Below are positions 1 to 64,000 of a stretch of DNA of 64,000 nt, piece by piece. The notes beneath the pieces were generated by a model. That model was given only the letters and a program-made list of their open reading frames with translations, had not been told where the DNA came from and ran no database searches. The stretch's first letter is position 1. Every line of letters begins with the position of its first letter. This DNA comes from an uncultured bacterium (GTDB taxonomy: Bacteria; Bacteroidota; Ignavibacteria; UBA10030; BY39), in NCBI GenBank assembly GCA_937967455.1, contig CALCJK010000009.1, positions 186,001 through 250,000 of the forward strand, in the 5' to 3' direction. Both the position numbers and the translations under genes were made by a program.

Positions 1-32
1 ATTAATTTTAAAATATCATAAGGAGTATTAAA

Positions 33-356
33 ATGGCAGTAAAAGGAACTGTTAAGATAGATATAGAAACTTGTAAAGGTTGTGAACTTTGTGTTGAAGC
101 CTGTCCACAAGAAAGTCTCGCAATGTCCAAGGAAATTAATGCAAAAGGGTATCATTATGCGGTTTTGGTAAAAGATAATTGCACAGGTTGCATAAACTGT
201 GCATTAGTATGCCCTGATGCTGTAATAACTGTATATCGGACAACTAAGAAAAAAGAAAAAGTCACCATAGCAACTATTAAAGATGTTAAAGAGAATATCA
301 GAATCACTATAGATAATCCTGATGTGCCAAATGGTGAAGGGAGACTGGATTTATGA
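33..356 (+). CDS. korD: 2-oxoacid:ferredoxin oxidoreductase, ferredoxin-like delta subunit
   Basis: This is a 107-residue protein with two [4Fe-4S] motifs: CKGCELCVEACP (Cys14, 17, 20, 24) and CTGCINCALVCP (Cys50, 53, 56, 60). In four-subunit 2-oxoacid oxidoreductases this subunit passes electrons from the TPP/FeS core to free ferredoxin in the cytoplasm. A Shine-Dalgarno AAGGAG at 20-25 supports the ATG at 33. The stop overlaps the next start as ATGA. A tail of about 35 residues follows the second cluster motif. The order delta-alpha-beta-gamma matches Kor/Vor operons. The 2-oxoglutarate assignment rests on the isocitrate dehydrogenase and aconitase genes downstream; branched-chain 2-oxoacids remain possible. 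Confidence 0.88.
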   Translation: MAVKGTVKIDIETCKGCELCVEACPQESLAMSKEINAKGYHYAVLVKDNCTGCINCALVCPDAVITVYRTTKKKEKVTIATIKDVKENIRITIDNPDVPNGEGRLDL

Positions 357-1423
357 GTGAAGTACGATTAATGAAGGGTAATGAAGCTGCAGCTGAAGCG
401 GCAATACGCGCAGGTTGTGATTGTTACTTTGGTTATCCTATAACACCCCAATCTGAAATTATCGAATACCTGTCTGATCAAGGTCGAAAACGTGGTATGA
501 TTGTAATGCAAGTAGAAAGTGAGGTAGCTGCTATTAATATGATTTATGGTGCTGCTGGTGCTGGAGCAAGGGCAATGTCATCATCTTCCAGTCCTGGTAT
601 CAGTCTTATGCAAGAAGGTATTTCTTATATCGCTTGTGCAGAATTACCTTGCTTGCTCATTAATATCAACCGTGGTGGTCCTGGATTGGGTACAATTCAA
701 CCTTCTCAGGGGGATTATTTTCAAGCAGTAAAAGGTGGTGGACATGGAGATTATCATCTTATCGTACTCGCGCCTGCAAGTGTTCAGGAAATGGCTGATT
801 TCGTTTATCTTGGTTTTGATTTAGCCGATAAATATCGTAATCCTGTTATGATACTTGCTGATGGCGCCTTAGGGCAAATGATGGAACGTGTAGAGTTCAA
901 AGATTATAATATTTCAGAACATAAATTACCTAAACAATGGGCAACCACAGGAAAAACTCCAGATCGTGAACCAAACATAATAACTTCACTTCATATACAA
1001 TCAGAAGAGATGGAGAAGATAAATCTACGATTACAACAAAAGTATAGAACAATTGAACAAAATGAAGTAAGATATGAACTATTAAATACTAATGATGCTG
1101 AGTATCTATTTGTAGCTTTTGGGTTGAGTGCTAGAATTTGTCAGAAAGCTATGGATATAGCAAGAACTGAAAATATTAAAGTCGGGTTGTTAAGACCAAT
1201 AACTCTTTATCCCTACCCGTACAAAATTTTAAATCAATTGGCTTCTAAAATTAAAGGTGTATTAGTTGTGGAAATGAACGCTGGACAAATGGTTGAAGAT
1301 GTAAAGTTAGGCATTGAAGGTAAAGTACCAGTTGATTTTTATGGTCGTATGGGTGGTATTGTTCCAACACCTGAAGAAATAGTCTTAAAATTAAAAGAAT
1401 TAATACAAAAAACTTCAAAATAA
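353..1423 (+). CDS. korA: 2-oxoacid:ferredoxin oxidoreductase alpha subunit (KorA/VorB type)
   Basis: The 356-residue alpha subunit carries the pyrimidine-binding domain at its N-terminus with the hallmark GYPITPQSE at residues 27-35. A C-terminal transketolase-like domain contains GLLRPITLYPYP. In the family this subunit pairs with the TPP-binding beta subunit, which cleaves or carboxylates the 2-oxoacid with CoA and ferredoxin. Length is normal for stand-alone alpha subunits. It overlaps korD by 4 nt and is followed 17 nt later by korB, so translation is probably coupled. Close homologues are often annotated VorB; substrate cannot be told from motif alone. I prefer 2-oxoglutarate because of the operon. 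Confidence 0.88.
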   Translation: MSEVRLMKGNEAAAEAAIRAGCDCYFGYPITPQSEIIEYLSDQGRKRGMIVMQVESEVAAINMIYGAAGAGARAMSSSSSPGISLMQEGISYIACAELPCLLININRGGPGLGTIQPSQGDYFQAVKGGGHGDYHLIVLAPASVQEMADFVYLGFDLADKYRNPVMILADGALGQMMERVEFKDYNISEHKLPKQWATTGKTPDREPNIITSLHIQSEEMEKINLRLQQKYRTIEQNEVRYELLNTNDAEYLFVAFGLSARICQKAMDIARTENIKVGLLRPITLYPYPYKILNQLASKIKGVLVVEMNAGQMVEDVKLGIEGKVPVDFYGRMGGIVPTPEEIVLKLKELIQKTSK

Positions 1424-1440
1424 AACTTAGGAGATTCCTT

Positions 1441-2244
1441 ATGTTAAATAGAGATGATTTAATGCTTGAAGAGATGGAAGTCGTTTGGGAAAAACCGGAA
1501 ACCCTGACTGATGTTAAAATGCATTATTGTCCTGGTTGTGGTCATGGTGTAATTCATAAAATTTTAATGGAAGTTGTGCAGGAATTGAATATTCAGGATA
1601 AGACAATAGGTGTAGCACCAGTTGGCTGTTCTGTTTTAGCATACCATTATATGAATATCGATATGCAAGAAGCTGCACATGGAAGAGCAACTGCAGTGGC
1701 AACAGGAATCAAGAGATTTTTACCTGATAAGTTGGTGTTTACTTATCAAGGTGATGGTGATCTTGCTGCTATTGGTACTGCTGAAACTATTCATGCCTGT
1801 AACAGAGGTGAAAACTTTTTAATTATATTCATTAATAATGCAATTTACGGAATGACTGGCGGGCAAATGGCACCCACATCTTTACTTGGTATGGTTACCA
1901 GCACTACACCTGAAGGAAGAGAAGTAAAGACACAGGGTTTTCCTTTCAAAATTACTGAAGTAGTTGCACAGCTGCCTGGAACATACTATGTTACGAGACA
2001 ATCAGTACATACAGCTAATGCAGTAAGGCATTTTAAAAAAGCAGTAGAGAAAGCTTTTAGATATCAAATGGAGAATAAAGGTACCTGTTTAATTGAAATA
2101 GTCTCAAATTGTCCATCTGGCTGGAAAATGACCCCGGTTCAGGCAAATAAATGGCTCGAAGAAAATATGTTCCCTTATTTCCCGCCAGGAGACCTTAAGG
2201 TAGATGGGAAAATTGTAGAGAAAAAAACTCAACAACAAAAATGA
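1441..2244 (+). CDS. korB: 2-oxoacid:ferredoxin oxidoreductase beta subunit, TPP-binding
   Basis: This 267-residue protein has CPGCGHG at residues 30-36, seen in Kor/Por beta subunits. It also has the TPP/Mg motif GDGD at 104-107, ending with the Asn pair near residue 132. A region containing GMTGGQMAPTS is typical of this subunit. The start is set by TAGGAG at about 1428-1433. Together with the alpha subunit it forms the active site for succinyl-CoA + CO2 + reduced ferredoxin to and from 2-oxoglutarate. The chain is full length, and the C-terminal tail is Lys/Gln-rich. The stop sits two codons inside the longer possible reading of the next gene. Confidence 0.88.
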   Translation: MLNRDDLMLEEMEVVWEKPETLTDVKMHYCPGCGHGVIHKILMEVVQELNIQDKTIGVAPVGCSVLAYHYMNIDMQEAAHGRATAVATGIKRFLPDKLVFTYQGDGDLAAIGTAETIHACNRGENFLIIFINNAIYGMTGGQMAPTSLLGMVTSTTPEGREVKTQGFPFKITEVVAQLPGTYYVTRQSVHTANAVRHFKKAVEKAFRYQMENKGTCLIEIVSNCPSGWKMTPVQANKWLEENMFPYFPPGDLKVDGKIVEKKTQQQK

Positions 2245-2258
2245 AAGGTAATCTGAAT

Positions 2259-2810
2259 ATGACTTACGAGTTAATATTTGCAGGTTTTGGTGGTCAAGGC
2301 GTTCTTTCAATGGGACAAACTTTAGCTTATGCTGCTTTAATGGAAAATAAAAATGTAACTTGGATGCCTTCATATGGACCTGAAATGCGTGGTGGTACTG
2401 CTAATTGTATTGTGATCGTTTCAAATGAAAGAATTAGTTCGCCAATTATATCTACATTTGATGTCTTGGTGGCTTTGAATCAGCCGTCACTTGATAAATT
2501 TGAATCGAAAGTAAGACCAAATGGCTTGATAATTTACGATAGTACAAATATACTCAATCCACCCACAAGAAAGGATATAGAAATATATCCCATACCTGCT
2601 AGCGAAGAAGCAAATAAACTTAAAAATATGAAGATTATGAATATGGTAGTGCTGGGAAGTTTACTTGAATTAAAACCAATAGTGACTAACGAATCGATTT
2701 TAAATGCACTTAGAAAAGTATTACCTGAAAGATATCATTACCTAATACCTTTGAATGAAACCGCTCTTAAAAGTGGAGCAGAATTAGTTAAGTCATTAAT
2801 AACCAGCTGA
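2259..2810 (+). CDS. korC: 2-oxoacid:ferredoxin oxidoreductase gamma subunit
   Basis: The gamma subunit domain begins with AGFGGQGVLSMGQ, the glycine-rich motif of this family, and continues through MRGGTANC. I choose ATG 2259 over the in-frame ATG 2241. AAAGGT at 2244-2249 lies at ribosome-binding distance only from 2259, and homologues begin directly at the T-Y-E-L-I strand. The product is 183 residues, normal for the family, and completes the DABC operon. The gamma domain usually stabilises the CoA-facing side of the complex. It is followed after 7 nt by a small unknown gene. Confidence 0.87.
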   Translation: MTYELIFAGFGGQGVLSMGQTLAYAALMENKNVTWMPSYGPEMRGGTANCIVIVSNERISSPIISTFDVLVALNQPSLDKFESKVRPNGLIIYDSTNILNPPTRKDIEIYPIPASEEANKLKNMKIMNMVVLGSLLELKPIVTNESILNALRKVLPERYHYLIPLNETALKSGAELVKSLITS

Positions 2811-2817
2811 GGTAAAT

Positions 2818-3060
2818 ATGAATATATGTGAACATACCTGCAAGGGCTTATGTAAAGCACTTGAATTAGCTATAGATCAAGAATCTAAATCATTAAATGA
2901 TTTAAAACGCTTCTTTAATGAATGTGATTTTCCAGATGTGAAAATATTATTAAATGATATAATTACATCTAAAGAAAAAAATATTTTGCAAATGAAGGAT
3001 AAAGCAGAGGATATAAGAATACGATTTAATACACTTGATCAAATCAGTGAAAGCTTCTAA
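2818..3060 (+). CDS. small helical protein with an N-terminal CX3CX3C motif, unknown
   Basis: This 80-residue product has a GAGGTAA ribosome-binding site and lies 7 nt after korC, so it is probably a genuine operon member. Its N-terminus has Cys4, Cys8 and Cys12 spaced one helical turn apart, with one further Cys near residue 36. The rest looks wholly helical and charged. The pattern of Glu residues (QESKS, SKEKN) faintly recalls half of a rubrerythrin or ferritin-like bundle, but the metal-ligand His is absent. I do not recognise the family. A role as an assembly or metal-binding accessory to the neighbouring FeS enzymes is only a guess. Confidence 0.6.
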   Translation: MNICEHTCKGLCKALELAIDQESKSLNDLKRFFNECDFPDVKILLNDIITSKEKNILQMKDKAEDIRIRFNTLDQISESF

Positions 3061-3116
3061 ATAAGATAAATTTATTTCTTTTACTATAACTTATAAACAA
3101 ATAGGGAAAAATTCAT

Positions 3117-4208
3117 ATGGCAAAGTATCTTATTGCCTGGTTACCAGGTGATGGTGTGGGTAAAGAAGTATGCGAAGCAGCTAAAATTGTTTTAGATAAA
3201 ATCAACCTGGATGCAGAATATATTCACGGTGATATTGGTTGGGAGTTCTGGTGTAAGGAAGGTGATGCATTACCGCAACGAACCATAGAACTCTTAAAAA
3301 ATTGTGATGCCGCACTCTTTGGCGCAATTACATCTAAACCAATTAAAGAAGCTCAAAAAGAGTTAATACCTGAATTACAATCCAAAGGTTTAACATACCG
3401 TAGTCCAATTGTTCGTATGCGCCAGCTATTTGATCTTTATATTTGTCTACGCCCTTGTAAAGCTTATCCGGGAAATCCACTGAATTATAAAGAAGGTATA
3501 GATCTTGTTGTTTTCAGAGAAAATACAGAAGATTTATACATCGGTGTTGAATTTGATAAGATACCTGAATTAATGTTTACTTTTCCGGAGTTTTCAAAAA
3601 TTCCAAAAGATGCAAAGATTTCAATAAAAGCGAATACAAAAAAAGGTTGCGAAAGAATAATTAGGGCAGCATTTGAGTTTGCCAGAAAAAATAAAAGGAA
3701 AAAAGTGACAATTGTTCATAAGGCTAATGTCGTCAGAGTTACTGATGGTTTATTCCTTGAAACTGCTCGCGAAGTTGCAAAGGATTACCCGGAAATTGAA
3801 ATGGAAGATGCAAATATTGATGCTATGACTATGTGGTTATTAAAGAATCCTTTTAACTATGATGTTCTGGTTGCACCAAATCTATATGGGGATATAATTT
3901 CGGACTTAGCTGCACAGCTTGTTGGTGGTTTGGGATTCGGATGTAGCGGAAATATTGGAGATAAACTTGCAGTGTTTGAACCAACACATGGCTCGGCACC
4001 AAAATATTATGGCTTGTACAAAGTTAATCCAATTGCAACAATCCTTGCAGCAAAAATGATGTTAGATTGGCTTGGAGAAAAAGAAAAAGCTAATTTAATT
4101 GAAAATGCAGTGGCTTCTGTTATTAAAGAAGGTAAAGTTAGAACTTATGATATGGGTGGAAACTCCACTACTTTACAAATGGCTGAAGCTATTGCAGAAA
4201 AAATTTAA
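3117..4208 (+). CDS. icd: isocitrate dehydrogenase (isocitrate/isopropylmalate dehydrogenase family)
   Basis: This 363-residue beta-decarboxylating dehydrogenase has LPGDGVGKEV at the N-terminus, a substrate loop YRSPIVRMRQ followed by DLYICLRP, the segment FRENTEDLYIGVEF, and the cofactor loop THGSAPKYYG. DLYICLRP and YIGVE match isocitrate rather than isopropylmalate enzymes, which usually have LFANLRP. Lys-Tyr after SAP and Val seven residues after that Lys correspond to E. coli Icd Lys344, Tyr345 and Val351, which select NADP. The Asn of the E. coli SLN loop is Ile here, so substrate preference deserves caution. It sits between kor and aconitase, as expected for 2-oxoglutarate/isocitrate interconversion. 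AGGGA precedes ATG 3117. Confidence 0.82.
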   Translation: MAKYLIAWLPGDGVGKEVCEAAKIVLDKINLDAEYIHGDIGWEFWCKEGDALPQRTIELLKNCDAALFGAITSKPIKEAQKELIPELQSKGLTYRSPIVRMRQLFDLYICLRPCKAYPGNPLNYKEGIDLVVFRENTEDLYIGVEFDKIPELMFTFPEFSKIPKDAKISIKANTKKGCERIIRAAFEFARKNKRKKVTIVHKANVVRVTDGLFLETAREVAKDYPEIEMEDANIDAMTMWLLKNPFNYDVLVAPNLYGDIISDLAAQLVGGLGFGCSGNIGDKLAVFEPTHGSAPKYYGLYKVNPIATILAAKMMLDWLGEKEKANLIENAVASVIKEGKVRTYDMGGNSTTLQMAEAIAEKI

Positions 4209-4222
4209 CTGTGGGTTTTTCT

Positions 4223-4798
4223 ATGATAACACGAAATGAGATTGAAAAACTTTTCAATAAACAGCTTTCAAAAATTAAAAACAAAAGCCTCAGAAATCAA
4301 GTTGTTAAAGTTTGGCTCGAAGCGTGCAAGGAAGGTGGCTGGAACTCAATTACTGAGCTTACTGAAATGCCCTTCACTCTTCTCACTAATACTTATGGAA
4401 TTAGTTTTATAGAACATACCCTTGCTGTGACCGAGGGTGCAATTGGACTTGCAGATGCCCAGACAAAGAATTATAAAAATATACCGATTAAAATAAATTA
4501 TGATAGATTAATTGCGGGTGGACTACTACATGATATAGGAAAATTGCTTGAGATCGAAAAAGATAAAAATAGTGGATATAAAAAAAGTAGAAGAGGTGAA
4601 ATTGCAAGACATCCAATCTCTGGGGCAATTCTGGCAGCTAAGGTTGGTATTCCAGAAGATATTATAAATTGTATAGCTTGTCACGCAAAAGAAGGTGAAG
4701 GTAAACCTCAGTTTATCGAAACTGTTTTAATTCATCAGGCAGATTTTGCTACTTTCGAACCCTTAGTCATGAAACAAAAAAATCTGTTAATAGAATGA
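4223..4798 (+). CDS. HD-domain phosphohydrolase
   Basis: This is an HD superfamily metal-dependent hydrolase with the ordered ligands H (IEHTLAV), HD (LLHDIGK), H (RHPISG), H (ACHAKEG) and D (HQADF). It has no attached sensory, PAS or GGDEF domain. Such stand-alone HD proteins act on nucleotides or other phosphoesters; the substrate cannot be inferred here. I choose ATG 4223; an upstream in-frame GTG at 4211 would add four residues. The gene is embedded between isocitrate dehydrogenase and aconitase with 3 nt to the latter, so it is co-transcribed with central carbon genes. This may point to a regulatory or housekeeping nucleotide role. Confidence 0.75.
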   Translation: MITRNEIEKLFNKQLSKIKNKSLRNQVVKVWLEACKEGGWNSITELTEMPFTLLTNTYGISFIEHTLAVTEGAIGLADAQTKNYKNIPIKINYDRLIAGGLLHDIGKLLEIEKDKNSGYKKSRRGEIARHPISGAILAAKVGIPEDIINCIACHAKEGEGKPQFIETVLIHQADFATFEPLVMKQKNLLIE

Positions 4799-4801
4799 TT
4801 T

Positions 4802-6610
4802 ATGGGTCAAACAATTATTGAAAAAATTATCTCAAACCATTGCGGAAAACCTGTTAAACCAGGTGATATAGTTGATATAGTTATTGATGTGCGACTGGCA
4901 AGAGATTTCGGAGGTGCAAATGTGGTAAAAAATCTGGAAGAAAATAACCTTGAAATAAATGATCCAGATAAAACATTTTTCACTTTTGATTGCAATCCTG
5001 GCGGGTCAGATCAAAAATACGCTGCAAATCAACAAATATGTAGATTGTTTGCCAGAAAGACTGGTGTAAAAGTATACGATGTGAACCGGGGAATTGGGAC
5101 GCATATTGCAATTGATGAGGGATTAGCTTATCCAGGATGTACACTCGTCTCAACAGATTCACATGCAAATATTTTAGGTGCTATTGGTGCGTTTGGTCAG
5201 GGTATGGGCGATCAGGATATTGCGTATGCCTGGTCTTCTGGCAAAGTTTGGTTCGAAGTACCTCAAACAATCAAAATAATCTTAAAAGGAAAACCATCCG
5301 ATAACATTACTCCTAAAGATGTTGTGCTCAGGTTATTAAAACATTTCGGTGCCAATGGATTGTTGGGATTTTCAGCTGAATTGTATGGGGATTATATCGA
5401 AAATTTAGATCTTTCTGGAAGAATTACTATTGCTTCAATGGCAACTGAAATGGGAGCAATTACACTTTTATTCCCTCCATCTGAAGATGTAATTAATTAT
5501 TGTAAGCAAGTTTCAGGAAAAATGTTTTCTCCTGTTTATTCAGATGAAGATGCTAAATATGAAGATGTAATTGAAATTGATCTCTCGGATATGAAGCCTT
5601 TAATTTCACTACCTGGTAATCCAGAGAATGTCGTTGAAGTACAATCAATCAAAGATCAGAAGATTGATTCGGTGTTTATTGGTTCCTGTACTAATGGACG
5701 ATATGAAGATATGCTGACTGTAGCAAGAATTTTGAAAGATAGAAAAGTTGCACCTGGTGTTGTATTAAAAATCGTACCATCAACAGATGCAATATGGAAG
5801 AGATGTCTTCAAGATGGTTTGATAGAAATATTTAAAAAGGCTGGAGCACTTGTAAGTAATGCTGGTTGTGCAGGTTGCGCCGATGGCCAGGTTGGGCAAA
5901 ATGGTCCAAACGAGGTGACAGTTTCCACCGGTAATAGAAATTTTTCTGGTAAACAAGGTAAAGGTGCTGTTTATCTTGCTTCTCCAGAAACAGCTGCTGC
6001 TTCTGCAGTCTCTGGTGTAATTACTTCTGTAGATAAGATTTTTGAAAAGCCAGTTACATTCCCAATTTTAAAAAGTACTAGAATTAGTTTTCAAAAGAAT
6101 AAAGTGGAATTTTCATCAAGTAAAGAAACCGTAATCGAAGGTAGGGTTTGGATAATACCAATTGATAATATTGATACAGATATGATTTTCCATAATCGAC
6201 ATCTGGCTATAACAAGAATAGAAGAAATGGGGAAATTCACTTTTGGTAATTTGAAGGGTTGGGAAGATTTTCCTCAAAAAGCTCAGAGAGGAGATATTAT
6301 TATAACAGGTAAAAATTTTGGAGCTGGTAGTTCACGGCAACAGGCAGTCGACTGCTTTAAATCTCTTGGTATTGGAGCAATCATTGCTGAATCATTTGGT
6401 GCAATTTATGAACGGAATGCTATAAATGCAGCCTTTCCAATATTAAAAGGAAATTTAAAACAAATTTTGAAAGATGGTGACTTAGTAAAAATAGATTTTT
6501 CTTCTGGGATAGTAACTAAAATTTCAACTGGTGAGATTTTTCAGATTAAACCATTTTCTGATGTCCAGATGAATATATATAAAAGAGGTGGTTTATTAAT
6601 TAAGGATTGA
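4802..6610 (+). CDS. acn: aconitate hydratase, fused LeuC-LeuD type
   Basis: This 602-residue protein is a large (LeuC-like) domain joined to a small (LeuD-like) swivel domain. [4Fe-4S] ligands are the Cys of GSCTNGR and the pair in GCAGCADG. The large domain also has STDSHAN and GQGMGDQD. The small domain begins near residue 440 with PIDNIDTDMI and contains GKNFGAGSSRQQA. It is shorter than classical AcnA or AcnB (about 850-900 residues) and matches the compact aconitase class found in bacteria and archaea with reductive TCA genes. It should interconvert citrate and isocitrate in the cytoplasm. Its position next to isocitrate dehydrogenase makes aconitase the best call over isopropylmalate dehydratase. 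Confidence 0.82.
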   Translation: MGQTIIEKIISNHCGKPVKPGDIVDIVIDVRLARDFGGANVVKNLEENNLEINDPDKTFFTFDCNPGGSDQKYAANQQICRLFARKTGVKVYDVNRGIGTHIAIDEGLAYPGCTLVSTDSHANILGAIGAFGQGMGDQDIAYAWSSGKVWFEVPQTIKIILKGKPSDNITPKDVVLRLLKHFGANGLLGFSAELYGDYIENLDLSGRITIASMATEMGAITLLFPPSEDVINYCKQVSGKMFSPVYSDEDAKYEDVIEIDLSDMKPLISLPGNPENVVEVQSIKDQKIDSVFIGSCTNGRYEDMLTVARILKDRKVAPGVVLKIVPSTDAIWKRCLQDGLIEIFKKAGALVSNAGCAGCADGQVGQNGPNEVTVSTGNRNFSGKQGKGAVYLASPETAAASAVSGVITSVDKIFEKPVTFPILKSTRISFQKNKVEFSSSKETVIEGRVWIIPIDNIDTDMIFHNRHLAITRIEEMGKFTFGNLKGWEDFPQKAQRGDIIITGKNFGAGSSRQQAVDCFKSLGIGAIIAESFGAIYERNAINAAFPILKGNLKQILKDGDLVKIDFSSGIVTKISTGEIFQIKPFSDVQMNIYKRGGLLIKD

Positions 6611-6612
6611 AT

Positions 6613-7872
6613 ATGGGAAAAACATTTGCTCAAAAAATTCTAGCAAAAAAGTCAAATCTTAAGAATGTTGAAGTTGGTCAAATTGTGACGGTACATCCAG
6701 ATCATTTGTTAATGCATGATAATACAGCTGCAATTATATCCAAAATTTCAAAAGATCTAAAACAATATGGAATATATGATCCAAATTTACCCATAATAGT
6801 ACTTGATCATGTAGTTCCTGCATCAGATGAAAAAACTGCACTGAATCATAAACAAATTAGAGAATTTGTAAAGAATTATCACATTAAAAATTTTTTCGAT
6901 ATTGGCAATGGAATTTGTCATCAGGTTGTGATTGAAAAAGGTTATGCACTTCCATCAAAATTAATATTGGGAAGCGATTCCCATACCTGCTCTTATGGAG
7001 CTTTAGGTGCTTTCTCTACTGGTATTGACAGAACTGAAGCCTCGGCTCTATTATTGACTGGTGAAACTTGGTTAAAGGTACCACATTCAATAAAAATTAT
7101 TTTCAAGGGTAAATTAAATCATTATGTATCAGCGAAAGATCTTATCCTGTATATCATAGGTAAAATTGGGGCTGATGGTGCAAATTATGCTTCAGTCGAG
7201 TTTCATGGAGATGTACATAATTTAACAATTGATGATCGAATTACCATTGCTAATATGGGAGTTGAAATGGGGGCTAAAAATGCGGTATTTCCTGTTGATG
7301 ATATAACTTTACAGTATCTATCTTCAATTGGTGGTACCGGAAGTGATTACGAAATTTCCTGGGCTGACGACGATGCTGAATACGCTGAAATTATAGAAAT
7401 AGATTTATCGCAAGTCCCAATTTCGGTTGCAGTGCCACATTCGGTAGATGCATGGAAAACAATAGATGAAGTTGAAGGTATTGAAATCGATCAATGTTTT
7501 TTAGGAACTTGTACAAATGGTCGGCTCTCTGATTTAAAAATTGCGGCGGAAATTTTGTGGGGTAGAAAAGTTTCACCAAACACTCGATTATTAGTTTTAC
7601 CCGCGTCAAGAAAGGTTTTCGAAGATGCTATTCGACTAGGGTATATTGATACTTTAAGTAAGGCAGGAGCACTAATCTTACCAACAGGATGTGGACCTTG
7701 TTTAGGTGCTCATCAGGGTGTTCTTGCCCCTGGAGAAAAATGTATTAGCACAGCAAATAGAAATTTTAAAGGTAGAATGGGATGTAACGAATCTGAAATA
7801 TATCTTGCTTCACCAGCTGTGGTTGCAGCTTCTGCAATTTATGGCAAAATAACCAATCCAGAAAAAGTGTAA
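6613..7872 (+). CDS. LeuC/HacA-type hydro-lyase large subunit
   Basis: This 419-residue large subunit of the aconitase superfamily has SDSHTCSYGALGAF, GTCTNGR with one cluster Cys, and PTGCGPCLGAHQG with two more. These supply the three ligands of a substrate-binding [4Fe-4S] cluster. AAGGA at 6602-6606 supports ATG 6613 over the TTG at 6607. It forms a pair with the small subunit 21 nt downstream. The family includes isopropylmalate, homoaconitate, methylmalate (citramalate/mesaconate) and dimethylmaleate hydratases. No leuA or leuB lies nearby, and the next genes are citrate-lyase subunits, so simple leucine biosynthesis is not favoured. Substrate is left open. Confidence 0.78.
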   Translation: MGKTFAQKILAKKSNLKNVEVGQIVTVHPDHLLMHDNTAAIISKISKDLKQYGIYDPNLPIIVLDHVVPASDEKTALNHKQIREFVKNYHIKNFFDIGNGICHQVVIEKGYALPSKLILGSDSHTCSYGALGAFSTGIDRTEASALLLTGETWLKVPHSIKIIFKGKLNHYVSAKDLILYIIGKIGADGANYASVEFHGDVHNLTIDDRITIANMGVEMGAKNAVFPVDDITLQYLSSIGGTGSDYEISWADDDAEYAEIIEIDLSQVPISVAVPHSVDAWKTIDEVEGIEIDQCFLGTCTNGRLSDLKIAAEILWGRKVSPNTRLLVLPASRKVFEDAIRLGYIDTLSKAGALILPTGCGPCLGAHQGVLAPGEKCISTANRNFKGRMGCNESEIYLASPAVVAASAIYGKITNPEKV

Positions 7873-7893
7873 ATATAAAATTAAGGAGTTCTC

Positions 7894-8382
7894 ATGAAAG
7901 TCTGGAAATATGGTGACAATATTAATACAGATATGCTTTTTCCAGGTAAATATACATACACTTGTTCAAAACCGGAAGAAATTAAGCCACATCTGCTTGA
8001 AGATTTAGACGCTGAATTTTCTAATAATGTGCAACCTGGGGATATACTTATAGTCGGTAAAAATTTTGGATGTGGAAGCTCAAGAGAACAACCTACTGTT
8101 GGTTTAAAATTTGTCGGCATAGAAGCAATAATAGGCGAAAGTTTTTCCAGAATATTTTATCGCTCGGCTATAAATCAAGGTTTAATCTTAATTGAATGCC
8201 CAGATGCTGTAAAAGAATATACCAAAGATATGCCTGTAAAAATAGATTATCAGAAAAGTATAATTTTTATTGGTGATAAAACATTTAATTTCCCGAAGCT
8301 CCCACCCGAAATCCTTGCAATAAGAGATGCAGGAGGATTGCTGGAATATACAAGAAAAAAACTGCAGGAAAGAGGTAAATGA
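7894..8382 (+). CDS. LeuD/HacB-type hydro-lyase small subunit
   Basis: This 162-residue swivel-domain subunit has NINTDMLFPGKY near residues 9-20, GKNFGCGSSREQ and GESFSRIFYRSAIN. AAGGAG precedes the ATG. The specificity loop after PGKY reads YTYT, where homoaconitases usually have YLRT and isopropylmalate isomerases YL followed by hydrophobic residues. An unusual substrate is therefore possible. It works with the preceding large subunit. The stop is separated from the next start by a single base, consistent with tight coupling to the citrate-lyase genes. What is seen is the fold and pairing; the substrate is not determined. Confidence 0.78.
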   Translation: MKVWKYGDNINTDMLFPGKYTYTCSKPEEIKPHLLEDLDAEFSNNVQPGDILIVGKNFGCGSSREQPTVGLKFVGIEAIIGESFSRIFYRSAINQGLILIECPDAVKEYTKDMPVKIDYQKSIIFIGDKTFNFPKLPPEILAIRDAGGLLEYTRKKLQERGK

Positions 8383-8383
8383 T

Positions 8384-9589
8384 ATGATTAATATTGCTGA
8401 AGCAGGTCGTAAAGGTATAGATGTACGATCTGATTGTTATGTGTACATTGAACTAAAAAAATCTGGTGGATTAAAAATTGATATTGAAAGTAGAGTAGAT
8501 GTTCTGTATGGTAAATCAATAAGACGAATTGTAAAAAGTGGTTGTGAATTTTTTGGAATTAAAAATGCATTTGTTAAAGTTGAAGATAGCGGCGCTCTTC
8601 CTTTTGTCATAATGGCAAGATTGGAAGCTGCTGTTAAAAGACTTGGTAAAGGAGGGCGAAAAGAATTTTTACCTGAAATGCTCGACTGCGCAAAGTATCC
8701 AACTAAACGTGAAAGATTTAGAAGGTCGCGACTTTATTTACCAGGCAACGAACCAAAATATATGCTAAATGCAGGAATCCATAAACCTGATGGAATAATC
8801 CTTGATTTAGAAGATAGCGTTAATCCGAGCGAAAAGGATGCAGCAAGAATTTTGGTAAGAAATGCATTGAGACAGGTTGATTTTTACGGGTGTGAAAGGA
8901 TGGTTAGAATAAATCAAATTCCAAATGGCTTAGATGACCTGAATTATATAATACCTCATAATGTACATGTAGTTCTAATTCCAAAATGTGAACGAGGAGA
9001 ACAAATTAAACTTGTTAATAATCAAATTGCAAAAATCCTTAAAAGGAAAAAAAGTGTCGTTTACTTAATGCCAATAATTGAAAGTGCTCTTGGAATCATA
9101 AATGCATATGAGATTGCATCTGCTGCCGAAAATGTTGTAGCTTTAACAATTGGTCTTGAAGATTACACAGCTGATATTGGTACTCAACGAACTCTTGATG
9201 GTAAAGAAAGTTTCTTTGCACGGTCTATGATAGTAAATGCAGCAAAAGCTGCTGGTATACAAGCAATTGATACGGTATTCTCAGATGTGTCAGATATGGA
9301 TGGTTTGCGTTATAGTGTACTTGAAGCAAAATCCTTAGGTTTTGAAGGCAAGGGTTGTATTCATCCAAGGCAAATTCCAGTTATACATGAAGCGTTTGCA
9401 CCAGATGAAACTGAAATTGAGAAAGCCATCCGGATAGTTAAGGCTTATAAGGAAGCTGAATCAAAAGGCCTTTCTGTAGTTGCTGTTGGAAATAAAATGA
9501 TTGATCCTCCGGTAGTGAAGCGAGCTATTAGAACAATTGAGCTTGCTATTTCTACAGGTAAATTAGAAAAAAAATGGATGGAGCAATAG
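8384..9589 (+). CDS. citDE: citrate lyase acyl-carrier (CitD) and beta (CitE) fusion
   Basis: The 401-residue product joins two subunits that are separate in enterobacteria. Residues 1 to about 95 resemble CitD: AEAGRKG near the start, Ser16 in VRSDCYV as candidate prosthetic-group site, and DSGALPFVIMARLEAA at the end. From about residue 110 the CitE TIM barrel follows, with RSRLYLPGNEP, DGIILDLEDSV, MPIIESALG and GCIHPRQ. CitE releases oxaloacetate from the citryl-thioester. GAGGT at 8372-8376 sets ATG 8384; longer readings run into the previous gene. CitG/CitX/CitC functions needed to make and acetylate the prosthetic group are not in the window. Citramalate lyase is an alternative. Confidence 0.8.
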   Translation: MINIAEAGRKGIDVRSDCYVYIELKKSGGLKIDIESRVDVLYGKSIRRIVKSGCEFFGIKNAFVKVEDSGALPFVIMARLEAAVKRLGKGGRKEFLPEMLDCAKYPTKRERFRRSRLYLPGNEPKYMLNAGIHKPDGIILDLEDSVNPSEKDAARILVRNALRQVDFYGCERMVRINQIPNGLDDLNYIIPHNVHVVLIPKCERGEQIKLVNNQIAKILKRKKSVVYLMPIIESALGIINAYEIASAAENVVALTIGLEDYTADIGTQRTLDGKESFFARSMIVNAAKAAGIQAIDTVFSDVSDMDGLRYSVLEAKSLGFEGKGCIHPRQIPVIHEAFAPDETEIEKAIRIVKAYKEAESKGLSVVAVGNKMIDPPVVKRAIRTIELAISTGKLEKKWMEQ

Positions 9590-9590
9590 A

Positions 9591-11174
9591 ATGAGATTAG
9601 TAAAAAATACTGCTGGTAGATATGTACCCGTAGAGATAAATGGCTTAAAATCTGAGCCTTTTCAGGGTGTTGGTGCTTATAAACCAAAAGGCAGAAAAGC
9701 AGCTCCTAAAATATCGAGTTGTATAGATTTTCCAGAAGATGGAAACAAAATTGTACCTGATTTAAAAACTGCTTTAATAAAAGCTGGTATAAGAGACGGA
9801 GTTACTATTTCAACTCACCATCATTTTAGAAATGGAGATTATGTAGCAAATCAAATCTTTGATATTGCTGCTGAGCTTGGAATCAAAAATTTGAGATGGT
9901 TTCCCAGTGCAGCTTTTGAATGTCATTCCCCAAATATTAAACACCTTGATTCTGGTGTAATTCATCACATAGAGGGAAGTTTGAATGGATCTTTAGGCGA
10001 GTACTGCTCACAAGGCAGGATGCGTGGACTTGGAGTTTTGCGTTCGCACGGTGGAAGGTATCAAGCAATTCAGGATGGTGAAGTCCATATCGATATTGCA
10101 GTGATAGCTGCCCCTACCGCAGATCCATTTGGAAATGCTAATGGTGTAAATGGACCTTCAGCTTGTGGAGGATTAGGCTTTGCACTAGCAGATTCACAAT
10201 ACGCAGATAAAGTTATTGTTGTCACTGATAACCTTGTACCATTCCCATGTGTTCCATGGCAAATACAGGGTAATTATGTTGATTATGTTGTTGTGATGGA
10301 TAAAATTGGAGATCCATCAAAAATTGTTTCAGGAACAACTGAAATAACCAGAAGCCCTGATAGATTATATATTGCAGAATTAGTTGCAAGGTTCATTAAA
10401 GAGTCAGGAATAATGAAGAATGGATTTTCTTTTCAAGCTGGTGCTGGAGGAACTGCTCTTGCTTTCGCTGTTGAATTGGCAAAGTTGATGAAAAAGGAAA
10501 ATGTTAAAGCACGCTTTATAAGGGGTGGTAGTACAAAATTCCTTGTCGATATGTTAAAAGAAGGCCTAACCGATTACATTTTGGATGGACAAACATTTGA
10601 TTTAGAAGGTGTGAAATCGATGAGGGAAAATCCAAATCATGTTCATACTTCTCCCTTTACTTCATATAATTTCCACGGCAAGGGTAATTTTGCCTCAATT
10701 GTGGATGTAGTGGTTTTAGGTGCAACGGAAGTTGATTTAAATTTCAATGCAAACGTAGTCACTCATTCTGATGGTAGGATGTTACATGGCATTGGTGGCT
10801 GGCAAAATTGTTTGTTCTCAAAATGTACAATACTGGCAATTCCTTCATTTAGAGACCGTATACCAGTAATTGTAGATGAAGTAACAACTCTTGTTGGTCC
10901 AGGTGAATTAATTGATGTTGTTGTTACAGAACGTGGTATAGCAATTAATCCAATTAGAGAAGATTTGAAAGATGCTGTTAAAAATTCTAATTTACCAATA
11001 AAAAGTATTGAAGAATTGCATCATGAAGTAATAAAGATTTGTGGGAAACCACAAAAACCAATTCTTGGAGATAAAGTCGTTGCAGCTATAAAATGGGTAG
11101 ATGGAACTATTATAGATTCTGTTAAACAAGTTTTAAAGGCTCAATGGGGTATTAAATTACCCGGTGCAGAATGA
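9591..11174 (+). CDS. citF: citrate lyase alpha subunit (citrate:acetyl-ACP transferase)
   Basis: This 527-residue CitF homologue belongs to the CoA-transferase-like fold, with full family length. Recognisable segments are VTISTHHHFRNGD, CSQGRMRGLG, FGNANGVNGPSACG and FQAGAGGTALAF. In citrate lyase the alpha subunit exchanges acetyl for citryl on the acyl carrier, after which CitE cleaves. Net products are acetate and oxaloacetate without ATP. It follows the citD-citE fusion with one base between stop and start, completing a two-gene citrate lyase. Its stop overlaps the following ATG as ATGA. In this operon it can close the citrate end of a reductive TCA arm, or serve citrate or citramalate breakdown. 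Confidence 0.85.
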   Translation: MRLVKNTAGRYVPVEINGLKSEPFQGVGAYKPKGRKAAPKISSCIDFPEDGNKIVPDLKTALIKAGIRDGVTISTHHHFRNGDYVANQIFDIAAELGIKNLRWFPSAAFECHSPNIKHLDSGVIHHIEGSLNGSLGEYCSQGRMRGLGVLRSHGGRYQAIQDGEVHIDIAVIAAPTADPFGNANGVNGPSACGGLGFALADSQYADKVIVVTDNLVPFPCVPWQIQGNYVDYVVVMDKIGDPSKIVSGTTEITRSPDRLYIAELVARFIKESGIMKNGFSFQAGAGGTALAFAVELAKLMKKENVKARFIRGGSTKFLVDMLKEGLTDYILDGQTFDLEGVKSMRENPNHVHTSPFTSYNFHGKGNFASIVDVVVLGATEVDLNFNANVVTHSDGRMLHGIGGWQNCLFSKCTILAIPSFRDRIPVIVDEVTTLVGPGELIDVVVTERGIAINPIREDLKDAVKNSNLPIKSIEELHHEVIKICGKPQKPILGDKVVAAIKWVDGTIIDSVKQVLKAQWGIKLPGAE

Positions 11175-12208
11175 TCTTAAGAATATCACAAATGAGAAGA
11201 TTAATTATATTATTCCTGGTAATATTTGAAGCTGTATCACAAAATTTGAGACCAATACGTGATGATGTAGGTTATTGTTGGAATTTTAATTCAATGGGTA
11301 AACTAATTGATTACCTCCAAACAATTGATTCTCTTAATGTCGAATCTGGATTTGTTGCGGCTATATCTCCACATGACGATTATCTTTATGCAGCTCCAGT
11401 ATACTTTCCTGTTATGAAAAATATTAAAGTTGATGAAATAATTATATTCGGTGTTACACATTCTTCGGTGAGAAAATCACTCAATAACATTCGGGGAAAG
11501 ATAATTCTTGATGATTATAGTAGTTGGCAAGGACTTGTTTCTGAAGTTGGAATATCTCCACTAAGAGAATTCATAAAATCCAAGCTTGATACTTCGTTTT
11601 ATACCGTTTCAAATCAAGCACATATGCTCGAACACTCAATTGAGAGCCAGATTCCATTTCTCAATTTCTATAACCAAAGCCTCAAAATAACTCCAATAAT
11701 GGTTACAGAAATGGATTTTAATACTATGAAAGATATTGCAGCAAAGCTTGGTAATGTTATCTCCGAATATATAAAATATAATAATTTAAAATTAGGTGAG
11801 AACATTATAGTATTAATTTCATCAGATGCAAATCATTATGGAACTGACTTTAATAATATACCCTACGGAGAAGATGATAGTGCTCACATAAAAGCAATCG
11901 ATGAGGATATGAAAATAATTAGGAATTATCTTGAGGGCAAGCTTGAAGAAAAGAAAGTTAAAAATTTTGTGAATGAGATGAAGAATGTAGTTTGGTGCGG
12001 TAAATACTCTATTCCATTTGGATTATTGACCTTGGATTCAATAATAAAAAAAGTTTATGCTAAACCTCTGGTTGGGAAATTGATTAGGTACTCTGATACG
12101 TATAGTGATGGTGTTTTGCCGTTGAAAAAGTTAGGTATTGGAACAACTGCGCCTTTTTCACTAAAACATTGGGTGGGTTTCTTTTCAATGGTTTTCTATT
12201 ATAATTAA
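11171..12208 (+). CDS. MEMO-family protein (AmmeMemoRadiSam system protein B-like) with signal peptide
   Basis: The 345-residue protein matches the MEMO1/class III extradiol dioxygenase-like family. Retained metal-site landmarks are SPHDDYLYA, GVTHSS, the SSDANHYG segment and the Cys in VWCGKYSIP. Unusually, residues 8 to about 24 (MRRLIILFLVIFEAVSQ) look like a Sec signal peptide, so the protein is probably exported. The first ATG overlaps the citF stop (ATGA); an in-frame ATG at 11192 begins exactly at the signal peptide and may be the true start. Family members bind iron or copper; the function here is unknown. No radical-SAM AmmeMemoRadiSam partner is seen next to it. Confidence 0.72.
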   Translation: MILRISQMRRLIILFLVIFEAVSQNLRPIRDDVGYCWNFNSMGKLIDYLQTIDSLNVESGFVAAISPHDDYLYAAPVYFPVMKNIKVDEIIIFGVTHSSVRKSLNNIRGKIILDDYSSWQGLVSEVGISPLREFIKSKLDTSFYTVSNQAHMLEHSIESQIPFLNFYNQSLKITPIMVTEMDFNTMKDIAAKLGNVISEYIKYNNLKLGENIIVLISSDANHYGTDFNNIPYGEDDSAHIKAIDEDMKIIRNYLEGKLEEKKVKNFVNEMKNVVWCGKYSIPFGLLTLDSIIKKVYAKPLVGKLIRYSDTYSDGVLPLKKLGIGTTAPFSLKHWVGFFSMVFYYN

Positions 12209-12371
12209 GAAATGCAAATCTTATCCAATGAATTTTCTAAGAAAAAGATGGGAGCTGGGCGTAAATCAAATTATCAGAATTTAGTGCCAAACCTGGCAAT
12301 CGTTATTTCTTATTTTGCTTTAAATGAAAATATACTTCCAATTCAAATTTTGGTGCGATAATTACTATTTA

Positions 12372-12387
12372 TGGTGTGTATTTAGCA
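12372..12387 (+). promoter_or_regulatory. weak sigma-54-like promoter candidate
   Basis: TGGTGTGTATTTAGCA keeps the GG and GC dinucleotides exactly ten bases apart, as sigma-54 promoters require, but deviates at several flanking positions. It lies about 125 bases upstream of the tetraheme cytochrome gene. It is of interest because a clear sigma-54 site and an NtrC-type activator occur just downstream. Confidence 0.25.
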
Positions 12388-12431
12388 AGGAAATAAAACA
12401 AAAAAAAGTTTTACTGGTTTTTTTAGAAAAT

Positions 12432-12459
12432 TTGATTTTTTGAGAGATATATCTATATT
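12432..12459 (+). promoter_or_regulatory. sigma-70-like promoter candidate for the tetraheme cytochrome
   Basis: TTGATT at 12432-12437 and TATATT at 12454-12459 are separated by 16 bases and lie about 50 bases before the cytochrome start. The surroundings are very AT-rich, so a chance match is likely enough to keep confidence low. Confidence 0.3.
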
Positions 12460-12511
12460 ATATATGAAATTCTTTAAATATAATTATTAACAAAAATAAT
12501 AGGAGTTTATC

Positions 12512-13048
12512 ATGAGAAGATTAATGAGTGTTATTGTTGTTCTCTTTTTTTTAAGTAGTATAATCTTTGCACAAAATAGATATGTCGGAGTTAAGTCTTG
12601 TGCACCTTGTCATAAAGGAGAGAAAAAAGGTGCAATTCTCGAAAAATGGGAAAAGAGTAAACATTCAAAAGCATATCAGACACTGTTATCAGAAGCATCA
12701 CAGAAAATTGCAAAAGAGAAAGGGCTTAAGAAACCCGCCAATGAAAGTCTTGAATGCCTGGAATGCCATATTACTGCAGTAAAGGTTGATGCAAAACTTT
12801 TCGAGAAGAACTTCAAAAAAGAAGATGGTGTACAATGCGAAGCTTGTCATGGACCTGGATCAGCATATAAAACAATGGCTATCATGAAGGATAAGAAGAA
12901 AGCTATAGAAGCTGGACTTACATATTATGCTGATGAAAAGGCGATCGAAGCTCAATGTAAAACCTGCCATAACGAGAAAAGTCCTACCTATAAAGAATTT
13001 AAATTTAAAGAAGCTTGGGCTCAAATTGTCCATAAAGTTGTAAAGTAA
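12512..13048 (+). CDS. tetraheme cytochrome c (cytochrome c554-like), exported
   Basis: The 178-residue protein begins with a Sec signal peptide ending in IIFAQ. It carries four heme c motifs: CAPCH, CLECH, CEACHGPG and CKTCH. The stretch WEKSKHSKAYQTL is typical of the cytochrome c554/c-prime family and supplies a distal His. ATAGGAG provides a strong ribosome-binding site. The mature protein should be a soluble periplasmic electron carrier. A strong terminator follows, so it is its own transcription unit, but it sits next to a HybA/NrfD-like quinone module and probably exchanges electrons with it. Nothing indicates a catalytic activity of its own. Confidence 0.85.
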   Translation: MRRLMSVIVVLFFLSSIIFAQNRYVGVKSCAPCHKGEKKGAILEKWEKSKHSKAYQTLLSEASQKIAKEKGLKKPANESLECLECHITAVKVDAKLFEKNFKKEDGVQCEACHGPGSAYKTMAIMKDKKKAIEAGLTYYADEKAIEAQCKTCHNEKSPTYKEFKFKEAWAQIVHKVVK

Positions 13049-13070
13049 ATTAAAATATACTTAAATAATT

Positions 13071-13100
13071 AAGCCAGAGTTATATAACTCTGGCTTTTTT
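13071..13100 (+). terminator. strong intrinsic terminator
   Basis: AAGCCAGAGTTA pairs perfectly with TAACTCTGGCTT across a two-base TA centre, followed by a run of T. It ends the tetraheme cytochrome transcript and insulates the sigma-54 operon downstream. Confidence 0.9.
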
Positions 13101-13213
13101 GTTGTTAAATTCAACAGTAGATGTAGTAAAATACAACATAATTAACTTATTATATAGGGTTCAATTAAAAGAATTTCAACGCTTCTTTTAATATAGTTGT
13201 AGATATATTCAAC
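13101..13213 (+). promoter_or_regulatory. candidate upstream activator sites of the NtrC-type regulator
   Basis: Several partly palindromic elements built from GTTGTA/TACAAC or GTTG/CAAC half-sites lie 110-225 bases upstream of the sigma-54 promoter: GTTG-N7-CAAC at 13101-13115, TGTAGTAAAATACAACA at 13122-13138 and GTTGTAGATATATTCAAC at 13196-13213. The spacing suits enhancer binding by an NtrC-family activator. The region also lies in a 338-base gap without a gene. This is inference from symmetry alone. Confidence 0.35.
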
Positions 13214-13324
13214 ATTTTATTGTTGCTTTTATATGCATTTTTATTTGCTTGAAGAAGTATTCTTCTAATTCCTCTAATTTCAATAAATTATAGCCTCTAT
13301 TTTCCTTTAAAAAATTATCTTTTC

Positions 13325-13340
13325 TGGCATGGAAAATGCA
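13325..13340 (+). promoter_or_regulatory. sigma-54 (RpoN) promoter
   Basis: TGGCATGGAAAATGCA matches the TGGCACG-N4-TTGCW consensus at all but two conserved positions and has the invariant GG-N10-GC spacing (GG 13326-13327, GC 13338-13339). It lies 47 bases upstream of the GcvH-like gene. An NtrC-family sigma-54 activator is encoded 5 kb downstream, directly after this operon. Confidence 0.75.
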
Positions 13341-13386
13341 ATTATATTATTAAAAAAAAGAATAATAAAAATAGGAGTATTAAAAG

Positions 13387-14091
13387 ATGACTGCAATATT
13401 AGTAATTATAACCGTGATTTTCTTCATCACAATAGATTATCTGGTTTACAGGAAAAAAGGAACTGCCTTAGTACAGATAGCTCGTGATACGGTTGAAAAT
13501 CAAAGCACCCAAATTTCTAAGCCTAGTATTATCAGTGAAGAAGATATAAGCTTACCTAATGGAGTATTTTTACATCCAAAACATACCTGGGCATATGTGC
13601 TAAAATCTGGGCATGTTAAAATTGGAATTGATTCTTTTATCTCAAAAATAGTCAGCGGAATTGATAAAATTGTACTACCACCAATTGGAACGGAAATTAA
13701 AAAGGGTCAGCCTATACTCAATCTTTTTTCTAAGGAGAGAAGTTTAAAATTGATTTCTCCTATAGATGGAAAGGTGGTATCTGTTAATGAAGCATTGATG
13801 TCAAATCCAGAGCTTCTAAATGATCCGTATAATGCTGGTTGGTCCGTTATAATTCAGCCATCTAATTTAGCTAAAGATATATCTTTGATGAAAATTTCAG
13901 AGGAAGCTATTAAAATTCTGAAAAATGAATTTAAACGTTTCAAAGAGTTTGTTATTAATTATGGCAATGGAAATAAATTGGGACTTCAAACATTGCAAGA
14001 TGGTGGTGTTCCAGTAACAGGAATTTTAACTGCTTTAGATAAAAGTAAGTGGGATTTGTTCCAAAAAGAATTTCTTAATCTTGAGCTATAA
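13387..14091 (+). CDS. membrane-anchored GcvH-like lipoyl protein
   Basis: The 234-residue product has an N-terminal membrane helix (about residues 3-20), a linker, then a textbook GcvH domain from about residue 58: HPKHTWAY, VKIGIDSF, LPPIGTEIKKGQ, and SLKLISPIDGKV with Lys121 at the lipoylation position, ending NDPYNAGW. A helical tail of about 70 residues is extra to GcvH. Glycine cleavage genes P and T are absent nearby. Instead it heads an operon with HybA-like and HybB/NrfD-like subunits under a sigma-54 promoter. TAGGAG precedes the start. The likely role is a lipoyl or dithiol carrier at the membrane rather than glycine decarboxylation; this is inference. Confidence 0.75.
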   Translation: MTAILVIITVIFFITIDYLVYRKKGTALVQIARDTVENQSTQISKPSIISEEDISLPNGVFLHPKHTWAYVLKSGHVKIGIDSFISKIVSGIDKIVLPPIGTEIKKGQPILNLFSKERSLKLISPIDGKVVSVNEALMSNPELLNDPYNAGWSVIIQPSNLAKDISLMKISEEAIKILKNEFKRFKEFVINYGNGNKLGLQTLQDGGVPVTGILTALDKSKWDLFQKEFLNLEL

Positions 14092-14105
14092 GGAGATTCT
14101 TCACC

Positions 14106-14870
14106 ATGGGAAAAAAAGCCATATTAATAGATATTACTAAGTGTGTCGGATGTCAGCAGTGTGCAATAGCATGTAAAGAAGAGAATAATTTACCAGATAT
14201 AGAAGAAACAAAATTATCTGCAACAGCATACACGGTTGTCGAAGAAAGGGGCGATCATTATGTAAGACGTTTATGTATGCATTGTAATGAACCTACATGT
14301 GTTTCAGTTTGTCCTGTAGGTGCTTTTGATAAAACCCCAGAAGGGGCGATTATTTATAATGAAAATAAATGCATAGGATGTAGATATTGTATGATGGCAT
14401 GCCCATTCCAGGTACCTAGATATGAATGGAATAGTACAACTCCAAGAGTTCAAAAATGTAGAATGTGCATAGAAAGAATCCAAACTGGTGATATACCTGC
14501 GTGTGTTCAGGCTTGTGAAACAGGTGCAAGCCAATTTGGAGATTATTATCAGATGTTACAGCAGGCACATCAAGCAATTAAAAATGAACCGGATAAGTAT
14601 GTGAATCATATTTATGGTGAAAAAGAAGTTGGAGGAACTTCTGTTTTATATATTTCTGATGTTCCATTCGAAAAGTTGGGATTTAAAACAAATCTTGGAA
14701 CAATGCCATTACCTGATTTAACATGGGAAGCCCTTTCTAAAATTCCATCTGTTGTACTTGTAGGTGGAACACTGTTGTATGGTATATGGTGGATTACAAA
14801 TCGTAGAAAAGAAGTTGCAGAATTCGAACGCAAAATAAAAGAACAAGAAAAAGAAAGTAAGGAAGATTAA
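14106..14870 (+). CDS. HybA/PsrB-like four-cluster ferredoxin subunit
   Basis: This 254-residue protein holds four [4Fe-4S] motifs: CVGCQQCAIACK, CMHCNEPTCVSVCP, CIGCRYCMMACP and CRMCIERIQTG with the later CVQACE. A single C-terminal transmembrane helix (about residues 217-234, VLVGGTLLYGIWW) anchors it, as in HybA. No Tat or Sec signal is visible at the N-terminus, so the side of the membrane on which it acts is unclear. AAGGAG precedes ATG 14106. It pairs with the next gene as the electron-transfer arm of a quinone oxidoreductase. No hydrogenase or molybdopterin catalytic subunit is encoded nearby; the GcvH-like protein or the tetraheme cytochrome may be the partner. Confidence 0.85.
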   Translation: MGKKAILIDITKCVGCQQCAIACKEENNLPDIEETKLSATAYTVVEERGDHYVRRLCMHCNEPTCVSVCPVGAFDKTPEGAIIYNENKCIGCRYCMMACPFQVPRYEWNSTTPRVQKCRMCIERIQTGDIPACVQACETGASQFGDYYQMLQQAHQAIKNEPDKYVNHIYGEKEVGGTSVLYISDVPFEKLGFKTNLGTMPLPDLTWEALSKIPSVVLVGGTLLYGIWWITNRRKEVAEFERKIKEQEKESKED

Positions 14871-14873
14871 CCT

Positions 14874-16058
14874 ATGAAAAATTCTTTCTTTGGTAAATTA
14901 ACATTTTGGAAAGTAACTGCAATTATAATTTTAATTATTGCAGCTTATGCAGTAATTGTAAGGTTTACATATGGACTTGGTGCAGTTACTAATTTAAAAG
15001 ATGAGTTCCCATGGGGCTTATGGATTGGTTTTGATATATTATGCGGTGTGGGTTTGGCAGCTGGTGGTTTTACTCTTTGTGGAATTGTTTATATTTTTAA
15101 CATCAAAAGCTTTAAACCCATAGTAAGACCAGCTGTTTTGACAGCATTTTTAGGCTACTTGCTTGTAATTGCAGCTCTGCTTATAGATCTTGGTAGGCCT
15201 TATAGAATCTGGCATGCAATTATTATGTGGAATCCTAGATCAGTAATGTTTGAAGTTGCTTGGTGTGTAATGTTATACACGACTGTATTGGCATTAGAGT
15301 TTAGCCCTGCAGTTCTTGAAAAATTAAGATGGAAATTTCCTCTAAAAATTATAAAATCCATAACTATACCTCTAGTAATTCTTGGTGTATTGCTTTCTAC
15401 GCTGCATCAATCCTCCCTCGGATCAGTTTATTTGATAGTACCGAGTAAATTATATGCGTTCTGGTATTCACCACTTCTTCCAGTATTTTTCTTCCTTTCC
15501 GCACTTACTATTGGATTTGCAATGGTAATTATCGAGTCTTATTTAAGTTCGAGAGCATTTAACAGACAATTAGAATTGCCTCTATTAATTCGACTGGGTC
15601 AGGTGATGCCTGTTTTGCTACTGGTTCAATTAGTCATAAAAATAATTGATTTCGCTAATCGCGGGATATTTAATCTCTTGTTTATTCCAAGGACTGAAAC
15701 TTACTTGTTCTATTTTGAAATCTTACTGGCCATCATTATTCCGATGCTAATGCTGTTCAATAAAAAAATTAGACACAGTAGAGCAGGTTTATTCTATGCT
15801 TCTTTAATTGCAGTACTCGGATTTATTCTAAATCGTATGAATGTATCAATTACAGGAATGGAAGCTGGAAGTGGAACATCTTATACTCCTCATTGGATGG
15901 AATTCTTTATTACTCTTGGAATTGTCACATTAGGTTTCATCGCTTTCAGTTATGCTGTTAAATATTTAAATGTATTTGAGAAATCTTCCGAGCAAGTCGT
16001 TGCTGAATCTTCGGTGGTAAATCTAGCAAAACAATTGGGATTGCAGGTTGATAAATAA
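14874..16058 (+). CDS. HybB/NrfD-like integral membrane quinone subunit
   Basis: This 394-residue polytopic protein has about ten hydrophobic helices. The early segment PWGLWIGFDILCGVGLAAGG is the HybB signature. Family members (HybB, PsrC, NrfD, ActC) bind menaquinone and exchange electrons with a four-cluster ferredoxin subunit. It starts 3 nt after the HybA-like gene, so the two are a pair. Because no catalytic subunit is present, this resembles the FeS/NrfD pairs of cytochrome-linked menaquinol oxidoreductases described in Geobacter. That comparison is from recollection, not alignment. A GcvH-like gene follows immediately. Confidence 0.85.
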   Translation: MKNSFFGKLTFWKVTAIIILIIAAYAVIVRFTYGLGAVTNLKDEFPWGLWIGFDILCGVGLAAGGFTLCGIVYIFNIKSFKPIVRPAVLTAFLGYLLVIAALLIDLGRPYRIWHAIIMWNPRSVMFEVAWCVMLYTTVLALEFSPAVLEKLRWKFPLKIIKSITIPLVILGVLLSTLHQSSLGSVYLIVPSKLYAFWYSPLLPVFFFLSALTIGFAMVIIESYLSSRAFNRQLELPLLIRLGQVMPVLLLVQLVIKIIDFANRGIFNLLFIPRTETYLFYFEILLAIIIPMLMLFNKKIRHSRAGLFYASLIAVLGFILNRMNVSITGMEAGSGTSYTPHWMEFFITLGIVTLGFIAFSYAVKYLNVFEKSSEQVVAESSVVNLAKQLGLQVDK

Positions 16059-16071
16059 AAAAATAAATACT

Positions 16072-16695
16072 ATGGATATAACAAACATAAATAAAACTCA
16101 TGATGATTATACAAAAATTCTTAGCGAGATTTTAGATAAAATTTTTATGTTTGAATATGATAAAAACATTTATTATTCCAAGAATCATCTTTGCTTGCAG
16201 GAAACTGAAAAAAATGTTTTTATTGTTGGTTTTGATTCGTATATAACTAGTCTTCTCTCATTCATAAATACTCTTGTTCTAACTTCGTTGAATGAAAGAA
16301 TGTATGAAGGAAAGCCTTTTGGATGGATAATTCAAAATGGGAAAACTTTATCTATTTACTCACCTGTAAATGCTACAATATTAGAGCACAATAGAAAAAT
16401 AGTTGATGCGCCTGATAGTTTACGAAATAAAAAGTTCCCAGATAATTGGTTTATAAAGTTTAAATTTGATGATAAGGATAAAACATTAAAAAAACTAATG
16501 CATGGAAAGGAAGCTCAAATTTGGTATGAACGAACAGGTCAAAAGTTAAAAAATGATATTGTCAAAATATTGACGGAATCATCCCCTAAAGAGTTAGTTA
16601 CTCAATATGATGGTGGAAAATTAATATATTCAATATTTGAGATTTTACCCTCAAACGAACGTATTAGGATATTAAATTCATTATTTTCAAAATAA
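16072..16695 (+). CDS. GcvH-like protein lacking the lipoyl lysine
   Basis: From ATG 16072 the product has 207 residues; an in-frame TTG at 16048 would overlap the NrfD-like gene and add eight. It is a diverged version of the membrane GcvH-like protein four genes upstream. It keeps VGFDSYITSLL, GKPFGWIIQNG and YSPVNATI, but at the position of the lipoyl Lys (SLKLISP in the paralogue) it has Ser (TLSIYSP). It has no membrane helix or signal peptide. It probably cannot carry lipoate and may act as a structural or regulatory partner. A hairpin terminator follows. Confidence 0.65.
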   Translation: MDITNINKTHDDYTKILSEILDKIFMFEYDKNIYYSKNHLCLQETEKNVFIVGFDSYITSLLSFINTLVLTSLNERMYEGKPFGWIIQNGKTLSIYSPVNATILEHNRKIVDAPDSLRNKKFPDNWFIKFKFDDKDKTLKKLMHGKEAQIWYERTGQKLKNDIVKILTESSPKELVTQYDGGKLIYSIFEILPSNERIRILNSLFSK

Positions 16696-16729
16696 GTAGA
16701 AATTAAGTTTTAAAATTTGTTTATTGGTG

Positions 16730-16760
16730 AAAAATTCCACAAATTAGATGTGGAATTTTT
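16730..16760 (+). terminator. intrinsic terminator, bidirectional in form
   Basis: AAAAATTCCACA pairs perfectly with TGTGGAATTTTT around a seven-base loop. It closes the sigma-54 operon. The sensor kinase ATG lies only 12 bases after it and has no visible Shine-Dalgarno, so kinase transcription may start within or before this hairpin or depend on read-through. Confidence 0.75.
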
Positions 16761-16772
16761 CATTTATATTAT

Positions 16773-18377
16773 ATGAGAAAATTATTAAATACACTTTCTT
16801 TCAGGTTGTTTCTAACATTATCACTAGTTTTGATTTTAATATTGGGAGGATTTATATATTTTGCTTTAGATTTTCAAGAAAAACGCATGATGAATTGTAT
16901 CTTTATGAATGCTAATAGATTAAGTGATTTTATAAAAGGTTCGACAAGGTATGGTATGCTTCTGAACCGTCGTGAAGACACACATCAAATAATTAATAGG
17001 TTGGGACAGGAAAATGGAATCGAAGTTATTAGGGTATATAATAAAAAGGGTGAAATAATGTTCTCAAGTATTGAGGAAGAAATTGGTAAAACGGTTGATA
17101 TGACAGCGGAAGCATGTTATATATGTCATAGTGAATCAAAACCAATCGAATCTATACCTGAGAAAAATCGATCTCGAATCGTAATTCGACAAGATGGTCA
17201 CCGTTCATTAGGTTTAATAAATCCTATTAAAAATGAACTTGATTGTTCAAATGCTGACTGTCATGCACATCCACCTGATATAAAAATACTTGGTGTTCTG
17301 GATATAAAAATGTCTCTGGATAGTCTGGATAAGAATATTAAAGATGCAGAAAATCAGATTTTGTTATTTTCAATAGTTTTAATTGTCCTAATAAATTTAG
17401 TAACCGCAGTCTTTATTCGTAAATTTGTTCATAAACCTGTCCATTTATTAATTGAGGGCACAAATGCTATTGCTGCTGGGAATTTGAAGTATAAAATTCA
17501 ATTGAATTCAAAAACCGAAATTGGTGAACTAGCAAAGATGTTTAATACAATGACAGATCAATTGGAAAAAGCTTACAATGAAATCAAAGAATGGTCAATA
17601 ACTCTTGAAAATAAAGTGAATGAAAAGACCGATGAATTAAAACATGCGCAAGCACACTTGTTTCATATTGAAAAAATGGCATCTCTTGGACGACTGGCAG
17701 CCACTGTTGCTCATGAACTTAATAATCCATTAGAAGGGATCCTAACATTAACGAGACTCCAGATTAAGAGATTAAATAAGAATTCTCTGACCAGAGAAGA
17801 AGTGGAGGATATTTTAAAAGACTTGAATTTTATTGCTGAAGAAACACTACGTAGCGGAAATATAGTAAAAAATTTACTCCTTTTCTCCCGTCAACAACCA
17901 ACTGATTTTAAAGAAGCTGATATTGAACAGATTATAGAAAAATGTATAATGCTTATTCAACATCATTTGAAACTAAATAATATTAATTTGATTAAAGATT
18001 ATCAAATAAAGGATAAAAATGTTCTTTGTAATGATCAACAGTTACAACAAGCTTTTCTTGCTTTGATGATAAATTCAGTTGAAGCAATGCAAAATGGTGG
18101 TGAACTGAAAATCTCGTTATTAGAACCTAATTCGGATGAAATCGAGATTCATTTTTCAGATACAGGACAGGGAATCCCTGATGAAATAAGAGATAAAATA
18201 TTTGAACCCTTCTTCTCAACAAAATCTAATGGTAAAGGAATTGGATTGGGACTTTCAGTAGTTTATGGTATTATTAATAACCATAAAGGTAAAATTAGCT
18301 TTTATTCTAAAATAGGTCAGGGGACGACATTCAAAATAAAACTTTCAAGAAAGTTAAATAGATTAAAAAATAATTAG
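16773..18377 (+). CDS. sensor histidine kinase with periplasmic heme c motif
   Basis: The 534-residue kinase has a transmembrane helix at about 10-31, a periplasmic domain, a second helix at about 190-212, HAMP, a coiled coil, a HisKA domain with the phospho-acceptor His314 (VAHELNNP), and a HATPase domain (MINSVEAMQNGG, SDTGQGIPD, GIGLGLSVVYG). The periplasmic domain holds CYICH at residues 115-119 and CSNADCH at 158-164. The first is a standard heme c motif, the second a CX4CH variant. It is therefore likely to sense redox state or a gas through covalent heme. It is followed after 9 nt by an NtrC-type regulator, its evident partner. Confidence 0.85.
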   Translation: MRKLLNTLSFRLFLTLSLVLILILGGFIYFALDFQEKRMMNCIFMNANRLSDFIKGSTRYGMLLNRREDTHQIINRLGQENGIEVIRVYNKKGEIMFSSIEEEIGKTVDMTAEACYICHSESKPIESIPEKNRSRIVIRQDGHRSLGLINPIKNELDCSNADCHAHPPDIKILGVLDIKMSLDSLDKNIKDAENQILLFSIVLIVLINLVTAVFIRKFVHKPVHLLIEGTNAIAAGNLKYKIQLNSKTEIGELAKMFNTMTDQLEKAYNEIKEWSITLENKVNEKTDELKHAQAHLFHIEKMASLGRLAATVAHELNNPLEGILTLTRLQIKRLNKNSLTREEVEDILKDLNFIAEETLRSGNIVKNLLLFSRQQPTDFKEADIEQIIEKCIMLIQHHLKLNNINLIKDYQIKDKNVLCNDQQLQQAFLALMINSVEAMQNGGELKISLLEPNSDEIEIHFSDTGQGIPDEIRDKIFEPFFSTKSNGKGIGLGLSVVYGIINNHKGKISFYSKIGQGTTFKIKLSRKLNRLKNN

Positions 18378-18386
18378 AGGAAAATA

Positions 18387-19730
18387 ATGGATAATAAAAA
18401 CTTCGGCATTTTAATAGTTGATGATGAACCAATTGTAAGGGAATCGCTTTATAAGTGGTTTTTGGAAGATGGTTTCAGAGTTGAGACTGCAGAAAATGCT
18501 GCTGATGCATTGAAGAAACTTCAAAATTCTTCGTTCGATATTGCATTTGTAGATATAAGAATGCCGGGTATGGATGGACTTGAATTACAACGAAGAATTA
18601 AAGAAATTGATAAATCATTAGTTGTAATTATAATAACTGCTTTTGCTTCCGTTGAGTCTGCAGTTCGAGCTTTGAAGGAAGGTGCTTATGATTATGTTAC
18701 TAAGCCAATTGACCCTGATGAGCTAAGTCATATCATTTCTAATATAATAAACCAGAAGAAATTAATGTTGGAAAATATACAATTAAAGCAAAAGATAGAA
18801 GATCTGATTCAAGTAGAGGAAATTGTTGGTGAAAGTCCACAAATTAAAAAGGTATTTGAATTAATTCTAACAGTTGCCAAGACTGATACTACAGTGTTAA
18901 TTAGAGGAGAGAGTGGTACTGGAAAAGAACTCGTGGCGAAAGCTATACATGCAAATAGCAATAGAAAATATTTTCCTATAATCCCCGTTAATTGTGGTGC
19001 GTTAAATGACAATTTACTTGAAAGTGAGCTGTTCGGGCACGAACGTGGTGCTTTTACAGGTGCACAATATCGTCGAAAAGGTAAATTCGAAATGGCTGAT
19101 GGTGGAACAATATTTTTTGATGAAATTGGTAATGTGAGTGAAAAATTACAAGTGGATTTATTAAGAGTATTGGAAACAAAGCAATTTACAAGGCTCGGTG
19201 GCGATCAGCTCATCAATGTGGATGTAAGAATAATTTGTGCCACAAACCGTGATCTGGAACTGGCAGTTAAGGAAGGTAAGTTTAGAGAAGATTTATATTA
19301 TAGACTAAATGTGTTTACAATCTTTCTTCCACCTCTCCGAGAGAGAAAAAGTGATATACCCATATTGATAGAACATTTCATAAAAAAATATTCGCAAATA
19401 ATGAATAAACCAATTCTGAAAATAGAGCCTGATGCCCTTGATATTTTAATGAGATATGATTGGCCAGGTAATGTTCGCGAACTTGCTAATGCAATAGAAA
19501 GAGCAATGGTTATTGGAAAACCTCCAGCAATTAAGAAAGAAGATCTACCTTTTCAGCTTACTACAAATGGTTTCGATAGACCATTATCTGATTCGCTTGA
19601 AGAAATTGAGCGAGCCCATATATTAAAAATTCTTAACCAGTGTGAATGGAATATTACAAAATCTGCTGAAATCCTTGGTATTGATAGAGCAACACTATAT
19701 AACAAAATCAATAAGTATAAGTTGCGATAA
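18387..19730 (+). CDS. NtrC-family sigma-54 response regulator
   Basis: This 447-residue regulator has three parts. The receiver domain has VDDEP and phospho-acceptor Asp56 in VDIRMPG. The AAA+ domain has Walker A GESGTGKE, the sigma-54 contact loop GAFTGA, Walker B GGTIFFDEIG and the arginine-rich sensor region. A Fis-type helix-turn-helix at the C-terminus reads SAEILGIDRATLYNK. All parts for sigma-54 activation are intact. AGAGGAAAA precedes ATG 18387, and the gene follows its heme-type kinase. The sigma-54 promoter at 13325 makes the GcvH/HybAB-like operon the obvious local target; other targets elsewhere are possible. Confidence 0.92.
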   Translation: MDNKNFGILIVDDEPIVRESLYKWFLEDGFRVETAENAADALKKLQNSSFDIAFVDIRMPGMDGLELQRRIKEIDKSLVVIIITAFASVESAVRALKEGAYDYVTKPIDPDELSHIISNIINQKKLMLENIQLKQKIEDLIQVEEIVGESPQIKKVFELILTVAKTDTTVLIRGESGTGKELVAKAIHANSNRKYFPIIPVNCGALNDNLLESELFGHERGAFTGAQYRRKGKFEMADGGTIFFDEIGNVSEKLQVDLLRVLETKQFTRLGGDQLINVDVRIICATNRDLELAVKEGKFREDLYYRLNVFTIFLPPLRERKSDIPILIEHFIKKYSQIMNKPILKIEPDALDILMRYDWPGNVRELANAIERAMVIGKPPAIKKEDLPFQLTTNGFDRPLSDSLEEIERAHILKILNQCEWNITKSAEILGIDRATLYNKINKYKLR

Positions 19731-19733
19731 TAA

Positions 19734-20264
19734 ATGCATATTGAGATTCTTGGTGCCAGATATCATACCAGTATCAACATTGATAATCTTTGTAAAACTG
19801 TAAGTTCAATATTTAATCTGGAAGTAAAGTTCAAAAAAGTTGTACTGGATTTTGGTCTTGCTTTTGATACAAATAGATTACAGTATAATTCCACAAAACT
19901 TCTTGAACTTGCAATTAATAGTGGTACATTGAAAAATGATGGAAAATCTATTATACTAACAGATCTTGATTTGTATGTCCCAATTCTTACTTTTGTTTTC
20001 GGAGAAGCAGAACTAAATGGAAGAGCTGCTATTGCTTCTTCACATAGGTTGCATAATGAATATTATGGATTACCCCGGAATGATGAGCTTCTGCAGTTAC
20101 GGACTGAAAAAGAGGTAATTCATGAGTTAGGTCATACATTTGGTTTGATCCATTGTTCAGATAACTTTTGTGTTATGCATTCATCAAGCTATGTTGAAGA
20201 TATCGACTTAAAAAATTTAGAATTTTGTATGGAATGTGAAAAAATGTTTTTAAATCGCCTCTAA
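19734..20264 (+). CDS. archaemetzincin-type zinc metalloprotease
   Basis: The 176-residue protein has the archaemetzincin signature: HELGHTFGLIHC, then CVMHSS with the Met-turn, and CMECEK. This is the HEXXHXXGXXH zinc site combined with four cysteines that bind a second zinc. No signal peptide is present, so it is cytoplasmic. The start lies 3 nt after the response regulator stop, so it belongs to the two-component operon. The natural substrates of this family are largely unknown. Its linkage here to heme sensing may be functional or accidental. Confidence 0.85.
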   Translation: MHIEILGARYHTSINIDNLCKTVSSIFNLEVKFKKVVLDFGLAFDTNRLQYNSTKLLELAINSGTLKNDGKSIILTDLDLYVPILTFVFGEAELNGRAAIASSHRLHNEYYGLPRNDELLQLRTEKEVIHELGHTFGLIHCSDNFCVMHSSSYVEDIDLKNLEFCMECEKMFLNRL

Positions 20265-20328
20265 GATTTAAAATTGGACAATATTATCCTTTTTTATATA
20301 TTTTTAGAAAAATAAACGTAAAATTTTA

Positions 20329-21819
20329 ATGGCAAAAAAGTTTCCCGACACTTTTTATAATCCTTTAAGTATAATTGGCACAGTTTTATCTATTATTTTA
20401 TTTATTTCAATTATATTTCTAGTATTAATTGGTATTTTAGTACCTGAAACGCCAGTTTATTTTGGTATTATAACATACATTGTCCTACCAATCTTACTTA
20501 TCTTGAGTTTGTTGCTCATAATTATTGGAATATTGAGAGAAAGGAAAAGGCTTTTAAAGGGTGGAGAGATAAAACATTTCATAAGTATAGATTTTGATAA
20601 TCCAAAACACAGAAGAGGTGCAATTACATTTGTGATAGTTACGGTTGTGTTTATGCTATTAAGTGCATTTGGTAGTTATCAAGCTTTTCAATATTCTGAA
20701 TCAGTAGAATTTTGCGGGAAGTTGTGTCATGAAGTAATGGAACCAGAATATACTGCATATCAGACTTCTCCACATGCAAGGGTTCGTTGTGCAGAATGTC
20801 ATATAGGTGAAGGAGCAGATTGGTTTGTCAAATCTAAACTTTCAGGTGCTTATCAGGTTTACTCCGTTTTATTTAACAAGTATTCTCGTCCTATTCCTAC
20901 ACCAATAAAAAATTTGCGTCCTGCACAGGAGACTTGTGAACGATGCCACTGGCCTCAATATTTTTTTAGCGAAAAGAAAGTCCAAAAAACATATTATAAA
21001 AAAGATGAAAAAAATACACCATGGACAATTTCATTACTTATGAAGATTGGTGGTGGTTCACCTGAACTCGGACCCACAGCCGGCATTCATTGGCATATGA
21101 ATATAAACCAATACATTGAATATATAGCAAAAGATAAAATGCGCCAGGAGATAATTTATGTTAAAACTACAGATCGTTCCGGAAATATTACAGAATATAT
21201 TTCACAAGATGAACCTCTGACTCGTGAACAAATAGATTCCTTACAGAAATTTAAAGTAGATTGTATTGATTGTCATAATCGTCCTTCACATATCTATTAT
21301 CCACCAACTTCCTCAATAGATCTTGCTATTTATTTAAGAAGAATAGATCCAACCTTACCTTATATAAAGAAAATCGCGGTCGAAGCATTATCTTATAATT
21401 ATTCTAGCAAAGAAAAGGCACTTGATAGTATAAGATATATAATCCAGAACTTTTATGGCAATGAATACAAAGAGTTATTAACATCTGAGTTTGAACGTGT
21501 TAATAATGCTGTTTTAGAAGTTCAAAAGTTATACTCGCGCAATTTCTTTCCAAATATGAATGTAAGTTGGAGAGCTTATCCAATAAATTCTTCGCATTTA
21601 AATAATTCAGGTTGCTTTAGGTGTCATAACGATAAGTTGGTTAGTCCATTTGGACAAAAAATTACAAAAAATTGTAATAGTTGCCATACTATTTTATATC
21701 AAGGACCAGAGTTAAACCCCAAAACTCTAACAACAACAGGTTTGGATTTTATCCATCCCGAAGATATCGGTGAAGAATGGAAAACAACAAATTGTAATGA
21801 GTGTCATACAGGTTTATGA
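20329..21819 (+). CDS. NapC/NirT-like membrane multiheme cytochrome c
   Basis: The 496-residue protein has three N-terminal membrane helices (about residues 10-40, 42-66 and 88-112). A large periplasmic part follows with six CXXCH motifs (CAECHIG, CERCHWP, CIDCHNR, CFRCHND, CNSCH, CNECH) and a first motif of CX3CH form (FCGKLCHEVMEPE). NapC/NirT proteins take electrons from menaquinol and pass them to periplasmic partners. It heads an operon with Rieske, cytochrome b and further multiheme cytochromes, so it is probably part of an unusual bc-type inner-membrane complex. No clear Shine-Dalgarno is seen before ATG 20329. Confidence 0.85.
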   Translation: MAKKFPDTFYNPLSIIGTVLSIILFISIIFLVLIGILVPETPVYFGIITYIVLPILLILSLLLIIIGILRERKRLLKGGEIKHFISIDFDNPKHRRGAITFVIVTVVFMLLSAFGSYQAFQYSESVEFCGKLCHEVMEPEYTAYQTSPHARVRCAECHIGEGADWFVKSKLSGAYQVYSVLFNKYSRPIPTPIKNLRPAQETCERCHWPQYFFSEKKVQKTYYKKDEKNTPWTISLLMKIGGGSPELGPTAGIHWHMNINQYIEYIAKDKMRQEIIYVKTTDRSGNITEYISQDEPLTREQIDSLQKFKVDCIDCHNRPSHIYYPPTSSIDLAIYLRRIDPTLPYIKKIAVEALSYNYSSKEKALDSIRYIIQNFYGNEYKELLTSEFERVNNAVLEVQKLYSRNFFPNMNVSWRAYPINSSHLNNSGCFRCHNDKLVSPFGQKITKNCNSCHTILYQGPELNPKTLTTTGLDFIHPEDIGEEWKTTNCNECHTGL

Positions 21820-21865
21820 TATTTAATTTAAAATAATTATTTTTGAAAGATATTGGAGATTTTAA

Positions 21866-22294
21866 ATGAATCAAGGTCGACGTTCTTTCTTAATATACAC
21901 AATTGGTGGCTCCTTAATTTCGTTATTGATAGCAATTTTTTATCCAATTTTAGCATTTCTTAAACCACCAAAGAATAAATCAATAGAAGTTTCCTCCGTA
22001 AAGGTTGGTAAATTAGAAGATATCCCTCCAGATTCAAGTTTGAATTTCAGATTTGGAAATTCATCTGCCATTTTAATAAGGACTTCTTCAGGTGAACTGA
22101 AAGCCTTTGATGCTAGATGTACACACCTTGATTGTACAGTACAATACAGAAAAGATATGGGAATTATATGGTGTGCCTGCCATAACGGTAAATATGATAT
22201 TAATGGCAGGAATATTGCAGGTCCACCACCACGACCTTTGAATTCATATAAAGTTGTCGTACAAAATGATGAAGTTTATGTTTCAAAAATATAG
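21866..22294 (+). CDS. Rieske [2Fe-2S] protein of a bc-type complex
   Basis: This 142-residue protein starts with GRRSFLIYTIGG, a twin-arginine-like signal anchor, followed by a membrane helix and a Rieske domain. Cluster motifs are CTHLDC and CACHNGKYD, giving the Cys-X-His and Cys-X2-His ligand pairs plus the disulfide cysteines. The Pro loop is GPPPRPL. It should oxidise menaquinol together with the adjacent cytochrome b and hand electrons to the multiheme cytochromes. The spacing to cytochrome b is 12 nt. It is compact like other bacterial menaquinol Rieske proteins. Confidence 0.92.
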   Translation: MNQGRRSFLIYTIGGSLISLLIAIFYPILAFLKPPKNKSIEVSSVKVGKLEDIPPDSSLNFRFGNSSAILIRTSSGELKAFDARCTHLDCTVQYRKDMGIIWCACHNGKYDINGRNIAGPPPRPLNSYKVVVQNDEVYVSKI

Positions 22295-22306
22295 TAATTA
22301 CCTATT

Positions 22307-23383
22307 ATGAGAAATAAGGTTATTAGAGATATTTATAGATGGTTTGATGAGAGATTGAATTTACAAGATTTAATACAATTGGCAAATAAAAAGTATGTTC
22401 CTATTCATAGACATTCAATTTGGTATTACTTCGGTGGTGTAACTCTTTTCCTATTTATCATTCAAGTTGCTACTGGTATACTATTATTAATGTATTACAA
22501 GGGTAGCGAGGATTTAGCATTTGAGAGTATTCGGTATATTATGACTGAAGTTGAATTTGGTTGGTTAATTCGTTCAGTTCACAGCTGGTCTGCAAACTTA
22601 ATGATATTTTGTGCGTTTATTCATATGTTTAGTGTTTTTTTTACTAAAGCTTATCGTAAACCACGTGAAATTACTTGGATCACTGGAATGATCTTATTAT
22701 TTATTGCACTTGGTTTTGGATTTAGTGGGTATTTGTTACCTTGGAATGAACTTGCATTCTTTGCTACAAAGGTAGGAACCGATATTGTTGGTGTATTTCC
22801 AATAATTGGGAAACCATTACAACTATTTCTACGTGGTGGCGAAGATGTAACTGGAACTACACTCTCACGATTTTTTGGATTCCATGTAGCAATACTTCCT
22901 GCAATTTTTATTGTTTTTCTAATCTTTCATTTAATACTTATTCAGAGACAGGGAATGAGTCTGCCAATGAATATTGATCAGTCAAAAGAATTTAAGACAA
23001 TGCCGTTCTTCCCCAACTTTTTGCTTAGAGATTTGTTACTGTGGTTAATTGTTCTAAACATCTTAGCAATCCTGGCTGTATTATTTCCCTGGGAATTAGG
23101 ATCAAAAGCAGATCCTTTTGCTCCAGCACCAGCTGGTATTAAGCCAGAATGGTATTTTATGTTCATGTTTCAAACTCTTAAATACATCCCAGCTAAAATC
23201 TGGATTATAGATGGTGAGGTAGTTGGAATTATGTTATTTACTATTGGAGCTATTTTATGGACAACTATTCCTTTTTGGGATAGAAAGACAGAAAGAGGAC
23301 AGAAAAATTTATTAATTAATTATTTAGGACTCTTCTGCATTATTTATATTATATTGCTCACAATTTTGGGATATTTATCATGA
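22307..23383 (+). CDS. cytochrome b (b6-type core with subunit IV-like part)
   Basis: The 358-residue integral membrane protein has [25 protein letters not shown] with the heme-ligand His, [12 protein letters not shown] with a second His pair, and the quinol-oxidation motif PEWY within [12 protein letters not shown]. The length covers the four-helix cytochrome b core plus about three further helices. It overlaps the next cytochrome gene by 4 nt. With the Rieske protein it forms the quinol-oxidising core; there is no ordinary cytochrome c1, whose place is presumably taken by the NapC-like and 11-heme proteins. Confidence 0.92.
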
Positions 23384-24822
23384 TTAATTGGAAGAATGTT
23401 CTTTTTAAAATTATAATTTTGTTTTTTTCACTATTGCTTATTGGAAGAATGGAAAAATCCTATTCCCAAAAAAAAATTGACTATTGTTTTAGTTGTCATA
23501 GAGCAAATAACGATGAAAGTGCATTTCTGTTTTCTAAAGATGTCCATTTTGAAATGGAATTGTCATGCGCTGACTGCCATGGTGGTGATCCTACCCAGAA
23601 GGATATGGGCGACGCTATGAGCACCGAAAATAATTTTATTGGTGTTCCAGTTGGAAACAAGGTTTCTGAATTATGCAGTAACTGTCATATCGGTGAATAC
23701 AGTGCTCTTTATAATAGTGTGCATGCAAAATATTCTATCAAAGGTGAGGAATGGATTGTTCAATGTACAACCTGTCATGGAATCCATAATATTACGCGCG
23801 TGAAAAATCGAATTTCACCAGTTAATCCATTTAATATCTCAAAAATATGTGCAAAATGTCATTCTAATATTTCTTACATCAGGAAATACAATCCTGAACT
23901 TCCAACAGATCAATACGAGAAATACTTAACAAGTAAACACGGTTTACTTAATTCTAAAAATGACCCTAAAGCAGCTACTTGTGTTAGTTGTCATGATAAT
24001 CATCAAATTTTAAGTAAGAAAGATCCTAGATCAAGTGTTTATTTTACAAACTTACCAAAAACTTGTTCATATTGTCATAGTAATCAAGAATATATGAGTG
24101 AGTATAAAATACCTACTGATCAATATGAAAAATATATTAAAAGTGTGCATGGAATTGCAACAACTGAAAAAGGTGATAATGCAGCTCCTTCTTGTAATGA
24201 TTGTCATGGTAATCACGGTGCAATACCACCAGGTATCGAATCCATCTCAAAGGTTTGTGGAATGTGTCATGCTATAAATGCTGAGCTATTTGCCGGGAGC
24301 CCTCATAAGAAAGCTTTCGACTCAATGAAATTACCAGAATGTGAAACCTGTCATAGCAACCACGATATTATAGCTGCTACTGACCAATTGATTGGTATAT
24401 CAAGTACTAGTATATGTATCAAGTGTCATTCAAATGAGAAATTACCTGAAGGTTATAAAACAGCAAAAAAAATGAGAGAGCTATTGGATAGTATAGTCGC
24501 GCTTGAAAGCACAATTACAAAATTAGTATCGGATGCTGAACAAAAAGGTATGGAAGTCTCAAAAGCAAAGTTCAAATTGAGAGACATCAGGCAAATAAAA
24601 TTAGAGATTAAAACAGTAATTCATGCATTTGATTTGTCTATTTTTGAAAAAAAAACGACCGAGATTTTTAATTTAATAAATGAAGTTAAATCACAAGGAG
24701 AATATGCGATTGAAGAATATTATTTTAGAAGATGGGGTCTGTTAGGATTTACTTTAATTATTATAATTTTAGCAGTTTCGCTATTTTTATATATAAAAAA
24801 GCTTGAAAATAAATCTGAATAG
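23380..24822 (+). CDS. undecaheme cytochrome c, membrane-anchored at the C-terminus
   Basis: The 480-residue protein has an N-terminal signal segment, eleven CXXCH motifs (CFSCH, CADCH, CSNCH, CTTCH, CAKCH, CVSCH, CSYCH, CNDCH, CGMCH, CETCH, CIKCH) and a helical stretch without hemes. It ends with a transmembrane helix ([18 protein letters not shown]). An internal repeat is visible as [14 protein letters not shown] and [14 protein letters not shown], suggesting duplication of a heme module. It overlaps cytochrome b by 4 nt, so it is very likely the periplasmic electron-accepting subunit of that complex. Anchoring in the inner membrane fits this role. Confidence 0.87.
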
Positions 24823-24895
24823 TCATTATTTTGGAATATTAAGAAATTTTTTTTAAATTTCGGCTAAATTCGATTAAAAGTATAAGGTGCCTGTT

Positions 24896-26179
24896 ATGAA
24901 AAAAGTTCTACTATTATTTTTTTGCGTAATTTTTGGTGGGATTAGTTATACACAAATTATAAATGGGAGATTCTCAACTTCTTTTTATTCTTTTGAACAG
25001 TTTGATACAATAGGTATCTCAAATTCATATTGGAGAGCGTTTCAAACTTTTCAGTTTGATGTAACAAAGGATCGATATTCTTTTCACACTTTAATTCAAG
25101 GTAACACTAATATTTCGGGTGAAGTAAATGAAGTTAGTAGTTTAAAATTTTATAATATGTATTTGAAGATCAAGAAGATTTTTAATATAGCTGATATTAA
25201 TTTTGGCAGACAATATATTTTTGGTGGGATATCTAATGGTTTGATTGATGGTGCTACATTAAGATTATCTTTCTATAATAATAGATTAATTCTAAAAACA
25301 TTTGCCGGCAGCATAGTTAACAAGGATTTAAAACCTGAACTTACAAAAAATATAAAAAATAATTATCTGCTTGGATTTCATTTTTTAGGAAATCCTATTC
25401 AAGATTTGAATTTAAGTATTAGTTATTTAGATCGCCATAGAGATAGGCTACAATACAAAGCGAATAGACCTGATTCTTTGGGTTATCTTTATGAGAAACT
25501 AATATCTTATCAATCGGGGGCTGAAAAATTCTTTAGCACGGATGTAGATTATAATTTCTTAAACTATGGCCAAATATATGCTCGATACGATTACGATTTA
25601 AATTTGGAGAAAACATCAAGAATACAATTTGGCACAAAAATTTATGTAACAAACAACATTGCTTTTAATGGCGAATATATAAAACGTACTCCACGCTTGT
25701 ATTTTAATTCAATATTTTATGTTTTTCAATCCAGTAATAATGAAGAAATAGAAGGTGGTGTTGAATATTCATACTTGCCTAATCTAAAATTTTATGCAAA
25801 GTTGGCAAATGTTAAATATTCTGGGGATAAAGCCAATCGATATACATTTGGTATGAGCACTGATTATGGTAGCTTATTCTATGCAAAAAGTGATGGTTAT
25901 GCAGGTGAATTATCAAGTGTTTCAGCTCAGATATTTTATCCATTGCTTAATAGAAAAATTATTCCATCAATTTCAGTGTCTCGCTCATCATATAAATTAT
26001 CAGATAAGTCCGAAAGGTATGAAAGCTTCGCCAGTGTTTTTGGTGTTGCTGTTAACTTGATAAATTCTATATCGGTTGATGTTCAACTTCATTGGTTAAA
26101 TAACAAAGTTTATAAAGATGATTTAAGATTTTTACTTAAAGCGAACTATTTCTTTTCTCAAAAGTTAAATATTTTATAG
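24896..26179 (+). CDS. outer-membrane beta-barrel protein, porin-like
   Basis: From ATG 24896 (AAGGTG seven bases before) the protein has 427 residues. It has a clear signal peptide ending near SYTQI, then alternating polar/hydrophobic strands rich in Tyr, Phe and Asn throughout, typical of an outer-membrane barrel. It has no plug, no TonB box and no heme motif. It lies between an 11-heme gene and a 14-heme gene, the arrangement expected of a porin-cytochrome conduit in which a barrel sheathes a multiheme cytochrome. Sequence similarity to known conduit porins cannot be judged by eye. Confidence 0.7.
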   Translation: MKKVLLLFFCVIFGGISYTQIINGRFSTSFYSFEQFDTIGISNSYWRAFQTFQFDVTKDRYSFHTLIQGNTNISGEVNEVSSLKFYNMYLKIKKIFNIADINFGRQYIFGGISNGLIDGATLRLSFYNNRLILKTFAGSIVNKDLKPELTKNIKNNYLLGFHFLGNPIQDLNLSISYLDRHRDRLQYKANRPDSLGYLYEKLISYQSGAEKFFSTDVDYNFLNYGQIYARYDYDLNLEKTSRIQFGTKIYVTNNIAFNGEYIKRTPRLYFNSIFYVFQSSNNEEIEGGVEYSYLPNLKFYAKLANVKYSGDKANRYTFGMSTDYGSLFYAKSDGYAGELSSVSAQIFYPLLNRKIIPSISVSRSSYKLSDKSERYESFASVFGVAVNLINSISVDVQLHWLNNKVYKDDLRFLLKANYFFSQKLNIL

Positions 26180-26191
26180 GGGTTGAAAATT

Positions 26192-27394
26192 ATGAATAAA
26201 ATAAAAACTAATTTGATAATTCTATCTGTATTGATTGTTATTGCTGGAATCTCAATGTCCCAATTTTCAGGTAATTATTGGAAGGGAGAGGATAGATCAA
26301 GCAAAATTAAATTTTCTCATAAATTTCACTTGGAACAGAGTATTGCATGCATCGATTGCCATACAGATGCTACAGGTAGTACAAGTTCTAATGATAAATT
26401 GCTTGGAGATCATAATTCATGTTCAAGTTGTCATCAGGAACAAATCGATTCTGATTGTGAATTTTGCCACATTAAAAAAGATGAATATGAAGGATTTATA
26501 AACCCAATTCGTGAAATTATTTTTTCACACAAGCAACATCTTGAACTAGATGATGTAAATTGTGAAACCTGTCATAGAAATTTACAAGAAGTGGAATATG
26601 CTGAAGAACGTAATATGCCAAAAATGGCTGATTGTAATCAATGCCATAATGATACCAAAGCCAGCAGCATATGCGAAAATTGCCATACTAATTTTGCAAC
26701 ATTAATTCCTTCCGATCATTTGAGCTCAGCTTTTATGAAAGATCATAAAAGAATGGTTAGGGTTGGTGCAATGGAAACTAATTGTTCTACCTGTCATGAT
26801 GAATCTTTCTGTCAGCAATGTCATGATGGATCAAGTTTAATCAGATTTGGTAAGAGTGGTTTAATGAGCGATTTTTCTCCAAAAGCGACAAGAAGAGATT
26901 CTCCACGAGAACTGAGATTGAATTTTGTACATGATTTGAATTATAGATTTACTCACTCAATTGATGCAAAATCTAAGCAAAGTGATTGTTATTCCTGCCA
27001 TAATCGAGAAACATTTTGTTCGGAATGTCACAAAGCTGGTGGAAATATAACTCAGACTAACTTTAGGCCAACATGGCACAATGAACCAAATTTCAAAACT
27101 TTTGGGGTAGGCTCAGGTGGTGGAACACATGCGATACTGGCAAAACGTGATATTGAGTCATGTGCTTCCTGCCACGATGCAGATGGTGCTGATCCAACTT
27201 GTATTCAATGCCACATCGACAATGATGGAATAAAGGGTACTAATCCAAAAACACATAAATCAGGCTATATGAGAGGTGAGAAAGGAATCTGGCACGAGAC
27301 AAATTCAGCTGTTTGTTATCTTTGCCACACAAATGCAAATGCCAATAAAGACGGCAGTAAGAGTGGGCCATTCTGTAATTATTGTCACATATAA
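26192..27394 (+). CDS. tetradecaheme cytochrome c, exported
   Basis: The 400-residue protein has a Sec signal peptide ending near MSQFS and fourteen CXXCH motifs, the first CIDCH and the last CNYCH three residues before the C-terminus. Motifs such as FSHKFHLEQ and FSHKQHLEL supply distal His ligands, as in c7/c3-type modules. I choose ATG 26192, with AGGGG upstream, over TTG 26183. No lipobox or membrane anchor is seen. It directly follows the barrel gene and precedes a lipoprotein cytochrome, so it may be the heme wire inserted in the barrel or its periplasmic feeder. Confidence 0.85.
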   Translation: MNKIKTNLIILSVLIVIAGISMSQFSGNYWKGEDRSSKIKFSHKFHLEQSIACIDCHTDATGSTSSNDKLLGDHNSCSSCHQEQIDSDCEFCHIKKDEYEGFINPIREIIFSHKQHLELDDVNCETCHRNLQEVEYAEERNMPKMADCNQCHNDTKASSICENCHTNFATLIPSDHLSSAFMKDHKRMVRVGAMETNCSTCHDESFCQQCHDGSSLIRFGKSGLMSDFSPKATRRDSPRELRLNFVHDLNYRFTHSIDAKSKQSDCYSCHNRETFCSECHKAGGNITQTNFRPTWHNEPNFKTFGVGSGGGTHAILAKRDIESCASCHDADGADPTCIQCHIDNDGIKGTNPKTHKSGYMRGEKGIWHETNSAVCYLCHTNANANKDGSKSGPFCNYCHI

Positions 27395-27406
27395 GGAGAA
27401 AATAGT

Positions 27407-28480
27407 ATGCAAATTTATAAATTAATACCAGTTTTTATAATAATGTCTATTTTTTTGGGTTGTTCTAAATTACAAAAAGAACTACCTCAACCCACATCGC
27501 CAGGAACTGTGCATAATGCAGCTTGGAATGATACTGCCTCAGCGGATTTCCATGGAAAGTATTTAAAAGCAAAAAATTGGAAGAAAGACGATTGTGTTCA
27601 ATGCCACGCTGTAGATTTTAGTGGTGGAACCAGTCGAATATCTTGTTATGATTGTCATAATTCGTACCCTCATAAAAAAGGCTGGATACAATCAGATAAT
27701 GTATTTTTTCATGGTGTATTTTTGAAAAATAATAATTGGGATTTAATGTCCTGCAAAATATGCCATGGAATTGGTTATGACGGTGGTAGCATTACAAATG
27801 TTAGTTGTATGACTTCTGGTTGTCATTTAGATGAAAATCAGAATAAAAAATCACCTGAGGCGTGCAATACCTGTCATGGTAACTTTAGCTCACCAGAAAA
27901 TTTAGTTGTTTCTTGGGCACCTCCTCGTGGTATTGATGGAAGCACAGATTCAACTCATAGAAGTGTTGGTGCTCATCAGGTTCATATAGCTACAGGTAAA
28001 TTAGGCAAAAATTTGAAATGTGGTGAATGTCATAATGTTCCAGCTAATGTTTTTACTAATGGACACATTGATAGTGATCTACCAGCTGAAGTAGTTATGA
28101 ATGATACACTCTCTAGATTAATAACTGCAAACGGGACCCTTATACCAAATCCATCTTTCAATAATTCTGATTTAAAATGTTCAAATACATACTGTCATGG
28201 AAATTGGAAATTGAGAAAAGCAGCATCAACTAATCAATTTGGATATGCTGATTCTATTATGGTGGGGGCTAATTTTTCACCAAAGTGGGTAGGAGGAGCT
28301 GTAGAAGCAGCATGTGGTACTTGTCATGCTTTACCACCTACTGGTCATATTGCCTCAAGTATTAATGCTTGTGCAAATTGCCATTCTGGTGTTGTTAATA
28401 ATGCTGGAGTAATTATTGATAAATCTAAACATATAAATGGAAAAATAAATGTCTTTGGACAAGAAAAATGGATGAATTAA
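27407..28480 (+). CDS. multiheme lipoprotein cytochrome c of the CXXXXCH/CXXCH type
   Basis: The 357-residue protein starts with a lipoprotein signal whose lipobox is FLGCS (Cys at about residue 20). It has seven CXXCH motifs (CVQCH, CYDCH, CKICH, CNTCH, CGECH, CGTCH, CANCH) and two CX4CH motifs (CMTSGCH, CSNTYCH). The mix is characteristic of a family known from Geobacter-like metal reducers. As a lipoprotein at the end of a cytochrome/barrel operon it is a good candidate for a cell-surface terminal reductase or electron outlet. AAGGAG precedes the ATG. Orientation in the outer membrane is not shown by sequence. Confidence 0.82.
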   Translation: MQIYKLIPVFIIMSIFLGCSKLQKELPQPTSPGTVHNAAWNDTASADFHGKYLKAKNWKKDDCVQCHAVDFSGGTSRISCYDCHNSYPHKKGWIQSDNVFFHGVFLKNNNWDLMSCKICHGIGYDGGSITNVSCMTSGCHLDENQNKKSPEACNTCHGNFSSPENLVVSWAPPRGIDGSTDSTHRSVGAHQVHIATGKLGKNLKCGECHNVPANVFTNGHIDSDLPAEVVMNDTLSRLITANGTLIPNPSFNNSDLKCSNTYCHGNWKLRKAASTNQFGYADSIMVGANFSPKWVGGAVEAACGTCHALPPTGHIASSINACANCHSGVVNNAGVIIDKSKHINGKINVFGQEKWMN

Positions 28481-28495
28481 AATAGGAAAAACGAA

Positions 28496-29344
28496 ATGTA
28501 TAAAATTGTAAACAAGCAACAATTATCTGATATCATTACAAAATTCGTAATCGAAGCACCACTCATTGCAAAGAAAAGAAAAGCTGGGAATTTTGTAATA
28601 ATCAGAGTCAATGAAAACGGTGAACGAATTCCAATTACAATTGCTGATGCAGATCCACAGAAAGGTACTGTAACAATAATTGTTCAAGCCGTTGGAAAAA
28701 CTACGAAGCTTCTTTGTTCTTTAAATGAAGGAGATTATATTCTCGACTTTGTTGGTCCTTTAGGAGAACCAACCCCAATTCAGAATTATGGTACTGTCGT
28801 ATGTATTGGTGGTGGTGTAGGAACGGCTGAAGTTTATCCTATTGCAAAAGCATTGAAAGGGGCTGGTAATGAGGTCATTGGAATAATTGGAGCAAGATCT
28901 AAAGATTTAATTATACTCGAAAACGAAATGCGTGAAATTTGTGATCAACTTTACATCACTACTGATGATGGTTCTTATGGTAGAAAAGGTTTTGTTTCAG
29001 ACCAACTTCGTGATTTAATTGAAAGTGGAATTAAAATAGATGGTGTATATGCAATCGGACCAATCCCGATGATGAAAGTTTGTGCAGAGGTTACACGACC
29101 ATATAAGATAAAAACTTATGTTAGTCTTAATCCAATTATGGTGGATGGAACGGGAATGTGCGGTGGATGTAGGGTCACTGTAGGCGGAAAAATGAAATTT
29201 GCTTGTGTCGATGGACCAGAGTTTGATGCACACGAAGTAGATTTTGATGAACTCATAATGAGAAATAGAACTTATATTGACCTGGAAAAAATATCAGATC
29301 AGTTGTATGAAAATCATGTATGTAAATTAGCAGGTGTAAAGTAA
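28496..29344 (+). CDS. nfnA: NADH-dependent ferredoxin:NADP+ oxidoreductase small subunit (NfnA/SudB-like)
   Basis: This 282-residue flavoprotein belongs to the ferredoxin-NADP reductase/dihydroorotate dehydrogenase electron-transfer family. It has an FAD-binding barrel, an NAD domain with VVCIGGGVGTAEVYP, and a [2Fe-2S] site around MCGGCRVTVGG and FACVDGPEFD. With the next gene it forms a heterodimer that in Thermotoga and Clostridium bifurcates electrons from NADPH to ferredoxin and NAD, or runs in reverse. The pair overlaps by a single base. Homologues have also been called sulfide dehydrogenase. Here it could supply NADPH or ferredoxin for isocitrate dehydrogenase and Kor. Confidence 0.82.
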   Translation: MYKIVNKQQLSDIITKFVIEAPLIAKKRKAGNFVIIRVNENGERIPITIADADPQKGTVTIIVQAVGKTTKLLCSLNEGDYILDFVGPLGEPTPIQNYGTVVCIGGGVGTAEVYPIAKALKGAGNEVIGIIGARSKDLIILENEMREICDQLYITTDDGSYGRKGFVSDQLRDLIESGIKIDGVYAIGPIPMMKVCAEVTRPYKIKTYVSLNPIMVDGTGMCGGCRVTVGGKMKFACVDGPEFDAHEVDFDELIMRNRTYIDLEKISDQLYENHVCKLAGVK

Positions 29345-30795
29345 TGACAAATCCATTAAAACCTTCAGAAAGAATGAAAATACCTCGGCAGCACTCAATA
29401 GAACAATCTGCAGAGGATAGAATAAAAAATTTCTTTGAAGTATCATTTGGATTAAACGAAGAGTTAGCTCTTATCGAAGCTAAGAGGTGCCTTGAGTGTA
29501 AAAATCCAGTATGTATTGAAGGATGTCCTGTTAGGATCGATATACCTGGATTTATCAAATTGATACTTGAGAAAGATTATGTTGGCGCAGTTAACAAAAT
29601 CAGGGAAGCAAACTATTTACCCGCAATTTGCGGTAGAGTATGCCCTCAGGAAGATCAATGTGAGATAGTTTGTTTATTAGGTAAGAAACATGAACCTGTC
29701 GCAATTGGTAAATTGGAAAGATTTGTTGCCGACTATGAAATGGCAAATAATTTGTTTCAAACTCCTCCAATTACTAATCATATCGATAAGAAAGTTGCAA
29801 TCGTAGGCTCAGGTCCTGCTGGTTTAACATGCGCTGCTGAACTTGCAAAAATGGGATATAAGGTAATAATTTTTGAGGCTCTTCACTCAACAGGTGGAGT
29901 TCTTAGATATGGTATACCTGAATTTCGATTGCCAAAGAAAATTTTAGATATTGAAGTGGATAGAATAAAAAAGTTGGGTGTAGAAATATATACAAATTTT
30001 GTAGTAGGTAGAACTGCAACTTTAGATGAGCTTCTTGATGAATGGGGATTTGATGCCGTTTTTTTAGGTACAGGAGCTGGCACACCTAATTTTATGGGTA
30101 TACCAGGTGAAAATTTAAGTGGGGTATACTCCGCAAATGAATTTTTAACCAGAGTGAATTTTATGCGTGCTTATGCTTTTCCTGAAACTGATACTCCAAT
30201 AAAAATTGGAAAGCAAATCGCAGTCATAGGTGGTGGAAATACTGCAATGGATGCAGTCCGTACAGCTAAACGACTTGGTGCAGAGAGGGCTTATTTGATT
30301 TATCGGCGCTCCCGAACGGAAATGCCAGCACGATTAGAAGAGGTAATGCACGCTGAAGAAGAAGGAATTGAGTTTTTAATGTTAACAAATCCAATTCGAA
30401 TCATCGGAGATGATTTCAATTGGGTAAAAGCAATCGAATGTCAAAGAATGGAGTTAGGTGAACCTGATGAATCTGGTAGGAGAAAACCAGTTCCAATACA
30501 GGGCTCAGAATTTGTTCTGGAAGTACAAACAGTTATTGAAGCAATTGGGCAAAAACCCAATCCAATTATTCAATCAACAACACCTGGACTTGAAGTAAGT
30601 AAGAAGGGTACTGTTGTTGTTGATGGTGTACAGCAGACCTCAAGACCAAATGTATTTGCAGGTGGAGATTTGACTCGTGGTGGTGCAACAGTAATTCTTG
30701 CCATGAGAGATGGAAAACTTGCTGCTGAAGCAATACATAAGTATTTACAAACAGTCGAAACGAAAAAAGAAGCAATGATTACAAATAAAAAATAA
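29344..30795 (+). CDS. nfnB: NADH-dependent ferredoxin:NADP+ oxidoreductase large subunit (NfnB/GltD-like)
   Basis: This 483-residue protein has an N-terminal cysteine domain (CLECKNPVCIEGCP and CGRVCPQEDQCEIVC) for two FeS clusters. An FAD site (IVGSGPAGLTCAAELA) and an NADP site (VIGGGNTAMDAVRTAKRLGAE with YRRSRTEMPA) follow. It resembles the small subunit of glutamate synthase, but no large GltB is nearby and it directly follows the NfnA-like gene, so NfnB is the better call. A strong terminator follows, which ends this long cytochrome/Nfn transcription unit. Confidence 0.83.
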   Translation: MTNPLKPSERMKIPRQHSIEQSAEDRIKNFFEVSFGLNEELALIEAKRCLECKNPVCIEGCPVRIDIPGFIKLILEKDYVGAVNKIREANYLPAICGRVCPQEDQCEIVCLLGKKHEPVAIGKLERFVADYEMANNLFQTPPITNHIDKKVAIVGSGPAGLTCAAELAKMGYKVIIFEALHSTGGVLRYGIPEFRLPKKILDIEVDRIKKLGVEIYTNFVVGRTATLDELLDEWGFDAVFLGTGAGTPNFMGIPGENLSGVYSANEFLTRVNFMRAYAFPETDTPIKIGKQIAVIGGGNTAMDAVRTAKRLGAERAYLIYRRSRTEMPARLEEVMHAEEEGIEFLMLTNPIRIIGDDFNWVKAIECQRMELGEPDESGRRKPVPIQGSEFVLEVQTVIEAIGQKPNPIIQSTTPGLEVSKKGTVVVDGVQQTSRPNVFAGGDLTRGGATVILAMRDGKLAAEAIHKYLQTVETKKEAMITNKK

Positions 30796-30818
30796 CTGAT
30801 AAAAATGCTTATCTTTTA

Positions 30819-30847
30819 AAGCCGATTTCATATAAATCGGCTTTTTT
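30819..30847 (+). terminator. strong intrinsic terminator
   Basis: AAGCCGATTT pairs with AAATCGGCTT around a short loop and runs into six T. It closes the unit that ends with the NfnB-like gene. Confidence 0.88.
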
Positions 30848-30929
30848 GTTTTTTACTTGTTGTGTTTTGCAATTTAATTTGTTTCTTTGCATTTCTGTCC
30901 TTTTATCTTTAAATTTTAATAAATATTTT

Positions 30930-31682
30930 ATGAACATATTAAAATACTTAAAAATATTTTCGTTTGTTTTTCTCACCTATAATTTATCTAATTCTCAGTC
31001 TGCTTACGATATTATTAAAAAATCTGAAGAGCTTTTAAAAGGTAAAACTTCACATGGTAAATTTAAAATGACAATCGTTACATCAGAATTTACAAGAAAT
31101 ATGGAAATGGAAAGCTGGTGGATTGGGAATGAAAAAGCTTTGATTGTAATTAAATCACCTAAAAGAGAAGCGGGAAATAAAACATTAAAGATTAAAAACG
31201 AACTCTGGATGTATCTCAGGAATACTGAAACTACAATAAAAATTCCACCATCAATGTTGCTACAATCGTGGAATGGTTCTGACTTTACTAATGATGATTT
31301 AGTTAGAGAATCTAATCTGATTGAAGATTACTTTTTGACATTGATCGGAGAAGATACCATTGATGATTACATCTGCTGGAAAGTGGAACTTAAACCAAAA
31401 CCTACCTCTGCTGTTGTTTGGGGGAAAATATTTTACTGGTGTAGAAAAAAAGATCTTCTTCCAGTAAAAATAGAGTATTATGATGAAAAAGAGAAATTAA
31501 TACGTTCTTTAGTATATTCTGATTACAAAATTATGAGTGGTAGACTTATTCCAACAAAATGGACTATGCTAAATCACATTAAGAAAGGAAATAGAACGGA
31601 ATTTGAAATTCTGGATGTAAAATTTGACGTTAAAATTAGTGACAATTTCTTCTCATTTCAGGAGTTAGAAAAAGGAAGATAG
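30930..31682 (+). CDS. outer-membrane lipoprotein-sorting (LolA-like) protein
   Basis: Translation from ATG 30930 gives 250 residues beginning with a signal peptide (MNILKYLKIFSFVFLT...). A longer reading from 30846 would start inside the terminator and is rejected. The mature part is a half-barrel of the LolA/LolB-like class: an early helix (AYDIIKKSEELLKGK), then strands with WWIGNEKALIVIKSP, ELWMYLRNTETTIKI and IFYWCRKKDLLPVKIEYYD. It is followed immediately by two FtsX-type permeases and an ATPase. The set resembles a Lol/MacB-like export or lipid-carrier machine. The carried molecule is unknown. Confidence 0.78.
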   Translation: MNILKYLKIFSFVFLTYNLSNSQSAYDIIKKSEELLKGKTSHGKFKMTIVTSEFTRNMEMESWWIGNEKALIVIKSPKREAGNKTLKIKNELWMYLRNTETTIKIPPSMLLQSWNGSDFTNDDLVRESNLIEDYFLTLIGEDTIDDYICWKVELKPKPTSAVVWGKIFYWCRKKDLLPVKIEYYDEKEKLIRSLVYSDYKIMSGRLIPTKWTMLNHIKKGNRTEFEILDVKFDVKISDNFFSFQELEKGR

Positions 31683-32921
31683 ATGAGCCTGCTATTAAAA
31701 TTGGCGTGGAGAAATGTCTGGAGAAATAAACGAAGAACAATAATCACAATTTTGGCGATAGTGTTTGCAACTTTTTTATCTATTATTCAGAGGGGTTTTG
31801 CTGATGGAACATGGGAGTACAATATAAAATATATGCTTGATTTATTTTCTGGTTATATTCAAATACAAAGAATTGGTTATCAGGAAAATCCAAAATTAAG
31901 TTTAAGTTTTACTCCTGATAAGAGGTTGAAAAATATACTTAACTCAAATAATGAGATTCTACATTATTCAGAAAGAATCCTTGCAGATGGACTTATTAGT
32001 TACAAAAGTAACTCTTCTGGAATAATGATATTAGGAATAGATCCTGATAAGGAAAAGTACACCTCCAGATTAGTTGAACGACTTGAGAGAGGTGAATATA
32101 TAACAAACCAGAATATTCAGGAAATACTAATTGGATTTAAGTTGTTAAAAAATTTAAAAGCAAATGTAGGTGATACAATAGTTATACTTGCTCAGGGTAT
32201 AGATGGTGTTATGGGAAATCAAAAATTTGTTGTCAAAGGTACATTTCAATTGAACTCACCAGAATTTGATGCAAGTGGTGTATTTATGAATATTCAAGCA
32301 GCTCAAGAACTGCTTGCAATGGAAAATCGTATTAGCATAATTGTAGTTAAGGTCGAAGACCTCAAAAGAGTGAAATTGGTAGCAAACTTTATTAATAAAC
32401 AGTTATCTGATCAGAATATTACTGATTTGGTCGCTTTAAGGTGGGATGAAGTGCTAACTGATATAAAAGAACTTCGTGAGTTTGATAGTATCGGTGATAA
32501 ATTCTTTTTGTTTATATTGATCGTGATTGTGAGTTTTGGAATCTTAAATACAATTACTATGTCGGTAATTGAAAGGTATCGTGAAATAGGAATAACACTT
32601 TCGATAGGTATGAAACCAATAAAGATATTTTTCCTTTTAATTATCGAAACTTTCTTCCTATCGATTACTGGAATCATTGTAGGAAACGTGTTTGGATATT
32701 TTGTAAATAGTTATTTTGAAAATAATCCAATCCTTCTTACTCGAGATTATGAACAATTGTATGCTGAATATGGATTCTTACCTTTATTACCATCATCAAC
32801 TGAACTTAATATTTTTCTTAGTACATCAGTATTAATTTTATTTATATCAATGATAACTTGTTTATATCCGGCTTATAAAGCATATCGACTTGAACCATTA
32901 AAAGGTATTAGATATACATGA
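31683..32921 (+). CDS. ABC transporter permease, FtsX/LolE type (first of pair)
   Basis: The 412-residue permease starts with LAWRNVWRNKRRT, typical of this family. It has one N-terminal helix, a large periplasmic MacB-like domain, and three C-terminal helices (FLFILIVIVSFGILN, FLLIIETFFLSITG, FLSTSVLILFISMI). It ends with the family tail AYRLEPLKGIRY. The start touches the LolA-like stop. It overlaps the second permease by 4 nt and is clearly its paralogue. The two are expected to form a heterodimer with the LolD-like ATPase. This is not a cell-division FtsX, since no ftsE context or short form is present. Confidence 0.87.
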   Translation: MSLLLKLAWRNVWRNKRRTIITILAIVFATFLSIIQRGFADGTWEYNIKYMLDLFSGYIQIQRIGYQENPKLSLSFTPDKRLKNILNSNNEILHYSERILADGLISYKSNSSGIMILGIDPDKEKYTSRLVERLERGEYITNQNIQEILIGFKLLKNLKANVGDTIVILAQGIDGVMGNQKFVVKGTFQLNSPEFDASGVFMNIQAAQELLAMENRISIIVVKVEDLKRVKLVANFINKQLSDQNITDLVALRWDEVLTDIKELREFDSIGDKFFLFILIVIVSFGILNTITMSVIERYREIGITLSIGMKPIKIFFLLIIETFFLSITGIIVGNVFGYFVNSYFENNPILLTRDYEQLYAEYGFLPLLPSSTELNIFLSTSVLILFISMITCLYPAYKAYRLEPLKGIRYT

Positions 32922-34135
32922 TTTTCCTGAAGATAGCATGGAGAAATATCTGGCGAAATAAGAAGCGCTCTATAATTATACTTATTTCAATTGTTATAGG
33001 AGTAATTGCAATAATTTTTTTTGAAGCGCTCTCTGTTGGATTTGTAAATCAGATGGTGAACAACCAAATTGGCATTCATACAGCACATATTCAAATCCAT
33101 AAGAATGGATTTAACGAGGAGAAATTGATTCAGAATTATTTGCCAAATTCTAGTAAAATTTTAAATGAGCTTCGACAATTAAACGAAATTAAGCACATGA
33201 GCCAAAGAATTATTTCATATGGTTTAATAACCACTGCAGAAAATTCTACCGGAATATTAATTGCAGGTGTTATTCCTGAAGAGGAAAAGAATGTGACAAA
33301 GATATCGGAATTTTTAATTGAAGGAAGTTACTTTTTAACAAATAAGAAGGAAATCTTGATCAGTAAAAGGTTAGCAAAATCTATGGATTTAAGTATAGAT
33401 GATAAAGTAGTACTCTTAGCTTCACGAGTTGATGGAAAAGTTGGTTCAGAATTATTTAGAGTTGTTGGAATCTTTCAAACACCAAACTCTGTATTTGATA
33501 AAAGTACGATTTACATAACTTTAGTTGATGCGCAGGAAGTATTCGGATTAAATAATAATATTTCAGAAATAGCTATTGTATCATCTAATTTGAATGAAGT
33601 AGCAAAATTGAAAGATAAGATAGCTAAAATAATAGGTGCTGAATATGAAGTATTATCATATCATGATTTGATTCCCACTCTGGTAATGCAACAGGAGATG
33701 ACTGGTAATTGGATGCTGATAATTTACATTATCATCGGTTTAGCAATGATTTTTGGAATAATTAACACCTTTTTAATGTCTGTATTTGAAAGGATTAATG
33801 AATTTGGAGTTCTTAAAGCTATTGGCATGAATGAACAAAAATTGCTTCTGATGATAGTCTATGAATCTTTGATACTTGGTATAATTGGTGCAATTGTTGG
33901 TTCAATTTTCGGGTTATCACTTGTTGTCTATTTCTCAAAAGTTGGTTTGAACTTTGCATTGTTTTCAGAAGGGTTATCGGCCTGGGGAATTGCAGCAATT
34001 ATTTACCCTGAGATAGTATTTTTTAGCATAATTAAAGCATTTTTAGTTGTAGGTTCCATTTCTTTACTTGCATCATTATATCCCGCACTAAAAGCTTTAC
34101 AACTTCAACCTGTAAAAGCTATCAGATATGTATAA
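32918..34135 (+). CDS. ABC transporter permease, FtsX/LolC type (second of pair)
   Basis: The 405-residue permease is paralogous to its neighbour: IAWRNIWRNKKRS at the start, a MacB-like periplasmic region, then helices containing WMLIIYIIIGLAMIFGIIN and LGIIGAIVGSIFGLS. It ends in ALQLQPVKAIRYV. The tandem pair arose by duplication and is diverged well beyond recent events. Gene order LolA-like, permease, permease, ATPase, barrel suggests a trans-envelope route from inner membrane to outer membrane. Substrate is not known. Confidence 0.87.
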   Translation: MIFLKIAWRNIWRNKKRSIIILISIVIGVIAIIFFEALSVGFVNQMVNNQIGIHTAHIQIHKNGFNEEKLIQNYLPNSSKILNELRQLNEIKHMSQRIISYGLITTAENSTGILIAGVIPEEEKNVTKISEFLIEGSYFLTNKKEILISKRLAKSMDLSIDDKVVLLASRVDGKVGSELFRVVGIFQTPNSVFDKSTIYITLVDAQEVFGLNNNISEIAIVSSNLNEVAKLKDKIAKIIGAEYEVLSYHDLIPTLVMQQEMTGNWMLIIYIIIGLAMIFGIINTFLMSVFERINEFGVLKAIGMNEQKLLLMIVYESLILGIIGAIVGSIFGLSLVVYFSKVGLNFALFSEGLSAWGIAAIIYPEIVFFSIIKAFLVVGSISLLASLYPALKALQLQPVKAIRYV

Positions 34136-34149
34136 AAAATCGAATTTAT

Positions 34150-34836
34150 ATGATAAAAATTGAAAATTTAAAGAAAATTTATCATGACAATGGACTCCCT
34201 GTAAAAGCACTTGACAATATTAGTTTGGAATTTCAAAAGGGAGAATTTACAGTTATTGCAGGTTCTTCGGGTTCTGGAAAAACTACATTACTTAATTTAA
34301 TTGGTGCACTCGATAAGCCAACTGAGGGCAAAATATTATTTGAGGGAGAAGACTTATCTTTAAAGTCTAAATCACAACTGGCAGAATTGAGATTATATAA
34401 ATTAGGATTTGTATTTCAAGCATATAATTTAATTCCAGTTTTAACGGCAATTGAAAATGTTGAATTCACAATGATTTTAATGAAAATACCAGAGAAAGAA
34501 CGTCGAGAAAGAGCATATAAAATTCTTGAAGAATTAAATGTTGCGAATCTCGCAGATAAAAAACCTAATGAGATGAGTGGAGGAGAGCAACAACGAGTTG
34601 CTGTTGCTCGGGCAATTGTAACGAATCCATCGGTTGTCCTTGCTGATGAACCAACTGCAAATCTGGATTCTCATACAGGATCTCAATTAATGGATCTAAT
34701 GGAAAAATTAAATCGTGATAGAGATATTACTTTTATATTTTCAACACATGATCCAATTGTAATTGAAAGAGGTCGCCGACATATAACTCTGAGAGATGGA
34801 AAGGTTGTGAGTGATACTTCAAAATGTTTGCAATAA
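34150..34836 (+). CDS. ABC transporter ATP-binding protein, LolD/MacB type
   Basis: The 228-residue ATPase has Walker A GSSGSGKTTLLN, Q-loop FQAYNLIPVLTA, signature MSGGEQQRVAVARA, Walker B VVLADEPTANLD and H-loop FSTHDP. The sequence is complete and belongs to the LolD/FtsE/MacB class that energises mechanotransmission-type permeases. It lies 14 nt after the second permease. Its stop lies 13 nt inside the next gene, so expression of the barrel is coupled. Confidence 0.92.
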   Translation: MIKIENLKKIYHDNGLPVKALDNISLEFQKGEFTVIAGSSGSGKTTLLNLIGALDKPTEGKILFEGEDLSLKSKSQLAELRLYKLGFVFQAYNLIPVLTAIENVEFTMILMKIPEKERRERAYKILEELNVANLADKKPNEMSGGEQQRVAVARAIVTNPSVVLADEPTANLDSHTGSQLMDLMEKLNRDRDITFIFSTHDPIVIERGRRHITLRDGKVVSDTSKCLQ

Positions 34837-35948
34837 GAAGAATTAAAATTATATTATTATCAATTTTCATTATTTATAATGTTACTATTTCACAAAATCA
34901 ATTTTATTTTGATGGATATTTATTAAATCTAAGTTTAGTGCAACTAAGAAAAAATCCTTTTACAATCCACTCTAATAACATTTTCCAGAATCTTGAGCGT
35001 ATACGGTTGAGACCCAGTTTAAATTTTGATGACAGATTTAATTTTACGGTTGAGTATGAGGCTTTTATACATTATAAAAATAAAATCGAGACATATTCAG
35101 AGAATTATAAAATTATTACCGGTCAAATTGTAAATTTACATTCTGAAATGTTGAATAATAGATTATGGCATATTATTCATTTTATAGACCGAATGTATTT
35201 AAAGATCAATTTTGATAAGATTAATTTAACACTTGGGCGACAGAGAATTGCTTGGGGTACAGGTAGAATCTGGAATCCAACCGATTTATTTAATCCAATA
35301 AATCCAACTAATTTCGCTAAAATCGAAAAAGATGGTGTAGATGCTGCATTCGTTAAATATAATTTTGCAAATTTGACTGATCTATCAATCGTTATTAACC
35401 CTACGAAAATTAAAACCAACTTTTCGATACGTTTAAGAACTAATTTTTCAGAATTTGATTTGTCCGTATTGGGTGGTAAATTCACAAACGACTATGTGCT
35501 TGGAGCTGATTTTGCAGGCAATTTGCTGAATGCTGGCGTTAGAGGCGAGATGCTTTATTCACAAAATAACATTAAATATATCTTAGGTATTGACCATCAA
35601 TTTACACCAAAAATATACTCATTAATAGAATATCATTTTAATGGTGCAGGTAAATCGAAAAAAGCTTTTTATGATTTTAATAGTTTACTGAATAATTACT
35701 CAATTTACCTTGCCAAAAAATATTTTATTTTTCAGTTATCTTATATTGTTCATCCGTTATCATCGATATCGATTTTAATCAAGAGAAATTTAAACGACAA
35801 TAGTAGTTTTTATTCGCTCGATTTGTCGTATTCTATTCTTGATAATTTAAATGTAAGTTGGATTACTAATATCTTTTCTGGAAGTTGTTATACGGAATAT
35901 TGGTATTATCCAAGTAGTACAATTATTCGCAGTGAATATTATTTTTAG
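34824..35948 (+). CDS. outer-membrane beta-barrel protein linked to the ABC export cluster
   Basis: The 374-residue protein has a signal peptide ending near TISQNQ and a strand-rich body with GRQRIAWGTGRIWNPTD followed by FNPINPTNF. That pattern recurs in outer-membrane proteins found beside LolA-like/FtsX clusters in Bacteroidota and relatives. No TonB box or plug is present. It overlaps the ATPase gene. It may be the outer-membrane receptor or export port for the cargo of this ABC system. The specific function is unknown. Confidence 0.7.
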   Translation: MFAIRRIKIILLSIFIIYNVTISQNQFYFDGYLLNLSLVQLRKNPFTIHSNNIFQNLERIRLRPSLNFDDRFNFTVEYEAFIHYKNKIETYSENYKIITGQIVNLHSEMLNNRLWHIIHFIDRMYLKINFDKINLTLGRQRIAWGTGRIWNPTDLFNPINPTNFAKIEKDGVDAAFVKYNFANLTDLSIVINPTKIKTNFSIRLRTNFSEFDLSVLGGKFTNDYVLGADFAGNLLNAGVRGEMLYSQNNIKYILGIDHQFTPKIYSLIEYHFNGAGKSKKAFYDFNSLLNNYSIYLAKKYFIFQLSYIVHPLSSISILIKRNLNDNSSFYSLDLSYSILDNLNVSWITNIFSGSCYTEYWYYPSSTIIRSEYYF

Positions 35949-35950
35949 TT

Positions 35951-36760
35951 ATGATTAAAAATTATTTTGTATCGAAAATTAAGCCTTTAGACATTCTGGT
36001 AAACAGGGTTGGTTTGTCGGCGACATATAGGCCTGGGCAAGAAACTATTTTTAAAGCATTAGATGAAGGGATAAACTTTTATTTCTGCTTTGGAATTGAT
36101 ACACATATGATAAAAGTGTTAAAGGATTTATCAAAAAATCAGCGAGAACAAATTGTTATTGCCACAGGAGCTTATAACTATAAATACTTTTTTCAGGATA
36201 TAGATAAAACCTTTCAAAAGAGATGCAAACAATTAAATACTGATTATATTGATCTATTTATGTTCTTAGGTGTACTTCAGGAAGCTGAATTAAAAGCAAA
36301 TATAATTGATTCGATGAATAAACTTAAAGAGCAGGGGAAAGTTAAAGCAATTGGGATTTCAACACATAATCGGAAATTAGCCGGTAAACTTGCTATCGAA
36401 GGTGTTTTTGATGTTCTAATGATTAGATACAATGCTGCTCACCGTGGTGCAGAGAGGGATATATTTCCTTTAATCAGTGATAAAGAAACAGCAATCGTAT
36501 CGTATACTGCAACTTCCTGGAGAAGATTATTGAAAAAACCAAAAGGATATAAAGGTGATAGGATTCCTACTGCTGGTGATTGTTATCGGTTTGTTTTAGG
36601 AAATGAAAATGTGGATGTATGCTTAATGGCACCAAAGAATCTTAAGGAATTTAAAGAAAATTTAGAGCAAATAAGAAAAGGAAAGCTTAATGATGAGGAT
36701 TTAAATTTTATGTTGCAATTTGGAGATTTTGTATATAATCAAAAGAAATGGTTTATGTAA
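35951..36760 (+). CDS. aldo-keto reductase-like protein with all catalytic residues replaced
   Basis: The 269-residue protein has the aldo-keto reductase barrel pattern: KALDEGINF, QIVIAT, LNTDYIDLFMF, MNKLKEQGKVKAIGIS and VDVCLMAP. The usual catalytic tetrad is gone. The Asp and Tyr of the DTAXXYG motif align with Phe45 and Asp50, the Lys after IAT with Gly73, and the His of YIDLYXXH with Leu106. It is therefore likely a non-catalytic or differently acting member. It follows the barrel gene after 2 nt, so it may be part of the export operon. A bidirectional terminator follows. Confidence 0.72.
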   Translation: MIKNYFVSKIKPLDILVNRVGLSATYRPGQETIFKALDEGINFYFCFGIDTHMIKVLKDLSKNQREQIVIATGAYNYKYFFQDIDKTFQKRCKQLNTDYIDLFMFLGVLQEAELKANIIDSMNKLKEQGKVKAIGISTHNRKLAGKLAIEGVFDVLMIRYNAAHRGAERDIFPLISDKETAIVSYTATSWRRLLKKPKGYKGDRIPTAGDCYRFVLGNENVDVCLMAPKNLKEFKENLEQIRKGKLNDEDLNFMLQFGDFVYNQKKWFM

Positions 36761-36763
36761 AAA

Positions 36764-36792
36764 AAGACCCAAAGTAGTTTACTTTGGGTCTT
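36764..36792 (+). terminator. bidirectional terminator between convergent genes
   Basis: AAGACCCAAAGTA pairs with TACTTTGGGTCTT around a three-base loop and is flanked by A- and T-rich ends. It separates the convergent aldo-keto reductase-like gene and the minus-strand Rossmann gene. Confidence 0.85.
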
Positions 36793-36804
36793 GCTAAGAA
36801 GATT

Positions 36805-38511
36805 TTATGCTTTCATTCTTTCACCGAGTTCTTCAACAGTAAAAATCCAACCTACAATTTTACCTGGTTCAATATCGCGGAAATTTTTCCAGTATTCTGG
36901 TGTTCTCAAGAATCTTGAACTAGTATCACCCTTGGGTATTTTTTCAATTTCTTTAAAAATTTTTAAAAATCTGCTCTTCCAAAGTTTCATATTTGAAATT
37001 CTTAAATCGACCCACCCATCATGAGCCCATAAGTTAATTTTGTTTTGATCAATCTGAAACTCATTCTCACCTCTGAATGGTGGGATCTTAATTTCGTTAC
37101 CCCGAATTAATTTTTTTCCATCTGGCATCAGTATTGGAATTCCTATTGATATGATTTGAGCCCTGAGATTTTGATTTTTTGTAATAATTTCTGTGAGTTT
37201 CTTTGAGAGTTTTTCAGGGTTCGTTTTTGCAACTGTAATCATATCATTAAATCCGAGTTTAAGTAAATAGGCTTCAAATAACAATTTTGACAGGCGTGGT
37301 GGTCCAAGCATTTCAAATGCAACACTATCAACACCAAATGTTTTTTCCAAATTTTCCATCTTCTTCAATGCTGATTCGAGCATAACGCCTGCACGGAAAG
37401 TTGGTTCTAAAGTAGCATGATCAAGAGCATTAATGATATCGTGTCCAGTATTTCCACCAAGTATTTCGTAGACAGCTACATCAGCAATTTCTTCGGGTGT
37501 AACGTATTCCATTTGACCAGGCATCGAAATTGCTTCAAATTCATTTTTTGAAAATATTCCATTTTCACCTGTGTCAATAAACACCGACTTTAGATTTTTG
37601 CCTGTTGATTTTACAAAATCAGGAATTCTAATTTTTAATTTACCATTGAGTTTGTAAGCTTTATCGGGTGGACAATCAAATAGTTCAATTGGTTTTCCTC
37701 TTCGCTTTATATCTCCATATGCTATTTTTTTCCAGGCGATAGCTGCGGTGGGTTTAATCTCTTTTGTGATTGGTGCATCTGGTGTCCGTCCCATAAGGAA
37801 AAGTAATAAAGTATGAGCACCGGCAACAGATGACTTTGCGAGTAAAACACGGGAGGGTTTTTCTTCACTGTGCGTATACGGTATATTTAAACCCATACCA
37901 CCTGTTCCACTTGTTCCAATCTTTACATATATTTTTGTACCAGCTTCTGTCATCGAACGATACATTACTTGAACATGCCGTACAAGTTGAGGCACATATA
38001 ATGTACAAAGTAATTTTTCTACAGTTTCGATAAGTTTGTTGTTTTTGCTTGCTTTCGCTGCTTTAATCTCACGCAATACATCTAAAGAACTTTGAAATAT
38101 ATTCTGGTAAGCAATTGCTGTAGCAGAGTTAACACAATCTATTACGATATCGGGTTTATATTTAGTCAGTAGTTGATAAATTGCTGTTTTTTTCAGAGTT
38201 GCATTATCAAGTTCATTTAATATATCGCTTATAAAGCACTGGCGTTTTTGTTCGTCATTCAAAATTTCCTCTCGGGACAAATCTTTAAACTCTGCTCTGG
38301 TAAAAATGTTACCCCACCACGGAATGAAGAAATCTTTTCCAGCATATGGATATTCTTTCCGTAAATTTTCTACTGCTTCTAATGCTTCTTCTTTAGTTAA
38401 TGAAGTTACAATTAATCTTTTTGGTTTTCGTTCCATTAACTTTCTACATACAGCTGAGCCAACTAATCCCCAGCCGCCTATTACGCATACTGTTTTTCCT
38501 TTAATGTCCAT
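36805..38511 (-). CDS. large NAD(P)-binding Rossmann (SDR-like) protein, unknown
   Basis: This 568-residue protein has an N-terminal Rossmann motif VCVIGGWGLVGSAV. A GTSGTGGMGLNIPYTHSEE segment lies near the middle, which probably surrounds the active site together with downstream VAGAHTLLLFLMG. It is twice the usual length of a short-chain dehydrogenase, and the C-terminal 200 residues match nothing I recognise. There is no signal peptide. It sits 1 nt before the lipoprotein gene on the same strand. The function is unknown; an oxidoreductase or epimerase-like activity is the most that can be said. Confidence 0.6.
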   Translation of the reverse strand: MDIKGKTVCVIGGWGLVGSAVCRKLMERKPKRLIVTSLTKEEALEAVENLRKEYPYAGKDFFIPWWGNIFTRAEFKDLSREEILNDEQKRQCFISDILNELDNATLKKTAIYQLLTKYKPDIVIDCVNSATAIAYQNIFQSSLDVLREIKAAKASKNNKLIETVEKLLCTLYVPQLVRHVQVMYRSMTEAGTKIYVKIGTSGTGGMGLNIPYTHSEEKPSRVLLAKSSVAGAHTLLLFLMGRTPDAPITKEIKPTAAIAWKKIAYGDIKRRGKPIELFDCPPDKAYKLNGKLKIRIPDFVKSTGKNLKSVFIDTGENGIFSKNEFEAISMPGQMEYVTPEEIADVAVYEILGGNTGHDIINALDHATLEPTFRAGVMLESALKKMENLEKTFGVDSVAFEMLGPPRLSKLLFEAYLLKLGFNDMITVAKTNPEKLSKKLTEIITKNQNLRAQIISIGIPILMPDGKKLIRGNEIKIPPFRGENEFQIDQNKINLWAHDGWVDLRISNMKLWKSRFLKIFKEIEKIPKGDTSSRFLRTPEYWKNFRDIEPGKIVGWIFTVEELGERMKA

Positions 38512-38512
38512 A

Positions 38513-39511
38513 TTATTTTAGCACCATTGTTTTTACTATTGATTCAAATGCGGGTAAATAGTTATCTTTATGAGGATTGTACCAGTTCAATGTAATTCTA
38601 ATTACATTATCGTTCTTTACAATAAAATATGCTCTACTTTCAATGTCTTTCATAACCGAATAATTAATGAATAAAGCTTTTTCACCGCTTACTGTTATTT
38701 CTCCTTGTCCTGAAGTTTTCTTGTATTTTGCTTTATTTTGTTCAAAAACTTTGTCTACACCTAAACCCTGCGCTCCAAAAACATCAAATCTTATTGAACA
38801 ATCAACTCTGTCTGCTTGTAAAGATGTGGCAAAGTCGAACTTTCCCTTATCAACCGAGATGAAATTCAAGTTATCAGGATATTTTATTACAAAATATGGA
38901 GTTTCATATGTACTAATTGTTGGAGATGCAGTCCAACCCTCAGCTTTTTTTAATTGAGGTTCTGGTAGTCTGAATGAATTTAACATTGTGTCAAATACTG
39001 CAGTATATGCATTATACCAGTCTCCAAATCCTGAAAAACTCAAAGCATAAAACAAGGTATCAACCTGGAATAAAATTTTGTAACCCATTAGATTCATTTT
39101 AGTTGTAATTGGTATTGTGAAATTTAGTTTTAATGCAGGTTTATCCAAGATTGCGACTTGATTTTCGTTATCGATTCGACCACTCATTCTTATTTCTTCT
39201 CTTATCTCATTAACCATGTCATCGAAAGATTTACCTTCAAGATTTTTTACCTGTACCAAAACTTCGTTTCCTAGTTCACCAGGTTGTCCAGGTGAAATAA
39301 ATTTATCTTTGACTGATTGTGATTGGTAAAATTGCGCATTACCTGGTTGACCAAGTTGCATCCAGATTTCTGGATAATTTATACTGAACCCATAAAGCGC
39401 GTCTCTGTATACTTTATATTTCTCAATTTTAGGGGGTTCAATTTTTTTACCACATGAAAATGTCATTAAGATAATGAACAATATTATTGATGAAAGAAAT
39501 ATTTTTTTCAC
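38513..39511 (-). CDS. lipoprotein with PsbP/DcrB-like domain
   Basis: The 332-residue protein starts at GTG 39511 with an excellent AAAGGAGG eight bases upstream. Its lipoprotein signal ends in MTFSCGKK. The mature part contains two similar halves resembling the PsbP/DcrB fold: YGFSINYPEIWMQ near residue 43 and TPYFVIKYPDNLNF near residue 205. The second half ends ITLNWYNPHKDNYLPAFESIV. It is probably anchored in the periplasmic face of a membrane. No function can be assigned. Confidence 0.65.
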   Translation of the reverse strand: MKKIFLSSIILFIILMTFSCGKKIEPPKIEKYKVYRDALYGFSINYPEIWMQLGQPGNAQFYQSQSVKDKFISPGQPGELGNEVLVQVKNLEGKSFDDMVNEIREEIRMSGRIDNENQVAILDKPALKLNFTIPITTKMNLMGYKILFQVDTLFYALSFSGFGDWYNAYTAVFDTMLNSFRLPEPQLKKAEGWTASPTISTYETPYFVIKYPDNLNFISVDKGKFDFATSLQADRVDCSIRFDVFGAQGLGVDKVFEQNKAKYKKTSGQGEITVSGEKALFINYSVMKDIESRAYFIVKNDNVIRITLNWYNPHKDNYLPAFESIVKTMVLK

Positions 39512-39562
39512 AGTTAAAACCTCCTTTTTTTGTTATTGTTGAGTATAATTAAATTATTAATA

Positions 39563-40042
39563 TTAAGATTTTTCTTTAATGAGCTTTCTCACTTCTTGAA
39601 TTTGTTTTAAATGTAACTCACTATGTTCTGTATAAAATTTTAACATATCAAAGAATGTAACATCACCACGTTCTGAGTGTTTAGCTTTTTTTGCCCATAC
39701 CTCTGGTTGTAATTTGTAAATGATTTGATAGGTTCTGTTTCGCAGTAATCCATATATTAGCAGTGCTAATTCATCATCGATTTCACCATAATGAAATGTC
39801 TGTGCCCATAAGTTCTGGTTGTATGCCAAAAGTAACGGATTATCTTCTGTGGCTATTCTAAATAATCTCGTGACTGCCATTATTTCACTGTCGCAGAGGT
39901 GATTTATTATTTCTTTAATTGACCATTTATCTGGTGCTGGTTTGAAGGATTTTTCATCTTCTGTAAGATCTTTCACAGCTTCTTTTATTTTATCGTGAGT
40001 TGTTATGTATCTTTCTAAAATATCTTTTAAATTAATTTCCAT
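39563..40042 (-). CDS. DinB-family protein
   Basis: The 159-residue four-helix protein has the DinB/YfiT-like pattern: PDKWSIKEIINHLCDSE with the first His, and YTEHSELHLKQIQEV with the second and third His. Together these form the usual triad for a divalent metal. Such proteins include thiol-dependent transferases and many of unknown function. It is probably cytoplasmic. It lies between a lipoprotein gene and a DUF1573 gene on the same strand. Confidence 0.78.
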   Translation of the reverse strand: MEINLKDILERYITTHDKIKEAVKDLTEDEKSFKPAPDKWSIKEIINHLCDSEIMAVTRLFRIATEDNPLLLAYNQNLWAQTFHYGEIDDELALLIYGLLRNRTYQIIYKLQPEVWAKKAKHSERGDVTFFDMLKFYTEHSELHLKQIQEVRKLIKEKS

Positions 40043-40057
40043 AAAATAATATCCTAA

Positions 40058-40735
40058 TTATTTTCTTACAAAAGCAAAGAATCGGAGCGGAATTTGACTT
40101 TGCTTCTTGTTGTTTGTGTTAAATATTACATCTCCCTGTAATATACCTTCACTGATTGCTGTGAAAGTGACATTTATTTGTGTTGATTCCTGTGGCATTA
40201 GTTTTCGCTGCATTATATTTACTGATAAGCCTGTTATTTTGCTCTGAATGGATTTTATTTCAACTGGTTCTTGAGTAGTGTTTCGCACATTTATAACTTG
40301 TGTTGCAACAGAATCCGGTCTTAATTGTTGAAAGTAAATATAAGGTGGATCAAATTTTAATAATGATACTATGTTTGCAGTAAAACTAATTTGTAGATTG
40401 GGATTTGTGGCGTCGTTCGATGTTATTGTAACTGTTTTATGAACCTTCCCATCAAATCCTTTTGAATCAAAACCAATATTTAATGTGGCAGTTTTCTTTG
40501 GTGGTAAAACTTTGTCACTTAGTAAAGTCGCAGTACATCCACACGATGCCCTCACATTAGTTATTACAAGTGTGTCTTTACCTGAATTCTTTATGGTTAC
40601 AATTTTCTCAGCTTTAGAACCAGCCAACATATCCCCAAAATCGAATTCTTTGCCTCCAATTATCTCTATCTTAGGCTGACTTAATGAATAACTTATAATT
40701 GTGAAGATAAAAACTGAAGTTAAAAGAGATTTCAT
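40058..40735 (-). CDS. DUF1573 exported protein
   Basis: The 225-residue protein has a signal peptide ending near YSLSQ and two immunoglobulin-like domains. The first contains FDFGDMLAGSKAEKIVTIKN followed by ASCGCTA, the conserved SCGC motif of DUF1573. The second starts around residue 130 (PPYIYFQQLRPDS). The family is common in Bacteroidota and planctomycetes and probably has structural or envelope roles. AAAGGTG precedes the start. It is transcribed divergently from the MerR gene across a 280-base AT-rich gap. Confidence 0.8.
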   Translation of the reverse strand: MKSLLTSVFIFTIISYSLSQPKIEIIGGKEFDFGDMLAGSKAEKIVTIKNSGKDTLVITNVRASCGCTATLLSDKVLPPKKTATLNIGFDSKGFDGKVHKTVTITSNDATNPNLQISFTANIVSLLKFDPPYIYFQQLRPDSVATQVINVRNTTQEPVEIKSIQSKITGLSVNIMQRKLMPQESTQINVTFTAISEGILQGDVIFNTNNKKQSQIPLRFFAFVRK

Positions 40736-41015
40736 AATACACCTTTCTCAATGTTTATTATTTGCTTTAATTTTAATAAATTTTAATGATTAAAGCAAAA
40801 TTCTAAATTTTCTTAAAACCGTTAAATAAACTTTTGATTAATTTTTTTATAGAAGAATTTTAAAAGAATGTTTTTCTAATTTTTTGTAAAAAAAGTAAGT
40901 ATTTTACTAAAAATGATAATTCATTAATGAAAAGTTTTATTGAATCTTATTAATTTCATCAAATTATTAAAACTTTGGATGGTATAAAACTTGATAATTA
41001 TAACTTTAGATTTTT

Positions 41016-41474
41016 ATGTTAAAAGAAGTTGAACATACTAAAGAACAGTATTATACAATTGGAAAAGCTTCGCAGCTTGTGGGGGTATCAGTCCAGATGT
41101 TACGTTTGTACGAGGATGAAGGTTTGATTATCCCTTTTAAAAAGAAGTCTTTGCACAGATTATACTCATCTGAGGATATAGAACGACTAAAGTGTATAAG
41201 AGATATGATTCATAATGAAAAAATCAGTATTATTGGAATTAAACGGATGATGGCTTTAATACCATGCTGGGCAATTAAAAAATGCCCAGTTATAATTAGG
41301 GAAGGTTGCGAAGCTTTTAAAGATCATACAAAACCATGCTGGCTAAATAAAATAGATAATGAACTATGCAATAGTAACGAATGTAGAGGCTGTTTAGTCT
41401 ATAAATCTATAAAAAGCTGTTCAGCTTTAAAGCAATTATTGAATCAAATTGACAATTTAGTTATAGAAGGGTAG
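41016..41474 (+). CDS. MerR-type regulator with Cys-rich C-terminal domain
   Basis: The 152-residue protein begins with a MerR winged helix (YYTIGKASQLVGVSVQMLRLYEDEGL, residues 12-37) and HRLYSSEDIERLKCI. Instead of a long dimerisation coil it ends with eight cysteines in about 50 residues (84, 90, 98, 108, 118, 123, 126, 135). The arrangement suggests a metal, FeS or persulfide sensing site. It is 5 nt upstream of the molybdopterin reductase gene and probably controls that operon. No Shine-Dalgarno is visible, so the transcript may be leaderless or start close to the ATG. Confidence 0.82.
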   Translation: MLKEVEHTKEQYYTIGKASQLVGVSVQMLRLYEDEGLIIPFKKKSLHRLYSSEDIERLKCIRDMIHNEKISIIGIKRMMALIPCWAIKKCPVIIREGCEAFKDHTKPCWLNKIDNELCNSNECRGCLVYKSIKSCSALKQLLNQIDNLVIEG

Positions 41475-41479
41475 TAAAT

Positions 41480-43678
41480 ATGGATAATATATCAAGGCGG
41501 AAATTTTTAAAAATAAGTGCTACAACTATTTCTGCAGCAGCAACACTTGGTGCTGTTGGAAAAATTACTGCAGATGTAAATAAGATATCTGGAAATACTA
41601 CAAAAGGTTTAAGAAAGATTCCTACCTTCTGTGATATTTGTTTCTGGAAGTGTGGTGTAATTGCGTATGTAAAAGATGGTAAACTCTGGAAACTTGAAGG
41701 TAATCCACTTGATCCATTAAGTCGAGGTAGGTTATGTCCGCGTGGTACAGGTGGGGTTGGTTCTCATTATGATCCAGATAGGTTAAAGTCACCTCTGATT
41801 CGTAAAAACAATCGTGGTAAGGAGGAATGGGTAGCTGTTACATGGGATGAAGCATTCGATTATATAGCTCAGAAAATGCAAGATATTAAATCAAAATATG
41901 GAGCTGAATCAATTGCAATGTTTAGCCATGGAATTGGTGGAAATTTTTTAAAACATACACTCAAAGCTTTCGGAACAAATAATTTTGCAGCACCATCATT
42001 TGCTCAATGTCGCGGTCCGAGAGATGTTGGGTTTAAATTAACTTTTGGAGAAGATGTAAGTTCACCTGAAAGGACTGATATAAAAAATTCAAAATGTTTA
42101 GTATTAATTGGATATCATCTTGGTGAAAATATGCACAATTCGCAAGTTCAGGAATTTTCTGAAGCTATAAAGAAGGGTGCGTCGATTATCGTTGTGGATC
42201 CAAGATTTTCAATTGCTGCTAGTAAAGCAAAATATTATTTACCAATCAAACCTGGAACTGACCTAGCTCTTATACTTGCCTGGATGAATGTGATTGTGAA
42301 TGAGAATTTATACGACAGGGAATATATTGAGAAATATGGATTCGGTTTTGAGCAATTTAAAGCTGAAATATCCAATTATACTCCCGAGTGGGCTTATCCA
42401 GAAACCGGCATTGAACCTGATTTGATTCGCAACACTGCTTATGAAATGGCTAAATATAAACCAGCTACTCTTGTTCATCCTGGACGTCATGTTACATGGT
42501 ATGGAGATGACACTCAAAGAAGCAGAGCAATAGCACTTTTAAATGCACTACTGGGCAGCTGGGGAAGAAAAGGCGGATTTTACACACCTGTTAGTATGGA
42601 TCTTCCAGATTATCCTTATCCATCATATCCCAAACCAACTAAACCCAAAGTTGATAATCCGGATTTAAAATATCCTTTTGCAATAGAGACTGTGACAAAT
42701 GGAATTCGCGAGGCTACAATTTCTGGAAATCCATATCCTGTCAAAGGCTGGTTTGTTTATGCAACAAATTTAATTCATGCTTTGCCAAATGAAGATGAAA
42801 CGATCAGAGCAATTCAAAATTTAGATTTGCTGGTTGTAATTGATGTTATACCAAGTGAAATTGCAGGTTGGGCTGATGTTGTATTACCTGAATCAATTTA
42901 CCTTGAGAGATATGACGATTTAAATGTTGAATGGTTCAGAGAACCATTTATCTCTCTACGTCAACCCGTAGTCGACTCACCAAATGATCAAAAACCAAAT
43001 TGGTGGATCGCGAAAAAGCTTGCAGAAAAACTTGAGTTAAGTGAATTCTATCCTTGGGAAAATATTGAAGATTATTTAGAATACCGTTTAAGTGCTGGTG
43101 GATATGATTTTGAAGAACTAAAAAAGACAGGTATTATTAAAGGTTCACCACAACCAATATATTTTGAAACGGGTGTTCCTATTGAATTCCCAACACCCAG
43201 TGGCAAAATAGAGTTTTATTCTCTTCAGTTAGCTAAAGCAGGTTTTGATCCAGTACCAAAATATAAAAAACCAGAAGAAGGTCCACCTGGTTACTTCAGA
43301 TTGTTATATGGACGTGCACCAGTACATTCATTTAGCAGAACACAAACAAATCGTATTTTAATGGATATGTATAATGAAAATGAAGTTTGGATTAATAAAT
43401 TTATTGCAGATCGATTAGGTTTAAAATCTGGTGATTATGTTAAATTAAAAAATCAGGATGGAGTTGTGAGTAATAAGATAAAAGTTAAGGCAACAGAAAG
43501 AATTAGACCTGATTGTGTTTACATTGTTCATGGTTTTGGTCACAATTCAAAAATGCTAAAATTTGCATATAAAAAAGGTGCAAGTGATTCACAGTTGATA
43601 AAAAGGTATGTGATAGATCCATTAATGGGGGGTACTGGTATGAATGTGAATTTTGTAACAATTGAGATGGAGGTGTGA
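41480..43678 (+). CDS. psrA: polysulfide/thiosulfate reductase-like molybdopterin subunit (PsrA/PhsA)
   Basis: This 732-residue member of the DMSO-reductase family has a Tat signal (SRRKFLKISA) at residues 5-14. A [4Fe-4S] motif is formed by Cys51, Cys54, Cys58 and Cys86 (CDICFWKC, RLCPRG). Cys177 in FAQCRGPRD is the probable Mo or W ligand, as in Psr/Phs enzymes. Length and Tat export fit a periplasmic reductase using bis-MGD. It is followed by matching FeS and NrfD-like membrane subunits. Sulfur-related neighbours downstream favour thiosulfate or polysulfide; arsenate or other oxyanions cannot be excluded. Confidence 0.85.
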   Translation: MDNISRRKFLKISATTISAAATLGAVGKITADVNKISGNTTKGLRKIPTFCDICFWKCGVIAYVKDGKLWKLEGNPLDPLSRGRLCPRGTGGVGSHYDPDRLKSPLIRKNNRGKEEWVAVTWDEAFDYIAQKMQDIKSKYGAESIAMFSHGIGGNFLKHTLKAFGTNNFAAPSFAQCRGPRDVGFKLTFGEDVSSPERTDIKNSKCLVLIGYHLGENMHNSQVQEFSEAIKKGASIIVVDPRFSIAASKAKYYLPIKPGTDLALILAWMNVIVNENLYDREYIEKYGFGFEQFKAEISNYTPEWAYPETGIEPDLIRNTAYEMAKYKPATLVHPGRHVTWYGDDTQRSRAIALLNALLGSWGRKGGFYTPVSMDLPDYPYPSYPKPTKPKVDNPDLKYPFAIETVTNGIREATISGNPYPVKGWFVYATNLIHALPNEDETIRAIQNLDLLVVIDVIPSEIAGWADVVLPESIYLERYDDLNVEWFREPFISLRQPVVDSPNDQKPNWWIAKKLAEKLELSEFYPWENIEDYLEYRLSAGGYDFEELKKTGIIKGSPQPIYFETGVPIEFPTPSGKIEFYSLQLAKAGFDPVPKYKKPEEGPPGYFRLLYGRAPVHSFSRTQTNRILMDMYNENEVWINKFIADRLGLKSGDYVKLKNQDGVVSNKIKVKATERIRPDCVYIVHGFGHNSKMLKFAYKKGASDSQLIKRYVIDPLMGGTGMNVNFVTIEMEV

Positions 43679-43679
43679 T

Positions 43680-44219
43680 ATGGCAAGATTTGGAATGGTC
43701 ATAGATACAAAAAAATGTGTTGGTTGTATGGACTGTGTTGTTGCTTGTAAAACTGAGAATAATGTGCCTGAAGGTTTTAATCGCGATTGGATCGTTCAGG
43801 ATGCTCGTGGCAGTTTCCCAACTGTGAATTTAGAAATTAGAAGCGAAAGATGTAATCATTGTGACAATCCACCCTGTGTCTATTGTTGTCCAACAGGTGC
43901 TAGCCATATCCACAACCTGGGTGGTGTTGTGTTGGTTGATCATGAACTTTGTATTGGCTGTAAAGCTTGCATTGCATCCTGTCCTTATGATGCCCGATTT
44001 GTACATCCAGAGGGTTATGTTGATAAATGTACCTTTTGCATACATAGAGTTGAAGAAGGACTTGATCCAGCTTGTGTTTCTGTTTGCCCAACATATTGCA
44101 TGTATTTTGGTGATTTAGAGGATCCAAATAGTGAAGTGAATAAATTATTAAATTCTCGTAAACATCATGCAGTTTTGCCCGAAGCTGGTACAAAACCACA
44201 AATATTTTATTTGGAGTAA
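43680..44219 (+). CDS. psrB: PsrB-like four-cluster ferredoxin subunit
   Basis: The 179-residue protein has four [4Fe-4S] motifs: CVGCMDCVVACK, CNHCDNPPCVYCCP, CIGCKACIASCP and CTFCIHRVEEG with CVSVCP. GGAGG at 43668-43673 sets ATG 43680, right after the psrA stop; the earlier TTG reading is rejected. It has no signal or anchor and should be carried across the membrane by the Tat-exported PsrA partner. It transfers electrons from the NrfD-like subunit to the Mo site. Confidence 0.9.
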   Translation: MARFGMVIDTKKCVGCMDCVVACKTENNVPEGFNRDWIVQDARGSFPTVNLEIRSERCNHCDNPPCVYCCPTGASHIHNLGGVVLVDHELCIGCKACIASCPYDARFVHPEGYVDKCTFCIHRVEEGLDPACVSVCPTYCMYFGDLEDPNSEVNKLLNSRKHHAVLPEAGTKPQIFYLE

Positions 44220-44221
44220 TT

Positions 44222-45172
44222 ATGAACGAAATCACAAATACAAGAATGAACCCTGGAATTGATCCCTCTCTCTCAATTTGGAACTGGGAAATTCCAATTT
44301 ATCTATTTCTCGGCGGGATTGTTGCTGGTATGATGATAATTTCAGGTTATTTTCTTTTTAAAGGTAGAACTAAAGATGTTGAGTGTTCGTGCTTTTTAGT
44401 TCCGTTTATTAGTTTTATTTTATTGTCGTTCGGAATGTTAGCGCTCTTTCTGGATCTTGAACACAAAGCATATGTTTGGAGGGTTTACACAACGTTTAAG
44501 ATAAAATCTCCTATGTCATGGGGTTCCTGGATATTGATATTAATCTATCCAATTTTGATATTAAATATACTCATAAGGATACCAGATTTTCTTTCCAAAA
44601 AGTTGAAATTCTTAAAGAGTATATCTTTAAAAATTAATTCACATCCAACAGCAATAAAAAATATCGGTTTAGTGAGTATGATTTTTGGAGCGTTGCTCGG
44701 GATATATACAGGTGTACTGTTAAGTTCGTTAGGTGCTCGTCCTTTGTGGAATAATTCAACTTTATGGATACTATTTTTATTGTCAGGTCTCTCATCTGCA
44801 GCAGCGTTTGTTCATCTAATTGCTAAGAGCAAATATGAATCACACCTACTCGCAAAGGCAGATAATGTTTTTTTATCTTTGGAACTGATTGTACTAGTCT
44901 TATTTTTAATTGGATTACTCACTTCAACACAGGTACATATCAGTGCGGCTGAATTTTTGATTAGTGGAAATTATGCACCACTTTTTTGGGTGTTTGTAAT
45001 TGGCTTAGGAATTATAATTCCACTTATAATCCAGTTGTATGCAGTAAATAACAAAATAAAGCACCAACCTGTTGCTCCAATTATGGTAATTATTGGTGGA
45101 TTGATACTACGTTTTGTTATCGTAAATGCAGGTCAGGCTAGTCACTGGTTTAATGCAGGAATGTTAAAATAA
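44222..45172 (+). CDS. psrC: PsrC/NrfD-like membrane quinol subunit
   Basis: The 316-residue protein has about eight membrane helices, beginning WEIPIYLFLGGIVAGMM, which is the usual PsrC/NrfD first helix. It contains LDLEHKAYVWRVY with acidic and His residues near the quinone site. Together with PsrA and PsrB it forms a menaquinol-linked reductase. The start is 2 nt after psrB. It differs from the HybB-like protein at 14874 in being shorter and in having its catalytic partner present. Confidence 0.88.
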   Translation: MNEITNTRMNPGIDPSLSIWNWEIPIYLFLGGIVAGMMIISGYFLFKGRTKDVECSCFLVPFISFILLSFGMLALFLDLEHKAYVWRVYTTFKIKSPMSWGSWILILIYPILILNILIRIPDFLSKKLKFLKSISLKINSHPTAIKNIGLVSMIFGALLGIYTGVLLSSLGARPLWNNSTLWILFLLSGLSSAAAFVHLIAKSKYESHLLAKADNVFLSLELIVLVLFLIGLLTSTQVHISAAEFLISGNYAPLFWVFVIGLGIIIPLIIQLYAVNNKIKHQPVAPIMVIIGGLILRFVIVNAGQASHWFNAGMLK

Positions 45173-45187
45173 AGAAGGATAATATAT

Positions 45188-45730
45188 ATGAATCATCAAG
45201 AATCTCAAATTAATTTTCAACCCAAACCTTATATGAATCCATATCTTGCCGGGATTGGTTTGGGTTTAGTTTTGCTCCTTTCTTTTGTAATCATGGGAAG
45301 AGGACTTGGTGCATCTGGCGCGTTCTCATCATTGTTAAGTGCAGGTATGGAAAAAATCTCTCCTGAACATGTTAAATCAAACGAATTTTATTTGGAGTAT
45401 TTGGGTGATGGAACAACAAGTCCACTTAAAGATTGGTTGGTTTTTGAAGTAATTGGTGTTTTTGCAGGTGGGCTACTTTCAGGAGCTTTAGCACATAGAA
45501 TAAAAAAAGATATAGAGAAAGGTCCACGCATTTCTAATTTTGGTCGCTTAGCTTTTGCCTTTATTGGTGGTGCAATGATGGGCTTTGGGGCAAAATTAGC
45601 GCGCGGATGTACAAGCGGCCAGGCGCTTACAGGTGGTGCATTATTGAACGTTGGTAGCTGGGCATTTATGCTATGTGTATTTGCTGGGGCTTATGCATTT
45701 GCTTATTTTATGAGGAGGCAATGGAGATGA
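45188..45730 (+). CDS. YeeE/YedE-family transporter, first half-size protein
   Basis: The 180-residue membrane protein carries the YeeE/TsuA hallmark GAKLARGCTSGQALTGGALL near its C-terminal half, with the conserved Cys used for thiosulfate relay. It is about half the length of the fused thiosulfate importer, and the next gene supplies the other half. AAGGAT precedes the ATG. Its place after psrABC suggests handling of thiosulfate or another sulfane compound. The periplasmic loop between its first two helices is relatively long. Confidence 0.82.
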   Translation: MNHQESQINFQPKPYMNPYLAGIGLGLVLLLSFVIMGRGLGASGAFSSLLSAGMEKISPEHVKSNEFYLEYLGDGTTSPLKDWLVFEVIGVFAGGLLSGALAHRIKKDIEKGPRISNFGRLAFAFIGGAMMGFGAKLARGCTSGQALTGGALLNVGSWAFMLCVFAGAYAFAYFMRRQWR

Positions 45731-46311
45731 ACGCACCATTTTTTAAATATGGCTATTTTGGAGATGACCTTAGTTTAGTCGTGGCTTTTATAATTGGAAT
45801 TGGTTTCGGCTTCTTCCTCGAAAGAGCTGGATTCGGAAGTGCTAAAAAACTCACTGCTCAATTTTACTTCACAGATATGAGCGTATTCAAAGTTATGTTC
45901 TCAGCAATCGTAACTGCAATGATTGGTTTGTATTACCTTGGAGTTCTTGGATTGTTAAATCTATCACTAGTTTATCTTACACCAACTTATTTAATACCTC
46001 AGATTATTGGCGGCTTAATACTTGGTATCGGATTTGTAATTGGTGGATACTGCCCAGGTACTTCATGTGTAGCTGTCTCAACTGGTAAAATTGATGCCCT
46101 TGTATTCCTAATTGGTGTAATAGGTGGTATATTTGTATTTGGTGAAGTTTTCCCATTATTAAAAGTTTTTTATTATTCAAGTAATATGGGAAATTTAACA
46201 TTACCTCAATTGTTTAATATCCCATATGGACTTGTGGTATTTTTGGTCGTATTAATGGCAATTGGTGGTTTCATGGGTGCAGAGTATGTTGAGAAAAAAA
46301 TGAAAAAGTAG
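45727..46311 (+). CDS. YeeE/YedE-family transporter, second half-size protein
   Basis: The 194-residue membrane protein contains FGFFLERAGFGSAKKLT and GGYCPGTSCVAVSTGK, the second set of conserved Cys positions of the YeeE/TsuA family. The start at 45727 forms an ATGA overlap with the first half and lies eight bases after AGGAGG. The other in-frame ATG, at 45721, is too close to that site. Both halves are expected to assemble as one sulfur-compound channel. Confidence 0.82.
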   Translation: MNAPFFKYGYFGDDLSLVVAFIIGIGFGFFLERAGFGSAKKLTAQFYFTDMSVFKVMFSAIVTAMIGLYYLGVLGLLNLSLVYLTPTYLIPQIIGGLILGIGFVIGGYCPGTSCVAVSTGKIDALVFLIGVIGGIFVFGEVFPLLKVFYYSSNMGNLTLPQLFNIPYGLVVFLVVLMAIGGFMGAEYVEKKMKK

Positions 46312-46324
46312 GAGAAAATTAGAT

Positions 46325-46978
46325 ATGAAAAATCTTTTTGGGCAACTAAGTCTAAATCAAAAAATTGCTGTGGTAACATTGCTATTAGGGTTGATAGCAA
46401 TCTTTGCTGGTAATCCTTACCAAGGAAATTACACTAGAATTGATGCAAAAGAAATAGCCCTAATAGTTCAGAAAGAATTAGATCATATTACAGCTGAAGA
46501 ATTAGCTGATTGGATTATAAAAGAAAAATCAGATTTTCGTTTGATAGACCTACGAAGCGAAAATGAATTTTCAGAGTATCATATTCCAAAAGCAGAGAAC
46601 ATTCAATTGATAGATTTAAATAATTATACATTTCTTCCAACTGAAAAGATAATTTTATATTCAGAAGGTGGTATACACTCAGCTCAAGCTTGGTTTCTTA
46701 TGATTGCAAGGGGATATAAAAATGTCTATATGCTTAAAGGTGGTCTTGATGAATGGAAAGAAAAAATTTTATTTCCTATAATATCAGAAAATGCAACCCC
46801 TGACGAAATCAAAAATTTTGAAAGAATTAAAGAAGTTAGTAGATACTTCGGTGGATCTCCACAAACAGGGAAAATTGAAGATATTAGAGTAAAGAAAGAA
46901 TTACCAAAATTAGAAATGCCAGCTCAGGGTTCACCCCAGACTGGTACACAAAAGAAGAAAAAGAAAGAAGGTTGTTAA
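46325..46978 (+). CDS. membrane-anchored rhodanese-like protein with Ser at the active site
   Basis: The 217-residue protein has an N-terminal membrane helix (about residues 13-29) and a rhodanese domain: FRLIDLRSENEFSEYHIPKA, then MLKGGLDEWK. The catalytic loop, normally Cys followed by XXGXRS, reads YSEGGIHSA with Ser113 in place of Cys. The only cysteine is the last residue. It therefore probably cannot form the usual persulfide. It may bind sulfane sulfur or regulate the pathway. It is 13 nt after the second YeeE gene, in the same operon. Confidence 0.8.
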   Translation: MKNLFGQLSLNQKIAVVTLLLGLIAIFAGNPYQGNYTRIDAKEIALIVQKELDHITAEELADWIIKEKSDFRLIDLRSENEFSEYHIPKAENIQLIDLNNYTFLPTEKIILYSEGGIHSAQAWFLMIARGYKNVYMLKGGLDEWKEKILFPIISENATPDEIKNFERIKEVSRYFGGSPQTGKIEDIRVKKELPKLEMPAQGSPQTGTQKKKKKEGC

Positions 46979-47012
46979 AGTTACGGTTATTTTTAGCAAA
47001 ATATTAAAGAGT

Positions 47013-47504
47013 ATGAAATACTTAAAAATTTTCTTATTTATATTACTTGTTATTGGATGCTCTAAAGAAACTAAAGATAGATTCCAACCTTTCGAGGACT
47101 TAAATGGTATGAAGCTTACCAAAAAAATTTCAGGAAAAGAAGCTCAGACAATGATTAATAAACTACATGGGAAATCTGTAACTCCAAATGTAAGTGAAGT
47201 AATTTTTTATAAAAGCGAAAAAGGTGAAGCTGTTTTATATATTTCCGGGTATCCAGACTCAACTGGTGCAAAAAATGATTATTATAAAATGGTTTCATTA
47301 ATCCAAAATGGGAACGAAGTTTTTGGACACTTTCACGAATTTAATATCGATAATCAAAAACTCTCAATGTGTCTCGGACTGGGGCAAGCACATTATTTTT
47401 TCTATAATAATCACAACTTGTTCTGGTTGAGTACAAATTATCAAATTGCCCAATCCACAGTTGTTGATCTGCTAAATAAATTGAAAAATGGACGATACGA
47501 ATGA
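47013..47504 (+). CDS. small lipoprotein, unknown
   Basis: The 163-residue protein has a lipoprotein signal with lipobox VIGCSK (Cys at residue 16). The mature part is mixed alpha/beta, with ISGKEAQTMINKLHGK, VIFYKSEKGEAVLYISGYPD and a His-rich stretch GHFHEFNI. No family was recognised. It follows the rhodanese gene by 34 bases and probably belongs to the sulfur operon, though the link is only positional. Confidence 0.6.
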   Translation: MKYLKIFLFILLVIGCSKETKDRFQPFEDLNGMKLTKKISGKEAQTMINKLHGKSVTPNVSEVIFYKSEKGEAVLYISGYPDSTGAKNDYYKMVSLIQNGNEVFGHFHEFNIDNQKLSMCLGLGQAHYFFYNNHNLFWLSTNYQIAQSTVVDLLNKLKNGRYE

Positions 47505-47576
47505 TATAAATATCAAAATATATAATTATCTGCAGGCTCTTTATTAATTGTATTTAATTTATTATCGGCTGAATAA

Positions 47577-48197
47577 ATGTTTAAAAATGTAGCAGGAATT
47601 ATCTTGGCGGGAGGGAAAAGCAAGAGAATGGGGCAGGAAAAAGCATTAATTAAAATTGGTGATTTAACTGCAATAGAAATTGTTTATGAAAAATTAAAAT
47701 CAATCTTTGAAAATGTTTTTATTATAGCAAATGATCCTTCAAAATATTCTTTTCTTGATATTAAAGTTTATGAGGATATATTTAAAGATGTAGGTCCTCT
47801 TGCAGGTATGCATTCAGGATTACGTCATTCTTCCAGTGAAAATAATTTTTTTATTTCTTGTGATATGGTCTTGATGAGAAAAGAAATAATTGAATATATT
47901 GTAAATTAACCAACTAATAAGATAATTAAAGTTCCCAGAGTTAATGAAGTATTGCAACCATTGTGTGCTGTATATTCAAGGAATTGCATTTCAATCATAG
48001 AACAACTAATTAGGGAAAGTATAAAATCTAAACAACCCCAATTAAATAGTCCTTACAAGTTGATTGAAAAACAGGATACTGAAATAATAGAAGTGGGTAA
48101 TCTCCTTTCTAATTTTCCGGATGCTTTTTTAAGTATGAATAGTGATCTAGATTATCAAAGGGTTTTGCAAATATTACGTACTCATCAAAACACCTAA
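47577..48197 (+). pseudogene. mobA: mobA-like molybdenum cofactor guanylyltransferase, split by one in-frame stop
   Basis: The frame encodes a MobA homologue: GIILAGGKSKRMGQEKALI at the N-terminus, YEDIFKDVGPLAGMHSGL, ISCDMVLM, then after a TAA at 47907-47909 the same frame continues with KVPRVNEVLQPLCAVYSRN and a normal C-terminus to 48197. Only one codon interrupts about 206 codons, so the lesion is very recent or a sequencing error. MobA makes the MGD form of the cofactor needed by PsrA-type enzymes, so its place here is logical. The 3' end overlaps the convergent ptb gene by 24 bases. Confidence 0.75.
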
Positions 48198-49076
48198 TGC
48201 AATAGTACGAACTTTTTCCTCACATTTATCAGCTCGTGATGGGATTAGTATTGGGATTTTGCCTCCTACTATTACTTGTGCGTGAGGTAAATTCGCAAAA
48301 TACTGTGTGCTTTTTGCTAAACTATTTGCAGCTTCAATATTGGGAGCTACAATTATATCTGCTTTACCAGCGACTTCGGATTTTATGTTTTTTTCAATTA
48401 CTGCCTCTTCACTTACACATAGATCCAATGCTAATGGACCATCAATTATGCATCCCTTAATTTCCCCTTCTCTGTTCATCTTTGTTATCTCTGCAGCGTC
48501 AACCGAGGATTGTAACTTTGGGTTTACTTTCTCTGATGCTGAAAGCATAGCAACTTTTGGTATTTCAATTCCCAGTGCTTTTGCTACTTTTATTGCATTT
48601 TCAATCAGTCCAATTTTTGCTTGAAGATCTGGATTAAGATTCAAACCACCATCAGTGATCATTATAAGCTTTTTTTCCTTTTTCTTTGGAAATTCAAAAA
48701 TAAAAACGTCACTAAATAGCCTTCCGGTTCGCATGTTGTTTGCTGGATCAAATATGGCTTTCATAAGGGTTGATGTATCAACAGAACCTTTCATTAATAT
48801 GGAACAGGCACCATTGTTTACTAAGTTTATAGACTTTTTAATTGTCTCAACAGTATCTGTTTCGTGAATTATATTAAAATCGAAAGTGCAGTTTAGTTCC
48901 TTTAAGATTGGAAGAATAATATTCTTATCACCCACAAGGTAAAAATTAGCCAGTTTAATTTTGGTTGCTTCGAGAACTGCGGTGAGGGTTTCTTTATTGT
49001 GAGGTTGGACAACAACAACATTTTTGTTCTTTTTTTCAAGTGCTTTTTGTAAGAGTTCTTCAAGATTTTTTATCAT
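48174..49076 (-). CDS. ptb: phosphate butyryltransferase-like acyltransferase
   Basis: The 300-residue protein of the Pta/Ptb family has NNMRTGRLFSDV, GGLNLNPDLQAKIGLIENAI, VAMLSASEKVNPKLQSS and DGPLALDLCVSE, which are the conserved blocks of phosphate acetyl/butyryltransferases. It interconverts an acyl-CoA and acyl phosphate. It lies directly before butyrate kinase in the transcription order buk then ptb. In this order the pair could gain ATP from butyryl-CoA, isobutyryl-CoA or a related acyl-CoA, or activate the acid. No crotonase or acyl-CoA dehydrogenase genes are nearby. Confidence 0.86.
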   Translation of the reverse strand: MIKNLEELLQKALEKKNKNVVVVQPHNKETLTAVLEATKIKLANFYLVGDKNIILPILKELNCTFDFNIIHETDTVETIKKSINLVNNGACSILMKGSVDTSTLMKAIFDPANNMRTGRLFSDVFIFEFPKKKEKKLIMITDGGLNLNPDLQAKIGLIENAIKVAKALGIEIPKVAMLSASEKVNPKLQSSVDAAEITKMNREGEIKGCIIDGPLALDLCVSEEAVIEKNIKSEVAGKADIIVAPNIEAANSLAKSTQYFANLPHAQVIVGGKIPILIPSRADKCEEKVRTIALGVLMST

Positions 49077-49090
49077 AGTGTTTTGAATTT

Positions 49091-50152
49091 TTAATATTCT
49101 TTGGTTTTTTCAATGCTTCTGAGGATTCTGAGGGCTGCTTTAGCAAGTGCTTTCAACTCATCGTCGCCTGGGAAGATTAAAACTTTAGAAATAAAACTGA
49201 CTCTTTCTGTGATCCATTTTGTCAGAAATTCTGATTTAGCAAGACCGCCAGTTAAAATAACTGCATCAACTTTTCCAGATAATACAGTGGACATAGCACC
49301 AATTTCTTTTGCAATCTGATAAGCCATTGCTTGGAAAACCTCGAGTGCTTTATTATCGCCGTTTTTAATTCTGCTTTCAACTTCTTCAGCGCTATTTGTA
49401 CCAAGATATGCAACAAGTCCACCATTACCCATTACAAATTTTCTAAGTTGTTGTTCAGTATATTCACCAGAAAAAGCTATTGTTATAAATGGTTGAAGTG
49501 GTAAGCCACCGGTTCTTTCTGGAGAAAAAGGCCCATCACTGGATGCATCATTAACATCAATTATTTTACCATTTTTAATTGGTGCTACTGAAATTCCACC
49601 ACCCATATGTGCTACCACAAAGGAAGAATTATTGTAATCGATTGTTAATTTTTCAGCAGCATTTCTTGCAGCTTCGTGTAAACTGAGTGCGTGAGATAAA
49701 CTACGGCGTTCAATTCTTGGATGACCTGAATAACGGGCTAATGGTTCGAACTCATCAACTGAAACGGGATCCACAACAAAGGCTCTCGAGTTATATTCTT
49801 TGGCTAATCTGTCGACCAATGCGCAACCAAGGTTGGAGGCATGTTCACCCTGTAAATTTGCACGAGCATCCTGTAGCATTCTTTCGTTAACTTCATACGT
49901 TCCCCCCTCAACAGATCGAAACAAACCACCAATTGAAATAACAGCGTTAAAATCATTTATATCATTATTCTTAATCCAGTTGCTAATTGTTCGATATCTG
50001 AAATCGAATTGATCCCAAATTTTTTCGTGCTTTTTAATTTCTTCTGTGGGGTGTTTTAATGTTTCGGAAAGGTGAATTTGTTCATCATAAAATAAAGCAA
50101 TTTTAGTTGAGGTTGATCCTGGATTTACTACAAGGATCTTATAAAATTCCAT
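49091..50152 (-). CDS. buk: butyrate kinase-like acyl kinase
   Basis: The 353-residue protein belongs to the acetokinase family in its Buk branch: KILVVNPGSTSTKIALF at the start, GHPRIERRSLSHALSLHEAAR, VVAHMGGGISVAP, DGPFSPERTGGLP and ILTGGLAKSEF. It catalyses acyl phosphate + ADP to and from acid + ATP. AAGGA precedes the ATG at 50152, and the ptb-like gene follows after 14 bases. The substrate may be butyrate, isobutyrate or another short acid. Confidence 0.88.
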   Translation of the reverse strand: MEFYKILVVNPGSTSTKIALFYDEQIHLSETLKHPTEEIKKHEKIWDQFDFRYRTISNWIKNNDINDFNAVISIGGLFRSVEGGTYEVNERMLQDARANLQGEHASNLGCALVDRLAKEYNSRAFVVDPVSVDEFEPLARYSGHPRIERRSLSHALSLHEAARNAAEKLTIDYNNSSFVVAHMGGGISVAPIKNGKIIDVNDASSDGPFSPERTGGLPLQPFITIAFSGEYTEQQLRKFVMGNGGLVAYLGTNSAEEVESRIKNGDNKALEVFQAMAYQIAKEIGAMSTVLSGKVDAVILTGGLAKSEFLTKWITERVSFISKVLIFPGDDELKALAKAALRILRSIEKTKEY

Positions 50153-50200
50153 AAATTTGAGGTCCTTTTTTATGAAAATGTAAAAAAAGTTCTGTTAATT

Positions 50201-52927
50201 TTAAAATTCCATTAGTAAACCAATTCTTAGACTCCTGGAAAAACCTGCAAATGTGTAATCATTTTTTGACATATCATTAAGCCCAAGTAAAACTGGTATT
50301 TCATCTGCACGATCTTGTGAGACAAGCAATTTTATTGCATCTTCAACATTGTATTTGGTTAGTTTTTCATAAAAAAGGTTTTTGGAATTTAGTAAATTTT
50401 TTATTTCTGCATATGATACGAGGTTAATTCCTTTCCAAATTCTAAAATTATAAAGAAGTTTTAAATCAAGTTGTTGTTTCCATGCATCATTTTTTATTGG
50501 ATTTATAGAATATAATATATCAGGTGATTTTACTAAAATATTTTTTTCTTTGATTGCTCTAAGAATGAGATTGATTCCAAACGGGAAGTTATCATAGAAT
50601 AAATTTACTAATAGTGAATGTGAATCGTCAAGGTCGTCGTAGTATGGAAACTTGAACTTGCTATGTGTTTTATATGCGTATGAATAATTAAATACTCCTT
50701 GGATATTTTTCCATTTTGGTGTATTTGCGGATAACTCAAACCCTAAAGTTTCGATTTGATATGAGTTTAAAATATAAGTTGCTAAACCTAGATCGGTTTG
50801 AATGTATTGAGGTTCTAAATTCCGCATTGTTTTTCGATTATAAAGTGTAAGATTAATTATTACATCGTTTTTTGTTTGTTTACTTAAACCTATATCAAAT
50901 TGTGTTGTATACAGAGGTTTAACCCCACTATATTTTATATTGTTAATAAAATATCGAGTTTTATAGATACTTCGAATTCTGTCAGAACTCATATAAATCA
51001 GATCGTAATCAGGTAAATAAGTAAAGGTTTGATAATTAAGAAATAAAATCGATGTATATTTTGGTAAATTGAATAAAATACCAAATCGTGGATTAATTGA
51101 TACGGATGGTTTCGTTTTAACAAAACTATCGTCATCAATTGAGGATGGATTACCCCAGCCATCAGATGGAACTGGTAAATCAGGGTGTAGCATTTTAAAA
51201 TTTTCTGGTGTTCCATATAATCTTGTATTCTTACTATTAGTTAAATCGCTTATATCCTTTAACTTATAATCGTTCGGATCCCAGATATCCATTCTAAAAC
51301 CAATGTTTAATTTAATAAGATCAAAATGAATTTTATCCTGAATGAAAAGTCCACCATAAATTGGTTTTTTAGGGCCTTCACTCCTTTTTGAGTGATTATA
51401 TTTTGAGTAATTTATTTCTCTTCCAAAATAGTCATATCCATATGAATCGATACCTCTCGCTATGAATTCGTCGAATACTTTTTGTAGTTGGGTGTGGTCT
51501 AAAAAATCAGGATTTTTTATAATTATATTTTTCAAAGTATCATTCATCTGTGCAAGAGAAAGTGGATATATCATATATTTTCTTATCCATTGTGTATTGA
51601 ATTCAGTTCCTAATGCAAAATTGTGATTATTGTACTTGTAGATAACATCGCCTTTAAATTGGAGTATCTGGTTTTTACTGAAGCTCAGGTAATCATAAAT
51701 TCTTCCGGGAAGCGCAAATTCTCCAATATATGGATCAAAAGGTACCCTTAGTCCAGGTTGTATGTAATGGAAGTAATTAGCAAAGAGAGGATTTTGATTA
51801 TAATCTCCATAATCGAAGTAGTTTTTTCTATGCTTTGGATGGGAATTCTCAAAATAAATGGATGAGTAGCTAATGCCTGCATTAAAAGACAAATTTGGTT
51901 TTACATTCCAGGATGATTTTATATAGAATATATCACTGTTAGAAATTTGTAGAGGGTGATTAAATGAGTTCATAAATGTATATGATGGTATAACCATTCT
52001 GTTCTTCATTCTTGTTGAAAACCCGCTGATAATGAATTTTAAGTCGTCTAAATTTAATGTAATTTTTTCGTTCCATAAGTAATAAATTTTTGCAGCATCA
52101 GGAATTTGACCAATTTTTACTTTATTCCAGCGTGGTTCATCAAGCATTAATAATTTTGCTGTTTCATTATATTCTTTACTACCAACTTCCTCTGGAGTAA
52201 ATACTCTTCTGTGTGCCATTGATTGAATGTAGTTAATCGTATTAAATTGGAATATAGGCCAGATGTTGTTAGAAACATTTCTTAGTTTCTCAGAATAATA
52301 ACTTTGGTGTGGATTTCTTTCAAAGGAATATTCAAACGAACCATAAAATTGTATTAAATTTGGATTATTTGGTATTAATGGCCCACCAATTGAAAAATTT
52401 GTTAATTCCGTTCCAGTGCATCTCAAATTCTTAAATCCATTAAATAAGAAATTATCTGTGACATATTCGAAACTACCGAAATATATTGGTCTTGTAGAAG
52501 TTGAAATTAAATTTATTCCACCATTTGAGAGTCTTGAATATGAAATATCATTTTCACCTGTTATCAATTGTAATTTTTCGATTATATTTTTATTAATTAT
52601 CAAAGGGGAATTACCTTTATAATCCTTGATTGAAAATCCATCTAAATTGAATTCTAAAAATTCTAATTTATCTCTTCTATACGAAGGGACAAATTCTCTT
52701 TCATTTATTGTGTAATCGGATATTGTTGTAACAATTTCAGAATAATTTCTAATGGGTAATCGAAATATTTCCTCTTTTGTTAGAATTTGGTTTTTATGGA
52801 GAGATTCTAATTTCTTTTCTGGAATTATATCGATTTCATTTTGTGTGGAATCGATCTGCACAGCATATAATAAATTTGTAACTAGAAAAAAAGTTGTGAT
52901 GATAATAAAATATTTTAATTTTTCCAT
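50201..52927 (-). CDS. TonB-dependent receptor-like outer-membrane protein
   Basis: The 908-residue protein has a signal peptide ending near LLYAV. A plug-like domain follows (LTKEEIFRLPIRNYSEIV, FNLDGFSIKD, LINKNIIEKLQLITGENDISYSRLSNGGINLIST), then a long barrel ending RSLRIGLLMEF with terminal Phe. It lacks the carboxypeptidase-like N-terminal domain present in the receptor at 56055. AAGGAGCGG precedes the ATG. Cargo is unknown. A 19-codon ORF with a perfect Shine-Dalgarno lies about 130 bases upstream on the same strand. Confidence 0.8.
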   Translation of the reverse strand: MEKLKYFIIITTFFLVTNLLYAVQIDSTQNEIDIIPEKKLESLHKNQILTKEEIFRLPIRNYSEIVTTISDYTINEREFVPSYRRDKLEFLEFNLDGFSIKDYKGNSPLIINKNIIEKLQLITGENDISYSRLSNGGINLISTSTRPIYFGSFEYVTDNFLFNGFKNLRCTGTELTNFSIGGPLIPNNPNLIQFYGSFEYSFERNPHQSYYSEKLRNVSNNIWPIFQFNTINYIQSMAHRRVFTPEEVGSKEYNETAKLLMLDEPRWNKVKIGQIPDAAKIYYLWNEKITLNLDDLKFIISGFSTRMKNRMVIPSYTFMNSFNHPLQISNSDIFYIKSSWNVKPNLSFNAGISYSSIYFENSHPKHRKNYFDYGDYNQNPLFANYFHYIQPGLRVPFDPYIGEFALPGRIYDYLSFSKNQILQFKGDVIYKYNNHNFALGTEFNTQWIRKYMIYPLSLAQMNDTLKNIIIKNPDFLDHTQLQKVFDEFIARGIDSYGYDYFGREINYSKYNHSKRSEGPKKPIYGGLFIQDKIHFDLIKLNIGFRMDIWDPNDYKLKDISDLTNSKNTRLYGTPENFKMLHPDLPVPSDGWGNPSSIDDDSFVKTKPSVSINPRFGILFNLPKYTSILFLNYQTFTYLPDYDLIYMSSDRIRSIYKTRYFINNIKYSGVKPLYTTQFDIGLSKQTKNDVIINLTLYNRKTMRNLEPQYIQTDLGLATYILNSYQIETLGFELSANTPKWKNIQGVFNYSYAYKTHSKFKFPYYDDLDDSHSLLVNLFYDNFPFGINLILRAIKEKNILVKSPDILYSINPIKNDAWKQQLDLKLLYNFRIWKGINLVSYAEIKNLLNSKNLFYEKLTKYNVEDAIKLLVSQDRADEIPVLLGLNDMSKNDYTFAGFSRSLRIGLLMEF

Positions 52928-53300
52928 GACCGCTCCTTAAATATTGATTATATTTAAAATTGTTTTTCAAGTAATCAATGGTCATAATAATTGGGAATAT
53001 TTTTTCATTTTCTGTTTTTCTTAATCTATTATATGTCCCCTTGTTTATGGTGTGAATCCTATTCTAAATTCAACTTAAATAGTATGTTTATTATGAAAAA
53101 ACCATCTAAGTTTCGCATATAAACCTCCTTTTATTTTGTTAAAAGAATTCTATTAAAATTTAGGAAAAAAATTATTAATTGTCAAGCTCATTAGTTGGGT
53201 TGTATATAATCCTGATGGATTTTTCGAAATCTGAAGAGTAAAGTCTATATTTGCAAAAATTTAATGTATTTTGTTTAACAGTTGTTTAGTTTGTTAAGCT
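52928..53300 (-). other. intergenic region between yidC and a TonB receptor
   Basis: This is a 373-base AT-rich gap. The only structured item found is a 19-codon ORF with a strong ribosome-binding site, listed separately. A weak inverted repeat TTAACA/TGTTAA at about 53266-53298, just after the yidC stop, lacks a convincing T-run. No tRNA or known RNA motif was seen. Confidence 0.5.
53059..53118 (-). CDS. possible 19-residue leader peptide
   Basis: ATG at 53118 (minus strand) follows a perfect AAGGAGG five bases upstream and opens 19 codons, ending TAG at 53059. The peptide MRNLDGFFIINILFKLNLE is rich in hydrophobic and Asn/Leu residues. It precedes the TonB receptor gene at 52927. It could be a regulatory leader, or the remnant 5' end of a lost gene. 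Confidence 0.3.
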   Translation of the reverse strand: MRNLDGFFIINILFKLNLE

Positions 53301-55082
53301 TTATTTTTTCATCTTAGGCATATTTTGTGATAGTTTGCTCATAATTCCGCCCGATTTTTTCTTGGGTTCAACTTTTCGTAACGGTTCATTCTTGTGTTTT
53401 TTTGTTATGTACATTTGCTGTGCGATAGAGAGCAAATTGAACATAAAGTAATATAAATTTAATCCCGAAGGTAGAAAGTTAAACAGAAGGGTTAACAGTA
53501 GTGGCATTAACCAGACCATCATTTTTTGTCGTGGATCTTTAACTGTTAGTTTCTGTTGTATGAACATGGTTATTCCCATTGCCAGAGCAAGTCCACTTAA
53601 TTCTCGAATTCCAAAAATTGGAATTGCAAAAGGCAGTGTTATAAGTACATCGGGAATAGATAGATCTGTTATCCACCATATGAAGTGAGCTTGTCGGAGC
53701 TCAATTGCAGAACTAAACACTGCCCATAGAGCGTAAAGAATTGGAAGCTGTAAAAGTAATGGTAAACAACCACCAGCTGGATTTACTCCATAATCTTTAT
53801 ACAGACGCATTATGGCCTGATTCATTTTTTGAGGATCGCTTTTATATTTTTCTCGCACTTCCTCAATCATTGGTTGAAGTGCCTGCATCTTTTGCATTGA
53901 ACGCATACTGCTTTTAGTGAGAGGATGTAGTAGTAGTTTTATTATTATCGAAAATATTATTATTACAATTCCGTAATTAGGAATAAAGCTTCTTAGAAAT
54001 TGAAACAAGGGAATCATGAAATATTCTGCAATTGGGCGAATAATCCATGCGGCACCTAAACTCATTATTTGATCTAAATCAACTTTATAGCTTTTGATAA
54101 CATCAAAATCCAATGGGCCAAGAAACAATTCGAATCTTGCTAAAGAATCTTTATCTCCATAATATGGCATTTTAAGTGCAATATTGTAGGTTTTTTTCAA
54201 ACCGTTATTTGGCATTTTTTTACTAAATCCTTCTAAGTATGCACCAGTAGATTTTTTATCTTTTGAAATTATTGCAACTGCAAAATATTTTGTTCTGGTA
54301 GCAATCCAATCGGTTACGCCACTTATATTTGTCTTACTGAGCTCTTCACCTGTTGCATCAAGAGTTGTAAGTTCTCCACCTGCATAAGCAAAAGCATGAG
54401 CATTATTTGATTCATCAACGCTGTTATGCTCGGCATATCTGAGTCCGTTTTCCCATGTAACCTGATATTCAAAGTTGGCAATTATTGGTTCCATTTTAGT
54501 GAGTTTATATTCAACCTCCACCGAATATTGCCTATTTTTGAAAATAATATGTTTCTCAAATCTGGAACCATTGCCAATATCGAGAGTTAAAATTACTCGA
54601 TATGATGAATCATTGTAAAGTTTAATTTTTTCCCAGTTTGAGATATTTGAGGAGAAAAATAAATTTCTTGTGTTGATAAGTCGTCCATCTGAAGAATTGA
54701 ATAGTAAACTAAAGTCTCCTCCTTTATCATAATCTACAAGTTGAACTGGATATTTTTTATCCCATGTTTTGTATTCTTTCAATTCCCACTTCCGTATCAA
54801 TCCACCTTTGGTTGTAATTTCAGCAATGTAATTATCAGTTTCAATTATTGCAATTTTTTCTTGACCAGTTATAAATTTTGAAAAGTATTTTCCTAATGAA
54901 TCTTTTTCGACACTTGAAATTTCTTCTTTTACAGGTTCAACAATTTTTTCCTGGATTCTTTCTTGTGTTATTGTATCAATGTTTTGAATTTGCTGTGGAG
55001 GAGTGTGCGGTGTATTGTACCACATCCATAACATTAATATTATTCCAATTAAAATAAAACCAATTACACTGTTTCTGTCCAT
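53301..55082 (-). CDS. yidC: membrane protein insertase YidC
   Basis: The 593-residue protein has an N-terminal helix (IGFILIGIILMLWMWY), a large periplasmic beta domain, and the conserved insertase core: SSMRSMQKMQALQPMIEEV with the groove Arg, YKDYGVNPAGGCLPLLLQLP, FIWWITDLSIPD and the final helices. The C-terminus is strongly basic, which suits ribosome contact. It has the long Gram-negative form with about six membrane helices. It ends the rpmH-rnpA-yidD-yidC block and inserts inner-membrane proteins such as the many respiratory subunits encoded here. Confidence 0.95.
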   Translation of the reverse strand: MDRNSVIGFILIGIILMLWMWYNTPHTPPQQIQNIDTITQERIQEKIVEPVKEEISSVEKDSLGKYFSKFITGQEKIAIIETDNYIAEITTKGGLIRKWELKEYKTWDKKYPVQLVDYDKGGDFSLLFNSSDGRLINTRNLFFSSNISNWEKIKLYNDSSYRVILTLDIGNGSRFEKHIIFKNRQYSVEVEYKLTKMEPIIANFEYQVTWENGLRYAEHNSVDESNNAHAFAYAGGELTTLDATGEELSKTNISGVTDWIATRTKYFAVAIISKDKKSTGAYLEGFSKKMPNNGLKKTYNIALKMPYYGDKDSLARFELFLGPLDFDVIKSYKVDLDQIMSLGAAWIIRPIAEYFMIPLFQFLRSFIPNYGIVIIIFSIIIKLLLHPLTKSSMRSMQKMQALQPMIEEVREKYKSDPQKMNQAIMRLYKDYGVNPAGGCLPLLLQLPILYALWAVFSSAIELRQAHFIWWITDLSIPDVLITLPFAIPIFGIRELSGLALAMGITMFIQQKLTVKDPRQKMMVWLMPLLLTLLFNFLPSGLNLYYFMFNLLSIAQQMYITKKHKNEPLRKVEPKKKSGGIMSKLSQNMPKMKK

Positions 55083-55102
55083 CTTTTCTCCATTAAAATT
55101 TA

Positions 55103-55315
55103 TTAAGGCAGTGGGTCATATCCACCTTTGTTTAGTGGATGACACCTAGAAATTCTTTTAATACTTAACCATAATGCTTTTAAAAAATTGTATTTTTGAA
55201 AAGCTTCAAGCGAATATTCTGAACAGGTCGGATAAAATCTACAAGTGTTAGCAGGTAAGAGAGGTGAAATTAGTAACCTGTAGAATTTTATCGCATAAAT
55301 AGCTAATATCTTCAT
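55103..55315 (-). CDS. yidD: membrane protein insertion efficiency factor YidD
   Basis: The 70-residue protein matches the YidD family: CRFYPTCSEYSLEAF, with the three conserved Cys counting the later RCHPLNKGGYDPLP. A short amphipathic N-terminus (IYAIKFYRLLISPLL) binds the membrane. It overlaps rnpA by 4 nt and is followed after 20 bases by yidC, the standard order. Confidence 0.95.
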   Translation of the reverse strand: MKILAIYAIKFYRLLISPLLPANTCRFYPTCSEYSLEAFQKYNFLKALWLSIKRISRCHPLNKGGYDPLP

Positions 55316-55713
55316 ATTGTATCTTTTCTGATAATTTCGTCTCTAATTAAAAGTAAAGTATCAACAATTTCTTCAGATATTTGCTGATATTTGATTTTCT
55401 CATCTTCGATTATTTGTTTAAAATAAAATATGATTGAAATATTATAAGTATTTTTTGTTTCGGTATCTAAAATGTGTTTATTTAATCGATAACTTTCGCG
55501 CATCAAGCGTTTGCATCTATTTCTTATTATAGCTCTTTTGATTTTTCTATTGACTGTGAATCCAACTAGTATTTTCTTTTCTTTTGATTCTATTTTTTCT
55601 GTTAGATATATGCAAGTTATAAAGTTTTTATAAATTTTTGTGCCAGAACTAAAGAGCTTCTGGAAATTCTTTTTGCCTCTTAAGATTTCTGATTTTTTGA
55701 GTGTATATCTCAA
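55312..55713 (-). CDS. rnpA: ribonuclease P protein component
   Basis: The 133-residue protein has the family pattern: LKKSEILRGKKNFQKLFSSG at the start, LVGFTVNRKIKRAIIRNRCKRLMRES with the RNR motif, then a helix. It starts at TTG 55713, seven bases after the rpmH stop, with no alternative ATG close by. The protein binds the RNase P RNA in 5' tRNA processing. It is slightly longer than the E. coli protein. Confidence 0.93.
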   Translation of the reverse strand: MRYTLKKSEILRGKKNFQKLFSSGTKIYKNFITCIYLTEKIESKEKKILVGFTVNRKIKRAIIRNRCKRLMRESYRLNKHILDTETKNTYNISIIFYFKQIIEDEKIKYQQISEEIVDTLLLIRDEIIRKDTI

Positions 55714-55720
55714 AAATATA

Positions 55721-55867
55721 TTACTTTTCGTCGCTAACTGTTAATTTTTTTCTGCCTTTTGCGCGCCTGCGCGAGATTACAGCACGACCTGTTTTAGTTT
55801 TCATCCTTGCTCTGAATCCATGCTTATTGCGTCTTTTTCGATTACTTGGTTGAAAAGTTCTTTTCAT
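55721..55867 (-). CDS. rpmH: 50S ribosomal protein L34
   Basis: ATG at 55867 opens 48 codons beginning [20 protein letters not shown] and including [19 protein letters not shown], the nearly invariant L34 sequence. The C-terminus is [18 protein letters not shown] precedes the start. The stop TAA lies seven bases before rnpA. A hairpin with a T-run, listed separately, lies in the leader. dnaA, which often neighbours rpmH, is not the divergent gene here. Confidence 0.96.
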
Positions 55868-55895
55868 ATAATTTCCTTTATTTAATTATTATGAT

Positions 55896-55924
55896 AAAAA
55901 AAAGGATTGTTTAATGACAATCCT
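55896..55924 (-). terminator. hairpin with T-run in the rpmH leader (attenuator candidate)
   Basis: Read on the minus strand, AGGATTGT and ACAATCCT form a perfect 8-bp stem around a six-base loop, followed by about eight T, ending 28 bases before the rpmH ATG. The plus strand lacks a T-run, so the element points toward rpmH. The upstream gene is divergent, so there is no minus-strand transcript to end other than that of rpmH itself. Confidence 0.6.
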
Positions 55925-55989
55925 ACAATTTAATTTCTGATTCTATTTAAAGATAATTAAATTTAAGCTAAAAACAAAGTAGTAATTAA

Positions 55990-56018
55990 TTGCATTTTAT
56001 CTAAAAGTATTGTATTTT
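55990..56018 (+). promoter_or_regulatory. sigma-70-like promoter candidate
   Basis: TTGCAT at 55990-55995 and TATTTT at 56013-56018 are 17 bases apart and end 36 bases before the TonB receptor start. The low-complexity background makes this weak. Confidence 0.3.
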
Positions 56019-56054
56019 ATTCGTAAAAATTTTAATAGTAGAAGGTTTATATAA

Positions 56055-58826
56055 ATGAGAAATAAAATTTATTTTCTCCTTTTTATAATTCTTAATGGGT
56101 TATGTTTTGGAGGTAATACTGGGAAAATTGCAGGAAAGGTAGTTGATGCTAAAACAAACGAACCTTTAATTGGCGTTAATGTTTTAATCGAAGGTACTAA
56201 TTTGGGTGCAGCAACAGATATTGATGGAAATTATACTATACTCAATATTCCTCCTGGCACATATGTCCTAAAGGCTTCAATCCTTGGCTACAATCCTGTT
56301 ACAATTAAAAATGTGAATGTGCAGATAGACTTAACAACAAGACAAGACTTTGCACTAAATGAAACAGTTCTTGAGGTTAAAGAGGTAGTGGTCACAGCCG
56401 AACGACCTATGGTTCAGAAAGATTTAACTGCTTCTACAGCCATTGTAAATGCAGAAGCTATTCAAGCATTACCTGTTAGAGAATTTACACAGCTAATAAA
56501 TCTTCAGGCAGGTGTCATGGCTGGACATGTTCGAGGTGGTAGAAGTGGTGAAATCGCATACTGGGTAGATGGTGTTCCTGTAACTGATGTTTACGATGGC
56601 GGTGTTGTTATAGAAGTTGGAAAAGATGCTATTCAGGAACTTCAAATGATAAGCGGCGCATTCAACGCTGAATATGGGCAAGCAATGTCAGCAATTGTAA
56701 ATATAAGCACTAAAGATGGAGGAAATGAATATAGGGGAAGTTTTACCACATATTTTGGAGATAACCTTAGTAGTCACAAAGATATATTTTTAGCTATTGA
56801 CAGAATAGATCCATATTCAATTCATAATTATGAAGGAAGCTTCAGCGGACCAATTTTGATGAACAAAATTTTCTTTTACCTTAATGCACGCTATTATTAC
56901 AATAGCGGTTGGTTGTGGGGTATTCGAAAATTTAACCCCTGGGATATTACAAAAAATGCTGATCCAGATGTAACAAAGTGGATAATTAACAAATCTGGAG
57001 ATAACAAACTTGTACCAATGAACTGGAACAAGAAAGTGTACTTGCAAATAAAAGCTTCATATAATATCTTACCGTCGCTAAAATTTACTCATAATTACTT
57101 CCTTGATAAAGTAAATTACCAGGATTACGATTTTTCTCTAAAATATAATCCAGATGGTAATTTGCAGAGATTCAGAATTGGTTACTCCAATATCTCTACT
57201 TTAACTCACACATTATCGAGTAATACTTTTTACACAATTGGAATCTCAAACTTTTTTAAGAGTTATTGGCATTATCAATATAAAGATCCACACGATCCAC
57301 GATATACTCATCCAAATTTAATTAATCAACAACCACCATATAGCTTCAGAACTGGTGGCGGAAATCTAAGCAGGTTCAGAAGATTTACTGAAACCTGGAC
57401 AGGCAAGGCTGATTTGACTTCACAAATTACTCAAACACATCTTGTGAAAATGGGTGTTGAATTTAGGCAACATCAAATCAGTTATGAAGATATAAACCTC
57501 ATTCCTTCGGATGCAGACTTAAGCAGAAATCCAAACACTGATAAAGATGACAACAATCCATTTATACAGACGCGTATTGGAGATATTTCAGGATATTCTT
57601 ACAATTATTATAAACGTAAACCAATAGAATTTTCTGCATATATACAGGATAAGATGGAGTTTAAAGATATGATTGTTAATATCGGAGTAAGGGGAGATTT
57701 CTTCAGATCTGATGGCTGGATATTATCTGATCCATCTGATCCTAATGTATTCGATCCTCTAAAACCATCTAATAGATTTCATGATTATAATGGCGATGGA
57801 GTAAAACAAGACAATGAGCCTGATAAGACTTTAGAGGAAAGAATGAGCTATTGGTATAAAAGACCTTCTGATAAGTTTCAGATATCTCCAAGAGTTGGTA
57901 TTGCATTTCCTATAACAGATAGAGGCATAATTCACTTCTCGTATGGTCACTTTTTCCAGCTTCCGGCATTTGATTTACTTTATCAAAATCCATACTTCAA
58001 ACTCGGTACTGGAACAGGAAATATCGGTGTTGTTGGTAATGCGGATTTGAAGCCACAACAGACAGTAAGCTATGAAATCGGATTACAACAACAGTTAACT
58101 GACAACCTGAGTATGTTTTTAACAGGTTATGTAAGAGATATTAGAAATTTGGCAGGTACAACCGCTGAAGAGATTTTTATATTTGGTGGTTCTGCAAAAT
58201 ATAGTAAATATGTAAATAGCGATTTTGGTTTTGTACGCGGAATAATTGTTTCACTTAACCAGAGATTTACACAAGGCATTTCTGCAACGCTCGATTATAC
58301 TTACCAGATTGCAAAAGGTAATTCGAGTGATCCTACAGCAACTCGTAATGCAATTGCAGGTGGAAGATTACCAGAAATGCAACTAGTACCACTTGATTGG
58401 GATCAGCGACATACACTCAATTCAACTATCAACTATGTGGTGCCGAACAATTGGGGGCTAAGTTTTATTGTTCAATATGGCAGCGGAACACCTTATACAC
58501 CACCTCAATCTGCAGACATTGGTGTACTGTTAATTAATAGCGAAACTAAACCGTCGTATATCAATGTTGATATGAGAGCTTACAAGGATTTTGTTCTCAA
58601 AAATTTTAGAATAAGTATTTTTACGCGAATAATAAACATCTTTGATATTAAAAATCAGATTAATGTTTATGATGATACTGGCAGGGCTGATTATACAATT
58701 TATGAACTTCAAGCACGTCGTAATCAACAACCAGAACTCGTAAATACATTGGGTGAGTATTTTAGAAATCCAACATTTTATTCTCAACCCAGGACAATTG
58801 AATTAGGAGTATCTTTTTATTTTTAA
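56055..58826 (+). CDS. TonB-dependent receptor with carboxypeptidase-regulatory-like domain
   Basis: The 923-residue protein starts with a signal peptide ending near CFGGN. A carboxypeptidase-regulatory-like domain follows (GKIAGKVVDAKTNEPLIGVN, IDGNYTILNIPPGTYVLKA), then a plug with VVVTAERPMVQKDL, GRSGEIAYWVDGVPVTD and FNAEYGQAMSAIVNIS. The barrel ends ELGVSFYF with the terminal Phe typical of outer-membrane barrels. This is the Bacteroidota-type receptor (SusC-like in layout). It is followed closely by a giant exoprotein and a PorV-like gene, a trio that may act together in secretion or uptake at the surface. Confidence 0.85.
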   Translation: MRNKIYFLLFIILNGLCFGGNTGKIAGKVVDAKTNEPLIGVNVLIEGTNLGAATDIDGNYTILNIPPGTYVLKASILGYNPVTIKNVNVQIDLTTRQDFALNETVLEVKEVVVTAERPMVQKDLTASTAIVNAEAIQALPVREFTQLINLQAGVMAGHVRGGRSGEIAYWVDGVPVTDVYDGGVVIEVGKDAIQELQMISGAFNAEYGQAMSAIVNISTKDGGNEYRGSFTTYFGDNLSSHKDIFLAIDRIDPYSIHNYEGSFSGPILMNKIFFYLNARYYYNSGWLWGIRKFNPWDITKNADPDVTKWIINKSGDNKLVPMNWNKKVYLQIKASYNILPSLKFTHNYFLDKVNYQDYDFSLKYNPDGNLQRFRIGYSNISTLTHTLSSNTFYTIGISNFFKSYWHYQYKDPHDPRYTHPNLINQQPPYSFRTGGGNLSRFRRFTETWTGKADLTSQITQTHLVKMGVEFRQHQISYEDINLIPSDADLSRNPNTDKDDNNPFIQTRIGDISGYSYNYYKRKPIEFSAYIQDKMEFKDMIVNIGVRGDFFRSDGWILSDPSDPNVFDPLKPSNRFHDYNGDGVKQDNEPDKTLEERMSYWYKRPSDKFQISPRVGIAFPITDRGIIHFSYGHFFQLPAFDLLYQNPYFKLGTGTGNIGVVGNADLKPQQTVSYEIGLQQQLTDNLSMFLTGYVRDIRNLAGTTAEEIFIFGGSAKYSKYVNSDFGFVRGIIVSLNQRFTQGISATLDYTYQIAKGNSSDPTATRNAIAGGRLPEMQLVPLDWDQRHTLNSTINYVVPNNWGLSFIVQYGSGTPYTPPQSADIGVLLINSETKPSYINVDMRAYKDFVLKNFRISIFTRIINIFDIKNQINVYDDTGRADYTIYELQARRNQQPELVNTLGEYFRNPTFYSQPRTIELGVSFYF

Positions 58827-58846
58827 AAAAAATATTGAATACAAAT

Positions 58847-61800
58847 ATGAAAAATTTTATCTCGATTTTAATAATTCTGATTTTAGTATCTCAAATGCAC
58901 TCACAGGATTTGAGAGGTGATCGGACATTCAGGAAATCTGGTACATTAAATGGTAACCGGGTAAAAACTGTTTTTGGGAATTATGGTGTTATAGCACAAC
59001 CAATTGGAATTGGTCCGCGTGCTTCTTGGAAGTATGATGATAATGGTTATGTGGGTGATGTGTCTCCACTTGTTGCAGTTGAAGTACCTGTTAAGAAAAA
59101 AAGACCTGATGGTACTATTGTTGATACAACATTTCATTCGGTAGTTATTTGCCCGGTAGAAAGACCTGGTGGAGGAGATGGTCCACCTGGCGGTGGTGCA
59201 TTTTGGGGATTTGAACCATTGCCAGGTTATGCCAATCCAAATCGTAATGTTCCTGGTGCAAGTGTTGCAGTGAGCAACATTCGCGAAACCTGGCCTCCGT
59301 TCTGGCCCGATCGCCCAACCTGGATTGATGCACAGGGTAATCCAGAATGGAATGGTTATTTTGGAAGAGGTATAATGAATGCCGATCAAGAAACATATTT
59401 TAAAATGGATGATAATGCTGATGAAGAATTTTATTCACCTGACTGGAAAATATTTAGTGCTGATTCATCTGCGTTTATGTTCGTACCAGATTCGACTGAT
59501 CTAACTCGTAAAGGACTTGGTCTTGAAGTTAAGGTTCGTGCTCTCCAATGGAATAATTTCCTTGCTCAGGATGGAATATTCTGGCTATATGAGATTACTA
59601 ATAAAAGTAAAGTTGATTATCCTAAGGTCGCATTTGGTATGATTGTTGGAACTTATGTGGGCATTAGCGGCAATGAATGGAACGACGACGTGAGTTTTTT
59701 TGATGTTAAAGAGGATCTTACATATAGTTGGGATTATGATTTTTATATTGATCCAACTGCAAATTCAAAATGGCAACCTGATCCTAAGAGTGTTGGTTTT
59801 GTTGGGTATGCATTTCTTGAAAGTCCATCAAACTCATACGATGGCATTGATAATGATGGGGATGGTAGAAATGGTCCTGGAAATTTCTTCACAGAATTTG
59901 ATTTCCAACCGAGAATTTTATCATCAAACCCTGGTTCTAATCCTAATTTCCCGAATAATAAAATCGTGTTAATTGATAAAAAAACTTTTACAAGAACTGT
60001 AATGGATGTGCCTCCAACACGAACGGAGTTTGTTTCACAAGGCAAAGTGTACTCAATAGCTCCTGGAGACACACTTATTGAAATTGTAAATAATGGTTTA
60101 GATGATGATCTTGACGGTTTAATAGATGAAAATCCTGAGCTGCATTATAAACAAATTCGGCGAAAACCAGATGGAACTATCTTATTTGAAAAACTCAATC
60201 CCGTCAAATATAAAAATTTCTTTACTAGTGTTGGATTGAATAATCCGTTGATTGATGAATCCCGTGACGATGGAATTGACAATGACGGCGATTGGGATCC
60301 AATGACGGATGATGTTGGTTCAGATGGTGTTCCAGGTACAGGCGATTTTGGAGAGGGTAATGGAAGACCAGATCCAGGCGAACCTAATTTTGATGCACTT
60401 GATATTGATGAATCAGATATGATTGGACTTACAAGTTTTGAATATTTCGTCCCAGCAGGGAATATCTCAATGGCTAACGATGAAAACCTCTGGCAACGTA
60501 TGGCACCTGGTTTCTTCGAAGTTCCAAACAATTTTGTTAATAATGTTGCAATTCGTGGTGAAGATGGAGATTTTATTTACGGTTCTGGTTATTTTCCTCT
60601 TCCGGCTGGAAAAACAGAAAGGTTCTCACTTGCACTTTTCTTCGGTGAAGCACCAGCCCGTAATCAGTTCGATACAGCTTCCTTGTATTCAAATCTTAGA
60701 ACAATGAAGCAAATTTATTCTAATAACTATAAATTTGCTAAACCTCCTGAAAAACCAACAATTACTGCAGTACCCGGCGATGGTAAAGTTACAATTTATT
60801 GGGATAGAACGGCAGAAGAAAAAACCTTCGATTCAGATCTAAAAATAAATGATTTCGAAGGTTATAAAATTTATCGTTCAACCGAACCTAATTTTAATGA
60901 TATTAGAGTAATAAGCGATGGGAAAGGAAATCCACTCTTTGATCGACCCCTAGCACAATTCGATTTAAAGAATGGGATTTCCGGATATTTCCCAAACGAT
61001 TTTGGGAAAGGTGTTAAATACTTTTTAGGAGATGATGTTGGTATTCAACATTCTTTTGTGGATAGCACAGTTGAAAATGGAAAGATATATTATTATGCTG
61101 TTGTGGCTTATGATAGAGGTGATATAGAAAAAAATTTACCACCATCTGAAAATACTAAATTCATTGCCCGAGATGCAACTGGCAAAATTACTACCGATAT
61201 TAATACTGCCTGGGTAATTCCTCAAAAACCACCTGCAGGTTATATACCACCACCAAGTGGGGTCGAATTAAATAAAACTAAAGGCAGAGCGCAAGGTAAA
61301 GTATTTTATAATGTTATTGATCCTACAAGAGTGAAAGATGGACATAAATATGTAGTAAAATTTTACGATTCGCGAATAGATAGCGTTGATAATAATAAGA
61401 ATTGGAGAAATCACATTAAAGATAGCTTAGGGAACATATTGTTTTGGTGTGATGATATAGGTGCTGATGGAGATTCAACAATAATCGATGACGACGGTAC
61501 ACAGGGTAATGGTAAACCTGATGTTGGAGAACCAAATGTTGACTTTAGAGATAATGAAGAAATGATTCCAGTAACATCTTTTTATAAAGTGATTGATGTT
61601 ACGGATAACCTTAATCCTCAAGTCATTATCAAAAAGAGTCCATACATTCAAGGTTCACCATTTTTAAATGAATCTAAAGATAGCGATATATTTGATGGCA
61701 TTAGTTTAAACTTTCAAAATAATTGGGAAATAAAATTTGATTCTGCTAATTCATATTGGATAGATAAGTATCCTAATCAATTAAAATTTTCGGTGCGTCC

Positions 61801-62566
61801 ATTTGATTTGAGGAATAATAATAATGTTAAAGGTGTTTCTACACCCTTTGACTATGAAATAGAATTTTTTGATAATTTTAATCAGATGTCGACACCATTG
61901 ACCCCATTCTTAGGTAATAATGTTCCAGCAAAACGAACAAATTTCAAAATTTACAATGTAACAGATCCTGAAAACAAATATGAAGTCAAATATGGATTCC
62001 TTGAAAGAAAACCAGGTAATCCAGTCCCTGATACACTTTCAGATCAGGATGCTATTGTGATAATAGATTCCCTTGCAAAACCAACCATATCTTGGTTAAT
62101 CACATTCACAGGTGTTGATTCAATTTCACACCGACCTTTAGGAGGGGAAAAATTGCTCATATCTATTTCAAAACCGTTCACCATAAACGATGAGTTTGAA
62201 TTTACTACTGTTGGTGCAACTATTGATAGGCAAAAAGCAAAAGCTGAAATGAATAAAGTAAAAGTTGTTCCAAATCCGTATGTAGTCGCAACAACACAGG
62301 AACAACCACTACCCACAGGTGTGACCGGCAGAGGCGAACGTAAGATTACTTTTACAAATGTTCCAGTAAATTCAAAGATTGAAATTTACACCGTACGAGG
62401 AGAACATGTAAGAACTTTGTATCATAATGGAAATATTTTTGAAGGTGAAGTTACATGGGATTTAAGAACAAAAGAAAATTTGGATGTGGCGTATGGAGTT
62501 TATTTTTATGTAGTTGATGCTCCAGAAGTAGGAATTCAATATGGTAAAATTGCTATTATTAAATAG
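58847..62566 (+). CDS. large exported protein with Ca-binding-type repeats and T9SS-like C-terminus
   Basis: From ATG 58847 (TTG 58835 rejected because the signal peptide MKNFISILIILILVSQMHSQ starts here) the protein has 1239 residues. It contains several Asp-rich repeats like those of type-3/Ca-binding loops: DGIDNDGDGRNG, NGLDDDLDGLIDENPE, DGIDNDGDWDPMTDD and DDDGTQGNGKPDVGEP. A fibronectin-like region lies in the middle (VPGDGKVTIYWDR, DFEGYKIYRS). The last 100 residues (KVVPNPYV, KIEIYTVRGEHVRTLY, GVYFYVVD) resemble a FlgD-like/type A T9SS sorting domain. It is predicted to be surface-attached or secreted; the function is unknown. Confidence 0.75.
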   Translation: MKNFISILIILILVSQMHSQDLRGDRTFRKSGTLNGNRVKTVFGNYGVIAQPIGIGPRASWKYDDNGYVGDVSPLVAVEVPVKKKRPDGTIVDTTFHSVVICPVERPGGGDGPPGGGAFWGFEPLPGYANPNRNVPGASVAVSNIRETWPPFWPDRPTWIDAQGNPEWNGYFGRGIMNADQETYFKMDDNADEEFYSPDWKIFSADSSAFMFVPDSTDLTRKGLGLEVKVRALQWNNFLAQDGIFWLYEITNKSKVDYPKVAFGMIVGTYVGISGNEWNDDVSFFDVKEDLTYSWDYDFYIDPTANSKWQPDPKSVGFVGYAFLESPSNSYDGIDNDGDGRNGPGNFFTEFDFQPRILSSNPGSNPNFPNNKIVLIDKKTFTRTVMDVPPTRTEFVSQGKVYSIAPGDTLIEIVNNGLDDDLDGLIDENPELHYKQIRRKPDGTILFEKLNPVKYKNFFTSVGLNNPLIDESRDDGIDNDGDWDPMTDDVGSDGVPGTGDFGEGNGRPDPGEPNFDALDIDESDMIGLTSFEYFVPAGNISMANDENLWQRMAPGFFEVPNNFVNNVAIRGEDGDFIYGSGYFPLPAGKTERFSLALFFGEAPARNQFDTASLYSNLRTMKQIYSNNYKFAKPPEKPTITAVPGDGKVTIYWDRTAEEKTFDSDLKINDFEGYKIYRSTEPNFNDIRVISDGKGNPLFDRPLAQFDLKNGISGYFPNDFGKGVKYFLGDDVGIQHSFVDSTVENGKIYYYAVVAYDRGDIEKNLPPSENTKFIARDATGKITTDINTAWVIPQKPPAGYIPPPSGVELNKTKGRAQGKVFYNVIDPTRVKDGHKYVVKFYDSRIDSVDNNKNWRNHIKDSLGNILFWCDDIGADGDSTIIDDDGTQGNGKPDVGEPNVDFRDNEEMIPVTSFYKVIDVTDNLNPQVIIKKSPYIQGSPFLNESKDSDIFDGISLNFQNNWEIKFDSANSYWIDKYPNQLKFSVRPFDLRNNNNVKGVSTPFDYEIEFFDNFNQMSTPLTPFLGNNVPAKRTNFKIYNVTDPENKYEVKYGFLERKPGNPVPDTLSDQDAIVIIDSLAKPTISWLITFTGVDSISHRPLGGEKLLISISKPFTINDEFEFTTVGATIDRQKAKAEMNKVKVVPNPYVVATTQEQPLPTGVTGRGERKITFTNVPVNSKIEIYTVRGEHVRTLYHNGNIFEGEVTWDLRTKENLDVAYGVYFYVVDAPEVGIQYGKIAIIK

Positions 62567-62580
62567 TGATAAGGTGAATT

Positions 62581-63588
62581 ATGAGAAAGATAAAAATAAT
62601 ATTAATAATTCTTTTAATTACAAGTTTGACTCATTCCCAATCTAAAGTTGGAACGACAGCAGCTCCTTTCCTTGGGATAGAAATTTCTCCAAGAACCTCT
62701 GCGCTTGGAGGTTCGTTTATAGCGATTGCAAACGATGCTTCTGCATTATATTCAAATCCAGGTGGAATTTCCAGATTGAAAAACCAAGAGTTTTTAATAA
62801 CACACACCCCCTGGCTTGTAGATACTGATTTAAATTGGGCTGGATTGGTTGTCGTTCTTGATGATGAAAATGCAATTGGATTGAATATTACCTACCTCGA
62901 CTACGGCCAGGAAGAGATAACAACAATCGAAAATCCAGATGGTATTCAGCAATATTGGGATGCGGCAGATTTATCTATTGGACTTTCCTATGCACGGAAT
63001 CTAACTGATAGATTTTCAATTGGTGGAACAATTAAGTATATTCAACAAAGAATATGGCATACATCAGCAAGTGCTATTGCACTTGATATTGGAATTTTGT
63101 TCAGAACGTATTTTAATGATATGAAGATAGGTATGACGATATCAAATTTTGGAACAGAAATGCAAATGAGTGGAAAAGATTTATATAGAAAAATTGATCT
63201 AGCTCCTGGTGATGGTGGTAATAATCCGGCCATTACTTCAATATTGAAAACAGATTCATGGACTCTGCCATTACTTTTTAAAGTGGGTGTTGCAATGGAT
63301 ATTTTGAAAATTTCTAATTCAACACTTACTACTTCAGTGGACGCACTATATCCCAATGATAATTCACAATATTTAAATGCTGGAATTGAATTTAATTGGA
63401 ATGATTATGTTTTTATTAGAGGTGGTTTTAAATCGCTATTCCGACCTGATGCAAATCAAGGATTTACTTATGGAATTGGTCTGAATTATAATCTGTTCGG
63501 TAATACTTTTTTAAAAGTTGATTTTAGTTCTGAAAAATTTGGTGTATTTAAAGATGTTCAAAGGTTCTCATTAGGTTTTACTTTTTAA
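62581..63588 (+). CDS. PorV/PorQ-family outer-membrane protein
   Basis: The 335-residue protein has a signal peptide ending near LTHSQS. It then has the family opening PFLGIEISPRTSALGGSFIA followed by NDASALYSNPGGISRL, typical of PorV/UPF0164 barrels related to FadL. The remainder is a strand-rich barrel ending FSLGFTF. PorV carries T9SS substrates to the attachment complex, so its place 14 bases after an exoprotein with a T9SS-like tail is meaningful. AAGGTGAATT precedes the ATG. Confidence 0.82.
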   Translation: MRKIKIILIILLITSLTHSQSKVGTTAAPFLGIEISPRTSALGGSFIAIANDASALYSNPGGISRLKNQEFLITHTPWLVDTDLNWAGLVVVLDDENAIGLNITYLDYGQEEITTIENPDGIQQYWDAADLSIGLSYARNLTDRFSIGGTIKYIQQRIWHTSASAIALDIGILFRTYFNDMKIGMTISNFGTEMQMSGKDLYRKIDLAPGDGGNNPAITSILKTDSWTLPLLFKVGVAMDILKISNSTLTTSVDALYPNDNSQYLNAGIEFNWNDYVFIRGGFKSLFRPDANQGFTYGIGLNYNLFGNTFLKVDFSSEKFGVFKDVQRFSLGFTF

Positions 63589-63643
63589 TTAACTAAACAT
63601 ATTTTAATCAACTAAACTTAAAAATAAAAGAGGAGATACAGTT

Positions 63644-64000
63644 ATGAAAAAATTAGTAATAATTTCTTTAATAATACTTTTTTTGGGATCTGTAATTTAT
63701 TCCCAAACTATGTACAATGTTACCTTCAGATTAAACACCAGTACTAAGATTGATACTATCGTTCCTACATCAATGGTTCAGGTTAGAGGAAATACTCCAC
63801 CTCTTACCTGGGGGGATGATTCACCATTAATGACAAATATTGGTGGCGATTATTGGGAAGTTACACATTTATTTTCTGATACTTCTACAGTTGAATATAA
63901 GTTTTATGCAGCAGATTGGGAAAGTGGCCCAAATCTCACTTTAACTTTACTTGGTGATACAGTTTTGCCAATCTGGTATTTTGGTAGGGGTTTTAATAAT
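63644..64000 (+). CDS. exported protein, partial (runs off the window)
   Basis: ATG 63644 follows AGAGGAGA. The first 119 codons encode a signal peptide (MKKLVIISLIILFLGSVIYS) and a strand-rich domain with NVTFRLNTSTKIDTIVP, VQVRGNTPP, LTWGDDSPLMTNIGGDYWEV and VEYKFYAADWE. This looks like a starch-binding/CBM20- or CBM48-like Ig fold often seen at the start of exoproteins. The gene continues beyond 64000, so overall function cannot be judged. It is 55 bases after the PorV-like gene and may share its operon. Confidence 0.75.
   Translation, partial: MKKLVIISLIILFLGSVIYSQTMYNVTFRLNTSTKIDTIVPTSMVQVRGNTPPLTWGDDSPLMTNIGGDYWEVTHLFSDTSTVEYKFYAADWESGPNLTLTLLGDTVLPIWYFGRGFNN

Follow-up and report, generated by a model that had tools for sequence, protein, structure and literature searches.

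A predicted two-heme Cache histidine kinase and its putative sigma-54 circuit in an HmcB/NrfD operon of an uncultured Ignavibacteria member

Gene content of the kinase locus

We analyzed a 64,000-nucleotide stretch of DNA (the window) from an uncultured member of the Ignavibacteria whose nearest named genome is Ignavibacteriae bacterium BY39. All window features described below lie on the forward (+) strand. The gene at 16773..18377 encodes a sensor histidine kinase of 534 amino acids, arranged as a first membrane helix (TM1), a periplasmic Cache domain with two predicted heme-c motifs, a second membrane helix (TM2), HAMP, HisKA and HATPase_c. The kinase part is complete, with HAMP (residues 214-265), HisKA (305-375) and HATPase_c (421-525) all scoring above their Pfam cut-offs. 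Hydropathy peaks placed the membrane segments at approximately residues 8-30 and 195-215, and the loop of about 165 residues between them holds both motifs; the positions of basic residues, N-terminal and following TM2, put this loop on the periplasmic side. The hydropathy profile thus bore out the first-pass annotation, which had located the motifs between two membrane helices and whose coordinates for the reading frame and both motifs were exact.

The genes upstream of the kinase encode a GcvH-like protein with an N-terminal hydrophobic segment (13387..14091, PF01597), an HmcB/HybA-like 4Fe-4S protein (14106..14870), an NrfD/HmcC-like quinone-linked membrane protein (14874..16058; PF03916, with similarity to NF045714 below the NCBIfam cut-off) and a second GcvH-like protein (16048..16695, PF01597). 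The two GcvH-like proteins flank the HmcB and NrfD genes. On inspection by eye, neither shows a lipoyl-lysine where one would normally be expected, and both may therefore lack lipoylation. The kinase gene is followed by an NtrC-type response regulator (18387..19730) with a receiver domain (D56), a sigma-54 AAA+ domain carrying GAFTGA and a Fis-type helix-turn-helix (HTH); from the sequence, this regulator is the likely partner of the kinase. Directly after it lies an M54 (archaemetzincin-like) peptidase gene (19734..20264), a position that is conserved in nearly all operons of the layout termed type A below.

Further downstream, NrfH-like, Rieske, cytochrome b, outer-membrane-like and multiheme cytochrome genes (20329..28480) are followed by an NfnAB-like pair of the flavin/NADPH oxidoreductase type, recognized by eye (28496..30795). 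The genes from 20329 to 30795 share one strand with short gaps, and the first strong terminator-like site (30818-30844) comes after the NfnAB-like pair. No separate sigma-54 promoter with palindrome was identified before 20329, and the cytochrome genes may be read through from the promoter of the kinase operon. A 16-bp hairpin with a T-rich tail (16726..16764), a possible partial terminator that follows the second GcvH-like gene and precedes the kinase gene, could limit such read-through and may lower expression of the kinase relative to the genes upstream of it.

Comparison with 24 other loci from Ignavibacteria and neighboring groups revealed the kinase beside HmcB-like and NrfD-like genes in 23, usually together with GcvH-like genes. 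Two layouts were recognized. Type A, found in the window, reads GcvH-HmcB-NrfD-GcvH-kinase (approximately 540 amino acids)-sigma-54 regulator-M54 peptidase, and type B reads HmcB-NrfD, further genes, kinase (approximately 630 amino acids)-short regulator-GcvH-cytochromes. In two genomes (L116 and L121), kinase operons of types A and B lie near each other and face apart. Kinases of approximately 760 residues from Desulfobacteraceae are without the HmcB/NrfD linkage. The sensor domain is present in 55 of 396 sampled genomes of the same phylum, and in a second phylum, that of a Desulfobacteraceae match, 97 of 297 genomes gave a sensor-domain match, some of these being distant relatives. In some second-phylum genomes a two-motif kinase lies together with a sigma-54 regulator (37% and 42% identity to the window proteins) near other cytochrome complexes. 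At L152 and L157, such a kinase and its sigma-54 regulator are joined by a two-motif HAMP protein, with multiheme cytochromes nearby; this HAMP protein recurs across the L152-L157 genomes that have the two-motif kinase, again near multiheme cytochrome genes, as a separate membrane protein of approximately 275-310 amino acids with the same predicted two-heme Cache domain and HAMP and no kinase part. The L157 locus presumably resembles that of the Geobacter sulfurreducens proteins GSU0591 and GSU0599, and we assume that the cbcBA/bccR region of the same species offers a further comparison. Homology of the window NrfH-like and cytochrome b proteins to the L157 cytochromes was considered and rejected.

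The Cache sensor domain and its heme-c motifs

The sensor domain comprises residues 31-194 (16863..17354). The domain was modeled with AlphaFold2 (pLDDT 83.7, pTM 0.79), and a Foldseek comparison with known structures matched the model to Cache domains, the closest among the best 50 matches being the extracellular domains of WalK, DctB, KinD and CitA. By prediction, the sensor is therefore a Cache fold. A search of the PDB with the single window sensor sequence gave nothing useful. A profile built from 39 diverse members, the window protein included, reached two heme-c sensors of G. sulfurreducens, GSU0935 (3b42, E = 2.7e-12) and GSU0582 (3b47, E = 4.9e-10). Neither structure was among the best 50 Foldseek matches of the model, possibly owing to the helix-swapped dimers in those crystals. 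The window protein gave no match to PF11845 (Tll0287/sCache_heme) at E <= 1, and 6 of the 39 relatives matched it weakly. PF21563 scored 18.9 bits on the window domain against a cut-off of 27, a threshold of the model and not a biological feature, and was matched by 30 of the 39 relatives at E <= 0.01.

The two motifs differ in their spacing. Site 1 is CYICH (residues 115-119, 17115..17129), and site 2 is CSNADCH (residues 158-164, 17244..17264), a non-canonical C-X4-C-H that extends with an invariant extra histidine to C-X4-C-H-x-H. In the profile alignment the structurally proven heme motif of GSU0935 and GSU0582, just before the last strand, falls on site 2 despite the wider spacing in the window protein, and the methionine of their N-terminal helix (Met60 in GSU0935) falls on Met62 (16956..16958), which we predict to be the distal ligand of the site 2 heme. 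The first-pass annotation had proposed a c-type heme sensor, and this part of it is well supported by the homology to crystallized heme-c sensors, the matching ligand methionine and the conservation of the motifs. It had also described the motifs as standing in place of an ordinary ligand-binding domain, which is wrong, since the predicted Cache fold of the sensor is the common ligand-binding fold, here with hemes added.

Motif conservation was examined in an alignment of 49 sensor domains, made up of the window domain and 48 others, two of the latter from one sister genome. C115, C118, H119, C158, C163, H164 and H166 were invariant in all 49, as were R135, P151, I152, N154, G174 and D177. This invariance excludes chance occurrence of the motifs. 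It is also the answer to the family search suggested in the first-pass annotation, which had named poor conservation of the Cys and His residues as the finding that would speak against its proposal; no such finding was made. Met62 was present in 48 of the 49 domains and in 109 of 110 members of the wider family, with or without site 1.

The wider family also separates the two sites. A C-Xn-CH is present at site 2 in all 110 members, and the full CXXCH at site 1 is found in 91 and absent from 19. That site 1 is kept or lost as a whole fits a separate second heme and speaks against a metal cluster shared by all four cysteines. A shared zinc or iron-sulfur site without heme would account for the joint invariance of four cysteines and three histidines in close homologues, but relatives with a single C-Xn-CH cannot build a four-cysteine site and site 2 aligns with a crystallographically proven heme c, which makes this explanation hardly credible. 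It is slightly easier to imagine, and still very improbable, that heme is bound at site 2 only, with the CXXCH of site 1 kept for a disulfide, a metal site or similar. Such an arrangement would agree with the crystallized Cache domains, which typically hold a single heme, and with the existence of a direct structural counterpart for site 2 only. Against it, H119 is invariant together with both cysteines, site 1 is lost as a unit in the members that do not have it, and both motifs appear as heme motifs in published lists. We therefore consider attachment of heme c very likely at site 2 and, with a little less assurance, likely at site 1 as well.

The same comparison bears on the ligands. His166 (17268..17270), a candidate second ligand, occurs in 87 of the 91 members with site 1 and in 2 of the 19 without it, as raw counts that ignore relatedness. 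Because H166 is tied to site 1 and Met62 is kept regardless, the pattern suggests His164/Met62 ligation of the site 2 heme, with H166 as the partner of site 1. Co-occurrence with cytochrome-c assembly proteins is uninformative, as PF01578 was found in 392 of 396 genomes regardless of whether the sensor was there.

Sigma-54 promoter, palindromes and predicted target operons

The region upstream of the operon contains a terminator-like hairpin (13071..13096), which separates the operon from an upstream cytochrome gene, and a predicted sigma-54 promoter of the -24/-12 type, CTGGCATGGAAAATGCA (13324..13340), whose first base lies 63 bp before the first gene. Matches to the plain sigma-54 consensus over the window numbered 44 compared with a mean of 34 by chance, only slightly above expectation, and the promoter call rests for this reason on position and conservation. 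The site has counterparts in other genera, and in L032, L114, L117, L123, L124 and L131 a comparable -24/-12 site precedes the first gene by 50-70 bp. Among control upstream regions, a -24/-12 site at p <= 0.02 was found in none of 26 for HmcB, none of 10 for cyt554 and 1 of 49 for the kinase. With RpoN encoded in the same genome, the sigma-54 two-component set is complete, comprising kinase, receiver Asp, GAFTGA-bearing AAA+ domain, HTH, RpoN and a -24/-12 promoter recognized by consensus and conservation.

Between the terminator and the promoter lie three enhancer-like palindromes of the form TGTWG-N7-CAACA, namely TGTTGTTAAATTCAACA (13100..13116), TGTAGTAAAATACAACA (13122..13138) and TGTAGATATATTCAACA (13198..13214), where 0.43 matches would be expected in the whole window. 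The pattern was derived from the window and a sister species and then scored against shuffles on 13 other type A operons. A palindrome at p <= 0.03 was found in 8 of the 13 (in L129 weakly), in a scoring that was not fully blind since the sequences had been previewed, and the remaining 5 had none at the tested place. Palindromes tend to lie about 200-225 and 110-126 bp upstream of recognizable promoters, and the consensus TGTTGAA-N3-TTCAACA together with a sigma-54 promoter recurs across families. This arrangement makes autoactivation of the kinase operon through sigma-54 likely, at a confidence below that for the two hemes.

We also searched the genome of origin for exact palindrome matches and found nine distinct places, three of them in the upstream region of the kinase operon. 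A single match means little by itself because the genome-wide count is no higher than that of a reversed control pattern. One match, at C3:92716, is followed 124 bp downstream by a weak -24/-12-like site (score 12.5 of 15.5); the genes beyond encode a hydrogenase-maturation protease and HdrC, HdrB and HdrA2-like proteins. In the sister species (L207), the orthologous genes are likewise preceded by a palindrome, and the same distance separates it from a promoter-like site that scores lower still (11.5 of 15.5). Conservation of this arrangement, which is similar to that of the kinase operon but weaker, in both species of the genus examined makes the Hdr operon a candidate, and on the sequence evidence a moderately likely, target of the regulator. 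In the gene group downstream of the C3 palindrome (L202 6944-12093, contig C3), the protease and Hdr genes, whose HdrA2-like product is short, are accompanied by genes for an anti-sigma-factor-like ATPase and an [FeFe]-hydrogenase-like protein.

These results qualify the earlier proposal that the kinase regulates genes within a cytochrome-rich region. The sigma-54 promoter with enhancer-like sites before the kinase operon, the cytochrome genes on the same strand and the lack of a strong terminator until 30818 agree with it, but the prediction points most clearly to the GcvH/HmcB/NrfD operon itself and the distant Hdr operon as targets.

Proposed signaling and comparison with known heme sensors

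From domain anatomy, motif conservation, homology, gene neighborhood and the promoter/enhancer pattern, all read from sequence, we infer a possible route from heme to promoter. The heme at site 2 (C158, C163, H164), most likely with His164 and Met62 as ligands, would act as the switch heme conserved throughout the family. Either a redox change at this heme or the binding of NO or CO would free the methionine of the N-terminal helix and change the signal that TM2 and HAMP relay to the kinase. The heme at site 1 (C115, C118, H119 and possibly H166) would be a further redox center, one that may adjust the potential or hand electrons to the switch heme. The kinase would then phosphorylate the adjacent NtrC-type regulator, which would bind the TGTTGAA-N3-TTCAACA sites and activate the sigma-54 promoters of the GcvH-HmcB-NrfD-kinase operon and of the Hdr/hydrogenase-maturation operon. 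Taken as a whole, a two-heme Cache kinase activating its own operon and the Hdr operon through a sigma-54 regulator is in our view probable on balance.

The nature of the signal was weighed against studied heme sensors. GSU0935 holds a single heme ligated by His144 and Met60, and both it and GSU0582 undergo a redox-linked change of heme spin and ligation, with redox potentials of -251 mV (GSU0935) and -156 mV (GSU0582); both also bind NO and CO with displacement of the methionine (PMC8396549). The best studied signaling member of the sCache_heme family, a HAMP-linked protein, binds NO, releases it slowly, does not retain O2 and behaves as an NO sensor (PMC12889525). By analogy, the window kinase might be a diheme sensor of NO (or CO), in which the gas would take the place of Met62 on the ferrous heme of site 2 and so switch the kinase. 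Its predicted targets, however, are electron-transfer operons, no NO-reductase or nitrosative-stress gene was recognized among the operon genes examined, and the extra heme suggests a redox role while not proving one; we regard a gas sensor as a serious contender that is nonetheless unlikely. Redox sensing is favored because of the predicted targets and the conserved methionine, and in our judgement the kinase rather probably responds to redox than to a gas. A more elaborate and distinctly doubtful possibility is that the sensor is wired to the NrfD/HmcB/GcvH module, so that electrons from the quinone pool would enter through the site 1 heme and the kinase would read the electron flux of its own complex, not a diffusible signal, and coordinate the module with the cytoplasmic Hdr operon.

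Such a circuit, read here as a redox-responsive one, touches on the open question of how cytochrome-rich anaerobes adjust their electron-transfer modules to whatever redox potential is available. The sensor family is common in both phyla, and its two-motif members have been little studied; our literature search, in which coverage of subscription journals was thin, found no functional study of them. The new element is the predicted circuit. It comprises two predicted hemes whose ligand residues are named, a regulator of the sigma-54 type, a DNA palindrome of defined sequence and two operons as predicted targets.

The two-motif kind is itself already in the literature, and the window kinase adds a further member. 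GSU0591 and GSU0599 (PMC8396549) and Adeh_2011 and Adeh_3383 (PMC3831638) are reported as signal-transduction or sensor proteins that carry either two c-heme motifs of the CX2-4CH signature or an additional heme motif. Likened by their descriptions, these four proteins likely belong to the same family as the window kinase; GSU0591 and GSU0599 share with it two CX2-4CH-type motifs in a signaling protein, and GSU0599 is annotated as a two-component protein. The sCache_heme family (DUF3365, Tll0287, PF11845) likewise combines a Cache domain with covalent heme c and includes membrane signaling members (PMC12889525); it is described with one CXXCH, whereas the window protein has two motifs and falls outside PF11845. 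DcrA of Desulfovibrio vulgaris, as summarized in the account that cites it (PMC8396549), is also a periplasmic c-heme sensor, reported for oxygen or redox potential; on that description it is a chemotaxis transducer with a c-type heme. Also among the close parallels are GSU0935 and GSU0582, which share with the window protein a periplasmic Cache/PAS-like fold between two membrane helices, a heme motif where site 2 lies and the methionine of the N-terminal helix. The Geobacter proteins are chemoreceptors with one heme at a canonical CXXCH, whereas the window protein has two motifs, C-X4-C-H-x-H at site 2 and a histidine kinase output.

What the first reader, a model, noticed from the sequence alone, without database searches (positions are those of the whole stretch)
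47577..48197. mobA interrupted by a single in-frame TAA beside a Mo-enzyme operon
Both parts align with MobA in one unbroken frame across the stop. A working MobA is needed for the bis-MGD of PsrA. Either the assembly is wrong, the lesion is a fresh mutation with another mobA elsewhere, or the two parts or read-through still give function.
Basis: partly seen in the sequence, partly recalled or inferred. Interest (0 to 1): 0.55.

Follow-up and report, generated by a model that had tools for sequence, protein, structure and literature searches.

The report
Freshly broken mobA left by lost operon
A gene for the last step of making a molybdenum cofactor carries one stop codon; it is the last leftover of a cofactor-gene operon that this bacterium has lost, and another intact copy elsewhere in the genome probably does the job, so this is ordinary gene decay.

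Summary
The stop is real in the assembly: TAA at 47907-47909 interrupts an otherwise open 206-codon mobA. The one congener held has an open mobA at the same place, but with four more genes (moaA, moaC-moaB fusion, moeA, MOSC) directly before it; in the window all four are gone, leaving perhaps the first 15 codons of moaA. The same genome has a second, open mobA on contig C35, directly behind its only moeA. Neither half of the window copy evolved faster than the congener's gene, so the lesion is young or an assembly error; no other of 54 homologous window genes has a convincing internal stop. Best reading: redundant native mobA, recently dead, replaced by the C35 copy. Unsettled: no reads; moaA and moaC are absent from the assembly; C35 is a mosaic whose first 1.5 kb is 97% identical to an Ignavibacterium locus, by recombination or misassembly. 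Novelty low.

The parts
41480..43678 (+). psrA/phsA-like molybdopterin oxidoreductase with an N-terminal twin-arginine motif (SRRKFLK)
   Evidence: NCBIfam PhsA 513 bits, below the 694 cut-off; 88% to congener, dN/dS 0.05; motif read from the sequence
43662..44219 (+). psrB-like iron-sulfur subunit
   Evidence: NCBIfam NrfC/ArrB/DsrO/TtrB-like models; 94% to congener
44222..45172 (+). psrC/nrfD-like membrane subunit
   Evidence: NCBIfam NrfD 117 bits, below cut-off 347.6; 83% to congener
45188..46311 (+). two overlapping YeeE/YedE-like membrane proteins
   Evidence: NCBIfam TsuA/YedE models, all below cut-off
46325..46978 (+). rhodanese-domain protein
   Evidence: NCBIfam rhodanese models, below cut-off
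47013..47504 (+). 163-aa protein, lipoprotein-like by eye; last intact gene before the loss
   Evidence: 62% to the G001 gene that overlaps moaA there; no Pfam match
47488..47532 (+). probable scar: about the first 15 codons of moaA, overlapping the end of the 163-aa gene
   Evidence: 23 of 42 bases match G001 moaA in the anchored register, p 0.0016 by shuffling; free local alignment not significant
47533..47576 (+). junction: place of the lost moaA-moaCB-moeA-MOSC; origin of these bases unknown
   Evidence: no significant match to MOSC end or the lost genes
47577..47909 (+). mobA, first 110 codons and the premature TAA (47907-47909)
47910..48197 (+). mobA, remaining 95 codons, frame intact to its own stop
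48174..50152 (-). convergent gene pair that flanks mobA here and in relatives; named phosphate butyryltransferase/butyrate kinase-like from memory, not by a call
   Evidence: same neighbours in G001, G003 and G004

Best explanation
The window holds the native mobA of this Ignavibacteria lineage, the last gene of an operon psrABC - yeeE x2 - rhodanese - lipoprotein - moaA - moaCB - moeA - MOSC - mobA. In this genome moaA to MOSC have been lost (shown against the congener). The orphaned mobA then, or at about the same time, took a nonsense mutation; a 110-aa product would lack the C-terminal part that is conserved in the alignment, so it is probably dead (inferred). A second MobA, of another Ignavibacteria lineage and directly behind moeA on contig C35, is open and probably supplies the guanylyltransferase step for the PsrA-like enzyme (inferred). 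The rest of a replacement cluster (moaA, moaC, MOSC) may lie in the assembly gap before C35 (inferred, not shown).
For: Congener G001 and family member G003 have the full operon with an open mobA and the same right-hand neighbours; G004 has moaA-moaCB-moeA-MOSC-mobA and those neighbours. The window mobA groups with G001's (100/100) and inside the family clade (99/95); the C35 mobA lies outside it. Open second mobA at C35:1490-2095, and the only moeA in the genome directly before it. C35:5064-16339 is collinear with G001:C3 at 74-77% where it matches, so that part of C35 belongs to the genome. Changes unique to window versus G001: 10 v 7 in the N part, 6 v 8 in the C part; window branch 0.30 v 0.43: no sign of long decay. 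Simulated neutral decay: P(no further stop) 0.04 at 0.1 substitutions per site. psrA, psrB, psrC dN/dS 0.03-0.07, so the Mo enzyme is still kept.
Against: No reads could be examined. moaA and moaC are absent from all 39 contigs, so a complete cofactor pathway is not shown in this genome. The first ~1.5 kb of C35 (moeA and the 5' end of mobA) is 97.1% identical to an Ignavibacterium contig and identity then drops to 59.7%, which a chimeric contig would also give. The moaA scar is weak without the anchored register. The loss and the stop cannot be dated against each other.
Confidence: 0.7

Rival explanations
1. The TAA is a base error of the assembly and the orphan mobA is intact and functional. 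The loss of the four upstream genes still stands.
For: A single substitution is the only defect in a frame with no acceleration in either half.
Against: Of 54 homologous, non-overlapping window genes (57 kb) only two show a stop, and the other (8246-9586) has its stops in a start extended upstream over the preceding gene, so stops by error are not common here. The mobA has also lost its overlap with MOSC, present in the congener.
Confidence: 0.15
2. C35 is a chimeric contig: moeA and the 5' end of its mobA come from a co-occurring Ignavibacterium, and this bacterium's own moa and moe genes are either unassembled or truly lost, so the Mo enzymes may lack cofactor.
For: Identity to L092 falls from 97.1% to 59.7% within the conserved 5' end of mobA, while L092 and L082 are 87.1% and 82.8% alike in the same parts; moaA and moaC absent.
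Against: The mobA after position 1546 is not from that Ignavibacterium and is joined to sequence collinear with the congener from 5064 on, so a second mobA body remains; psrABC is under strong purifying selection. Recombination gives the same pattern.
Confidence: 0.2
3. The two pieces, or read-through of the stop, still give a working MobA.
For: Both halves are conserved.
Against: No ATG, GTG or TTG between the stop and 47952; a TTG start there loses residues 111-125. The same conservation is expected of a fresh lesion.
Confidence: 0.04

Closest known systems
MobA, molybdenum cofactor guanylyltransferase (NCBIfam NF001457/TIGR02665; solved: 2e8b, E. coli 1fr9/1e5k)
   Same: A profile of the five MobAs matches 2e8b along its whole length (E 1.3e-33) and E. 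coli MobA over profile positions 3-100; LAGGKS-RMG and CD motifs kept
   Different: The window copy is interrupted at codon 111; read through it scores 123 bits against the NF001457 cut-off of 164, as low as the congener's open gene at 118
Recent pseudogene with a second intact copy (gene replacement after loss of an operon)
   Same: Loss of neighbouring pathway genes, single lesion, second open copy in the genome
   Different: The replacement pathway is not seen complete in the assembly
MocA-like cytidylyltransferase on C19 beside an XdhC-like gene (XdhC named from memory)
   Same: Same Pfam family PF12804
   Different: Scores best to DVU_1551-type and MocA models (179 and 157 bits, both under cut-off), TIGR02665 MobA only 59; not a likely substitute for MobA

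Membership tests
MobA | MobA-like NTP transferase sequence over the whole length | tested here: met
   PF12804 110.9 bits, residues 7-147; NF001457 residues 6-200; read through the stop as X
MobA | N-terminal nucleotide-binding motif and CD motif (motif roles recalled) | tested here: met
   LAGGKSKRMG and SCD aligned with four open MobAs
MobA | score over the curated equivalog cut-off | tested here: not met
   123 v 164 bits for NF001457; but the open relatives also fall short: 118 (G001), 135 (C35)
MobA | one uninterrupted reading frame | tested here: not met
   TAA at codon 111
MobA | guanylyltransferase activity | not testable with these tools
   needs expression
pseudogene | orthologue open in relatives at the same place | tested here: met
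   open in G001, G003 and G004 with the same right-hand neighbours
pseudogene | relaxed constraint since the lesion | tested here: not met
   unique changes 10 v 7 and 6 v 8; dN/dS not raised; means young, erroneous, or still functional
pseudogene | lesion present in the reads | not testable with these tools
   no reads held

The most novel reading that the evidence does not exclude
This bacterium keeps a PsrABC enzyme and two xanthine-dehydrogenase-type proteins in use although it has no moaA, moaC or moaE: it would take molybdopterin or its precursor from neighbours and finish it with MoeA and the C35 MobA alone, so the broken native mobA is one step in a move to cofactor scavenging.
Probability: 0.06. 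Interest if true: 0.7.

Novelty: new member of a known kind. Interest (0 to 1): 0.22.

Why it matters
It shows a native molybdenum-cofactor gene set dissolving in a bacterium that still keeps the enzyme needing the cofactor, caught with one relic gene barely damaged. As a biological principle this is ordinary redundancy and decay. It is a warning against reading a lone stop codon without its lost neighbours. The side observation that most of the Ignavibacteria-type genomes examined lack a recognisable MoaE is of wider interest.

Tried and rejected
Tried: (1) a named close strain: genome contigs with the 110-aa piece found nothing; with alignment A2 it gave 45 loci, of which only L060, the G001 contig, is known to be from the genus. 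The genus holds 2 genomes, the family 5, own genome included. (2) The left neighbour of C35 by synteny with G001:C3:60000-79900: no match that would place it. (3) An Rfam element (for example a Moco riboswitch) at 39500-50200: none at the gathering score. (4) A terminator or promoter at the junction: promoter-like sites no more than in shuffles, no terminator. (5) MOSC remains before mobA: none significant. (6) A paper on mobA pseudogenes with replacement: 10 papers hold the three terms mobA, pseudogene and molybdenum cofactor (listing seen); of these I read passages of PMC6147048 and PMC2700814 only, and those passages do not describe this case.

Rejected: a change of genetic code (one TAA among intact genes); C19 as the replacement MobA (MocA-like); a generally error-ridden assembly. 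In one search, 43 of the 45 loci entered the tree; L061 was left out as the same contig as L046, and L100 because its match falls in two frames. In one search the count of 54 genes uses at least 60% identity and over 90% coverage; weaker ones were dropped, among them the decayed transporter at 12230-12393. YN00 failed; dS values near or above 1 are saturated, so the dN/dS ratios are rough.

Full report
Observation. The frame 47577-48197 is a mobA of 206 codons with one TAA at codon 111 and no other defect. Both halves match MobA models separately, and the congener's protein aligns across the stop at 61%. The stop lies directly behind an invariant Asn (N110 in the alignment of five MobAs) in a column that varies among the other four.

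The wider event. In congener G001 (contig QOQV01000001.1, Ignavibacteriae bacterium BY39) and in G003 the order is psrA-psrB-psrC-yeeE-yeeE-rhodanese-(lipoprotein-like gene in G001)-moaA-moaCB-moeA-MOSC-mobA, followed by two convergent genes; G004 has moaA-moaCB-moeA-MOSC-mobA and the same right-hand neighbours behind a different left side. The window has the same genes on both sides, but moaA, moaCB, moeA and MOSC are missing. The 64-kb window is otherwise closely collinear with G001. Behind the lipoprotein-like gene about 15 codons in the register of moaA remain (23 of 42 bases, anchored p 0.0016); a free local alignment is not significant, so I call this scar probable. What lies between it and mobA has no recognised source.

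Where the function went. Of the 10 places in the genome that match PF12804, three score over 100 bits: the window's, one on C19 that scores best to MocA-type models, and one on C35 that is open and MobA-like. The C35 mobA overlaps the end of the genome's only moeA. This moeA-mobA order is the common one among the 45 named loci: 26 of 45 have moeA directly before mobA, 18 of them with MOSC before moeA (my count by eye; some loci end too soon to tell). It differs from the order of the window's own family. In the tree the window copy joins G001 (100/100) and the family (99/95), and the C35 copy does not. C35 is part of this genome at least from 5064 on.

The mosaic. C35:303-1546 is 97.1% identical to an uncultured Ignavibacterium contig (L092, CALHAB010000126.1) and 1547-2095 only 59.7%, while L092 and its relative L082 are 87.1% and 82.8% alike in the same two parts. 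The break is inside the conserved 5' end of mobA. Either recombination brought in a foreign moeA, or the contig is chimeric. The left end of C35 is a repeat that also stands between MOSC and moeA in L092, so moaA, moaC and MOSC may be hidden in the gap; moaA and moaC are absent from the 39 contigs.

Age. Window and G001 have similar numbers of unique changes in both halves of mobA (10 v 7, 6 v 8); the window's dN/dS against G003 (0.15 N part, 0.25 C part) is no higher than G001's (0.19, 0.55). In a simulation of neutral decay, the chance of no further stop falls to 0.20 at 0.05 and 0.04 at 0.1 substitutions per site; with an assumed 0.1 indel per substitution the chance of no further lesion is 0.05 at 0.03. 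Synonymous divergence from G001 is near or above 1, so the stop is recent on that scale, or an error. The Mo enzyme is still constrained: dN/dS 0.05, 0.03 and 0.07 for psrA, psrB and psrC.

Does the enzyme need MobA? The abstract of PMC9103625 (outline and abstract read) says the GMP nucleotides are crucial for inserting bis-MGD into apo-TorA of E. coli; that the same holds for this PsrA is inference. The genome also has two xanthine-dehydrogenase-type proteins (PF02738) that would need molybdopterin. PMC6147048 (passages read) reports several hundred organisms with molybdoproteins but no complete cofactor pathway, so a genome in this state is not unprecedented.

Function of the pieces. A 110-aa product would lack the C-terminal part, which holds several invariant columns. 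The next usual start is a TTG at 47952, codon 126. Split function or read-through is therefore unlikely.

Verdict. A confirmed oddity with an ordinary explanation: the last relic of a lost operon, freshly inactivated or mis-sequenced, with an open second mobA in the same genome.

Noticed in passing
G000-G004; [quoted passage not shown] two repeat G001 and G004), while 11 of 14 control genomes have it. Absence of MoaE is reported for acetogens (PMC5039349) and Geobacter metallireducens (PMC2700814), passages read.
   Followed up: partly
L018:1-2095 (G000:C35): Sharp mosaic break inside the 5' end of mobA: 97% then 60% identity to an Ignavibacterium contig; a partial duplicate of the moeA start and a repeat precede moeA in both.
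   Followed up: partly
L100:6964-7606 and L088:14727-15283 (minus strand): Two more mobA copies in other Ignavibacteria are frameshifted, both just before the conserved CD motif next to an A-rich run; L088 also has an open copy at 8001.
   Followed up: partly
window 12230-12393: Frameshifted 3' remnant of a 297-aa membrane-transporter-like gene (named by eye) that is open in G001: another decayed gene in the window.
   Followed up: partly
window 50201-52927 against L020:3701-4816: A 908-aa outer-membrane-receptor-like gene (named by eye) stands in the window where G001 has a different 371-aa gene.
   Followed up: no
L018:18893-19359: The right end of C35 is a repeat found at 93-98% on four other contigs of the genome, probably the cause of the assembly break.
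   Followed up: no
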